A DNA stretch of 34,494 nucleotides from a virus, in the IMG/VR virus record IMGVR_UViG_3300043811_000215, positions 1-34,494 of that record, one strand, 5' to 3'. The translations under genes and the position numbers were made by a program. How positions within the stretch are numbered: position 1 is the first letter of the stretch; each line of letters starts with the position of its first letter. The notes under the pieces are model-generated. The model was not told the origin of the DNA, did no database searches, and was given only the letters and a program-made list of their open reading frames with translations. Of this stretch, positions 1 to 34,494 are shown one piece after another.

Positions 1-127
1 CCCGTGTAGGGATCGACGAGCAATGCCATTTTCGTGCCGTCGAAACTCGTGAGCGATGAAATGGGCAGCTTGTGCGTGCCGAGCGTGCCCCAGCCCTTCG
101 ATCCAATCGTCAGGACCGCGATGATTT
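1..127. repeat. Terminal direct repeat, left copy
   Basis: These bases are identical to 34368-34494. A reading frame continues across the join, so this is the overlap of a closed circular contig or of a circularly permuted linear genome. The length of 127 matches a common maximum assembly k-mer, so I read it as an assembly overlap rather than a biological terminal repeat. The unit genome would be 34,367 bp. Confidence 0.95.
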
Positions 128-617
128 GCGCCACGGGATGAAACACCAGAAAATTTGCGAATTTGCCGGACGCAATGGTTTCGAGCTTCTGTTTTCGCAG
201 CGGCGCTTGCTCCGGAGACATTCCTTCCGGGAGCCGGCTGTTTCCGAATTCATCCACCAGGTATGGATTTTCCACGGGCCGGTGATGATCGGGCACGTCC
301 GGCATGGCCGCGAATCCGCGATGCAGCGGAAGCCGCGAGACAATTAAAAGATCGTTTTCGGGAATCGAGCGCGCGATCGTCGGACCCTTCTCCGGCCAGT
401 AAAGACGGCGGCCCACGCCTTCCGCGTCTTCGAGCGGCATGCGGCAACCGGAATCCGGTTCGAAATAAATCGTTTCCAGAATGCCGAAGACGTTATAGCC
501 GCGGCCAGGCCCGGCGGCCATGCGCTCGCGCTTGATCTTCAAGGAAAAATCGAGATCCTTCGCCGCGCCCATCACGATGTTCGCCTTGCTGATTCCGTTT
601 TCGCTTCCTGCCAGCAT
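1..617 (-). CDS. Late protein of unknown function, N-terminal part (gene crosses the circle join)
   Basis: The frame is open from an ATG at 617 to the window edge. Through the 127-base overlap it continues on the right end and stops at 34259, giving 241 residues in total. The start overlaps the stop of the upstream gene as TGATG, so the two are translationally coupled. The protein begins MLAGSENGISKANIVMGAAK and has no clear signal peptide or long coiled coil. A segment near residues 165-200 is hydrophobic and beta-rich. I do not recognise the family. It lies between the anchor-protein cluster and the capsid candidates in the late transcript, so a virion or assembly role is inferred. Confidence 0.85.
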   Translation of the reverse strand, partial: MLAGSENGISKANIVMGAAKDLDFSLKIKRERMAAGPGRGYNVFGILETIYFEPDSGCRMPLEDAEGVGRRLYWPEKGPTIARSIPENDLLIVSRLPLHRGFAAMPDVPDHHRPVENPYLVDEFGNSRLPEGMSPEQAPLRKQKLETIASGKFANFLVFHPVAQIIAVLTIGSKGWGTLGTHKLPISSLTSFDGTKMALLVDPYT

Positions 618-1375
618 CAGTTCACGATCCCCCTTGCTTCGACGTGATACGCGCCGCCGGCAATGAAAATCCTCGGCTGCGGTCCCCGGCAGTCGTACAT
701 CAGACGCGGCCTTACTCCTGTTTCCTCGCCGAAATTGTGCTCGTAGTTTGCGGCCACGCCGTTCACCTGCATTTTTCTGGCGCGATAAGCGATCAGGGTA
801 GCCTCGCCCAAATCGATCAGTTGCTTCGAATTGTCCGTGCCTAGGTGCGTCAGTTGGCCGCGGGAAATCTTCTGGTCGCCGTCCACCAGATAAAGCTGAG
901 TGCCTTCCACGTTCGAAGCCAGGCGGACTCCTTTTCCTTCGAAGTCCAGCGAACCCCATTTCCATCCGGTCGGGCGTTTCACTTGCAGTTCCAGAAGATC
1001 GCCGAGTTCGGCAAGCGTGATAGGGCGCGGCGTCGGTTCCTGAATCTCGTCAATGTGTTTTCCAGGTTCGCCGTGAAATTCTTCGTACGTTCGCGATGCG
1101 CCTTCCAGATCTGTTGAGCGCGAGGCTCCCGGTAAGGGGCGCTCGCGCGGTAAATCTGACGGATTCGCCATCATCACCACGAGCTCGGCGGGATTCGGCA
1201 AGCGGCATGGATTTTCCCGAACCGGATGAAGCACTTCGATCACGCGGCCCGATCCTTTTTCGCGGCGCCCGCGCGGAAAAGCAATGCGCACCACATGGCC
1301 GCCGCGCCGGACGGTCCTGACTTTTTCACCGCCGCGCAGCGAAGAAAGATGCTCGATTCTGTATCGGGAACTCAT
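617..1375 (-). CDS. Conserved late protein of unknown function
   Basis: This frame encodes 252 residues from ATG 1375. A TTG at 1381 directly after the upstream TAA is an alternative start. The N-terminal region is very basic (RTVRRGGHVVRIAFPRGRR) and is followed by a proline-rich stretch. The C-terminal half is beta-rich and ends NFGEETGVRP...IFIAGGAYHVEARGIVN, which looks like a compact conserved domain. No enzyme motif is visible. The stop overlaps the next start as TGATG. Its place between membrane-anchored proteins and the capsid block suggests a structural or assembly protein (inference). Confidence 0.8.
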   Translation of the reverse strand: MSSRYRIEHLSSLRGGEKVRTVRRGGHVVRIAFPRGRREKGSGRVIEVLHPVRENPCRLPNPAELVVMMANPSDLPRERPLPGASRSTDLEGASRTYEEFHGEPGKHIDEIQEPTPRPITLAELGDLLELQVKRPTGWKWGSLDFEGKGVRLASNVEGTQLYLVDGDQKISRGQLTHLGTDNSKQLIDLGEATLIAYRARKMQVNGVAANYEHNFGEETGVRPRLMYDCRGPQPRIFIAGGAYHVEARGIVN

Positions 1376-1381
1376 TTTCAA

Positions 1382-1810
1382 TTATGCCGACTTCGCGTTA
1401 TCTTCCTGTGCTGGCGCCTCTGCTTCTAGCTCTTTTTTTTTACCTTCTATTCCATCGAGCCGTGCGGTCAGAGCGGCAAGAGATTCGGTCAGTTCGTGCA
1501 ATTTGCCTTCAAAGGATTCCAATCGCGGGGAAAAACTGTCCAGCTTTCCCTTCACATACTCGGCAAATTTGTCCAGATCATCTTTCGAAATATCAAAGAT
1601 CGAATGAGCATTCTCTTCGTCGTCATCTTCATCAGCGAGCGTGAGCGTGTCCGGTGGCCGCGCCACGATTAGACAATGGCTGCGATGTCCCGGTTGATAG
1701 ATCTTCACGTCCACGAGATTCTTTTTCACTTGCTCGGATTCGACGGTCCCGTGAACTTTCACTCCGTCGAGATTAAAAACTACCGAATCTCCGATTTTGA
1801 TTTCTGACAT
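1382..1810 (-). CDS. Small protein with beta-barrel-like N-terminus and coiled-coil C-terminus
   Basis: The 142-residue product starts at ATG 1810 behind a good AAAGGAG Shine-Dalgarno site. Residues 1-55 (GDSVVFNLDGVKVHGTVESE) look like a small SH3-like barrel, and an acidic run (DEDDDEEN) follows. From about residue 75 on there is a heptad-rich coiled coil with Leu and Glu/Lys spacing (LDKFAEYVKGKLDSFSPRL), so it probably oligomerises. The tail is acidic and alanine-rich. I do not recognise a named family; a scaffold or accessory virion role is inferred from position. Confidence 0.8.
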   Translation of the reverse strand: MSEIKIGDSVVFNLDGVKVHGTVESEQVKKNLVDVKIYQPGHRSHCLIVARPPDTLTLADEDDDEENAHSIFDISKDDLDKFAEYVKGKLDSFSPRLESFEGKLHELTESLAALTARLDGIEGKKKELEAEAPAQEDNAKSA

Positions 1811-1822
1811 AGAAGATCTCCT

Positions 1823-2698
1823 TTAGCGTTTTTTTCCGCCGGTCATGTTGTTTAGAAAAACGATTCCGCCGACCGCGAGCGCGATCCACAGCGCGTTTTG
1901 TTCGAGCCACGCCGTCGGATCGGTCACGGGCGACGTGGCCGCGGCGGATGCGCCGCTCGCCGTCGTTCCGGGCGAAACCACGGTCAACGACGATTGTTGA
2001 AGTCCGTTGTTCGTGATCTGATTCATCAGCGCATCGAGCACCGATTTCGCATCGCTGACGAGGTTGTTTCCGATGCTGTCCAGAATCGTGACGCTGAACG
2101 ACGCATTGGAAACGAGCCCCGATGCGGACACGGTGGACGAAAGCAGGGAAAAACCGTGCGCGGGCAAAAGCGGCGAAAGCGCGGCGATAGCCTGCGAGGA
2201 AGTCGTCCATCCCGAAACAGGATTGTATTGCGCCGTGTACAGCATCGTGCTGCCGGGCGGAATCTGCGGCGCCGCAGCGGCAGGACTTCCCGGAGTTGCA
2301 AGAGGGGTAACGCTCGGCGTCGCTGGTGCCAAGGGCAGATTCGTCGCCGACGCGGAAGCGGGAATCGAAGCCGGAGCAAAAGTCACTCCGTACTGCGCAT
2401 AAAGCTGCGCGAGCGTGACGTTTCCGTTAATCAGGTCTTCGATGTCCTGATCCGTGGCTCCCACGCTTCCCAAAAGTTGCAGGTCCGAATCCTGCGCCAC
2501 GCCCGACTGTTCGGCGGCGGAAACCATGATCGCGGAAATATTTCCATAAGACGAAACGCCGAGCGCGCCGAGACCGGCAAAATTATTAGCGCCGGGCGCG
2601 TAGCCCATGTGCGCCACGTAGCCGAAGCGGTTCGATCCCGGCGCATACCCCATTCCGGGGCGAAGCTGCGGAGCGGGCGCTCTGTTCGGAAAAAGCAT
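1823..2698 (-). CDS. C-terminal tail-anchored late protein (anchor family member 1)
   Basis: This 291-residue protein starts at ATG 2698, overlapping the upstream stop as TGATG. The N-terminus has a short internal repeat, GYAPGSNRFGY and GYAPGANNF, in a Gly/Ala-rich segment. The middle is Ala/Pro/Thr/Ser-rich (about residues 100-150), followed by a more ordered region. The last 30 residues hold DPTAWLEQ, one membrane helix (LWIALAVGGIVFLNN) and the basic end TGGKKR. The same Trp motif, helix and GGKKR end recurs in the next two upstream proteins. It is probably anchored in an internal virion membrane or the host membrane with the basic tail in the cytoplasm or capsid interior (inference). Confidence 0.85.
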   Translation of the reverse strand: MLFPNRAPAPQLRPGMGYAPGSNRFGYVAHMGYAPGANNFAGLGALGVSSYGNISAIMVSAAEQSGVAQDSDLQLLGSVGATDQDIEDLINGNVTLAQLYAQYGVTFAPASIPASASATNLPLAPATPSVTPLATPGSPAAAAPQIPPGSTMLYTAQYNPVSGWTTSSQAIAALSPLLPAHGFSLLSSTVSASGLVSNASFSVTILDSIGNNLVSDAKSVLDALMNQITNNGLQQSSLTVVSPGTTASGASAAATSPVTDPTAWLEQNALWIALAVGGIVFLNNMTGGKKR

Positions 2699-3339
2699 CA
2701 GCGTCTCTTCTTTCCACCGCCGAACATCATGGCGGCGATGATCGCCCCGGCCGCAAGGAGTGCTCCATTCGGCACGCCGGCAAAATAAGTTTCCGCGCCG
2801 AGCCAGGTAGTGAATTCGGTTATCGGATCGGTGCTCGCCGCGGCTGCGGCTGCGGACGTGGGACTCGCCGCGACAACCTGCGCGGCGGTGGGCGCGGGCG
2901 TTCCCGTGATCAGATCGCCTTGCGCGGCCAGCGCCGAACCTTGCGGCGTGAGCAAATTACCGTTCACGAGAAGCGAACCGGAGTTGTAAAGCGTTTGCGC
3001 GTCGGGCGTGAGATAACCCGTGTACCCGATATTCGTTTCGGGATCGGTGATTCCTGAAACGTATTGCGCCAAGGTCGCCGATGCCGGCGCGCTGGAACTC
3101 GACGAACTGGACGAGGACGCTGAGGACGATCCCCCGCTCGAGGAAGTTTCATTGGACGAAGCGGGCGGCGAAGAAACCGATGCCGATGCCGGAATTGTGG
3201 GCGGAGTCGGCGCCGGGGATGACGTTACAGCCGGCACGGGCGGCGGTGGCGCGAAGATGTGCGAAATCTCAATCGGCGCGCTCGGACGAGTTGTCGGCCC
3301 GACAATCGATCTGGTGAACGGATTGTTCGCAGCCAGCAT
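2698..3339 (-). CDS. Tail-anchored late protein with poly-serine linker (anchor family member 2)
   Basis: The 213-residue product starts at ATG 3339, overlapping the previous stop as TAATG. The open frame extends further upstream, but that part only shadows the neighbouring gene. After a Pro-rich region there is a long Ser-only linker at roughly residues 65-90. A following stretch (SGSLLVNGNLLTPQGSAL) resembles one in the next paralogue. The C-terminus is DPITEFTTWLGAETYFAGVPN, then a membrane helix, then GGGKKRR. The organisation suggests an exposed flexible ectodomain on a membrane anchor. Function is unknown; a virion spike or membrane protein is inferred. Confidence 0.85.
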   Translation of the reverse strand: MLAANNPFTRSIVGPTTRPSAPIEISHIFAPPPPVPAVTSSPAPTPPTIPASASVSSPPASSNETSSSGGSSSASSSSSSSSSAPASATLAQYVSGITDPETNIGYTGYLTPDAQTLYNSGSLLVNGNLLTPQGSALAAQGDLITGTPAPTAAQVVAASPTSAAAAAASTDPITEFTTWLGAETYFAGVPNGALLAAGAIIAAMMFGGGKKRR

Positions 3340-4061
3340 TACCGTTTCTTCCCTCCCATGTTGGCGAGAACCATCACTCCAGCAATAAGTCCCACGGCAA
3401 CCGCGGCATTCGGGATTCCGGGAAACAACGTGGACGCGCTCATCCAAGTTGTGAGCGAAGTAAGCGGATTCGTCGAGGGCGGAGCGGCGTACAAGTTTCC
3501 TGCATTCAAAAGCGCCTGGCCCTGAGCGGTCAGTTTTCCGGCGGCAGTAATGAGACTTCCCGTCGCATTGAGCGCCTGCGCTGCGGCCGTCAAATTGTTG
3601 GTCTGAATCGTGGAAGTCACGCCCGTATTCGGATCGGTGAGCGTCACCGTTCCCTGCGTCGGCGTCGTGTCCAGATTCGCCGTCGCGCTTCCCGTGGTCG
3701 CCGCCGTCACTTGCTGCGCCGTGGCGTACGGCACGCTTTGCCCGGTCTGGATGTTCGTGTACATCCCATCGCCATTGCTCACGAATTCACTGCCCACCGT
3801 GGGCGGATACATGGCCTCGACCGATGTGTTGACGGAAGTGGCGGGAGCGAGCGGGAGGCTCGTCAAGTCAGGAGTGGCGATCACCGGCGCGGGCGAAATC
3901 ACGTTCGGATCGGTGAGCCCTCCGTAATCGTCCGTGGATACGGTATCGAATTCGGAATCGTCCTGGCCGAGTGCTCCAAGAAAACCGCGCATCCCGCACG
4001 AATGGCAGCCGTCCGGGCTCACAGTAAGATTCGGCAACGGCGAACTGAGCGGCGCGTACAT
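3339..4061 (-). CDS. Tail-anchored late protein (anchor family member 3)
   Basis: This gene encodes 240 residues from ATG 4061, which overlaps the upstream stop as TGATG. The N-terminus MYAPLSSPLPN and the later MRGFLGALGQ match the short N-terminal motif of the next two upstream genes. A Thr/Ala-rich middle contains NATGSLITAAGKLTAQGQAL, which parallels anchor member 2. The end is NPLTSLTTWMSASTLFPGIP, a membrane helix and MGGKKR. Two cysteines (CHSC) lie near residue 20. It is a clear paralogue of its neighbours in the last 40 residues, which argues for a shared targeting or anchoring job. Confidence 0.85.
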   Translation of the reverse strand: MYAPLSSPLPNLTVSPDGCHSCGMRGFLGALGQDDSEFDTVSTDDYGGLTDPNVISPAPVIATPDLTSLPLAPATSVNTSVEAMYPPTVGSEFVSNGDGMYTNIQTGQSVPYATAQQVTAATTGSATANLDTTPTQGTVTLTDPNTGVTSTIQTNNLTAAAQALNATGSLITAAGKLTAQGQALLNAGNLYAAPPSTNPLTSLTTWMSASTLFPGIPNAAVAVGLIAGVMVLANMGGKKR

Positions 4062-4435
4062 CAGCGATGCCTCCCGCTGAAAATCCAGGCGAGCGCCAGA
4101 GCCCCGCCGGCGATTAGGAAAACGGAATTGGGGACGCCGGGAACGTACGTCGAAGGCTGTGCCATCCAGCTCATAAAATTCTGGAAAACGTCTGTGCTGG
4201 TGGTGGGAACCGGCGCGCTGGCAATGCCGAACGAAAATTGTCCGGCCGGGCCGATGGTAAGCGTTTCGGTGGGCGATTGTCCCAATCCGCGAAATCCGGG
4301 ACGAAGCCCGGCGTCTACTTTCGTGCTCAACGGAGCATAGGCGCCGAGTCCGCGAACGAGCGTCATGTGCGTCCCGCCGCGAAGATTCGGATGCAATCCC
4401 GAAGTGTTTCTTGTACTCAGCCGGGCATATGCCAT
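4061..4435 (-). CDS. Short tail-anchored late protein with duplicated N-terminal motif (anchor family member 4)
   Basis: The product has 124 residues from ATG 4435, coupled to the upstream gene by TGATG. Residues 1-21 (MAYARLSTRNTSGLHPNLRG) nearly repeat the start of the upstream 343-residue protein. A second version, GAYAPLSTKVDAGLRPGFRG, follows at about residues 31-50 behind an internal Met, so the present start looks like a duplicated gene head fused to an older one. The C-terminus is FMSWMAQPSTYVPGVPN, a membrane helix and SGRHR. It has no long middle domain and may be a minimal anchor protein. Confidence 0.82.
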   Translation of the reverse strand: MAYARLSTRNTSGLHPNLRGGTHMTLVRGLGAYAPLSTKVDAGLRPGFRGLGQSPTETLTIGPAGQFSFGIASAPVPTTSTDVFQNFMSWMAQPSTYVPGVPNSVFLIAGGALALAWIFSGRHR

Positions 4436-5466
4436 CAGAGCACCGCCCATGCGCCGAGTGCGGCAAGTGCGAGCCATCCCCATGCGGGAATCGCGGCGAG
4501 CCCTGACGAGGGGGCGGATGCGGGAGTCGCCGCGGTTGCCGGGGTTAGCGTCGGAAGTAGGGACGTGGCTTGTGACACGGGGACGGCGGGAGAAGTCGTT
4601 GCGGGCGTGGAAATCGAAAGCGCCGTCGTGGGCGTGGGCGTCGCGATGGACAAAGCGGATTGCGTGAGCGGCGCGGTTGCGGAGGCGGAGGCGGCCTGTT
4701 CGCCGGCCTGTTGTTCGGCGGCCAGGGCCTGATAGTTCGCCTGCCAGAAGAAAACCATGCCCAGGAGAACGACGCTCAATTCGCAATTCGAATTGCAGTA
4801 GGGAGAATCGTTGATCGACGTTCCCCCGCTCGGAATGTTTCCGGGACCGGAAACAGTTCCCGACGCGCCGCCCGCGGACATCACCTGCGAATAAATTTCC
4901 GGAAGCGCGGCGGCGGCGTTCGCGGGAGTCATCGTCCCGTTTTGCACGGCCTGCGCGATGAGCGCGAACGCGTTGTTCACGGCCGGCCAGACGCTGCATC
5001 CGAAATTCAAATCGCGTTTTACGGCGGCGGCGTGATGCGCAAAGATCAGATCGATCACCGCAATAATGACGCCCACGCCCATCGTGATCGCCCCGGCGAT
5101 CGCTGCCGTGGTCGCGGCGATCACCGTCGTGGACGCGAGAATCCCGATTCCCGCCGAAGTCGTACCGAGCGCCAGCCCGCTCGCCGTCTGAAAAAGATTT
5201 ACAGGCTGAGCGGCGATCCCTGAGCATTGCGGACCGAATCCGCCGGTCACGGGAATCTGCGCGGTTTGAATCGCGTTTTCTGCGTCCTGCAGCCAGGTCT
5301 GATCCTGGAACTGCGCCTCATTCAGATGTTTTCCGGAGTAAAGTTGTATTGCCTGTTGCAGGGCTGCGGAAGGAGTGAGTCCGGGCGAATCGCCCAGAAA
5401 ACCGAGCCCGCGCAGATTCGGATGAAGTCCCGAAGTGTTTCTCGTGAGTAGCCGCGCGTACGCCAT
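4435..5466 (-). CDS. Large late membrane protein with several hydrophobic segments
   Basis: This 343-residue protein starts at ATG 5466, 26 bases after the transglutaminase stop, with GGGGAG about 12 bases upstream. The first 20 residues match the N-terminus of the next gene. A long hydrophobic, glycine-rich region lies at about residues 95-150 (TTVIAATTAAIAGAITMGVG), typical of a membrane-inserting or membrane-remodelling segment. Another lies near residues 230-245. A Cys pair (CNSNC) precedes it. The tail is Thr/Ala/Pro-rich and ends in a membrane helix, WGWLALAALGAWAVL, without the basic KKR tag. It may be a membrane or DNA-delivery protein of the virion (inference). Confidence 0.82.
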   Translation of the reverse strand: MAYARLLTRNTSGLHPNLRGLGFLGDSPGLTPSAALQQAIQLYSGKHLNEAQFQDQTWLQDAENAIQTAQIPVTGGFGPQCSGIAAQPVNLFQTASGLALGTTSAGIGILASTTVIAATTAAIAGAITMGVGVIIAVIDLIFAHHAAAVKRDLNFGCSVWPAVNNAFALIAQAVQNGTMTPANAAAALPEIYSQVMSAGGASGTVSGPGNIPSGGTSINDSPYCNSNCELSVVLLGMVFFWQANYQALAAEQQAGEQAASASATAPLTQSALSIATPTPTTALSISTPATTSPAVPVSQATSLLPTLTPATAATPASAPSSGLAAIPAWGWLALAALGAWAVL

Positions 5467-5492
5467 CGTCTATTCGCGCTCCCCTGTATCGC

Positions 5493-6326
5493 TCACGATT
5501 TCACCAACAAATAAAGAGCCAGCGCCGCGACGCCGAAAAGCAGAAGCGAGTTTTCTTCCTGTTGTTCGAGCTGCGCCGCGGTGGGAAGGCTGACCATGTT
5601 CGCGCCGCCCGGCCCGATCGCCGGCGTGAGCGCCGGTTGCACAAGCTGTCCGCCCACGGAAGTGAGATCGCTTCCCGCGCTTTGCAAAATCGAGGAAACG
5701 CTCGGCGTGAGCGAACCGAGCCCGCGCATTCCCGATAGCGCATAACCGGCCATCGACGAATCGCCGTTCGAATAATCGCCATGGGAACTATCGACCACGC
5801 TCCACCATTCGCGCCGGAAAAAATGTTTAGGCGCGACGCCGAACGAGGATCCCGGAGCGGCTGCGTCCAGGGGAATCCATTCGCCGTCAAGAAAAACTTC
5901 GACGTAGATGTGAGAAAACGCTTCGGGATTTCCGGGATCGGCCGCGATGGTCACGAATCGCGTTTCGTACCCGATGGTTCCGAGTAGCGCGGGAAGCACG
6001 TTTCCGTTGATGTCGTCGCAGTCCCCGGCCATCAGTTGCAAAAGTTCTCGCGTGGGACGCAGGGCTTCCTTCGTGACGGGATCGTTCACGAAATAAAATC
6101 CCTTGGCGAAATTGTAGATGGCCTGCACCTGGCCGAAGGAATCGTACGGCTGCACGCCCGCGTTGCGGATAATTTCGATGGCCGCGCGGTTGACGAAGGG
6201 ATCTTTCCAGGCATCGTCCACGAGACGGCGCAGCATGGAAATGGTTTGCTCGGTGCCGCCGTCGCCCGAACCGAGCGGGACCGAATAAAGTAATCCAGGC
6301 GTTCCGTGAATCATGCGGGCGATCAT
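5493..6326 (-). CDS. Transglutaminase-like cysteine protein with C-terminal membrane anchor
   Basis: The product has 277 residues and is the first gene of the late arm. The transglutaminase-like core shows Cys103 in MAGDCDDINGN, His139 in AFSHIYVEVF and Asp154 in IPLDAA, the expected Cys-His-Asp triad of the papain-like transglutaminase fold. A Gly/Ser/Pro-rich stretch follows, including MRGLGSL, which resembles the motif in neighbouring anchor proteins. The protein ends in a membrane helix (LLLFGVAALALYLLVKS). It could be a protease or a crosslinking or cell-wall enzyme; which one cannot be told from sequence. The tail anchor suggests action at a membrane, maybe the virion membrane. An in-frame ATG at 6314 is an alternative start. 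Confidence 0.87.
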   Translation of the reverse strand: MIARMIHGTPGLLYSVPLGSGDGGTEQTISMLRRLVDDAWKDPFVNRAAIEIIRNAGVQPYDSFGQVQAIYNFAKGFYFVNDPVTKEALRPTRELLQLMAGDCDDINGNVLPALLGTIGYETRFVTIAADPGNPEAFSHIYVEVFLDGEWIPLDAAAPGSSFGVAPKHFFRREWWSVVDSSHGDYSNGDSSMAGYALSGMRGLGSLTPSVSSILQSAGSDLTSVGGQLVQPALTPAIGPGGANMVSLPTAAQLEQQEENSLLLFGVAALALYLLVKS

Positions 6327-6471
6327 GCGGGAAGTTTTCCGTTCCGCAAACTACATCGTGGATGGTTTCATCCGTTATTTCATCGGATGTAACGCTCGGA
6401 TGCGTGCGTGACATCCCCTATTTTCGTGTGCTTTACTAGCTATCGCCTGGCAGGAACAAGAGGTTTTCTGA
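6327..6471. promoter_or_regulatory. Divergent intergenic region between the early and late arms
   Basis: These 145 bases separate the first late gene (minus) from the first early gene (plus), so both arms probably have promoters here. The only convincing one is on the plus strand at 6409-6437. No clear sigma70 pair is visible for the late direction, which would fit late transcription needing an activator. Confidence 0.6.
6409..6437 (+). promoter_or_regulatory. Putative sigma70-like promoter for the early arm
   Basis: GTGACA at 6409-6414 and TTTACT at 6432-6437 are separated by 17 bases. The sequence after it (ACTAGCTATC...GCCTGGCA) closely resembles that at the promoter at 11142-11170, so the two may share regulation. 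An AAGAGG Shine-Dalgarno site sits 8 bases before the ATG at 6472. Confidence 0.5.
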
Positions 6472-7782
6472 ATGGCAACCATGACGCAGCCGGCCCCCGG
6501 AGTACGAGTAAAGAAAACGACGTTCACGGAAGTGGTGCCTGCCGAGGAGCGATCGCCGTTCGATGCGCAGCCCGCGCAGTTCTACGCGCGGGATTGGGAA
6601 ACGGTAATGGCCGATCTAACCCCGGAGCAATGGAAAGAGCACAAAGTCCGCGTATATCGCGCGGATGAAAAATGGGATCGCAGTTCGTCGCCCGTGGACA
6701 ATGTTTTTACCAGCGCCTTCACGGAAGAGGATATTCGAAACCGTTTCGGCGGCGGTAGATACGTTCTGTGGCTTTTGGGACCGCCGAAGCAGCATAACCT
6801 CGTCGGGAAATATCAGGTCACGCTTGACGGCCCTCCCCTTCTGAATGGAGTCCCGCGCAATCCCAATCCGGCCGATGGAGCGAACAATGTGGCCCTCGAA
6901 GCCATGCGTATGTACGCGAATCCCGAATTCATGCGCATGCAAATGCAGATGATGATGACGGCGGCGACGGAAGCGATGGGTTTAATCAGGAGCCAGATTC
7001 CCCAGGCACAGAATCCCCTGGAAACACTGCGAGCGGCAAAAGAAATTTTGGGGGGAAACCAATCGCAGGACAACGGACTGCTCGCGCATATCACCTTGCT
7101 GAAAGAACTCGGACTGCTCGGTTCCCCGGAGAAAAAAGGCATCACCGAAGTCTTGGAAACCCTGAACGCGTTCAAGACGGCCGGGCTGATTCCCAGCGCC
7201 GTGCAAAAAGTCGATCTGATGTCCACGTTCGCGAATAATTTGCCGATGATCGTGGACCGCTTTGTAAACGGTTTGCATGAATTCCGCCTGCAAGCGGAAT
7301 CTCAGGAGCGCGCCGTTCGGCTTTCGCAGGGCCAGATGCGGGCAAACGATCCCGGCGTCATCACATTGGAATCTCCGTCCTCCACGCAGCCCTCCGCACA
7401 GTCTGCGGCGGTCCAGCCCGCATCCGCGCCCGCGGCGGGACAACAAACGGTTTCGCCGGAAACGGCGCAGTTCATCATCGCCCAATCCCATCTTCACCGG
7501 CTCGTTCAGGGAATCAAGCAGCCGAACTCCACCGGGCAGGATATGTACGATTATCTGGTGAACGCCTGGCCTGAAATCCTGGACGAACTCGCCAAGATGA
7601 GCAAAGAAACTCTTCTGGCCTTCTTCAAATCCCGCGAAGCCCAGATGCAATATTTCCAGTCCGCCGTGTTGCTGGAAGTAGCCGACGATCCGCGGCTCCC
7701 GAAAATGATCGAAGATTTTTTGCGCATCGCCAAAGAGAATTCCCAAGCGGAAACCGTTGCCAGTTCCGCTGCCGTCGTGTAG
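6472..7782 (+). CDS. GGGRY-motif early protein of unknown function
   Basis: The 436-residue protein is the first gene of the early arm, with a good Shine-Dalgarno site. An N-terminal region (about residues 45-130) carries VYRADEKWDRS and the motif RNRFGGGRYVLWL, then KYQVTLDGPP, a compact beta-rich domain. A Met/Gln-rich stretch (MRMQMQMMMTAATEAM) follows, then a largely helical region, a low-complexity Ser/Gln/Ala linker at about residues 300-330 and a helical C-terminal domain. I do not know a function; it is cytoplasmic and soluble in appearance. A strong terminator lies 75 bases downstream, so it is probably transcribed alone. Its early place hints at takeover or replication (inference). 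Confidence 0.9.
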   Translation: MATMTQPAPGVRVKKTTFTEVVPAEERSPFDAQPAQFYARDWETVMADLTPEQWKEHKVRVYRADEKWDRSSSPVDNVFTSAFTEEDIRNRFGGGRYVLWLLGPPKQHNLVGKYQVTLDGPPLLNGVPRNPNPADGANNVALEAMRMYANPEFMRMQMQMMMTAATEAMGLIRSQIPQAQNPLETLRAAKEILGGNQSQDNGLLAHITLLKELGLLGSPEKKGITEVLETLNAFKTAGLIPSAVQKVDLMSTFANNLPMIVDRFVNGLHEFRLQAESQERAVRLSQGQMRANDPGVITLESPSSTQPSAQSAAVQPASAPAAGQQTVSPETAQFIIAQSHLHRLVQGIKQPNSTGQDMYDYLVNAWPEILDELAKMSKETLLAFFKSREAQMQYFQSAVLLEVADDPRLPKMIEDFLRIAKENSQAETVASSAAVV

Positions 7783-7856
7783 CTTGCCATGAATGTAACG
7801 AAGGGTGTACGCTTCCCGCGCGGTTGATAGGAGAACTTCCTCGATCAAGCTAGACG

Positions 7857-7900
7857 CGGGGCGCCTTCGGTGGTTCGACCATCGCGCCCCGTTTTTTTTT
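7857..7900 (+). terminator. Strong intrinsic terminator
   Basis: CGGGGCGC at 7857-7864 pairs with GCGCCCCG at 7884-7891. The region between them can also fold, as CGGTGGT against ACCATCG around a TCG loop. Nine T follow at 7892-7900. It ends the transcript of the first early gene. Confidence 0.88.
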
Positions 7901-7931
7901 GCTTTCCCACAGTTTCCACAGCTTTCCCACA
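7901..7931. repeat. Short direct repeats of TTTCC(C)ACA
   Basis: GCTTTCCCACA occurs at 7901-7911 and 7921-7931 with GTTTCCACA between, a 20-base period. The elements resemble relaxed DnaA boxes (TTWTNCACA) but do not match exactly. A similar TTTTCCCACAG lies near 20037. The role is unclear. Confidence 0.5.
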
Positions 7932-7970
7932 AACGCATTGCTCCACACGGCACATTTTTCCCGTTGGCTG

Positions 7971-7999
7971 TTGACTTCCCTTCCCTCGATTCATAGACT
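7971..7999 (+). promoter_or_regulatory. Putative sigma70-like promoter
   Basis: TTGACT at 7971-7976 and TAGACT at 7994-7999 have a 17-base spacer. The predicted start near 8006 coincides with the first base of a structured segment that ends in a terminator at 8123. Confidence 0.6.
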
Positions 8000-8005
8000 C
8001 CCATT

Positions 8006-8123
8006 CCGGTCGCCGATCGTCCTCGCAGCGGTTCACCCGCAAGGGTGATGAAAACGGATCGACCGGAGAACGGTTTTCCAAAAAACCTTGCCAGGCCAAG
8101 GAAAACCGTTCTCCTTATTTTTT
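8006..8123 (+). ncRNA. Candidate structured small RNA or attenuator leader
   Basis: The segment begins at the predicted start of the promoter at 7971-7999 and ends at an intrinsic terminator. CCGGTCG (8006-8012) can pair with CGACCGG (8060-8066), enclosing the hairpin TCACCC-GCAA-GGGTGA with a GNRA loop. The terminator arm begins at 8065, so it overlaps the closing helix by two bases, as in attenuators where the two structures compete. No Shine-Dalgarno-preceded coding start is convincing inside it. It may be a free small RNA of about 118 bases, or a riboswitch or attenuator for the radical SAM gene. I recognise no known RNA family. Confidence 0.45.
8065..8123 (+). terminator. Intrinsic terminator with 15-bp perfect stem
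   Basis: GGAGAACGGTTTTCC (8065-8079) is a perfect inverted copy of GGAAAACCGTTCTCC (8100-8114), followed by TTATTTTTT. An inner stem, CCTTG with CAAGG, is also possible. It stands directly before the radical SAM gene. Confidence 0.85.
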
Positions 8124-8164
8124 GGTGCGGTTCCGGAAACATTCGCGGCCTGGCGGTCTGGCAA

Positions 8165-9058
8165 ATGCAGAATCTACTTTCAAAAGATTCCCTTTTATCT
8201 AACGATCAAATCATTCGCGTTTTCCCTTATCGGACAGCGTTCACTCCAAATGATCCGCTCGCATTTGTCGGTTACCCTCCCTTTGCTGAATTTCGCCCCG
8301 CCGATCGGTACATTCCCGTGCGCATCAGCGTTTGTTTCAAATGGTGGAGACGGGACGCGGAATCGATGCGCGCAACATGGGCGAAATATTATGCGGATGT
8401 GAAAATCGGCGGTCCAGCTTACGGCGATCTTGGCGAAGAGTTTATTCCCGGCAGATTTCTAAAAACGGGATGCACGATCACATCGCGCGGCTGCGTCAAA
8501 CATTGCGGATGGTGCCCGGAAAAAGATCGTGATTTGCGACAGCTCTGGCCAATTCATCCCGGATGGATCATCCAGGACAGTAATTTACTAGCGTGCAACG
8601 AACGGCATGTCCGAGCAGTTTTTGACATGCTGAGGGAACAGCCTCATGCTGCAAGATTTCCAGGCGGTTTAGATAAAGATTTTCTGCGGCCGTGGCATAG
8701 GAAATTATTTGATTCCATTCGAATAGACGAACTTTGGTTCGCTTGCGATCTGACTAGTGGACTTCCTGCACTGGAACGCGTCGCGGAATTGTTGAACGGC
8801 ATTTCGCCGGACAAACTCCGCTGCTACACGATGATTGGATGGGATGAAAACGAATCGCTATTGACCGCGGAAAAGCGAATCGAAAGAGTGTTTGAATTGG
8901 GATTTCTTCCCTTTTGCCAACTGTATAAACCGGATGAGGGAGAAAAGATTTATTCCTCAGAGTGGAAAGCGGTTCAGCGTAAATGGGCTAGACCGGCGGC
9001 CTATCGAAAGTCACGGATCACGGATCACGAACCACGTACGACAGAGCTTTTCCAGTGA
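8165..9058 (+). CDS. Radical SAM enzyme of unknown substrate
   Basis: This start gives 297 residues; the frame also opens further upstream but there it runs through a terminator, so ATG 8165 is preferred. The radical SAM motif CxxxCxxC is C110-VKH-C114-GW-C117 within ITSRGCVKHCGWCP, which binds a 4Fe-4S cluster and cleaves S-adenosylmethionine. Upstream parts IRVFPYRTAFTPND and VKIGGPAYGD, and the later HPGWIIQDSNLLA and RCYTMIGWDENE, match a radical SAM type I know from phage and metagenome sequences without assigned function. The C-terminal residues SRITDHEPRTT are encoded by a short repeat. The stop overlaps the helicase start as GTGA. RNA or nucleoside modification is one possibility (inference). 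Confidence 0.88.
   Translation: MQNLLSKDSLLSNDQIIRVFPYRTAFTPNDPLAFVGYPPFAEFRPADRYIPVRISVCFKWWRRDAESMRATWAKYYADVKIGGPAYGDLGEEFIPGRFLKTGCTITSRGCVKHCGWCPEKDRDLRQLWPIHPGWIIQDSNLLACNERHVRAVFDMLREQPHAARFPGGLDKDFLRPWHRKLFDSIRIDELWFACDLTSGLPALERVAELLNGISPDKLRCYTMIGWDENESLLTAEKRIERVFELGFLPFCQLYKPDEGEKIYSSEWKAVQRKWARPAAYRKSRITDHEPRTTELFQ
9013..9036. repeat. Interspersed repeat around CACGGATCACGAA, copy 1
   Basis: The reverse complement CGTGGTTCGTGATCCGTG matches 17 of 18 bases at 17333-17350. The segment is itself a tandem of CACGGAT. It forms the C-terminal codons of the radical SAM gene, so it is probably an inserted or expanded repeat. Confidence 0.6.
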
Positions 9059-10527
9059 CGCGCACCGCCGCAACGGGCGCCGCGCTCGCTCCCGAGCTCC
9101 CTAACAATATCGAAGCGGAGCGCGCCATCCTTGGCGGCATCCTTCTGCACAATCCCGCGCTGGAAACCGTCGCCGATAAACTGATCCCGGAAAACTTCTG
9201 GCACGTCAATCACCGCAAAATCTACGAAGCCATGCTTTCCCTGCACGAAGACGAACTCCCGATGGACGAAATCCACGTGATTGAATGGCTTTCCCAGGCG
9301 CAAACGCTCGATCTCGCCGGCGGCGCGGGATACATTTCCGCATTGACCGATGGACGCCCAAAAATCGAAAATCTCGGTTTCTATGCGGACATCGTGGCGG
9401 ACAAAGCGCGCCGGCGCCATCTGATCAAGCAAACGGAATTTTTGCAGAAACGCTTGTGGGAAGGTTCGGCCAACAGCGAAGTTCTGGAAGATCAGTTTCG
9501 CGACACGGTAGCCGAGCTCGGCGCCGCCACAGGAAACGGCAACGGCAATGGCAACGGAAACGGGCACGTCGGCACTTCACTTCTGGAATTTCTCAAGATG
9601 GAGTTTCCCCCGCAAGAGCATCTGATCGAAGGACTGATTCCCCGCGGTGCGTCCGTGATGATCGTGGCCCTCCCGCATCGCATGAAAAGCTTTTTCACCA
9701 CGGGCCTGGCCCTGGCCGCGAGCATCGCCACCGATAAAGCGATGGGCAAGCTGGAAGTGAAGCGTCCTGTCCGGACGATGCTCGTGCAAGTGGAAGATCC
9801 CGAGGAAGTCGTTCAGAAGCGCATCAAGGATTTTATTACCACGACGCAGTTCATGAATTGCAATCCGGACAACGTGTGGGTGGTGAAACGAAAAGATTTC
9901 ACGGGCTTTACGCCACAATGGTGCAAGCGGCTCGTGAAACAGGCGATGGAGTTTAAGGCGGACATCATCGTGCTGGACGTTTTGCGGCGCATCTTCGAAG
10001 GCCACGGCGATCTGAACAGCCCCACGGACACCAGCAAATTCCTGGAAATGATCGACGCCATCCGGGATGTCACCGGCGCGGCGATTATTCTGGTACACCA
10101 CGAAAACAAAAAAGACGCGGACCTGATGAACGCCGCGGCCGGCTCGTACAATTTCCCCGGTTGGGCGAACGTGATGATTCAGTTCAAACGAAAAACGATC
10201 ACGGGAACGGTGTCCCATGTGGAAATCGAAGTCGATAACAAGCTTGGGCCGTCCGCCGAGCCCATGCGCATGATCTTGGATTTAGCCTCGCCTTATCCGG
10301 TGACCCTGCAATCACTGGAAGACGGCGAAGGACTGGCCGACGCGATCGAACAGATGGACTCCGAATGGAACATTCGAACGCTGATCGAAGTGATGGGAAT
10401 TTCCAGAACGAGTGCGCAACGCCGCGTCAAGGAATGGCTGAATCGCGGCCTGATCCGAAAAATATCCGGCGGAAAAAAGGGCCGCGGCGGATTAGCGATC
10501 TACACCGCCGCAGCCCTTGGCGAATGA
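9055..10527 (+). CDS. Replicative helicase-like protein: DnaB N-domain plus RecA-like ATPase core
   Basis: The 490-residue product starts at GTG 9055, overlapping the radical SAM stop. Residues 14-115 match the DnaB N-terminal domain (PNNIEAERAILGGILLHNPA, ENFWHVNHRKIYEAM). A (Gly-Asn)n linker lies at about 160-170. The RecA-like core has a degenerate Walker A, ALPHRMKS (205-212), with Met where GKS normally has Gly, then IIVLDVLRRI (Walker B) and ILVHHENKK (sensor). A C-terminal winged-helix segment (ISRTSAQRRVKEWLNRGLI) ends the protein. The core resembles RepA-like/AAA_25 ATPases. It is probably the initiator or replicative helicase. No DNA polymerase or primase is visible, so the host replisome would do synthesis. 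Confidence 0.9.
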   Translation: MTRTAATGAALAPELPNNIEAERAILGGILLHNPALETVADKLIPENFWHVNHRKIYEAMLSLHEDELPMDEIHVIEWLSQAQTLDLAGGAGYISALTDGRPKIENLGFYADIVADKARRRHLIKQTEFLQKRLWEGSANSEVLEDQFRDTVAELGAATGNGNGNGNGNGHVGTSLLEFLKMEFPPQEHLIEGLIPRGASVMIVALPHRMKSFFTTGLALAASIATDKAMGKLEVKRPVRTMLVQVEDPEEVVQKRIKDFITTTQFMNCNPDNVWVVKRKDFTGFTPQWCKRLVKQAMEFKADIIVLDVLRRIFEGHGDLNSPTDTSKFLEMIDAIRDVTGAAIILVHHENKKDADLMNAAAGSYNFPGWANVMIQFKRKTITGTVSHVEIEVDNKLGPSAEPMRMILDLASPYPVTLQSLEDGEGLADAIEQMDSEWNIRTLIEVMGISRTSAQRRVKEWLNRGLIRKISGGKKGRGGLAIYTAAALGE

Positions 10528-10725
10528 TTTTTCTTCTTCCGCGGGCCCCATCAATTCCCTCTTTAGCATTTCCAAACGAATCACACTTTTGACGATTCGG
10601 TGCAGGTCATTGCCGAAAATTTTCTTCAAACGATCCCGCTCGTTTGCGGTGAACGAAATCCGCAAAACCCAGTGTTTTTTCCGGTAGTTTTTATCGAATT
10701 CCGCGCGTGGCGTTTTGGCTGGCAT
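10492..10725 (-). CDS. Ribbon-helix-helix-like repressor candidate
   Basis: The 77-residue basic protein is read leftwards from ATG 10725, with GGAGGG four bases upstream. WVLRISFTANERDRLKKIFG followed by HRIVKSVIRLEMLKREL fits a beta-strand-helix-helix DNA-binding fold (Arc/MetJ type). It converges on the helicase gene and overlaps its last 36 bases. Its promoter at 10744-10771 overlaps a GGGCATTT repeat at the -35 box, which suggests autorepression and control of the early switch (inference). Confidence 0.8.
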   Translation of the reverse strand: MPAKTPRAEFDKNYRKKHWVLRISFTANERDRLKKIFGNDLHRIVKSVIRLEMLKRELMGPAEEEKSFAKGCGGVDR

Positions 10726-10743
10726 CGTCCCTCCATTCTGAGA

Positions 10744-10771
10744 ATTATATCACGCGCTACGAGCACGTCAA
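10744..10771 (-). promoter_or_regulatory. Strong sigma70-like promoter for the leftward regulator
   Basis: On the minus strand TTGACG (10771-10766) and TATAAT (10749-10744) have a 16-base spacer. The -35 box abuts and overlaps a GGGCATTT repeat at 10770-10777, so a protein binding that repeat would block polymerase. Confidence 0.75.
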
Positions 10772-10946
10772 ATGCCCACCACCACAAGAAAAGCGAAACC
10801 CCTTTTTCTCGCGCCGCGCCTGTGGAGAGAGAGGGGGAGGCGGGCATTTAGAGCCTAATAGTAGCAGAATGAAAAGCTTACAAATGCCCACCCCCTATGG
10901 GCATTTGGGCTTTTTTGGGCATTTGTGGGCATTTAAATGGGCATTT
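10770..10946. repeat. Cluster of seven GGGCATTT repeats: candidate operator or origin iterons
   Basis: GGGCATTT occurs on the plus strand at 10842, 10899, 10917, 10927 and 10939, and inverted (AAATGCCC) at 10770 and 10882. CAAATGCCCA (10881-10890) and TGGGCATTTG (10898-10907) form a perfect 10-bp inverted repeat with a 7-base spacer. The last four copies are 10-18 bases apart. The whole lies between two divergent small DNA-binding genes and next to the helicase. It may be the regulator's operator array, the replication origin, or both. Confidence 0.75.
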
Positions 10947-11066
10947 GGCAAGTGCTTATCTATATGGCACTTAACCTCTTTTTCGGGGCTTATTGCCCGC
11001 GTTTCTCTCCCTCTCGGGGGGGGTGTGCGCACCGTGTAAGAATTATACGGAAAAAAGAGGGTGGCT

Positions 11067-11116
11067 GTGGAGAGCGCAGTTCACTATTTTCTCTTTCTTT
11101 CTTTCTGGCGCTCCAC
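11067..11116. repeat. Inverted repeat around a pyrimidine tract
   Basis: GTGGAGAGCGC (11067-11077) pairs with GCGCTCCAC (11108-11116) with two bulged bases. The 27-base loop is nearly all T and C on the plus strand. An AT-rich stretch follows at 11119-11160. With the GGGCATTT cluster this fits an origin or control region. The rest of 10947-11066 holds no gene. Confidence 0.5.
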
Positions 11117-11141
11117 TGTAACATAATTAGAAAAATAACTA

Positions 11142-11170
11142 TTGACAATCTATTTTACTAGTGCTATCCT
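11142..11170 (+). promoter_or_regulatory. Strong sigma70-like promoter for the long early polycistron
   Basis: TTGACA (11142-11147) and TATCCT (11165-11170) are separated by exactly 17 bases. Downstream is AGGA, then the ATG at 11199. It probably drives the run of genes up to 19388, in which almost no other clear promoter appears. Confidence 0.8.
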
Positions 11171-11198
11171 GTCTCTGCCTGGCAATAGGAAAAAGAAA

Positions 11199-11420
11199 AT
11201 GCCGATAGCGAAGACAAAGCAAAAAGTGATCGAGCGGTCGACGGGCGATTGGATGTACGTCACATTGCAGGCTCATCCGGAGGAAGTCGCAAAATGGCGC
11301 GAACTGGCAAAGGCCGACGATCGGTCGCTGTCCTGGTGGATTCGCGATGTACTGAATAAAACGGCCGGCGCGGCGGCGCCCGCTGCGAAAATGTCCGAAA
11401 TCGGTGTGGAGAAAGCGTAG
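11199..11420 (+). CDS. Ribbon-helix-helix-like regulator
   Basis: This 73-residue protein follows the strong promoter, with AGGA 8 bases before the ATG. WMYVTLQAHPEEVAKWRELA and then SLSWWIRDVLNKTA have the strand-helix-helix pattern of CopG/Arc-type DNA-binding proteins. Being first in the polycistron and beside the repeat cluster, it may control its own operon, copy number or the early/late decision (inference). The tail is Ala-rich and probably disordered. Confidence 0.8.
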   Translation: MPIAKTKQKVIERSTGDWMYVTLQAHPEEVAKWRELAKADDRSLSWWIRDVLNKTAGAAAPAAKMSEIGVEKA

Positions 11421-11431
11421 GTTTTTTTGTC

Positions 11432-11866
11432 ATGGCAAACACAACGATCTGGGCGTGCATCAAGCGGTGGACCTGGAAACAATTTCTAAGGATCGGCCAC
11501 GATCTTGTCTGGAAGGCCGACGAGTGGTTTCAACGCCAGGAAATTAAACTTCAAAAAGTGGGGGAAACGCATGAAGGCAACGATGGAGAGCACCAACAAG
11601 AAAGTGGTTCTGAACGGCCTGGAGTTCCGGGTGTGGGAGGGCACGACGGAGAAGGGAATTCCGTTCGTCGCATTGATGAACCGTTTGGAAACCGTCGATC
11701 CCGAAAGCAAGGGAATTTTCATCAAGGAACTGACGGCGGCGCAGAAGTCGCCGGAAACGAACACGTCCGGCGCGCTCGAGCGCCTCGGCGTCGCCTGACC
11801 GCGAAAGACTTTGACCGAAAGATGGGCATGATGCTGGCAAAGACTCGCCCCCCAATTCAGGCGTGA
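11432..11866 (+). CDS. Possible overprinted protein containing a nested gene
   Basis: This 144-residue frame starts 12 bases after the regulator and stops 3 bases before the next ATG, filling both otherwise empty flanks of the 75-residue gene nested at 11571-11798. Its N-terminus is aromatic-rich and helical (RWTWKQFLRIGHDLVWKADE). Its C-terminus (LTAKDFDRKMGMMLAKTR) also looks like real protein. The middle, opposite the nested gene, is Gly/Glu/Arg-rich and may be a by-product of that frame. Alternatives are two small genes in this frame or a frameshift. No family recognised. Confidence 0.42.
   Translation: MANTTIWACIKRWTWKQFLRIGHDLVWKADEWFQRQEIKLQKVGETHEGNDGEHQQESGSERPGVPGVGGHDGEGNSVRRIDEPFGNRRSRKQGNFHQGTDGGAEVAGNEHVRRARAPRRRLTAKDFDRKMGMMLAKTRPPIQA
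11571..11798 (+). CDS. Small early protein of unknown function (nested)
   Basis: The 75-residue product starts at ATG 11571 behind GGGGGA. The sequence VVLNGLEFRVWEGTTEKGIP followed by VALMNRLETVDPESKGIFIK looks like a small folded alpha/beta domain with normal codon use for this genome. It lies entirely within the 144-residue frame in another phase. No family recognised. Confidence 0.7.
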   Translation: MKATMESTNKKVVLNGLEFRVWEGTTEKGIPFVALMNRLETVDPESKGIFIKELTAAQKSPETNTSGALERLGVA

Positions 11867-11869
11867 GGA

Positions 11870-12085
11870 ATGGAAGCCCACGGCAGAGCGGTGCTGTATC
11901 GGATTCTGGTTCGATGCTCGGAGCAGTGGGCGGTGGCAACGGCGCGGGAGTACAAGGAAAACGTATCGCCCGATCTGGCAATGGAACCGTTCGAATCGCT
12001 GGCGTGGAAGGATGCCGCAAAAATTTGCAGCGCGCTCCGCTCCGGCTACCAGGCCCCGGCAAAATTTCGAAGAAAGGATTTCTAA
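11870..12085 (+). CDS. Small helical early protein of unknown function
   Basis: The frame encodes 71 residues ending just before the next Shine-Dalgarno site. ILVRCSEQWAVATAREYKEN and WKDAAKICSALRSGY are helical. The ATG at 11870 has GAGGA directly against it, so a GTG at 11891 is a possible alternative start. No membrane segment or motif is visible. Confidence 0.62.
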   Translation: MEAHGRAVLYRILVRCSEQWAVATAREYKENVSPDLAMEPFESLAWKDAAKICSALRSGYQAPAKFRRKDF

Positions 12086-12089
12086 TTAA

Positions 12090-12470
12090 ATGGAAAATCC
12101 GTCCAGAAACGCGTTGCGCGGCGCGGTGTTGTTTGTCTTGGGAATCGCCATCGGCATCAGCGCGGGCGCCATCAAGATCGAGCAATTACGCGACGAAGAG
12201 AAAACCGGCTTCGAATCGTATTCCCTCGCCAACGCGCGCAACCTGGCGCAGGCCGAAGATGAAAGGCGCGATCTGGAGACGTACTACATCCGGGAACTGA
12301 ATTTTTACCGGCGGGCAGTGGGCGTGCGCTACATTCCGCCGTCGGACACGGATCGCGCCAGCGGAATGATTTGCGCGCAGCAATTCGGCACACCGGGCGG
12401 CGCGGGCTTCGGCGTGCGTTCCTGGAAGCCGCGCGAAGACGGCCGTTGCTACGACGAGGATGCTCCATAG
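12090..12470 (+). CDS. Single-pass membrane protein
   Basis: The product has 126 residues, with AAAGGA upstream of the ATG. One N-terminal membrane helix lies at about residues 10-28 (GAVLFVLGIAIGISAGAIKI). A charged helical, partly coiled-coil stretch (AQAEDERRDLETYYIRELN) and a C-terminal region with two cysteines follow. It is probably anchored in the inner membrane with the C-terminus outside (inference). No family recognised. Confidence 0.78.
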   Translation: MENPSRNALRGAVLFVLGIAIGISAGAIKIEQLRDEEKTGFESYSLANARNLAQAEDERRDLETYYIRELNFYRRAVGVRYIPPSDTDRASGMICAQQFGTPGGAGFGVRSWKPREDGRCYDEDAP

Positions 12471-12478
12471 GGGGATTG

Positions 12479-12868
12479 ATGGTCGAACATGAAAACGAGC
12501 CGGCCTGGATTCGGGACAACCGCACGGCGGGTGTGGGCTTCGATCCGAAGCTGGACGAAAAACCGCATCACGAATGGATCGGCGAAATTTGCGCGGGCGA
12601 AAAATCCTACTGCGAACAATGCGGTGCCGAGTTTCCCCTCTGGCCCACAAAGGGATGGGCGGATCATCTGATGATGGAGCACAGCGACAATCTGACGATT
12701 CAAGCCCGCACCGGCACGTCGCTGATGTGTTCCGACGAGTTGAACGATGCGCAAGTAAATTTCTTTGCCATGATGTTTGCCTCGCGCGTGGGGATGCGCC
12801 GGCGCGCCTGGAAACTCGGCTACGCGGTGATGAAAGATGGCCCGCGCATCCTGCGTCCGGCGAATTGA
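12479..12868 (+). CDS. Protein with a C2H2-type zinc-finger motif
   Basis: The frame encodes 129 residues from ATG 12479 with GGGGGA upstream. A zinc-finger pattern is present near residues 46-68: C-x2-C in SYCEQCGAEFPLW and later H-LMME-H, so CX2C-X14-HX4H. The C-terminal half (NDAQVNFFAMMFASRVGMRR) is helical and basic. Binding of nucleic acid or a protein partner is likely, but the target is unknown. Confidence 0.78.
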   Translation: MVEHENEPAWIRDNRTAGVGFDPKLDEKPHHEWIGEICAGEKSYCEQCGAEFPLWPTKGWADHLMMEHSDNLTIQARTGTSLMCSDELNDAQVNFFAMMFASRVGMRRRAWKLGYAVMKDGPRILRPAN

Positions 12869-12875
12869 GGAGAAT

Positions 12876-13268
12876 ATGAATCTTGGTCCTGCGGATAGCG
12901 CAAATGAACAACTGACAGCTTGGGACGCAGGGGAAACGATCTGGTCCATCGAAATGGGAGGCCTTGGCCCCGGATACGAGCAAGCGATTCAAGTGCTCGC
13001 AATCGAAATTGTTCGGGATGAAATCAGTAAACCTCTACCGGATAAACCGCCGAAAGATTGGGGAGATTTCACAGTCTCGCGAATTGATCGACTGGAAAAT
13101 GGGCGATATTCTTGCGGCGGTTTTTCCGGAGCTCAAGTGGGTGCCGCGAAAAGTCTGGCATATAACTGGTTAAAACACGGTCCCAAACGAACACTGGAAC
13201 TCTGCAATGACAAAGATCGTCACATTCAGGTATCGAACTTCTGGCCGCACGTCGCCAAAAAAATATGA
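12876..13268 (+). CDS. Early protein of unknown function
   Basis: The 130-residue product starts at ATG 12876 behind GAGGAG. It looks like a soluble mixed alpha/beta protein (EQAIQVLAIEIVRDEI, GGFSGAQVGAAKSLAYNWLK). No motif is recognised. The stop overlaps the following start as ATGA. Confidence 0.78.
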   Translation: MNLGPADSANEQLTAWDAGETIWSIEMGGLGPGYEQAIQVLAIEIVRDEISKPLPDKPPKDWGDFTVSRIDRLENGRYSCGGFSGAQVGAAKSLAYNWLKHGPKRTLELCNDKDRHIQVSNFWPHVAKKI

Positions 13269-13411
13269 CGGATCAGGAAGAATTTCGTGCGCTGCTGAAA
13301 CGGCTGTCCGAACTGGCCGACAAGATGGGCCAGCGGATCACCATCGTCATGCGCCGGAAACGCGACGCCGCCCCGGCGAAACCGCAGCAAAGAGAGCCGG
13401 GGGATGAATGA
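13265..13411 (+). CDS. 48-residue basic helical protein
   Basis: It is coupled on both sides by ATGA overlaps (13265-13268 and 13408-13411), which supports a real gene despite its size. The N-terminal helix EEFRALLKRLSELADKMGQR is amphipathic and is followed by a basic segment (RRKR) and a polar tail. It may be a small binding or inhibitor protein. Function unknown. Confidence 0.68.
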   Translation: MTDQEEFRALLKRLSELADKMGQRITIVMRRKRDAAPAKPQQREPGDE

Positions 13412-13815
13412 ACGCTGAGAAGTTTCGAGAACTATTAAGAAAATTGTCGGCGTGCTCCGATGCCGTGGAATGGGCGAAAGGGAAATCGCTTGCCGAAGTG
13501 TGGGAGCAATGCGATCGCGCGGATTGGCTCCTGTGGCTATGTCAAAGAATGGTCGGGGAAAAGGGATGGCCGTCTCACGAAGAAATTGTTTTAGTAACGC
13601 GTGATATCGTCGAATCATGGCTCCATTTCTTTGAAGAGAAATATCCTGACGATCAACGGCCGCGCGAAGCGATTGAAGCGGCAAGGGCGTGGGCATTGTG
13701 TGATCCGCGCGATAAAGATAAAAAAGCCGCCGCCGCCGCTCGGCGAAACGCTTATATGAAAAAGATGAGGGAGGTTGCGAACGTAGTTCGCAAACGACTG
13801 AAAGTGCCGCAATGA
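13408..13815 (+). CDS. Helical protein resembling the putative Imm5-like phage family
   Basis: This 135-residue product follows a GGGGG ribosome site. LSACSDAVEWAKGKSLAEVW followed by CDRADWLLWLCQRM matches a motif (C..A..W and DWLLWL) common in small phage and bacterial proteins sometimes called Imm5-like putative immunity proteins. No biochemical role is established. The C-terminus is Ala/Lys/Arg-rich and helical. The stop overlaps the ATPase start as ATGA. Confidence 0.75.
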   Translation: MNAEKFRELLRKLSACSDAVEWAKGKSLAEVWEQCDRADWLLWLCQRMVGEKGWPSHEEIVLVTRDIVESWLHFFEEKYPDDQRPREAIEAARAWALCDPRDKDKKAAAAARRNAYMKKMREVANVVRKRLKVPQ

Positions 13816-15659
13816 TCTTACTCGGCTTCGAAATCGGGACGGGAAAACGCGTGGAAATCCCGGAGACGGGACATCTGGCGTGGTTCGGCCAGACGCAGCT
13901 TTCCGGGAAGACGACGGCCCTTGAAGCCATCGCCTTTCGCGGCGAATTGCGCGCGGTGGCCTTCATCACCAAACAAGGCGAAGGCGGTTTCCTTACCGGC
14001 CGGATGATCCCGCCTTACTTCTCCGAGCCGACCAACGACGAAGAGCAACCGCTCTGGCGTTGGGTGAAGTCCATCCTGGAAGCGTCTCAACAGCGGAAAA
14101 TGGTTCTTGAGGAATCGTGGATCATCCGGGCATGTGAAGATCCCCGCCAGGCGAAGACGCTGAAAGACGTTCACGAAAACATCAAATCCCTTCTATCGGG
14201 TGAAAAGGGCGAGAGATATACCGGAAAGCGGAAGGGAAATAAGACGGAAACGAAATGGCTCCGAAAGCCTGTAACCGGCATGAATGCTGGCATCTACACA
14301 TCCTTAAAAGCGTACTTCGATATTGTGATGCCGCAGTTAGCCCGGCTCCCCTACACGAAAAAGCTAGAGCTCGGCCCCGGCCTGAACGTGATGGACCTGC
14401 GCGATTACGCGATGGAAACGCAGGCGCTCGTCATCCGATCCGTGATGGAGTGGGTGTACCAACATGAAAAAAATGTCCGCGTCATCGTCCCCGAAGCGCA
14501 AGATTTCGTCCCGCAAGGCAAAAACTCGCCCGTCAAAATGGCCTGCGAAACTCTGGTGCGTAAAGCTGGCGCCAATCGCAATTTCATGTGGCTCGACTCG
14601 CAAGACATGGCTGCCGTTGACAAATTTGCACTGCGAGCCTGCTCTATTGTGGGGATTGGGGTACAAACCGAAGGCCATGAGATCGACCGAAGTCTTGCTT
14701 CGCTGTTCACTCCAACACTTAGAGCCGTAGACATCGCCCGCCTGAAAATCGGGGAATTTTTCGTGCGCACGTCCGAAGCGCGCGTCTCGAAAGTGTACGT
14801 GATGCCCGCATGGATGGATTCCGAACTTCACGCCCAGGCCATCGCCAAAGGCGAGGAAACGGTTTCCAGCGCCCGCCTGATGCTGCGCGCATTCAAGGAT
14901 TTTCGTAAATCGTTGGAGCCGTCGTCCCCGGCCCCGGCGCAGTTACTTCAAATGCTAACGGAGGACTCGCCCGGCGAGGGCGATCCGAAAGGGGACGAAC
15001 ATGAAACCACGGCTAGCGAACCGCGCGGAAAAGATTCTGAATCGCACGGACCTGACGTTCCACCAGAAGCGGGAGAAAATCATCGAAACGCTGCTGGCGG
15101 AGATTTCCGCGGAACAACAGAAAGCGAGGGAACCGAAGAAATGTGGCGCGAAAAATACGAAGCCCTTCAAGCGGAGCATAAGTGCCTGATCGAAGCGCAC
15201 GACGCGCTCGCCGCGCGCGTCCGCGAACTGACGGCTCCCGGCAAAAATTCAAAGATCGAGCACGGCGTCGCGGTCCCTTCGAACGGCGACGATCGCCCCG
15301 CGCACTACGATCTGGATTTCATCTATCGGGAAGTGAAAGCGCGTGCGGCAAAAGATCCCGGCGTCCTGGAACTGCTCATGAAAAAACCGGAACTGCGCCT
15401 GAAAATCGAACGCCAAACCGTCGAGATGGACGATTCCACGATCATCGGCAAAATCGCTCGCCTGGTCCACGACGGCTATTTTTCCCAACCGAAAAACGGC
15501 CCCACGGTGCAGAAGGAATTAAAGCGCCGCGGCTGCGATCAGCCCACCACGAATCTGTACAAACCGCTGAACCGATTGACGGAAATGGGTTTTCTGACGC
15601 TCGAACCGGACGGTTTTCAGGCCGTCCCGGAAATGAAAGTGAACATCGCAAAGGCGTGA
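13812..15659 (+). CDS. HerA/FtsK-superfamily ATPase with C-terminal winged helix; candidate genome-packaging ATPase
   Basis: The 615-residue protein has an N-terminal strand (IGTGKRVEIP), Walker A GQTQLSGKT (26-34), a Walker B-like VIVPEAQDFVP (224-234, with Gln where HerA has His) and a sensor region NRNFMWLDSQDMAAVDKFAL. This order is that of HerA-type (DUF87) hexameric DNA translocases. A later IGEFFVRTSEARVSKVYVMP resembles archaeal and viral HerA relatives. Residues 370-480 are disordered and then coiled coil. A winged-helix domain occupies about 540-605. Tailless membrane viruses package DNA with this superfamily, and no terminase is seen, so packaging is the leading inference; DNA repair or conjugation-like roles remain possible. 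Its early-arm position is unusual for packaging. Confidence 0.88.
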   Translation: MILLGFEIGTGKRVEIPETGHLAWFGQTQLSGKTTALEAIAFRGELRAVAFITKQGEGGFLTGRMIPPYFSEPTNDEEQPLWRWVKSILEASQQRKMVLEESWIIRACEDPRQAKTLKDVHENIKSLLSGEKGERYTGKRKGNKTETKWLRKPVTGMNAGIYTSLKAYFDIVMPQLARLPYTKKLELGPGLNVMDLRDYAMETQALVIRSVMEWVYQHEKNVRVIVPEAQDFVPQGKNSPVKMACETLVRKAGANRNFMWLDSQDMAAVDKFALRACSIVGIGVQTEGHEIDRSLASLFTPTLRAVDIARLKIGEFFVRTSEARVSKVYVMPAWMDSELHAQAIAKGEETVSSARLMLRAFKDFRKSLEPSSPAPAQLLQMLTEDSPGEGDPKGDEHETTASEPRGKDSESHGPDVPPEAGENHRNAAGGDFRGTTESEGTEEMWREKYEALQAEHKCLIEAHDALAARVRELTAPGKNSKIEHGVAVPSNGDDRPAHYDLDFIYREVKARAAKDPGVLELLMKKPELRLKIERQTVEMDDSTIIGKIARLVHDGYFSQPKNGPTVQKELKRRGCDQPTTNLYKPLNRLTEMGFLTLEPDGFQAVPEMKVNIAKA

Positions 15660-15859
15660 CAGAGCATTTCCCTAAATCGACGCTGACCGCGACGGCCTGG
15701 TGCGCGAAATGTTCCCGCTCGACGGAACATCAAATCGACGATGGCCGTGTGGGCCGCTGCCTGGACGCCGCGCATCCCGCGCCGCCGCTCCCCAAGGCCG
15801 TGATCCCGAAACTCGATTTGCCGGATGATCCGGAGCAGAAGAAACTCTTCGATTCGTAA
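15656..15859 (+). CDS. Mini zinc-ribbon protein
   Basis: The 67-residue product starts at GTG 15656, overlapping the ATPase stop as GTGA. WCAKCSRSTEHQIDDGRVGRC has a CX2C pair, His and a later Cys typical of small phage zinc ribbons. The C-terminus is proline-rich and acidic. Its role is unknown. Confidence 0.72.
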   Translation: MTEHFPKSTLTATAWCAKCSRSTEHQIDDGRVGRCLDAAHPAPPLPKAVIPKLDLPDDPEQKKLFDS

Positions 15860-15874
15860 GATGGAGGGCACCGC

Positions 15875-16045
15875 ATGAAACCATTTCTTCTCGGTAGCGC
15901 ATTAGTCATGACGATCAACGTATGTGCGTTTATTCAAGCCGGTCGTTTGAAAGCAGCGATTGCGTGCTGCGTCGTGCTTTTGCTGGAAGTGATAACCGTC
16001 ATTATTTTGGACGCAGAAGAAAAATGGCCAAAGATTCGCAAATAA
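15875..16045 (+). CDS. Small two-helix membrane protein
   Basis: The 56-residue gene has GGAGG 7 bases before its ATG. Two hydrophobic stretches (FLLGSALVMTINVCAFI and AIACCVVLLLEVITVIIL) are separated by QAGRLK, a hairpin topology, with a charged cytoplasmic tail. It could be holin-like or a superinfection-exclusion protein, but it is in the early arm, away from the lysis genes. Confidence 0.72.
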   Translation: MKPFLLGSALVMTINVCAFIQAGRLKAAIACCVVLLLEVITVIILDAEEKWPKIRK

Positions 16046-16073
16046 GCGAACGCACCGTATTGTTTGAGGAAGA

Positions 16074-16268
16074 ATGACCGACGCGCCGCCATATCACGGG
16101 CCGACGCCGGAAAATCCCGTCACGGAATGGGAATGCAAGTGCGGCTGCGTCTTCACGCACTGGAGCACGGACGGACGGAAAACTCCGAGGGATTGTCCAA
16201 GCTGCGGGACCGCGTTCGATCCCGCGTGGATCGTTCAGCACGTTGCGCCGCACACGAGGTACATCTGA
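16074..16268 (+). CDS. Mini zinc-ribbon protein
   Basis: The 64-residue protein follows GAGGAAG. CKCGCVFTHW and CPSCGTAF give two CX(1-2)C knuckles about 25 residues apart, a rubredoxin-like zinc ribbon. The rest is short and proline-rich. Function unknown. Confidence 0.78.
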   Translation: MTDAPPYHGPTPENPVTEWECKCGCVFTHWSTDGRKTPRDCPSCGTAFDPAWIVQHVAPHTRYI

Positions 16269-16271
16269 CGT

Positions 16272-16430
16272 ATGAAGATCGCCGCATTCCTCGTGCTCGT
16301 ATGGTCCCTGGCAATCGCGGTGCATCTTTTGTGCGAATCGTGGATCATCGCGACGCGCGGCTTTTCGTCTTTGAAAGAATGCCGCCGCTGGTGGTGCCCG
16401 CACGGACTTTTGAATCGGTGGAGATCATGA
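16272..16430 (+). CDS. 52-residue membrane protein
   Basis: It starts at ATG 16272, three bases after the preceding stop, and its end overlaps the next start as ATGA. The N-terminal helix IAAFLVLVWSLAIAVHLLC is a signal-anchor. The C-terminal part is Arg/Trp/Cys-rich (CRRWWCPHGLLNRWRS). Topology and role are unknown. Confidence 0.65.
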   Translation: MKIAAFLVLVWSLAIAVHLLCESWIIATRGFSSLKECRRWWCPHGLLNRWRS

Positions 16431-16840
16431 CGGCAATCCTGAAAACCCTTCCGACACGTTTCGCACGCGGCCAATTAGAGAAATTCTTTGGCGCGGGCGA
16501 TCAGGGTAACGAGCATTTCTGCGCATATTATTTCACGCTTGGACGCGGACGCCCGCAGCGCCCCGAACCTGTGACGCAGCTTTACTTCACGCACAGCGGG
16601 ATCGTTCTGGGATTCTTTGCGATTAAGGAAATCGTGCAAAACAAGGGACAACTTCCTTTGCTCACCACGCTCGATGGCGATCCCTCGGAATGGCAAATCA
16701 AACCGGACAGGTGGGTTGCCGTTTGCCACGCGCCATTCCATCGGCTGAAAGAAAGGCTGTACCACACCGGATTTCAAGGCTGGCGATATTTCGATCTGAA
16801 AAGCTATAGGGCAAGTCTGGAATCGAAGGTACGTTTATGA
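16427..16840 (+). CDS. Small folded protein of unknown function, beta-rich
   Basis: The frame encodes 137 residues from ATG 16427 and is coupled to both neighbours by ATGA. FTHSGIVLGFFAIKEIV and DRWVAVCHAPFHRLKERLYH, and then GFQGWRYFDL, suggest a compact domain of the PUA or ASCH-like beta-barrel type seen in small phage proteins (tentative). It could bind a modified base or RNA. Confidence 0.75.
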   Translation: MTAILKTLPTRFARGQLEKFFGAGDQGNEHFCAYYFTLGRGRPQRPEPVTQLYFTHSGIVLGFFAIKEIVQNKGQLPLLTTLDGDPSEWQIKPDRWVAVCHAPFHRLKERLYHTGFQGWRYFDLKSYRASLESKVRL

Positions 16841-17031
16841 GCGATGAATCTTGGATTTCCATCATAGACAGATTGCCGAAGGAAGGCGTCGAAGTTTTGA
16901 CGAAGATCGACAACGAAAAAGGCTGCCGGAACATAACGACTTTGCGTCGGCAAGGTAATCTGTGGTTCTTTCCCGACATGAGTATGTACGTTTACTACAC
17001 ACCGACTCACTGGAAGGAAATTAGGGCGTGA
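16837..17031 (+). CDS. DUF551-like protein
   Basis: The 64-residue product has the DUF551 signature: WISIIDRLPKEGVEVL at the N-terminus and THW near the C-terminus. This family is common in phage early regions and has no known function. It is coupled to the previous gene by ATGA. Confidence 0.82.
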   Translation: MSDESWISIIDRLPKEGVEVLTKIDNEKGCRNITTLRRQGNLWFFPDMSMYVYYTPTHWKEIRA

Positions 17032-17032
17032 C

Positions 17033-17329
17033 ATGGACATTCCACAAAACGCGATTGATATGATCGCCGAATTGACTATCGAGCGCGAGACACTGACCGA
17101 AGCCTTGCAGGACGTCCTGTGCTTTTACGATCGTGTGACGGGCGTCCTGCGGGGAGACGGCTGGACGGCGGCGGAAACCCTCCGACTGGCCGAAATCCGC
17201 GCCCTAGCGTACGGCCATCCCGCGGAGATGCCCGTTCCTGCGAATAGGGCGCCCGCTGACGGCCAAACGGCTCCAGCAAGCTATGCCAAGATGTCCGAGG
17301 GCCAGAAAACCCCGGAAATCGGCTCCTAA
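17033..17329 (+). CDS. Small early protein of unknown function
   Basis: The product has 98 residues. The N-terminal half is an amphipathic helical region (MIAELTIERETLTEALQDVL) and the C-terminal half is Pro/Ala-rich and disordered. It starts one base after the previous stop, with AAGGAA upstream. No family recognised. Confidence 0.72.
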   Translation: MDIPQNAIDMIAELTIERETLTEALQDVLCFYDRVTGVLRGDGWTAAETLRLAEIRALAYGHPAEMPVPANRAPADGQTAPASYAKMSEGQKTPEIGS

Positions 17330-17332
17330 GAC

Positions 17333-17350
17333 CGTGTTTCGTGATCCGTG
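17333..17350. repeat. Interspersed repeat around TTCGTGATCCGTG, copy 2
   Basis: This is the inverted partner of 9019-9036 (17 of 18 bases). It lies in the short gap before the methyltransferase gene and could mark the edge of an inserted segment. Confidence 0.55.
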
Positions 17351-17361
17351 GCCGGTGACCC

Positions 17362-18159
17362 GTGAAACCCTACTATTCTGAGGACGGCATCACGATCTAT
17401 CATGGGGATTGTAGGGACGTGCTTCCGGGCCTCCAGGCGGACATGGTGTTGACCTCGCCGCCTTACGGTGGCATGCGGACTTATGAAGCGCTTAGGCCTG
17501 AGGAGTGGCTTGACGTTATCCCACATCTGTACCCGGTCTTGGGACCCGGGTCCGTATGTGTGTGGAACGTGTCTGATCAGACTATCGATGGGAGTGAGAC
17601 GGGAACATCCTTCCGTCAGGCATTAAAGATGCTTGAGGTGGGCTTCAAACTTCATGACACAATGATTTATATTAAGGAAGGTGTTTCGTTTCCAGATGCA
17701 AACCGCTATCTGCCAGCATTCGAGTACATGTTTGTAGCGAGCAAGGGTTCGCCGCGAACTTTCATGCCCATCAGGGATCGCCTCAATAAGTATGCTTTCG
17801 ACAGGATACATGGGACCAACCGCCAACAGGACGGTAGAACTACTCCGAAGAAGGGCCTCGAGGTAAAACGCACAGTGCCAGAGTACGGCTGGCGTTACAA
17901 CTGGTGGCTTATCTCAAATCGCGAGGCGACGAATTCTGAGTCAGCTGGACATCCCGCCGTAATGCCGCGTCAGATGGCAATTGACCATATCCAGACATGG
18001 AGTGTCACACAGGAGTGCATTCTCGATCCTTTCATGGGCAGCGCCACGACTCTTCGGGCAGCAAAAGACTTAGGCCGTCGCGCCATCGGCATCGAGATCG
18101 AAGAAAAATATTGCGAGATTGCCGCGAAGCGGCTTGCACAAAAAGTTTTCACCTGGTGA
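17362..18159 (+). CDS. DNA methyltransferase, N4-cytosine or N6-adenine type (beta class)
   Basis: The 265-residue enzyme starts at GTG 17362. The catalytic motif IV TSPPYGG (31-37) precedes the S-adenosylmethionine site DPFMGSATT (222-230), the order of beta-class enzymes. The SPPY form favours N4-cytosine but does not settle it. No restriction endonuclease is adjacent, so it probably protects viral DNA against host restriction or regulates it. Codon use differs from neighbours: GAG is favoured over GAA and AGG arginine codons occur, which suggests recent acquisition. A short repeat lies just upstream, and the ribosome site is weak. Confidence 0.92.
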   Translation: MKPYYSEDGITIYHGDCRDVLPGLQADMVLTSPPYGGMRTYEALRPEEWLDVIPHLYPVLGPGSVCVWNVSDQTIDGSETGTSFRQALKMLEVGFKLHDTMIYIKEGVSFPDANRYLPAFEYMFVASKGSPRTFMPIRDRLNKYAFDRIHGTNRQQDGRTTPKKGLEVKRTVPEYGWRYNWWLISNREATNSESAGHPAVMPRQMAIDHIQTWSVTQECILDPFMGSATTLRAAKDLGRRAIGIEIEEKYCEIAAKRLAQKVFTW

Positions 18160-18164
18160 ATCTG

Positions 18165-18617
18165 ATGCCTACGACAATGAAAGCCCTCACGCTTTGGCAA
18201 CCGTGGGCGACGCTCATCGCTCTTGGCGAAAAGCGCATCGAAACCCGATGCTGGCAAACGTCCTATCGCGGCGAGCTCGCCATCTATGCCGCAAAAAAAC
18301 TTCCGCCGCGATGGCTCGGCGCGTCCCTGCACGAAAACGAGTTTCAGAACGAACTTGCCGATTGTCTGAACGTCCGCCGGGATGATGTGGGATCGGCGAT
18401 TCGCTGCATGCCGTTCGGCTGCATTGTGGCGATCGTTCGTCTCGTCGATATCGAACAAACCGATCAGGTGAGAGAAATAGTCTGCCAAAGGGAGCGGATC
18501 TTCGGAAACTACGAAGATGGCCGCTACGCCTGGCACCTGGAACTCGAAAAGCGTTTTGAATCTCCCATTCCCGCAAAAGGCAATCGTCTGCTGTGGAATT
18601 GGCCCGTTTCCTTCTAA
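18165..18617 (+). CDS. ASCH-domain protein
   Basis: The 150-residue product begins MPTTMKALTLWQPWATLI; a second ATG at 18177 gives the usual family start. LTLWQPWATLIALGEKRIET followed by YRGELAIYAAKK and later RYAWHLEL is characteristic of the ASCH (PUA-like) fold. Family members bind RNA or hydrolyse modified cytidines. Beside a DNA methyltransferase it may deal with modified nucleosides (inference). Confidence 0.87.
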   Translation: MPTTMKALTLWQPWATLIALGEKRIETRCWQTSYRGELAIYAAKKLPPRWLGASLHENEFQNELADCLNVRRDDVGSAIRCMPFGCIVAIVRLVDIEQTDQVREIVCQRERIFGNYEDGRYAWHLELEKRFESPIPAKGNRLLWNWPVSF

Positions 18618-18720
18618 ATCCCAGGAAAACCTTCGTACTACGAAAAAGGTACTGGTACGCTATTCCGCCCGCCGCTCTCCCTTGCGATACTCGGTTCAGG
18701 CGAGGATAAAGACACAACAC

Positions 18721-18906
18721 ATGATCATCCGATGCGCATGGTGCAAGGGAACCATCAAAAACTTCCAGGGAGAAGGAACTCCGCAATGCTCGGACGGCAT
18801 TTGCGCTCCCTGCCGCGAAAAATATTTTCCGGAGACGCTTCTCTCCGTCCGGGAAACCGCCGCGGCCGTGCTCGCCGAATCCCGCCAGGGAAGGGGACTC
18901 CGATGA
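18721..18906 (+). CDS. Mini zinc-binding protein
   Basis: The 61-residue protein has CAWCKG near residue 5 and CAPCREKYF near residue 27, two CX2C knuckles. A helical tail follows. It comes after a 103-base gap in which TTGCGA and GATAAA with a 17-base spacer may form a weak promoter. Its stop overlaps the next start as ATGA. Confidence 0.75.
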   Translation: MIIRCAWCKGTIKNFQGEGTPQCSDGICAPCREKYFPETLLSVRETAAAVLAESRQGRGLR

Positions 18907-19388
18907 GATTTTTCAAGTGCAGTTTAATCGCTGTGTTTGTCGCGCTGCCGTCTTTTGCGGCTGATCCGTCCGTCCTGCCGGACAAACCCGTTCCGGTGGA
19001 AAAGCCGCGCACGGCGGATCGCGAATTCCTGATCGAAGCCGGAAGTATGGGCGCGGCCTGGACGTTCGATGCGGTCACCACGCACGACGTTTTCGCCGCG
19101 AACGCGGGCTATCACGAAGTAGGCAACTTTTTCCCAGGATCGCGGTCCACGGCGAAAGTGATGGGCGCATGGGCGGCGGTGGACGTTGCCGCGGCGGTAG
19201 TCGCGTACGAATGGAAGGGCCACGTCAAGAACCGCTATTTGCATCCCCTATGGCGAGTTCCGATGGCGCTCCGCGCAACCGATCACGTCCAGGCGGGAAT
19301 CGGCAATGTCAGACTGTTGGGAAATGTTCCTGCGGAGCCCTCGAGAACTTTGCCGGTACCGGCGAACCCGATCACGCGCTTTCCGTAA
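18903..19388 (+). CDS. Exported protein of unknown function, last gene of the early arm
   Basis: This 161-residue protein has a Sec signal peptide (FFKCSLIAVFVALPSFA, cleavage near residue 20). It then has alternating hydrophobic segments (VMGAWAAVDVAAAVVAYEWK) and the ending NRYLHPLWRVPMALRATDHV. One or two weak membrane helices are possible. It may act in the periplasm or inner membrane, for example in exclusion or envelope modification (inference). The late arm converges on it with only 22 bases between. Confidence 0.78.
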   Translation: MRFFKCSLIAVFVALPSFAADPSVLPDKPVPVEKPRTADREFLIEAGSMGAAWTFDAVTTHDVFAANAGYHEVGNFFPGSRSTAKVMGAWAAVDVAAAVVAYEWKGHVKNRYLHPLWRVPMALRATDHVQAGIGNVRLLGNVPAEPSRTLPVPANPITRFP

Positions 19389-19410
19389 GCCTTCCCGGAA
19401 AGATCAAATT

Positions 19411-19602
19411 TTAGGCGGATTTATCTGGCGGAGTATTCAGAAACTGATGAAGTGCAAACGAACAATTATCACAGAGATCGGTGCCCACAACAGTTTCCCA
19501 TCCTGATGGCAGTAATTTTGCGCGATCTTCCGGAAGACAAACATTCTCTAATCTTGCGCGGTCCTGACGCGAACACCGATCGCAAGTGAAGGTCAATGCC
19601 AT
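19411..19602 (-). CDS. Mini zinc-ribbon protein, last gene of the late arm
   Basis: The 63-residue product has CDRCSRQDRA near residue 7 and LCDNCSFALH near residue 44, two CX2C pairs. It follows the previous late gene by 6 bases. Function unknown. No obvious terminator lies between it and the converging early arm. Confidence 0.75.
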   Translation of the reverse strand: MALTFTCDRCSRQDRARLENVCLPEDRAKLLPSGWETVVGTDLCDNCSFALHQFLNTPPDKSA

Positions 19603-19608
19603 TTCACG

Positions 19609-19977
19609 TTAAGCGGATTTCGCGATCGGCGCGGGACCCGGAGAAGAGGGAAGGGAAGCGGCCTTGGCCGCGGCGATCACCGTTTTCAGATCGGAAACGG
19701 TTTGCGTGTCCAGCGTCACATTCAGCGCATTCGCGCCCGCGGCTTCGCCCGCGTCTTCCACCACCTGCGCGGCGCCGTCCAGAAGTTTCATCGCCAGATT
19801 AAATGCCGTGGCCGATCCGGGAACGAACGCTTCGATCACCGGCGCGATTTTTCCCTCGTCGGCCGTGACCGTCGCTACGATGGCCGGCGCGTCGGCCGCC
19901 GTTTTCTCAAAGAAGCTTTTTACGGCATTGCCGGCTTTCGCCAGGTCCGAAACGATCGTTCCGAGTAGATTTGCCAT
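19609..19977 (-). CDS. Alanine-rich helical protein of unknown function
   Basis: The 122-residue product from ATG 19977 consists of amphipathic helices (GTIVSDLAKAGNAVKSFFEK, then VTADEGKIAPVIEAFVPG). The end is Ala/Pro-rich. The open frame extends upstream, but that part has no good start. The ribosome site GGGAG lies in the loop of a small hairpin, GGAAG-GGAGA-CTTCC. It resembles small helical proteins often found near phage lysis genes, without a known role. Confidence 0.75.
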   Translation of the reverse strand: MANLLGTIVSDLAKAGNAVKSFFEKTAADAPAIVATVTADEGKIAPVIEAFVPGSATAFNLAMKLLDGAAQVVEDAGEAAGANALNVTLDTQTVSDLKTVIAAAKAASLPSSPGPAPIAKSA

Positions 19978-20160
19978 GTCAGGAAGTCTCCCTTCCGGGA
20001 ATGCTATCACATCACCATATTTTTCGGGGTTTTCGGTTTTCCCACAGCCCCTTTTGAACAACGGCCAGCGCATCGGTCCAGTGTTGGCAGAACACCGGCT
20101 CAAACGGCGAAAATGGGAATCGAACGCACCAGGACAATCCGATCTTTCGAACCGTTATTT
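19978..20160. other. Intergenic region in the late arm
   Basis: These 183 bases have no convincing gene. They contain TTTTCCCACAG near 20037 (similar to 7901-7931), a GGGG/CCCC-bounded potential hairpin just before it, and a T-arm-like TTCGATTCCC on the minus strand near 20113-20125 that is not part of a complete tRNA. A promoter for the last two late genes could lie here but none is clear. Confidence 0.5.
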
Positions 20161-20514
20161 TCACGGGTTTTTTGTGGCGGGTTTTTCATGTTCTTTCGCG
20201 GGAGTCGCGGGAGGCTTAGAAACTTCGTGAAAGGAAAGCGTGTTCGGATCGAACTGGACGGAATCTTCCGGCCAGCCATTTTCCTTTTCGACGGCTTTCA
20301 CTTCGCCGTTGAACGCGGCGACGGCCTGTTGAAAATGCTCTTGCGCGAGCGCGAATCTGGATTGCTGGACTTCCAGCCTCAGCCTCTGATTCTCCGTCAG
20401 CTCGTAGCTTTTCTTGTCCTGTTTTTCCTGTGAAACGCCGATCTTCGCCATCCCTAAAACTGCGATCACGATGAAAACGGAAACCGTCCAGCCAATCCAA
20501 GCGCGCGATCTCAT
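20161..20514 (-). CDS. Membrane-anchored coiled-coil protein, spanin-like candidate
   Basis: The 117-residue product starts at ATG 20514 behind GGGAG, overlapping the previous stop as ATGA. An N-terminal helix (WIGWTVSVFIVIAVLGMAKI) is followed by a helical, glutamine-rich coiled coil (LRLEVQQSRFALAQEHFQQA). The tail is proline-rich. This plan and its place after endolysin and holin-like genes fit an inner-membrane spanin or another lysis accessory protein; the identity is inferred. Confidence 0.75.
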   Translation of the reverse strand: MRSRAWIGWTVSVFIVIAVLGMAKIGVSQEKQDKKSYELTENQRLRLEVQQSRFALAQEHFQQAVAAFNGEVKAVEKENGWPEDSVQFDPNTLSFHEVSKPPATPAKEHEKPATKNP

Positions 20515-20714
20515 GGGTTCTCCCTCATGAACTTGGCAATTCGTTCGTTTAGAAATTTCAAGTAGTCTGTTGGTTTTAAGTCCATGAAATCCCGGCAAAA
20601 GGGTGATTCATGAGCTACGGCGCAAGCTTCGCTATCGACGAAAAACTTTTTCCCACACGGGCAAATTCCCTGTAAGTCGGCACTGAAATCGACAACTCGA
20701 GGTATTGGCATCAT
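20511..20714 (-). CDS. Small Cys/His-rich protein
   Basis: The 67-residue protein has ICPCGKKFFVDSEACAVAHE and then PFCRDF, a plausible zinc site (CXC, Cys, His, Cys) of a type seen in many small phage proteins. It overlaps both neighbours by 4 bases. Function unknown. Confidence 0.75.
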   Translation of the reverse strand: MMPIPRVVDFSADLQGICPCGKKFFVDSEACAVAHESPFCRDFMDLKPTDYLKFLNERIAKFMRENP

Positions 20715-21406
20715 TTCACGCTCGTCGCGACCTGCGCGGCCGGTCCCGCGAAATCGCGTAAAAAGACTTTTATCATATTCCAGGTACCGCGCACAGGGGT
20801 TGTCTCCCGATGCACGAATGCGCGAATGTCGCCGCTCGTGGCGTCCAGGTTTCCGGCCACGCCGTCCACATGCGCGAGCGTCTCATGAATCGCCGGATCG
20901 GCCATCGTTTTCGACGCGGTTTCCATCGCGGCGCTGGCCGCCTGCGTGGCGCCGATGGACGCATCGATCTCCGGGCGCAGCGCATCGATCGTGCTGTCCA
21001 CTTTCCCGGTTACGTCGGAGAGATCGCGCGCGGCGGTCCCTTCGAGCGCCGCCGTCGCATCTAAGCTGGTAGCCAGTTTCGGCAGGAGAACATTATTCAA
21101 AGATTCATCGGTGCGCACGATCGTCAACCGCAGCGCGGCCATCGTCTTATACGTTTCCAAGCTCGTCTTGTTCCAATACGCGCGTTGCTCGGCGGCGGCG
21201 AGTTTTGCCTGTTCGCCGGCGTCTCTGGCGCTGGCGGCCGCGTCCCGCAGATTTTGCATAGCCTGGTTCGTAGTAATAACGAGCGATGTCGTGGGGACCG
21301 TCAAGGCGTCGATTTTCAGGGACAGCTTGTACAGGAAAATCAGAATCCCGATCGCGAGAGCGACAATCGAGAGAGTTTTCAGGGCGTCTGCGGTCTGCGG
21401 CTTCAT
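20711..21406 (-). CDS. Membrane-anchored long coiled-coil protein
   Basis: This 231-residue protein has one N-terminal membrane helix (LSIVALAIGILIFLYKLSL), then a long helical region with heptads (LRDAAASARDAGEQAKLAAA) up to about residue 190. It would project a rod from the inner membrane into the periplasm. A short hydrophobic C-terminus follows. Candidates are a lysis accessory, an envelope-spanning protein, or a DNA-delivery protein. No family recognised. Confidence 0.78.
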   Translation of the reverse strand: MKPQTADALKTLSIVALAIGILIFLYKLSLKIDALTVPTTSLVITTNQAMQNLRDAAASARDAGEQAKLAAAEQRAYWNKTSLETYKTMAALRLTIVRTDESLNNVLLPKLATSLDATAALEGTAARDLSDVTGKVDSTIDALRPEIDASIGATQAASAAMETASKTMADPAIHETLAHVDGVAGNLDATSGDIRAFVHRETTPVRGTWNMIKVFLRDFAGPAAQVATSVK

Positions 21407-21409
21407 CCA

Positions 21410-21640
21410 TTACATTCCGACGCGCAAGTCTTTCCCGGTTAAATCGCTCAAAAGTTTCCGAAGCGTGGAGATCGTTTCGGCCATCGTGTCCGGCCCCTTG
21501 AAAATCATTTTCGAACGGATGTAGGTTGAGGGAGTGATTCCCAATCTTTTGCAGGTATCGTGAAGGCTGAGATATTCGGGAAGCGTGACGCGCACTCCGA
21601 TCACTTTTAAGCGTTGAAATCGTTTTTCGCGCCGCTTCAT
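21410..21640 (-). CDS. Ribbon-helix-helix-like small protein
   Basis: The 76-residue basic protein starts at ATG 21640, overlapping the stop of the 40-residue membrane frame as ATGA. RLKVIGVRVTLPEYLSLHDT and then ITPSTYIRSKMIFKG fit strand-helix-helix DNA binding. A regulator inside the lysis cluster would be suited to late gene control (inference). Confidence 0.75.
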   Translation of the reverse strand: MKRREKRFQRLKVIGVRVTLPEYLSLHDTCKRLGITPSTYIRSKMIFKGPDTMAETISTLRKLLSDLTGKDLRVGM

Positions 21641-21759
21641 TGGTTCAGTACCATCATAAGAATCCATTCCACCAGGCCCCAAACGTAAACCGCCGCGATG
21701 GCCGACGCCGCTGCCACGGCCAGCCCAAAAACCGCGCCAGCAAACAACATAAAGGCCAT
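21637..21759 (-). CDS. Small hydrophobic holin-like frame (40 residues)
   Basis: From ATG 21759 the product is almost wholly hydrophobic (MAFMLFAGAVFGLAVAAASA, then AVYVWGLVEWILMMV). Codon use matches the genome better than the overlapping frame, and its stop overlaps the next start as ATGA, which supports translation. The start has no good ribosome site. It may be the second membrane helix of a product begun in the frame at 21827 through a -1 shift. Confidence 0.5.
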   Translation of the reverse strand: MAFMLFAGAVFGLAVAAASAIAAVYVWGLVEWILMMVLNQ

Positions 21760-21827
21760 CCGAAAATAATGGCGAACAGCATCCCAAAGAGAACCCAGGG
21801 AAGCGTCAGTTTGACAAACAAGGACAT
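21654..21827 (-). CDS. Small membrane protein overlapping the holin-like frame (57 residues)
   Basis: ATG 21827 lies 2 bases after the endolysin stop. The first 25 residues (SLFVKLTLPWVLFGMLFAII) form a membrane helix with normal codon use. After about residue 25 the composition becomes Trp/Arg-rich and atypical, just where the 40-residue frame begins. It may be a real single-pass protein, the first half of a frameshifted two-helix holin, or disrupted by a sequencing indel. Confidence 0.5.
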   Translation of the reverse strand: MSLFVKLTLPWVLFGMLFAIIFGWPLCCLLARFLGWPWQRRRPSRRFTFGAWWNGFL

Positions 21828-21829
21828 CG

Positions 21830-22258
21830 CTAGACCCATTTCCCGGAAACAAGCTGCTCTGCGAGTCGCTTGGCACGGTCGCCCACTTCCTCGGCCCACA
21901 CCGAATCGAGCATTTCGTGGGAAGCCGTTTCCCAATCCCCATGCGCCGCCGCGGACAGTAGCTCCGAAAATTTTTCCAGGCCGTTGAATCCCAGATTGAA
22001 GGCCATGTTGACGAACACGGACTGGCGTATGGGATCTAAATTTACGAACCACGGAAGCCGCGCGACGAGCGTTTCCGTGGTTTCCGTGATGTCGTTCTGG
22101 AGAAGCATTTCAATTTCGAAGTCGGAGATGCCGCGATCCGTCAGATTCCTGCCCACGCCGATCGTGATTTTCCCGCCCTTATCGGCATAAGGGAAATTGC
22201 GAAATCCTTCGTCGCGGCGAAGCTGCGAGGTAATGTCAGTGGGAGTTTTCTCTGGCAT
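21830..22258 (-). CDS. GH24 endolysin (T4-lysozyme type muramidase)
   Basis: The 142-residue enzyme cleaves the MurNAc-GlcNAc bond of peptidoglycan for lysis. Catalytic residues match the T4 pattern: Glu17 in LRRDEGFR, Asp26 in YADKGGKITIGVG and Thr32, with the usual 9 and 6 spacing. NMAFNLG and the C-terminal GDRAKRLAEQLVSG are family features. No signal peptide is present, so it needs a holin; holin-like frames follow directly. Its start lies inside the end of the preceding small gene. Confidence 0.95.
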   Translation of the reverse strand: MPEKTPTDITSQLRRDEGFRNFPYADKGGKITIGVGRNLTDRGISDFEIEMLLQNDITETTETLVARLPWFVNLDPIRQSVFVNMAFNLGFNGLEKFSELLSAAAHGDWETASHEMLDSVWAEEVGDRAKRLAEQLVSGKWV

Positions 22259-22439
22259 AAATTGGGAGTCCCGCGCGCCGGGCGAAGCGATTTAGTACCG
22301 GGCACGATTCAGAAGGGCCGCGGTCCCACATGCGGAACGCGCCCATCTTTATCACATCGCGCGCTTCCCTCAAAACGGAAAATGTTTTTCCTTGAATGTT
22401 CACGCCGTAGCTTGCCGGATATAAGATCGGATCGATCAC
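22236..22439 (-). CDS. Small late protein of unknown function
   Basis: The 67-residue product starts at GTG 22439, overlapping the previous stop as GTGA, and ends 23 bases inside the endolysin gene. It begins VIDPILYPASYGVNIQGKTF and has an Arg-rich C-terminus (NRFARRAGLPIYAREN). No motif recognised. The overlaps on both sides support it. Confidence 0.6.
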   Translation of the reverse strand: MIDPILYPASYGVNIQGKTFSVLREARDVIKMGAFRMWDRGPSESCPVLNRFARRAGLPIYARENSH

Positions 22440-22639
22440 AGCGTGTACAGTTTCCTGCACGGTTTTCTTACGTTTTCGCGCAAGAGAACGTCCCGCACTG
22501 CGGATTGGCTCACTCCGAAGCGTTTGGCGATCACCGTGGGCGTCAGTAAATCGATGGAGTACAGGCGAATCACTTTCTTCGTCTCTTCGGGCGTCAGTAC
22601 GCGTTTTCTGCCGGACAGGTTGGGTGAATTTGCGATCAT
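22436..22639 (-). CDS. Small helix-turn-helix protein
   Basis: The 67-residue product from ATG 22639 contains TPTVIAKRFGVSQSAVRDVL, a clear helix-turn-helix of the homeodomain/resolvase C-terminal type. It overlaps the transglycosylase stop as ATGA. It may regulate late or lysis genes. Confidence 0.78.
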   Translation of the reverse strand: MIANSPNLSGRKRVLTPEETKKVIRLYSIDLLTPTVIAKRFGVSQSAVRDVLLRENVRKPCRKLYTL

Positions 22640-23181
22640 TCCAGAAAACTCCACAGTGCGATTCCCGCCAGAAGTGCCGCGGCGATCCAGATATAGGAAG
22701 TCGTGTCCATTCCTTGCGGAACGAGCGACGCAGCAGCCGTTTCCAGCGTGCCGGTTGCGTCGGTCGCGTCGGCGGTAAGTCCGGGAACCGAGATAACGGG
22801 CGCGACGGGCGAAGGAGCCGCTGCGGCGCCCATGTAGACTTCATAGGCTCCCGAACCGTACGTCGCCCAGGGAGAGAAGCCCCCGGCGTTCAGGTAAATT
22901 TCATAGGCGTCGTTAGCGTTGGTCTGGGGATCGTACAGATTGTCCGAAGCGTATTCGGGATGCGCTTTCAGGTAAATCTGCCAGAGTCCGTACGATCCCT
23001 GGCCGGGCGGCGTTCCCCCGGCCGCGCCGGTTTCGGGATTGTAGACGTTAGGATTTCCTGAACTTTCGGCCAGGGCGATCGCTACGGCGGTTTGCAGATC
23101 GCTGCCGTCGAAGCCGGCGGTCTGGGCATAGTAGGCAATCTGCGTCGGCGTGAGAATCGTCGCGTTGGGAACCTGAGCCAT
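22636..23181 (-). CDS. Lytic transglycosylase-like protein with C-terminal membrane anchor
   Basis: The 181-residue protein has a lysozyme-like (SLT) domain: AVAIALAESSGNPNVYNP with the likely catalytic Glu39, then GQGSYGLWQIYLKAHPE. After an Ala/Pro/Val linker there is a membrane helix (YIWIAAALLAGIALW) ending FLE. Tailless membrane phages carry such enzymes in the virion to open the cell wall during entry, as PRD1 P7 does. A virion role is therefore plausible in addition to the separate GH24 endolysin. Confidence 0.88.
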   Translation of the reverse strand: MAQVPNATILTPTQIAYYAQTAGFDGSDLQTAVAIALAESSGNPNVYNPETGAAGGTPPGQGSYGLWQIYLKAHPEYASDNLYDPQTNANDAYEIYLNAGGFSPWATYGSGAYEVYMGAAAAPSPVAPVISVPGLTADATDATGTLETAAASLVPQGMDTTSYIWIAAALLAGIALWSFLE

Positions 23182-23390
23182 CAATCATCTTCCCATTCCG
23201 GGATTTCGTCGATCTCTTCTATTTCCTCGATCACTGTGTTGCGTTCGAGTGCCGGGCCGAAAGCTGCGCATCCCGCGCCGTGTTTGTCTCGCAGTTTCTC
23301 GCACTCAGCAAGCGTATCGCCAAAGAAGACGTGCCGGACGCGAATCGTCCCGTCCGATTCCAATTTGTCAACGGTGAGACTGATCGGCAT
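23181..23390 (-). CDS. Small acidic protein
   Basis: The 69-residue product starts at ATG 23390 (TAATG overlap with the glycosyltransferase) and its stop overlaps the next start as TGATG. A small beta/alpha unit (IRVRHVFFGDTLAECEKLRD) is followed by a strongly acidic tail (IEEIEEIDEIPEWEDD). No family recognised; the acidic tail could mimic DNA or bind a basic partner. Confidence 0.72.
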   Translation of the reverse strand: MPISLTVDKLESDGTIRVRHVFFGDTLAECEKLRDKHGAGCAAFGPALERNTVIEEIEEIDEIPEWEDD

Positions 23391-24151
23391 TATTTTCCTG
23401 CGCTCATTACGTGAGGTAACCGAGTTGCCGTTCCGAATTCGAAAATCCATTCCTTGAACGGCATCCGCGTCAAGCGGTCCAGTTTCAGCGCAGAAAGCCC
23501 CGCGCGAGTGTCTTTCAGTTTCTGCGCGACGGGTTTCATGTGCGTGTGCCACACATACAATCCCGGATCGCCGGTTTCCTTTTGCACTTCCAGCGCCGTT
23601 TTGAATTTCAAACCGAAGCGAGCGATGTTTCTTGAAAGAACATAATCGTCGATCAGGTGGGACGGTTCGATTCCGGCGTCGATTTCCTTCTGGACCGGGC
23701 GAATGTTTTTCACGGCGTCGGAGATGGATAAATCTTCGAGGGGATGCCACAGATCGATGCACCAGTCGCTTGCCGCGGCAAACCAGTTGCACGAGCCGAT
23801 GTGCCGGCCGTCGCGCCGGAAGAAATCGTCATACTTCCAGCGGTTTCCTCCGTGATCCTGCGTGAAATGGAGCACCGTATCCTTGCCGATGCGCTCCGTC
23901 ACGTCGAACAGGTCCGGAAAAAGGATCGCGTCGGAATCCACGTACACGTTCCAATCCCTTCCCCGGCCGAGGTAGAAAATTTGCAGTTTTTCGTACACCA
24001 CGGGCATTTCAGGGAAACGGCGCTCGTTGATGATGCGGAAGTCGGCGCCCATTTTTTCGGCGTAGGCGAGCAACAGAGGGTATGTGAGTTCGCACAGGTC
24101 GGGCGCATAGTTTCCGATGTTGAGCGTCCAGAGCGTTTTTCGCACGGTCAT
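23390..24151 (-). CDS. Glycosyltransferase-like protein (GT-A, DXD motif)
   Basis: The 253-residue product starts at ATG 24151, coupled by ATGA. WNVYVDSDAILFPDLF carries the Asp72-Ser-Asp74 metal and nucleotide-sugar site of GT-A enzymes. LTYPLLLAYAEKMGADFRII fits the N-terminal nucleotide-binding half, and SCNWFAAASDWCIDLW is typical of the acceptor side. It could glycosylate virion proteins or alter host surface sugars. It has no membrane segment. Its late position favours virion or lysis-stage use (inference). Confidence 0.85.
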   Translation of the reverse strand: MTVRKTLWTLNIGNYAPDLCELTYPLLLAYAEKMGADFRIINERRFPEMPVVYEKLQIFYLGRGRDWNVYVDSDAILFPDLFDVTERIGKDTVLHFTQDHGGNRWKYDDFFRRDGRHIGSCNWFAAASDWCIDLWHPLEDLSISDAVKNIRPVQKEIDAGIEPSHLIDDYVLSRNIARFGLKFKTALEVQKETGDPGLYVWHTHMKPVAQKLKDTRAGLSALKLDRLTRMPFKEWIFEFGTATRLPHVMSAGK

Positions 24152-24375
24152 TTTCCCCAATCCGTAGGCTTTAATCCCGCCGCCCATCCGATTCCTGCGC
24201 GGTTCTGCGCTTCGGTGATGACGGCTTCGCGGAGCGGCGCGGGAAGAGTTCCTATCGCCCATCCGATCCGCACCACTTTTTCGGCGGGCGTGGCATGCTC
24301 GTGCGTCGAATCCAGAATTTCGCGGATTTGTCGGAGCACGTCGGCGAGTTCAGCGGTGTAGTCCGGCTTGGGCAT
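24148..24375 (-). CDS. Small helical late protein
   Basis: The 75-residue product has a helical N-terminus (YTAELADVLRQIREILDSTH) and further helices without membrane character. It is coupled to the glycosyltransferase by ATGA. No family recognised. Confidence 0.7.
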   Translation of the reverse strand: MPKPDYTAELADVLRQIREILDSTHEHATPAEKVVRIGWAIGTLPAPLREAVITEAQNRAGIGWAAGLKPTDWGK

Positions 24376-24399
24376 GGTTTTCTGGAAACCCTTTCTATC

Positions 24400-24561
24400 C
24401 TATCGCCGCAGAACATTCAAGAGAGCCGCGTCGCCGAGCAGAAACGCGAGCAGTCCGGTCCACAGCATGATTTTCCCCACTTCCTGCATCTTGGCGTCCT
24501 TGGACAGAATCCAGATAAAAAGCCCGACGATTGCGACGAGTAAACTCAGATAGATAATCAT
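24400..24561 (-). CDS. Small two-helix membrane protein, holin-like
   Basis: The 53-residue gene has an excellent AAAGGAG site before ATG 24561. Two membrane helices (IIYLSLLVAIVGLFIWIL and IMLWTGLLAFLLGDAALL) flank a charged loop (SKDAKMQEVGK). It resembles small conserved membrane proteins that I associate with other environmental phages. It may be a holin or a virion membrane protein. Confidence 0.78.
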   Translation of the reverse strand: MIIYLSLLVAIVGLFIWILSKDAKMQEVGKIMLWTGLLAFLLGDAALLNVLRR

Positions 24562-24577
24562 GGTTCTCCTTTGCGTT

Positions 24578-24832
24578 TTACTTGGCCGGCGGTGCCGGCG
24601 TATCCGGCGATTTCGGAACGGGCGGCGCGGCGGAGGGCTGCGCGCCGTACAGTTTCATGAACACGCTGCGAATGTTCAGCGAACCGTAGTAGCTCACGAG
24701 GTCCAGAAATTTGTTGTACGCGGGAGACGAAAACGTCTCCCTCGGCGGAGCCAGGACGTAGATCGCGTTCCAGAAGAAGGCCCAGTAGGCGATCACGTCT
24801 CCGATCAGTTTCGGTGTGAATTTAATGTGCAT
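24578..24832 (-). CDS. Small membrane-associated late protein
   Basis: The 84-residue product has an N-terminal hydrophobic aromatic helix (IAYWAFFWNAIYVLAPP), a short helical part and a Pro/Ala-rich tail. A ribosome site AAAGGCAG lies upstream. Function unknown. Confidence 0.72.
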   Translation of the reverse strand: MHIKFTPKLIGDVIAYWAFFWNAIYVLAPPRETFSSPAYNKFLDLVSYYGSLNIRSVFMKLYGAQPSAAPPVPKSPDTPAPPAK

Positions 24833-24851
24833 CTAGTCTGCCTTTCTTACC

Positions 24852-24916
24852 GCAAAAGCTCCCCTTCTTTAATCGCTCTCGCCGAGCGAGCCGGGGACTT
24901 TTGCTCTGTGGCGCTA
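24852..24916. repeat. Dispersed hairpin element, copy 1
   Basis: GCAAAAGCTCCCC (24852-24864) pairs with GGGGACTTTTGC (24893-24904) with one bulged base, and CGCTC-TCGCC-GAGCG folds inside. A second small hairpin, GGCGC-TAATC-GCGCC, covers the stop codon of the gene at 24914. The right half is closely similar to 31371-31402. No T-run follows, so it is not a classic terminator. Confidence 0.65.
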
Positions 24917-25162
24917 ATCGCGCCATGCGTCCTCGCGTAGCAGCTTCGCGTGTTGCTTGGCTTCCTCGATCGTGGCCGAGGTTTCAATTTGCGTGGCAAT
25001 CATGTGCTTCCATCGCCGCTCGGCTTTTCGTTCGTTGTCCCGCATAATTCCGCCGACTCGATTCACGTCCAGAAGCGCTTTCTGGACTTTGGCTCCCATC
25101 GTGGCCCAGGCCATGCCCGCGCCGAACACGACTCCCAGAAAACCCCACAGAAAACCGATCAC
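24914..25162 (-). CDS. Membrane-anchored helical protein
   Basis: The 82-residue product starts at GTG 25162, overlapping the previous stop as GTGA. One N-terminal helix (GFLWGFLGVVFGAGMAWATM) is followed by a charged helix (MRDNERKAERRWKHMIATQI), probably coiled coil. Its last codons and stop are part of the dispersed hairpin element. Confidence 0.75.
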   Translation of the reverse strand: MIGFLWGFLGVVFGAGMAWATMGAKVQKALLDVNRVGGIMRDNERKAERRWKHMIATQIETSATIEEAKQHAKLLREDAWRD

Positions 25163-25428
25163 GTATCCTCGCCCTTCTTTCCCTTAATCGGGAGTATGGA
25201 GGGGCAATTCGCTTCCTTAGCCAAGGAACTTTTATGCGTGCGGGACTCGTAAATCTTCATGAAATCCTGATGTTCGCGTTCCCGCACGGCGTCCCGGATT
25301 TCGAACATCGCTTCCACCAGATCATCGAAGTGTCCGCAGCACATCCTGAGAGAACCCCACATATGCGGAGCGGGTTTGCCGCAGACGTGGCCGATTCTGT
25401 CGTGAAACCCGCAAATTGGCACATCCAT
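25159..25428 (-). CDS. Cys/His-rich small protein
   Basis: The 89-residue protein has ICGFHDRIGHVCGK and MCCGHFDD, a cluster of Cys and His that could bind zinc. The remainder is helical and charged. The start at ATG 25428 is 31 bases after the preceding stop. Function unknown. Confidence 0.7.
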   Translation of the reverse strand: MDVPICGFHDRIGHVCGKPAPHMWGSLRMCCGHFDDLVEAMFEIRDAVREREHQDFMKIYESRTHKSSLAKEANCPSILPIKGKKGEDT

Positions 25429-25458
25429 CCGTGGCCCCCATGTTCCCCGTCTCCATTC

Positions 25459-26892
25459 CTACTGGATCATGCTTGTTCCGGGAAAGATCGTTGTCCCCGG
25501 TCCTATCGTGCTTGCGACACTCGCGCAACCCATCGTCACCAGTCCCGCAGGCAAATTCACATTGCACAGCCATTGCGGGAAAAGCGGATCGAACACGCTT
25601 CCCGAAATTGGAGCCTGATAGCCGTAGGTTTTTGCCGTCGCCGCAGTAGGCGTGAAGTTGGCAATCACAGTTGCCATGCATGCCGGAACGCTGGCGGAGC
25701 TCCCACAAGACGGCGCAGATGGTTCCGTCGTACTCACGAAGTTAGGATTCGTTCCAGTGACATTGCCTGGCCCAGAGGTAAATCCTGTGTTGCCGGACGC
25801 ATAAATGTTATTGCCGGCAGCGCTGTACAGAAAGTCATTCGCCACGATCACAGTCGAAAATGAGTCAATCACTCCCACCGCATACTGAGAAACGGAGTTG
25901 CATCCGGTGCTGCCTCGCGTTTGCACAAGGTTGTTGAGAAATTGAACCAGGTAAGAATCCAGAATTTCGAAGTCTTGGCACGGATTGAAAGCTGATGAAG
26001 TGAACGTCCCGTCGTTCACGATGGTGTTGTATTCGATCAAAATTGTTGCATTCGTATTGCCGCTTCCGCCCACGCCGATTCCAGCATTCCCGTTGTACAT
26101 TGCAAGATTGTTTTTGACGACGATCTGACCGGAATAGATCGGAGTTCCACCGCCTTGCCCATCGTTGATCGAATCCAGAAACAAACCGTTTCCGTCGTAG
26201 CAGAAACTTCCGCAAGAGCTTGGACTGACATTCCCCCAACTGAAATTTCCATCCATGAAAAGGTGAGTGCCCGGAGAACTATCAAAATTGAGAGGCTGGT
26301 AAAAATCGAAGCCGGAGTATCCTCCGCTGTTCGATTGAGCCGTGTTGAACGCGATGTCTCCCACGAATACCACGTAATCAAATGTCGCCGTGGATGAGTA
26401 CTGCGATGCGTTAAAGCCTCCGGCCTGGCCTCCGTTGCAGATGTCGTTCGCCAGAACAATGTGATGGATGATCGTGTTGCTTTTCCCGTAAGGTTGAACC
26501 GAAAAACAGACACCGAAGGTATCGGCATTGGTGACGGTTACTTCGAATCCCTGAACGCCCCAATAGCTCGTATCCATTCCAAAACCATTGACGGAGGATG
26601 CGGAAACTTTGCAGGCATCGAATGTTGCACACTCGACCCATGCCACGTTATTCGCGGCGGAGCATGTTACCGTTCCCCATTCTCCGAACGCAAAGCTGAA
26701 TTCGGAATAGGTTCCAGATGCCGCCATCAGTACATCGCCGCAGTTGACCGCGTGTTTGGGAGTCGCCCACGGCGTTCCCGAACTTGTTCCGTTATTGGAA
26801 TCGTTCCCGGACGGAGAAATGTAGTACGTAGCGCCCATGACGGGCTGCGAAAGAGCCGTTAGACAAATCAAAATTAGAAAGATCGGTTTCAT
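25459..26892 (-). CDS. Secreted parallel beta-helix protein
   Basis: The 477-residue protein has a Sec signal peptide (IFLILICLTALSQPVMG) and then YYISPSGNDSNNGTSSGTPW, the usual opening of right-handed beta-helix (pectate-lyase-like) proteins. Repeated short strands rich in Asn, Gly, Val and Ser follow, and about a dozen Cys. Such folds serve as receptor-binding or polysaccharide-degrading spikes. A signal peptide on a virion spike is unusual, so it may be exported and act at the host surface. It begins one base after the previous stop. Confidence 0.83.
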   Translation of the reverse strand: MKPIFLILICLTALSQPVMGATYYISPSGNDSNNGTSSGTPWATPKHAVNCGDVLMAASGTYSEFSFAFGEWGTVTCSAANNVAWVECATFDACKVSASSVNGFGMDTSYWGVQGFEVTVTNADTFGVCFSVQPYGKSNTIIHHIVLANDICNGGQAGGFNASQYSSTATFDYVVFVGDIAFNTAQSNSGGYSGFDFYQPLNFDSSPGTHLFMDGNFSWGNVSPSSCGSFCYDGNGLFLDSINDGQGGGTPIYSGQIVVKNNLAMYNGNAGIGVGGSGNTNATILIEYNTIVNDGTFTSSAFNPCQDFEILDSYLVQFLNNLVQTRGSTGCNSVSQYAVGVIDSFSTVIVANDFLYSAAGNNIYASGNTGFTSGPGNVTGTNPNFVSTTEPSAPSCGSSASVPACMATVIANFTPTAATAKTYGYQAPISGSVFDPLFPQWLCNVNLPAGLVTMGCASVASTIGPGTTIFPGTSMIQ

Positions 26893-26893
26893 T

Positions 26894-29353
26894 TTATGGC
26901 CCGCATCTAAAAACCACGATCGTTGTGAGCGCCGTCACCGGCAAACCAGCAAACGTAAAGACAGGAGCGGTGGACGAAAGAGTGGTGTTGTTGAAAAGAA
27001 TTCCGGTTCCTGACAGGCCCGTAATTGTCCCTCCGACCAAATTGGCCGTGCAAACAGTGGTTGCCGCACCAATCGCCGTCGGGAGCGTCCATGTAACCGT
27101 CGCGCCCGTGGCCTGTCCCGTCCCGCTCGAGGTAATTGTGATCTGACACGTCTGAGAGAAACCCTCAGCGCCGGAAACGGAGGCTGTGCTGCCCCATCCT
27201 GCGGATAAAGCAAAATTTCCATTGGCGCAGCCCGTACCGCCATTCGAAACGAATAGGGCACCACGCATCTTTCCGGCAATATTTCCGACGGCGCCTGTCC
27301 CTACATCGACGACTCCGGCAGCATCACGCGATAAGCCGGTATCTATAGCGAAACCCGAGGAGTAGAAATCGAATCCGATGTTTGGATAGGCGATCAGGCC
27401 GCCTAGAGAACTGCTTGCGAGTGCAGTTCCCCCGCTGCCACCATTTAAGAGCAGTGCACCGCCGTTGTACGCTACGCCCAGGTTGGCAATGGTCGTCCCT
27501 GCGAATCCGTAACCGCTGCTACTTGCCGCAGGGACTGTAAGATTGTTAGATAAGGCGATGGGATTCGTGGCCGTGCCCGCCACAGCCGGCCATGTGATTG
27601 TTGCTGTACCGCTCGTGGATCCTGCGCCCGTAATCACGCAGCTTGTGGTTCCCGCGATGCCGCACTGTTCCGCTGTCAAAAAGGCATTCGACCAATACTC
27701 GCTTGCGCTGCCGAGCGCGATGGAGTTCGTGGGCCCCGGCAAAAGAGCCGCGTTGATTGCTACCGCCGCCAGATTCGATAGCGCCGTGTTGGCTCCCGTA
27801 CCGGCGGGAGTGGACCAGGTGCAGGCGGAAATCGTGCTCACGGGCGCGGCGCACGTCAGGTAGTTTCCGGCGGGCGCGGTTGCGGATAGTTGGCCGTAGT
27901 AGGAAGTGAACGATGCCGAGTTTGGGCCTATGAATCCGACGTAGTTTGAGGCGGGAAGCGATGAGGGAATGGTTGTATTTCCGATGAAAGCGACTCCGCC
28001 GGCGTTTACGCCATTGGACGGAACCGCGATGCCGCCAGAACCGGCATAGGAAAGAGTCGTCCCATTATCGGTCAGAAGCGATTGAGTAAAAGTGCAAACC
28101 GTGGTCGCCGTTACGCACTTCCCGAACGTGTTCGTAGTGAGCACCGTGGCTGGAAAATCGAATGTATTCGTAGTCGTTGCGACGCTGCTCAGTACGGTGT
28201 GCGCCACGCCCGCCACGCTCGCGAGTTGCAGTACGGCGGCGTATACTCCGTCCGATCCCAGAAGTACCGGGCCGCCCTGGACGTTGATCGCGATGCCTGG
28301 CGCGGTCTGCGGTTCGATCAGGATGGCGTTGCAATTCGTGGCCGCCACAGTGAACGCCATGCACTGATCCTGAAAATCGAGGCCATTTTGCTGCGTCACA
28401 GCGCTCACATAAGGCGGCGTATCGAAGAGAATGTCCGTGGACGTTGTGACGGTCCCGGTGGACGCCGTGCTGTTGTTCATTTCGATGCCAAGCAGCACGG
28501 TTGTCGTGGCCGAAGTATTGGACTGCGCCTCTATTTCCAAGCCGATTGCTTCATCCACGGTATTCGACGGCGAAGCCCCAAATCCCGCGTTAGCAACTAT
28601 ATTCGCAGCCAGCGCGCTCATCCCCGCCGCGTTCGTTCCTGTGGCGAAGTTCGCCGCCTGCGAGCCGGCCGCCGTCTCAAAATCATATGCATTGAATGGC
28701 GCGGGATAGGGCGCGGCCAGCGGATCGGTGCCGTTCGTTCCCCCCGAAACTATCGTCTTCCCCCACAGGTTGTTATTCACCGCGTCCCAGATCAGGTTTG
28801 GCCCGCAGGTAAGATTTTCCGGCGTGCCGTTTTCGTAGGCCACGCCGCCCGTCGTCGAGCAGGAAACAATCGTGCCGCCGCCGGCCGCGAAATTCGTCAG
28901 TTTTGGCGCGAGGGCGTTCAGTTGCGTGCTGATGTTTACCGGAGAACTGCCGCTGATGATCGTTCCCGTGCTGGTGTAAGTGAAAGTCTGCCCGCCCGTG
29001 CCGAGGGGAGCGGGGATGCCGCCGGGATTGGAATTGACGGTGATGAGCCATTGCGGGCTGCCGGGAGTGATGAGCGTCACGTCGCCGAAATTCGCGGAAA
29101 AATGGCCGTTTCCGTCCAGCGTCACGGGACCGATCTGCCCGGCATACGGCTGCCCGCTCAGGCGATATCCGGTCGACGAGCCGGGCACGAGGACGGCGCT
29201 CAATGTGCCGTTCGCGTAGGGAATGCCGTTCGGATCGACGACGGTCCCGGTCACTTGCGTGAACTGCGCGCGCGCGTCTTGTGGAAAAAGAGCTAAGAAA
29301 AGAAACGCCCCGGCAAGTACCAGGGCGATTTTTACCGAACCAAATTTTCGCAT
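26894..29353 (-). CDS. Large exported fibre-like protein
   Basis: The 819-residue product is the longest gene. A signal peptide (VKIALVLAGAFLFLALFPQD, cleaved near ARAQ) is followed by a carboxypeptidase-regulatory-like beta-sandwich (VTGTVVDPNGIPYANGTLSA, residues 33-130). A long Ala/Gly/Thr/Val-rich beta region follows, and a compact C-terminal domain (GLSGTGILFNN...) ends ALTTIVVFRCGP. The plan is like environmental phage fibres. The signal peptide implies export across the inner membrane. Function as receptor-binding or surface adhesin is inferred. Confidence 0.85.
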   Translation of the reverse strand: MRKFGSVKIALVLAGAFLFLALFPQDARAQFTQVTGTVVDPNGIPYANGTLSAVLVPGSSTGYRLSGQPYAGQIGPVTLDGNGHFSANFGDVTLITPGSPQWLITVNSNPGGIPAPLGTGGQTFTYTSTGTIISGSSPVNISTQLNALAPKLTNFAAGGGTIVSCSTTGGVAYENGTPENLTCGPNLIWDAVNNNLWGKTIVSGGTNGTDPLAAPYPAPFNAYDFETAAGSQAANFATGTNAAGMSALAANIVANAGFGASPSNTVDEAIGLEIEAQSNTSATTTVLLGIEMNNSTASTGTVTTSTDILFDTPPYVSAVTQQNGLDFQDQCMAFTVAATNCNAILIEPQTAPGIAINVQGGPVLLGSDGVYAAVLQLASVAGVAHTVLSSVATTTNTFDFPATVLTTNTFGKCVTATTVCTFTQSLLTDNGTTLSYAGSGGIAVPSNGVNAGGVAFIGNTTIPSSLPASNYVGFIGPNSASFTSYYGQLSATAPAGNYLTCAAPVSTISACTWSTPAGTGANTALSNLAAVAINAALLPGPTNSIALGSASEYWSNAFLTAEQCGIAGTTSCVITGAGSTSGTATITWPAVAGTATNPIALSNNLTVPAASSSGYGFAGTTIANLGVAYNGGALLLNGGSGGTALASSSLGGLIAYPNIGFDFYSSGFAIDTGLSRDAAGVVDVGTGAVGNIAGKMRGALFVSNGGTGCANGNFALSAGWGSTASVSGAEGFSQTCQITITSSGTGQATGATVTWTLPTAIGAATTVCTANLVGGTITGLSGTGILFNNTTLSSTAPVFTFAGLPVTALTTIVVFRCGP

Positions 29354-29421
29354 TGTTTTTCCCTTTGTCCGTCGTCTCCTGCGCACTCGATGTGCGCAAA
29401 TACGGACCGCACTTCCCTTCC

Positions 29422-30588
29422 CTACTGACTCGAAACTGTGATGTCCATCGTCGCGCTGGCCTTCACGCAAATCCCATTTGCAAAAAAAGTGTCATAGATT
29501 TCCGGAGCGGATGGAAACGTCGATGTCGCCGTGATGACGGAGACTATGCTCGTGATTGGCGTAGCCGTGCAAGACGCTGGTGCAAGATCGAAAAGCGTAA
29601 CTGTCCCGGCCGCGGGAGTCCCGATCACGACGCTATGAACGACGCCGGAACCGATCTTGACCACAGTAGCCGTAGTTCCCGTGATGTGCGTATAGTTCGT
29701 CTGCCCCTTGAATCCAGGTTGCAGAAAGATATAATCTAGCGAAAAGGTGTCCGCAGTTGCTCCCCCCGAAACGTACGTCACACTGACAATCGGGCAAGCT
29801 GTGTCGGCGACGGGAATGATCTGAAGCGTTGCCGTAGTGAGATAGAAATTGTGGCCCGTCGTTGTGGCCGTCCCGTTTGAACCGACGCACCCGATTCCAA
29901 TTTCCGAGCCGGATGGTCCGGCTCCCGGAGCGTACGAAAACGTCAGCAGACCTAATGTACTGCCATAAGGAGATTGAAAGTTTGCGCTAACTCCCGCGTT
30001 TGCCGGTGCCCCTTGAGCAATGCTTTTGTCTTCCTGCGTAAGTTGAGCACCGCCGACGTTTAAGGGAGTGGAGCTGGCCGATGTGCCGCTGTAGCTTAAA
30101 ATGAAAGTGCCTGTCGTCGCGGGAAAGCAAAGCACCTGAACTTCAATTTGAGGATAGTATCCATTCGCCACGAGTACCGGATTATCCCCAACAGAGGGAG
30201 CGCCAATCGTTCCCGTGTCTGAAATTAAGTACGGCGCACCGGAACTATCCAGCCCGAAAATCTGTACGGCGATGGATGTCACACTCATTGTTTTAAATGC
30301 GACGTTGTGTTGCGTCTGATTTCGATTGTTGACCGTGAAAGTCTGCGTAGAGCCTGTGCAGGCGGTCCCCGATGGTGCGAGAACTTGCTGTGAGGGCTCA
30401 ACAGTGACCGGCGTTTGCGCGTGCGCTGGCAGAGCGCACAACGCGAGTAAAAAAACAGCCGCGCCGGTCAATTTCCGCAGCCGTTTTTTCAGCGACGGAA
30501 TGAATTGCCGCGGCGTCTTCCGATTCGCGAGCGCTTTTCGCAAACCCTGAATTTGCTTCGCCTTCGGGATGTTCAATTTACGCGGCAC
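29422..30588 (-). CDS. Exported beta-rich protein with long basic N-region
   Basis: The 388-residue product has about 40 very basic N-terminal residues (KQIQGLRKALANRKTPRQFI) before a hydrophobic signal core (LTGAAVFLLALCALPAHAQ). The exported part is beta-rich with Thr/Ser/Ala/Val and scattered Cys, probably a chain of beta-sandwich domains. The unusually long n-region could be cytoplasmic if the signal is uncleaved. It is the first of three exported proteins; a surface fibre or spike role is inferred. The 68 bases after it hold no gene. Confidence 0.8.
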   Translation of the reverse strand: MPRKLNIPKAKQIQGLRKALANRKTPRQFIPSLKKRLRKLTGAAVFLLALCALPAHAQTPVTVEPSQQVLAPSGTACTGSTQTFTVNNRNQTQHNVAFKTMSVTSIAVQIFGLDSSGAPYLISDTGTIGAPSVGDNPVLVANGYYPQIEVQVLCFPATTGTFILSYSGTSASSTPLNVGGAQLTQEDKSIAQGAPANAGVSANFQSPYGSTLGLLTFSYAPGAGPSGSEIGIGCVGSNGTATTTGHNFYLTTATLQIIPVADTACPIVSVTYVSGGATADTFSLDYIFLQPGFKGQTNYTHITGTTATVVKIGSGVVHSVVIGTPAAGTVTLFDLAPASCTATPITSIVSVITATSTFPSAPEIYDTFFANGICVKASATMDITVSSQ

Positions 30589-30621
30589 TGAAAAACCTCA
30601 ATGTGAAATAGATTGCACACG

Positions 30622-31338
30622 CTACCAGGCGTTCGATTCGTCGCGCGCGTCCCACTGATCGTCCCACGTCCGCGGATAGAAATAGCCGCCGAGCAGCGCG
30701 CCGACTTCTTCTCCGCTGGCCGGGAGCGCGTTGTTTCGAAAAACCCAGGCGATCACGTCATTCTCAAAAATGCGAATCCCGGAAATCCGCACCGGAGCGT
30801 TGACGAGACCGTATGACGCGATGATGTTTTGATAATTGCGCTCGGCGAAACCGCCGGTATTCACTCCCGCGCCCGGATTTCTGACGATCTGCCAGACCGC
30901 ATCCCCGGAAAAATCGTTCCACGCTCCGCCCACGACGACGTTTGCGATGTAATTCAAAACTCCGTTCCGGCCAGGCGGACAAGTGATGGAAACCACGGTG
31001 GAAAAATTCGTCGCCGAAATGGCAGGCATGACGATCCCGCCTGCCTGATGAAACGATTCCGAGTCGGGAGGTTCGATCAGCCACGGCGCGGAAATCAGCC
31101 GCGTGGACCGCTGAATTTGTTGAAGCACATCCTGGACGCTGGAAATCGCGTCGATCGTGGGATCGCCGGATTCGGCCGGCGCAGCGGGCGGACGCATCAG
31201 GATGCGATTCGGAATGTTTCTGTCCGCGTAGCGCGCGTACGGCCAGGTAGTTTGCTCGATCGAGGACGCGGCTGCGTTCGTCACGTTCGGCTGCCCGGAA
31301 ACCGCCGATGGTCCAGTAGGATTTCTTGAATATGCCAT
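30622..31338 (-). CDS. Putative virion protein, beta-rich (238 residues)
   Basis: A Pro/Asn-rich, possibly extended N-terminal third (TWPYARYADRNIPNRILMRP) leads to a beta-sandwich-like C-terminal domain: FSTVVSITCPPGRNGVLNYI, then ISGIRIFENDVIAWVF and VGALLGGYFYP. The ending of hydrophobic strand plus GGY recalls the WGY endings of the next two proteins, so a jelly-roll or similar capsid or spike domain is likely (inference). Start ATG 31338 follows the hairpin element. Confidence 0.75.
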   Translation of the reverse strand: MAYSRNPTGPSAVSGQPNVTNAAASSIEQTTWPYARYADRNIPNRILMRPPAAPAESGDPTIDAISSVQDVLQQIQRSTRLISAPWLIEPPDSESFHQAGGIVMPAISATNFSTVVSITCPPGRNGVLNYIANVVVGGAWNDFSGDAVWQIVRNPGAGVNTGGFAERNYQNIIASYGLVNAPVRISGIRIFENDVIAWVFRNNALPASGEEVGALLGGYFYPRTWDDQWDARDESNAW

Positions 31339-31352
31339 TTGTCTTCTTTGCC

Positions 31353-31402
31353 GCGAAAATTCCCCTTACCGGGGACTTTCGCTATGCGGCGCTAAGAGCG
31401 CC
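31353..31402. repeat. Dispersed hairpin element, copy 2
   Basis: On the minus strand GCGAAAGTCCCCGG pairs with the complementary arm across a short loop (31353-31382). It shares the exact 20-base core GAAAGTCCCCGGTAAGGGGA with 34224-34243 in opposite orientation. A second hairpin, GGCGCT-AAG-AGCGCC (31388-31402), covers the stop codon of the 171-residue gene, as in copy 1. Confidence 0.7.
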
Positions 31403-31907
31403 ACCAGTTCGAATAACCCCACAGCGCGATGTCCACCGTGTTCGAAAGCGTGCCGCTCAAATTCTGCACGCGGCAATTCACCGGAGATCCCGCGGCGATG
31501 AAGTGCGGGATTTTATGCAGGCCGGGCTCCTGCGCGTTGGCCGCGCCGTTGCCCCGGTTCTGCGCGTATTTCGAATATTTGTAGGTTTGCTGATCTTCGT
31601 ACACCTGCAAACGGATGGAGCCGGTCCCCGCGATCGTGACCGTTTCATGGCTGAGAATCGCAATGAGCCAGAAATCCTCGGAAACCGTGACGCGCGTAAG
31701 TTGTGTTTCCGCCGCGGCGAGCGTGAGTTCCGGAAATTCGTACCAGTAGATATGCGCGTGTTCGAGCGAAAGCCGCGCCCATTGCGGCGGAACCCATCCC
31801 GCCGAAATCATTTTTCTGCGATTCTGCCACGCACCTAGCGTGGGATTTAATCGCACGCCGGGAACGCGGCCTTGAGTCCACGGGTTTATCACTGAGAAGC
31901 TCTCCAC
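31392..31907 (-). CDS. Putative single jelly-roll virion protein (171 residues)
   Basis: The frame opens at GTG 31907, inside the end of a small upstream gene; a TGA lies 18 bases upstream in frame, so the start is constrained. DFWLIAILSHETVTIAGTGS, then IPHFIAAGSPVNCRVQNLSG and TVDIALWGYSNWW, give a strand pattern like that of the 189-residue protein (DFQLLMLMG ... IQIDFWGYKLYP). The two look like distant paralogues with a beta-sandwich ending in WGY. A capsid or vertex protein is inferred. Confidence 0.75.
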   Translation of the reverse strand: MESFSVINPWTQGRVPGVRLNPTLGAWQNRRKMISAGWVPPQWARLSLEHAHIYWYEFPELTLAAAETQLTRVTVSEDFWLIAILSHETVTIAGTGSIRLQVYEDQQTYKYSKYAQNRGNGAANAQEPGLHKIPHFIAAGSPVNCRVQNLSGTLSNTVDIALWGYSNWWRS

Positions 31908-32050
31908 ATCTGTCCGTTGAATTCAGGACGGAAGCAGCTTTTCGCATATTTGCGGAAGCTGCATCTTTTCGGAGCGTTCCACCAAATCCACAGTCCAATC
32001 GGATTCAACAACATCCGAAGTCCCGTGTACCACGGCATTTGAAATTCCAT
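31889..32050 (-). CDS. 53-residue aromatic/basic small protein
   Basis: ATG 32050 follows GGAG with 9 bases between. The sequence MEFQMPWYTGLRMLLNPIGL, then WIWWNAPKRC, is Trp-rich and hydrophobic and ends basic (RKYAKSCFRPEF). It overlaps the 171-residue gene by 19 bases. It may be a membrane-associated minor virion protein. The 59 bases between it and the gene upstream hold nothing else. Confidence 0.6.
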   Translation of the reverse strand: MEFQMPWYTGLRMLLNPIGLWIWWNAPKRCSFRKYAKSCFRPEFNGQMWRASQ

Positions 32051-32109
32051 TCCTGCATACTCCTGCATGAAACTGCATAAGCGCGCCCGCGCGCCGAAGT
32101 CCAGCGTAT

Positions 32110-32679
32110 TTAGCTGGACGACGGCGCGGCGCCGAGTTGCGCCGCTTCCGCCGCGGGGTACAGCTTGTAGCCCCAGAAATCGATTTGAATGCTGTTCGCG
32201 CTGCCGCTGGAATCCACCGTCGTCACCTGATATACGCGCTTTTTCGGCATCAGTTGCGGGATCAGCCCGGCAGGGAACGGCAGTTGCGCCGTGCCCACGA
32301 AGTTATTGAAATTCACCGGCGCGCTCTGCCAGGCGAGCCCCCCCGCGCCCCCTTCGGTGACCTGCACGGTGGCGGACGTGGACGTGGCCGTGCCCATCAG
32401 CATCAGTAATTGAAAATCCGCGTCGCTGTCGATTTGCAGCGTCGAATTCTTCGTGTCGTTCCCCGCATGCGTGTTGTTCACGATGTAGTGGAACAGTTTG
32501 GCGATATAGAGATTCCCGCCGAGTTCCTGAAGCTGCGGATCGTTCATCAACTGGTTCAGTTGATCCTGCGAGAGTCCCGACGGTCCCGCAGCCATGTTCA
32601 TCACCGAGGGCAATCGCTTCGCAAATTCCAGAGCGAATTCGTCTAAATCAAGAACTGTCTTCACTTTTGAAATGTCCAC
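32110..32679 (-). CDS. Putative jelly-roll capsid protein (189 residues)
   Basis: The gene starts at GTG 32679 with AAGGGAAGGA upstream. The N-terminal third is helical (DEFALEFAKRLPSVMNMAAG, LSQDQLNQLMNDPQ). The rest is beta-rich: DADFQLLMLMGTATSTSATV, then PFPAGLIPQLMPKKRVYQVT and SIQIDFWGYKLYP. It resembles the 171-residue protein in order of strands and the WGY end. Together with the 253-residue protein it could make up a two-protein capsid lattice, as in P23-77-like viruses with two single-jelly-roll capsid proteins (analogy only). Confidence 0.78.
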   Translation of the reverse strand: MDISKVKTVLDLDEFALEFAKRLPSVMNMAAGPSGLSQDQLNQLMNDPQLQELGGNLYIAKLFHYIVNNTHAGNDTKNSTLQIDSDADFQLLMLMGTATSTSATVQVTEGGAGGLAWQSAPVNFNNFVGTAQLPFPAGLIPQLMPKKRVYQVTTVDSSGSANSIQIDFWGYKLYPAAEAAQLGAAPSSS

Positions 32680-32808
32680 GGTGAATCCTTCCCTTTCGTC
32701 TCAAGCCTGAGTCATGCGTGCGGGCCGCGGCGCCTTCGCGCTTACGGCCCGCGATAGAGGTTTTTCCTCGGCATCCGCGCATCGAATGTCGAAGAGGTCC
32801 GCACGCTT
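32680..32808. other. Intergenic hairpins between capsid candidates
   Basis: The 129 bases have no gene. GCGGGCCG (32720-32727) pairs with CGGCCCGC (32745-32752), and GAGG-TTTTT-CCTC lies at 32757-32769. Without a T-run on the late-transcript side these are not standard terminators. They may stabilise or process the abundant capsid mRNA. Confidence 0.55.
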
Positions 32809-33570
32809 CTACAGAACGGCCCGCGCCTTCTGCCCTTCCAGGTAAATCCACGCGTTGATGCCGGTGCCGATGGGCACGGTGGCATTGTTGTTCGTCGTGA
32901 AACCCGTGGCTTGCGCCCAGGCCGCCTGCGTCGGATCGACGACGACCTTGAACGCCTGTTGCTGGGCGATCAAAATGCCGTCGATGTTCGGGAACTGATC
33001 GACGCCGGGAGTGCCGTCGCATCCGGGATCGGTCAAGCGGAATCCCTGATGTTCGGACGGAAGCCCGTTGCCGACCGGCCCGATGATCGTGTTCGCCGCG
33101 GTCGCCCCGAATTGCTGCGCCCAGATGCCGCCGCCGGCCGGAAGCTTCAGGAAGTGAGCCACAACGAAGAACGATTTCGTGCTGATGAAAAAGTTCACGA
33201 TGGTCTGCGACCCGAACTTGATGGCGTCGGTCTGGTTGCACAGGTTGTCCAGGATGGCCGTGATGCCCCTGACGAGCATGCGTTCCGGCGCTTGAAGCTG
33301 CGAGGATTGCTGCATGCTTGTCATTTGCAGGGTTTTCGTAACGGTCGCGCCGCCGGAAATGGTGAACGGGTTATTCTGCGGAATCGAGAACAGCGTCTGA
33401 GATGTGACCGCCGTCGAAACCGCGACCCCGTAATAATCCCATTCCGGTTGCACGACGAAATCGCCGAGTCCCGCCGCCAGCATATTTTTCACCCGGAAGC
33501 GAGGCCGTCCGATTTCATGAGCCGAAATCTCCTGCAAGTGGGAAAAGCATTGTGCATTTAAGTGTTTCAT
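32809..33570 (-). CDS. Best candidate for major capsid protein (253 residues)
   Basis: It has the strongest ribosome site of the late arm (AAAGGAG, 8-9 bases before ATG 33570) and hairpins on both sides, as expected for an abundant product. After a short N-terminal region come beta-rich segments: GVAVSTAVTSQTLFSIPQNN, PERMLVRGITAILDNLC, IVNFFISTKSFFVVAHFLKL, PAGGGIWAQQ and a final GINAWIYLEGQKARAV. This strand pattern with a long FG-type excursion fits a jelly-roll fold. No HK97-fold signature is seen. Assignment rests on context and pattern, not on a known homologue. Confidence 0.72.
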   Translation of the reverse strand: MKHLNAQCFSHLQEISAHEIGRPRFRVKNMLAAGLGDFVVQPEWDYYGVAVSTAVTSQTLFSIPQNNPFTISGGATVTKTLQMTSMQQSSQLQAPERMLVRGITAILDNLCNQTDAIKFGSQTIVNFFISTKSFFVVAHFLKLPAGGGIWAQQFGATAANTIIGPVGNGLPSEHQGFRLTDPGCDGTPGVDQFPNIDGILIAQQQAFKVVVDPTQAAWAQATGFTTNNNATVPIGTGINAWIYLEGQKARAVL

Positions 33571-33586
33571 TTTTCGGTTTCTCCTT

Positions 33587-33641
33587 TCTCCCGCCAAAGG
33601 CGGAGACGTTAACCATTTCCGCGATGTCACGGAAATGGTCC
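33587..33641. other. Two hairpins upstream of the capsid candidate
   Basis: TCTCCCGCC-AAA-GGCGGAGA (33587-33606, one bulge) and ACCATTTCC (33612-33620) with GGAAATGGT (33631-33639), a perfect 9-bp stem. They lie between the stop at 33642 and the ribosome site of the capsid candidate and have no T-run. They may protect or process mRNA. Confidence 0.65.
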
Positions 33642-34118
33642 CTACGAAACATATTTGCTGTAACCGCGTCCGCGGCCGATCATTCCCATCGCAGCGGCAG
33701 CGGCTGCGGATGGAGCGGCGGCGGTTTTCGAGCCGGACGTTTTGCTGGCCGAAGCCGCGATCGCGGGCGCCGCCTGTGAATAGGCGGGCGTCGGGATCGT
33801 GAAGTTCAGCGGAGCGTATTGTCCGAGCGTCAGCGTTTTTCCGGTGACGACGTTGACCGCGCGGGAAACGGCATTGACCGAGCCGCCGATGAGTACGCCT
33901 TCGGCAAGGTTCGGGCTCATGCCCTTCAAAAGCCACGCGCCGGCAAAACCGATTGCCAGAGCGAAGCCCACGCCGGCCCATCCCGTTCCGAACGTCGGGG
34001 AAACCATGCTCGGGATCGTCCCGGCCGCCATTGCGCCGCCGATCGCCCCGGCAACTTTCACCGCGAGCTGGTTGATGCTGCCCGAGGCGAACGGATTTTT
34101 TCTCCTGTGATGCGCCAT
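33642..34118 (-). CDS. Basic membrane protein, likely virion component
   Basis: The 158-residue form starts at ATG 34118 behind a near-perfect AAGGAGG. An in-frame ATG at 34208, also behind a G-rich ribosome site, would add 30 basic residues. The N-terminus is basic (MAHHRRKNPF). Two hydrophobic glycine-rich segments follow (VKVAGAIGGAMAAGTIP and GVGFALAIGFAGAWLLKG), then an amphipathic stretch, an Ala/Ser linker and a basic Gly/Arg end (GRGRGYSKYVS). It is placed directly before the capsid candidate. A major membrane protein of the virion is inferred. Confidence 0.82.
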   Translation of the reverse strand: MAHHRRKNPFASGSINQLAVKVAGAIGGAMAAGTIPSMVSPTFGTGWAGVGFALAIGFAGAWLLKGMSPNLAEGVLIGGSVNAVSRAVNVVTGKTLTLGQYAPLNFTIPTPAYSQAAPAIAASASKTSGSKTAAAPSAAAAAAMGMIGRGRGYSKYVS

Positions 34119-34220
34119 AAGAAATCCTCCTTCCCCGCCGTGTTTTTCCTGAGATGACTTACGCCGTCGGCGAACTTCGTAAGTCGGATTGACGAGACGG
34201 ACGATCATGTTTTTACCCCC

Positions 34221-34253
34221 CGTGAAAGTCCCCGGTAAGGGGAGCTTTCGCGG
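34221..34253. repeat. Dispersed hairpin element, copy 3 (inverted)
   Basis: GTGAAAGTCCCCGGTAAGG begins a hairpin ending GGAGCTTTCGCGG; 34224-34243 is identical over 20 bases to the minus strand of copy 2. It sits between the stop at 34259 and the start of the basic membrane protein. Confidence 0.7.
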
Positions 34254-34258
34254 AATTG

Positions 34259-34494
34259 TCAGCCTCTCAAACTAATCGGGCGCTCCTGTTGCTCAGGAGC
34301 CGCCTGCAAAGTGGCGTCGCCAAATTGATCCGCGATGTCGTAGCGTCCGCCCTTGAAAAACATTTCGCCCGTGTAGGGATCGACGAGCAATGCCATTTTC
34401 GTGCCGTCGAAACTCGTGAGCGATGAAATGGGCAGCTTGTGCGTGCCGAGCGTGCCCCAGCCCTTCGATCCAATCGTCAGGACCGCGATGATTT
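34259..34494 (-). CDS. C-terminal part of the gene crossing the circle join
   Basis: The frame runs from the window edge to TGA at 34259. Bases 34368-34494 duplicate 1-127, so this is the end of the 241-residue protein that starts at 617. The unique part reads GEMFFKGGRYDIADQFGDAT, then a Gln/Glu-rich end (APEQQERPISLRG). A right-end annotation alone would show only a fragment. Function unknown. Confidence 0.85.
   Translation of the reverse strand, partial: IIAVLTIGSKGWGTLGTHKLPISSLTSFDGTKMALLVDPYTGEMFFKGGRYDIADQFGDATLQAAPEQQERPISLRG
34368..34494. repeat. Terminal direct repeat, right copy
   Basis: Identical to 1-127; see the left copy. Removing one copy gives a 34,367-bp unit. Confidence 0.95.

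Follow-up and report, generated by a model that had tools for sequence, protein, structure and literature searches.

A conserved C-terminal anchor module on three adjacent proteins of a putative membrane-containing soil phage

Several neighbouring genes in a viral DNA record of 34,494 nucleotides (IMG/VR record IMGVR_UViG_3300043811_000215; its whole length is referred to as the window) encode proteins with similar C-terminal ends, which raises the question whether this ending is a signal that sorts unrelated proteins into one membrane, or an anchor inherited by duplicated genes. The source virus is an uncultured soil phage, probably of the tailless, internal-membrane type and of a clade that is remotely related to phage SSIP-1. 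The genes concerned, labelled A to G, all lie on the minus strand at the positions given in the initial annotation:

1823..2698, minus strand: protein A (291 aa), GYxPGA repeats at the N-terminus; derived module, with AWLEQNALWIA, helix and TGGKKR but no PN
2698..3339, minus strand: protein B (213 aa), carries the full module; paralogous to C
3339..4061, minus strand: protein C (240 aa), carries the full module; paralogous to B
4061..4435, minus strand: protein D (124 aa), carries the full module and two RGLG copies; N-terminus in common with E
4435..5466, minus strand: protein E (343 aa), with a YARL-TRN-GLHP-RGLG module at its N-terminus and a different helix, lacking a basic end, at its C-terminus
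5493..6326, minus strand: protein F (277 aa), remotely related to SSIP-1 gp34; transglutaminase-like domain (PF01841) followed by an RGLG linker and a different type of C-terminal helix
22636..23181, minus strand: protein G (181 aa), SLT-type lytic transglycosylase; unrelated C-terminal helix

The C-terminal module of proteins B, C and D

The tails of B, C and D follow one plan, in which W-x8-G-x-P-N is followed by one membrane helix and a basic end; in the D protein of the window the spacing between W and G is x9, one residue more than in its relatives. The juxtamembrane elements were assigned from the tail alignment, and the helices with their basic ends by a hydropathy rule:

2767..2805, minus strand: B juxtamembrane element, W179...G188-V-P190-N191
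2701..2766, minus strand: B membrane helix and basic end GGGKKRR
3408..3446, minus strand: C juxtamembrane element, W206...G215-I-P217-N218
3342..3407, minus strand: C membrane helix and basic end MGGKKR
4127..4168, minus strand: D juxtamembrane element, W90...G100-V-P102-N103
4064..4126, minus strand: D membrane helix and basic end SGRHR

Orthologues were taken from ten related IMG/VR viruses, and W-x8/9-G-x-P-N was present in 9/9 B, 10/10 C and 10/10 D sequences, although these 29/29 are not independent cases, because several of the relatives are near-duplicates of one another. W, G, P and N were the only four invariant columns in an alignment of 19 tails, and a single tail, when fully shuffled, would contain the motif with a probability of 0.0006. 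The similarity went beyond that of random membrane helices: local scores of the window tails, compared with shuffles that kept the juxtamembrane, helix and end segments apart, gave z values of 11.2 for B-C, 8.4 for B-D and 5.7 for C-D. Comparison of tail profiles gave E values of 9e-12 for B-D, two proteins that have the tail alone in common, and 1.6e-7 for C-D. The C-terminal modules of B, C and D are homologous and conserved. The initial annotation had described the same plan on three or four adjacent proteins, and this holds for B, C and D, whereas A carries a derived form without GVPN or GIPN. The A tail still resembled those of C (z 5.9) and B (z 5.2) in the shuffle test, but not that of D (z 0.2), and profile comparison of the B and A tails gave a probability of only 16%.

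In all four families the Trp-led juxtamembrane stretch is more conserved than the helix (identity 0.72 versus 0.47 in A, 0.70 versus 0.53 in B, 0.63 versus 0.24 in C, and 0.72 versus 0.60 in D), indicating that selection acts on more than hydrophobicity. The net charge ranges from 0 to -3 before the helix and from +2 to +6 after it.

The W-x8-G-x-P-N module was not found outside the clade, and neither SSIP-1 nor the distant relatives looked at carried it. A search for distant relatives of protein C returned the same ten contigs only. No stretch of the tail alignment was conserved enough for a scan of the collection, and the module was sought on other ectodomains, as had been proposed, with two strict gapped DNA patterns in 2.9 million viral contigs; these patterns are narrow and therefore covered only strict GGKK-like forms, and they matched only the C gene of two clade members, besides unrelated chance reads.

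Kinship of the carrier proteins and the tails of E, F and G

The view that the ectodomains differ completely does not hold for B and C, D and E, or A and C, and that of unrelated proteins is not supported. Profile comparison identified B and C as paralogues (99.6%, 107 columns) and showed that D and E have their first 29 residues in common (97.9%), and alignments revealed an N-terminal repeat, GYQPGAHALLG, common to A and C, for which hhalign gave 54% only. One relative (L005) has a single B/C gene instead of two, and in another (L004) the B protein has lost its ectodomain repeat and kept the tail. Tandem duplication and domain swapping probably produced B, C and D, and A in derived form, while the common anchor was kept, in which a fixed-length Trp-led juxtamembrane stretch and the G-x-P-N break lead into a single helix with a basic end.

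The transglutaminase-like protein F and the transglycosylase G indeed end in a C-terminal helix, as first noted, but these helices are unrelated to the module and lack a basic end. E, F and G were rejected as module members, since their single helices have no basic end and no similarity to the module (z about -1 to +1.8 against the other tails). By the hydropathy rule, A, B, C, D, F and G have a single helix at the extreme C-terminus and no other, and E has one additional hydrophobic stretch besides its C-terminal helix. Such single C-terminal anchors amount to 6/35 proteins in the window, 8/56 in SSIP-1, 3/45 in SH1, 1/34 in P23-77, 0/23 in PRD1, 1/59 in lambda and 2/41 in T7.

Protein F contains the following elements:

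5862..6140, minus strand: transglutaminase-like core, with invariant C103, H139 and D154
5715..5726, minus strand: RGLG motif, residues 201-204, between catalytic domain and anchor

A PDB match of F to Crov588 (E 0.02), a leucine-rich-repeat protein, was dismissed as chance. Across the lineage, tail-anchored proteins are enriched in a Gly-Leu/Met-Gly peptide close to their N-termini, and the RGLG form of this peptide occurs in C, D, E and F of the clade. It is conceivable, if unlikely, that a wide and mostly uncultured lineage of membrane phages builds its minor virion proteins from an N-terminal GLG/GMG peptide and a C-terminal anchor, that their genes follow that of a tail-anchored transglutaminase-like enzyme with RGLG between catalytic domain and anchor, and that this enzyme is a maturation protease or cross-linker acting at GLG peptides. 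If so, the membrane would capture the tail-anchored precursors, and the enzyme would afterwards cut or link them. We know of no described GLG-directed maturation system in bacterial membrane viruses.

A gene plan in common with SSIP-1 and a possible role in the virion

SSIP-1 is a salt-lake phage with an inner virus membrane (this and the other facts on SSIP-1 are from its GenBank record and reviews). F aligned with SSIP-1 gp34 over 127 columns (hhalign 91.5%, E 9e-7), and a more distant member of the F family (L034) matched gp34 by tblastn (E 2e-3); F and gp34 both belong to PF01841 and both end in a helix. In the GenBank record gp34, gp37, gp41 and gp53 are annotated as 'structural protein', and the block downstream of gp34 encodes a like series of small C-anchored proteins. 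Both genomes have a transglutaminase-like protein with a C-terminal helix, annotated as structural in SSIP-1, a set of small C-anchored proteins that are encoded on the same strand and contain GMG/GLG motifs, and a transglycosylase-like protein with a C-terminal helix. The latter likeness is one of plan, since SSIP-1 ORF54, tried as a homologue of G, gave only a sub-threshold SLT hit and no profile match. SSIP-1 differs from the window in its 43.8 kb circular genome and in the absence of W-x8-G-x-P-N, and the ATPase and capsid profiles gave no match in it. The window offers these candidates for ATPase and capsid:

13812..15659, plus strand: P-loop NTPase with Walker A GQTQLSGKTT, the HerA-like ATPase of the initial annotation; no family match
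32809..33537, minus strand: capsid candidate (242 aa), 86-91% identity across the clade; AAGLGD near the N-terminus
32110..32679, minus strand: capsid candidate (189 aa as read), predicted all-beta with low confidence; judging from relatives, it likely has a later start

Capsid profiles A7, A8 and A11 and the H188 profile had no match in SSIP-1, and ATPase profile A13 gave no match in SSIP-1, nor with its gp40. In the comparison with the vertical jelly-roll capsids of the PRD1-adenovirus lineage, modelling of MCP1 failed (pLDDT 29), and the second capsid candidate gave an all-beta model of low confidence (pLDDT 56) with no PDB match at E<=0.001. Because the capsid profiles are unmatched, we speak of an SSIP-1-like plan and not of membership; the two viruses appear remotely related through one remote enzyme homology and gene order. 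F-like, c238-like and MCP1-like genes are also shared by a further contig (G002). Host searches by provirus gave no match with the ATPase, whereas most matches to F were MAG contigs from Acidobacteria, Calditrichaceae and Bacteroidota, which suggests these as possible host groups.

The genes F-E-D-C-B-A would be a late operon whose products are minor virion proteins associated with the membrane. Since SSIP-1 has the same plan of tail-anchored transglutaminase, minor proteins and transglycosylase-like protein, A to D are probably minor virion proteins that arose by duplication, are anchored in the membrane of the virion and staple it to the capsid, with tail-anchored F and G as enzymes there. 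For virion location, topology, capsid contact and enzyme roles we infer the following course. The C-terminal helix would insert post-translationally into the host inner membrane, leaving the N-terminal part in the cytoplasm, as in bacterial tail-anchored proteins. This would place W-x8-G-x-P-N at the cytoplasmic interface, and its Trp and Pro-Asn break may set the start of the helix or dock a common partner. When the capsid wraps the membrane, the N-terminal parts would face the shell and the basic ends the vesicle lumen and DNA, and thus A to D would staple membrane to capsid. F and G would carry enzymes, probably a peptidase and a glycan-cleaving activity, in the same membrane, for use during entry. 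According to the positive-inside rule, the charge asymmetry of A to D alone would favour the opposite topology.

The initial annotation had proposed a modular sorting signal into one membrane. A common anchor, probably in the internal virion membrane given the link to SSIP-1, is retained from this proposal, but a sorting signal, as opposed to an anchor inherited by duplicated genes, is not supported. A true address would mean that a dedicated factor, such as a viral insertase, scaffold or capsid protein, reads W-x8-G-x-P-N and sorts any carrier to the virion membrane domain. The constant spacing of the motif and its four residues that are invariant in three proteins, the conservation of the juxtamembrane stretch above the helix, the tail retained by L004 B after ectodomain loss, and the tail as sole common part of B and D would all fit. 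However, F, E and G are presumed to be bound for the same membrane and lack the module, A has lost PN, and neither SSIP-1 and the distant relatives nor, by the two strict DNA patterns, the 2.9 million viral contigs provided the module on other carriers, which makes this explanation rather unlikely. A C-terminal helix alone cannot tell virion from host membrane, and phages encode many small membrane proteins; A to D might be duplicated tail-anchored proteins of the host membrane, with functions in lysis, superinfection exclusion or host takeover, that never enter the virion. Their operon, however, includes a homologue of a virion structural protein, and several tail-anchored SSIP-1 neighbours are annotated as structural, so that we give this possibility little weight.

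The GGKKR end could also be a by-product of translational coupling, with its codons (GGAGGGAAGAAA, GGTGGAAAGAAGAG) serving as Shine-Dalgarno sequence for the overlapping gene that follows. Many junctions do have purine-rich end codons, suitably spaced from the following ATG, and an ATGA overlap of the two genes. Yet the basic end is kept where the junction has no gene start or a separate Shine-Dalgarno sequence (A of the window and of L005, B of L004, L009 and L010, D of L011 and L008), E overlaps the next gene and has no basic end, and W, G, P and N are left unexplained. Coupling as the sole cause of GGKKR was therefore rejected, and the explanation is very improbable.

Apart from a few isolates, membrane phages are difficult to recognise, since their capsid and ATPase sequences diverge past detection. 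A gene order in which a tail-anchored transglutaminase precedes a series of small tail-anchored proteins provides a signature that ties soil contigs and larger ones (34-109 kb) to SSIP-1, a single isolate. With its W-x8-G-x-P-N element, the anchor is a compact, testable object for studying how such viruses select membrane proteins and tie membrane to capsid.

Comparison with known anchors

That the tails are processed PEP-CTERM/LPXTG-type sorting signals, cut at G-x-P-N with loss of helix and basic end and transfer of the protein, is hardly credible: the three-part plan of short motif, helix and basic end is alike, and the E tail has a sub-threshold VPAMP-CTERM match (16.5 bits versus a cut-off of 32), but the A, B, C and D tails match no Pfam or NCBIfam sorting family, no N-terminal signal peptide was seen on A to D, and no sortase or other processing enzyme among the annotated window genes.

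Closer in design are the bacterial ElaB/YqjD (DUF883) tail anchors, in which, as in the module, a Gly-rich C-terminal helix precedes a positively charged end, there with a di-arginine (PMC5525287). These are cellular proteins, unlike B, C and D, and the window proteins had no match to Pfam DUF883 at E<=1. To our knowledge, ElaB/YqjD have no GxPN element.

The initial annotation knew of no described equivalent, but besides ElaB/YqjD there are C-anchored virion proteins in HCIV-1/HHIV-2 and STIV. In the Sphaerolipoviridae HCIV-1/HHIV-2, the virion proteins VP10 and VP13 join capsid and internal membrane by a C-terminal membrane helix (PMC6414509); they have no detected sequence relation to the module proteins, their hosts are halophilic archaea, and, unlike for B, C and D, no common tail of VP10 and VP13 is reported in that study. 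STIV A55 (Turriviridae) has its C-terminal helix in the virion membrane and its N-terminus bound to the vertex protein (PMC10551542), and differs in being a single small protein of unrelated sequence. The general design of C-anchored virion proteins is therefore already known, and what is new is the conserved W-x8-G-x-P-N segment.

C-terminal tails of the operon proteins

In the 34,494-base IMG/VR record, six minus-strand genes, F-E-D-C-B-A, are closely spaced or overlapping, and a lytic transglycosylase gene, G, lies at a distance:

6326-5493, minus strand, F, transglutaminase-like core (PF01841, E 8e-7)
5466-4435, minus strand, E, gene of the six-gene series
4435-4061, minus strand, D, gene of the six-gene series
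4061-3339, minus strand, C, gene of the six-gene series
3339-2698, minus strand, B, gene of the six-gene series
2698-1823, minus strand, A, gene of the six-gene series
22636-23181, G, lytic transglycosylase domain (Pfam)

A to E gave no significant match in Pfam or PHROG. In F, a Cys-His-Asp set is invariant, which is compatible with a putative thiol peptidase or transglutaminase activity.

The last 45 residues of B, C, and D can be aligned, with four invariant residues in W-x8-G-x-P-N (this spacing is one residue longer in D of the window); behind them come a single hydrophobic stretch and an end rich in K/R. Scored against shuffles that keep these three segments apart, the similarity reached z values of 11.2 (B-C), 8.4 (B-D), and 5.7 (C-D), bearing out the common C-terminal plan on neighbouring proteins described in the initial annotation. 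That annotation had counted three or four such proteins; the A tail groups with B (z 5.2) and C (z 5.9), yet lacks PN. The tails of transglutaminase-like F and transglycosylase G, which had been placed with the module, did not group with it in the shuffle scores, and neither did that of E. Profile comparisons were consistent with these results. The Trp-led juxtamembrane segment is conserved above the helix (0.63 versus 0.24 for C), and the charge is 0 to -3 ahead of the helix and +2 to +6 behind it, thus the module exceeds a generic anchor. When the module was sought beyond the relatives, as had been suggested, the PN element was, within the scope of these searches, confined to the clade of the window.

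Nor are the proteins otherwise unrelated, as first supposed. B and C are homologous across 107 columns, including a DPxTG...LTxxAQxL...GxLxxxxxxLTxQGxALxxxGxL domain, D and E have MAYARLxTRNxxGLHPxxRGLG in common, and A and C share GYQPGAHALLG, a likeness that is weak by profile comparison. In one relative (L005), a single gene stands for B and C, and in another (L004) the ectodomain repeat of B is gone and the tail retained. Judged from these sequences, the operon evolves through tandem duplication and swapped ends. The module is a real, conserved, clade-specific tail anchor on duplicated minor proteins, which probably belong to the virion membrane; the sorting signal proposed initially is a possible reading, but is not needed to explain it.

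Relatives and translational coupling

Searches with each of F, the P-loop ATPase, the capsid candidate (32809-33537), and C retrieved contigs from one small set of ten IMG/VR records, 34-37 kb in length. The gene order F-E-D-C-B-A is kept among the relatives, and the genes at which their contigs are cut differ, a pattern compatible with circular or permuted genomes. The ATPase had no match among 50,697 cultured phage records, and the capsid candidate matched no known family. The latter is 86-91% identical across these viruses, and their anchored proteins are mostly 40-70% identical. Elsewhere in the window, a DNA methylase (17362-18159; PF01555, E 1e-37) has partial matches at most in relatives, and a CxxxCGWC cluster protein (8045-9058), radical-SAM-like by eye and without a Pfam match, recurs among them only in L018 (83%). 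Three consecutive genes of the presumed structural block (25459-30588), encoding 477, about 820, and 388 aa, have an apparent signal peptide or membrane helix at the N-terminus of their products; for two of them the contigs retrieved contain no relative, and the three products are possibly spike proteins.

At the coupling junctions (3339, 2698, and 4061, and the corresponding ones in relatives), the GGKKR codons often double as the Shine-Dalgarno or ribosome site for the overlapping gene that comes next, in many cases with an ATGA overlap. The basic end is also kept at junctions without such an overlapping gene, or with a separate Shine-Dalgarno sequence, and both constraints, coupling and basic end, probably act jointly.

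A glycine peptide and the proposed topology

A Gly-Leu/Met-Gly peptide, in many cases RGLG, recurs close to the N-terminal end of C-anchored proteins and, in F, between enzyme domain and anchor:

4280-4435 (D) and 5392-5466 (E), N-terminal peptides in the window
5715-5726 (F), RGLG between enzyme domain and anchor
L034 10659-17537 and L054 1668-2797, peptides in distant contigs
gp34, ORF36, gp37, and ORF52 of phage SSIP-1 (L037)

Every row of D and F, and 9/10 of E, has an RG[LM]G-type motif; D has two RGLG copies, and in C, RGLG is intact or split by GYQPGAHAL. Across the window, SSIP-1, L033, L034, and L054, G[LM]G occurs within the first 80 residues of 18/36 C-anchored proteins and 8/108 others (Fisher p 1e-7), an enrichment that counts as a lead, since the motif was picked after inspecting the window and L034, paralogues are non-independent, and gene calling in L033, L034, and L054 was mechanical. 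The peptide could be a capsid-binding peptide or a processing site. The capsid candidate also bears AAGLGD.

Bacterial tail-anchored proteins are inserted post-translationally, N-in/C-out, and those of moderate hydrophobicity can do so without assistance (PMC6794478). In ElaB and YqjD, a Gly-rich helix is paired with a basic end (PMC5525287). In HCIV-1 and STIV, virion proteins with a C-terminal anchor join capsid and membrane. By analogy, we infer that A, B, C, and D would be inserted into the host membrane, their N-terminal parts facing the capsid and their K/R ends within the vesicle lumen, close to the DNA. The putative enzymatic domains of F and G would be borne on the same membrane and serve entry. 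The positive-inside rule, however, would favour the topology opposite to that proposed for A-D.

Comparison with SSIP-1 and distant contigs

Reviews describe SSIP-1, a phage in culture, as tailless and icosahedral, with an internal membrane and two major capsid protein types; its record lists gp34, gp37, gp41, and gp53 as structural. F is remotely related to gp34 (hhalign 91.5%, E 9e-7), which Pfam assigns to the same family, and a distant family member in L034 matches gp34 (tblastn, E 2e-3). Further contigs bridge the gap between the window and SSIP-1: L033 carries F-like, c238-like, and MCP1-like genes, L032 F-like and c238-like genes, and in L034 and L054 the arrangement recurs, with C-anchored proteins coming after a transglutaminase gene.

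The F-type transglutaminase is found in L032-L036 (42-109 kb) and L054, with a battery of small C-anchored proteins behind it in L033, L034, and L054, a combination that is a possible signature for detecting uncultured membrane phages. F-type genes are also present in MAG contigs of Acidobacteria (L051, L053) and Calditrichaceae (L052, where the gene adjoins proteins bearing a DGLGNP-like motif); these may be related viral elements that hint at hosts.

The SSIP-1 block holds several C-anchored proteins, one with a sub-threshold transglycosylase match. By one hydropathy rule, and with small numbers and window genes called within this analysis, single C-terminal anchors are found in 17% of window genes and 14% of SSIP-1 genes, and in 0-7% of those of SH1, P23-77, PRD1, lambda, and T7.
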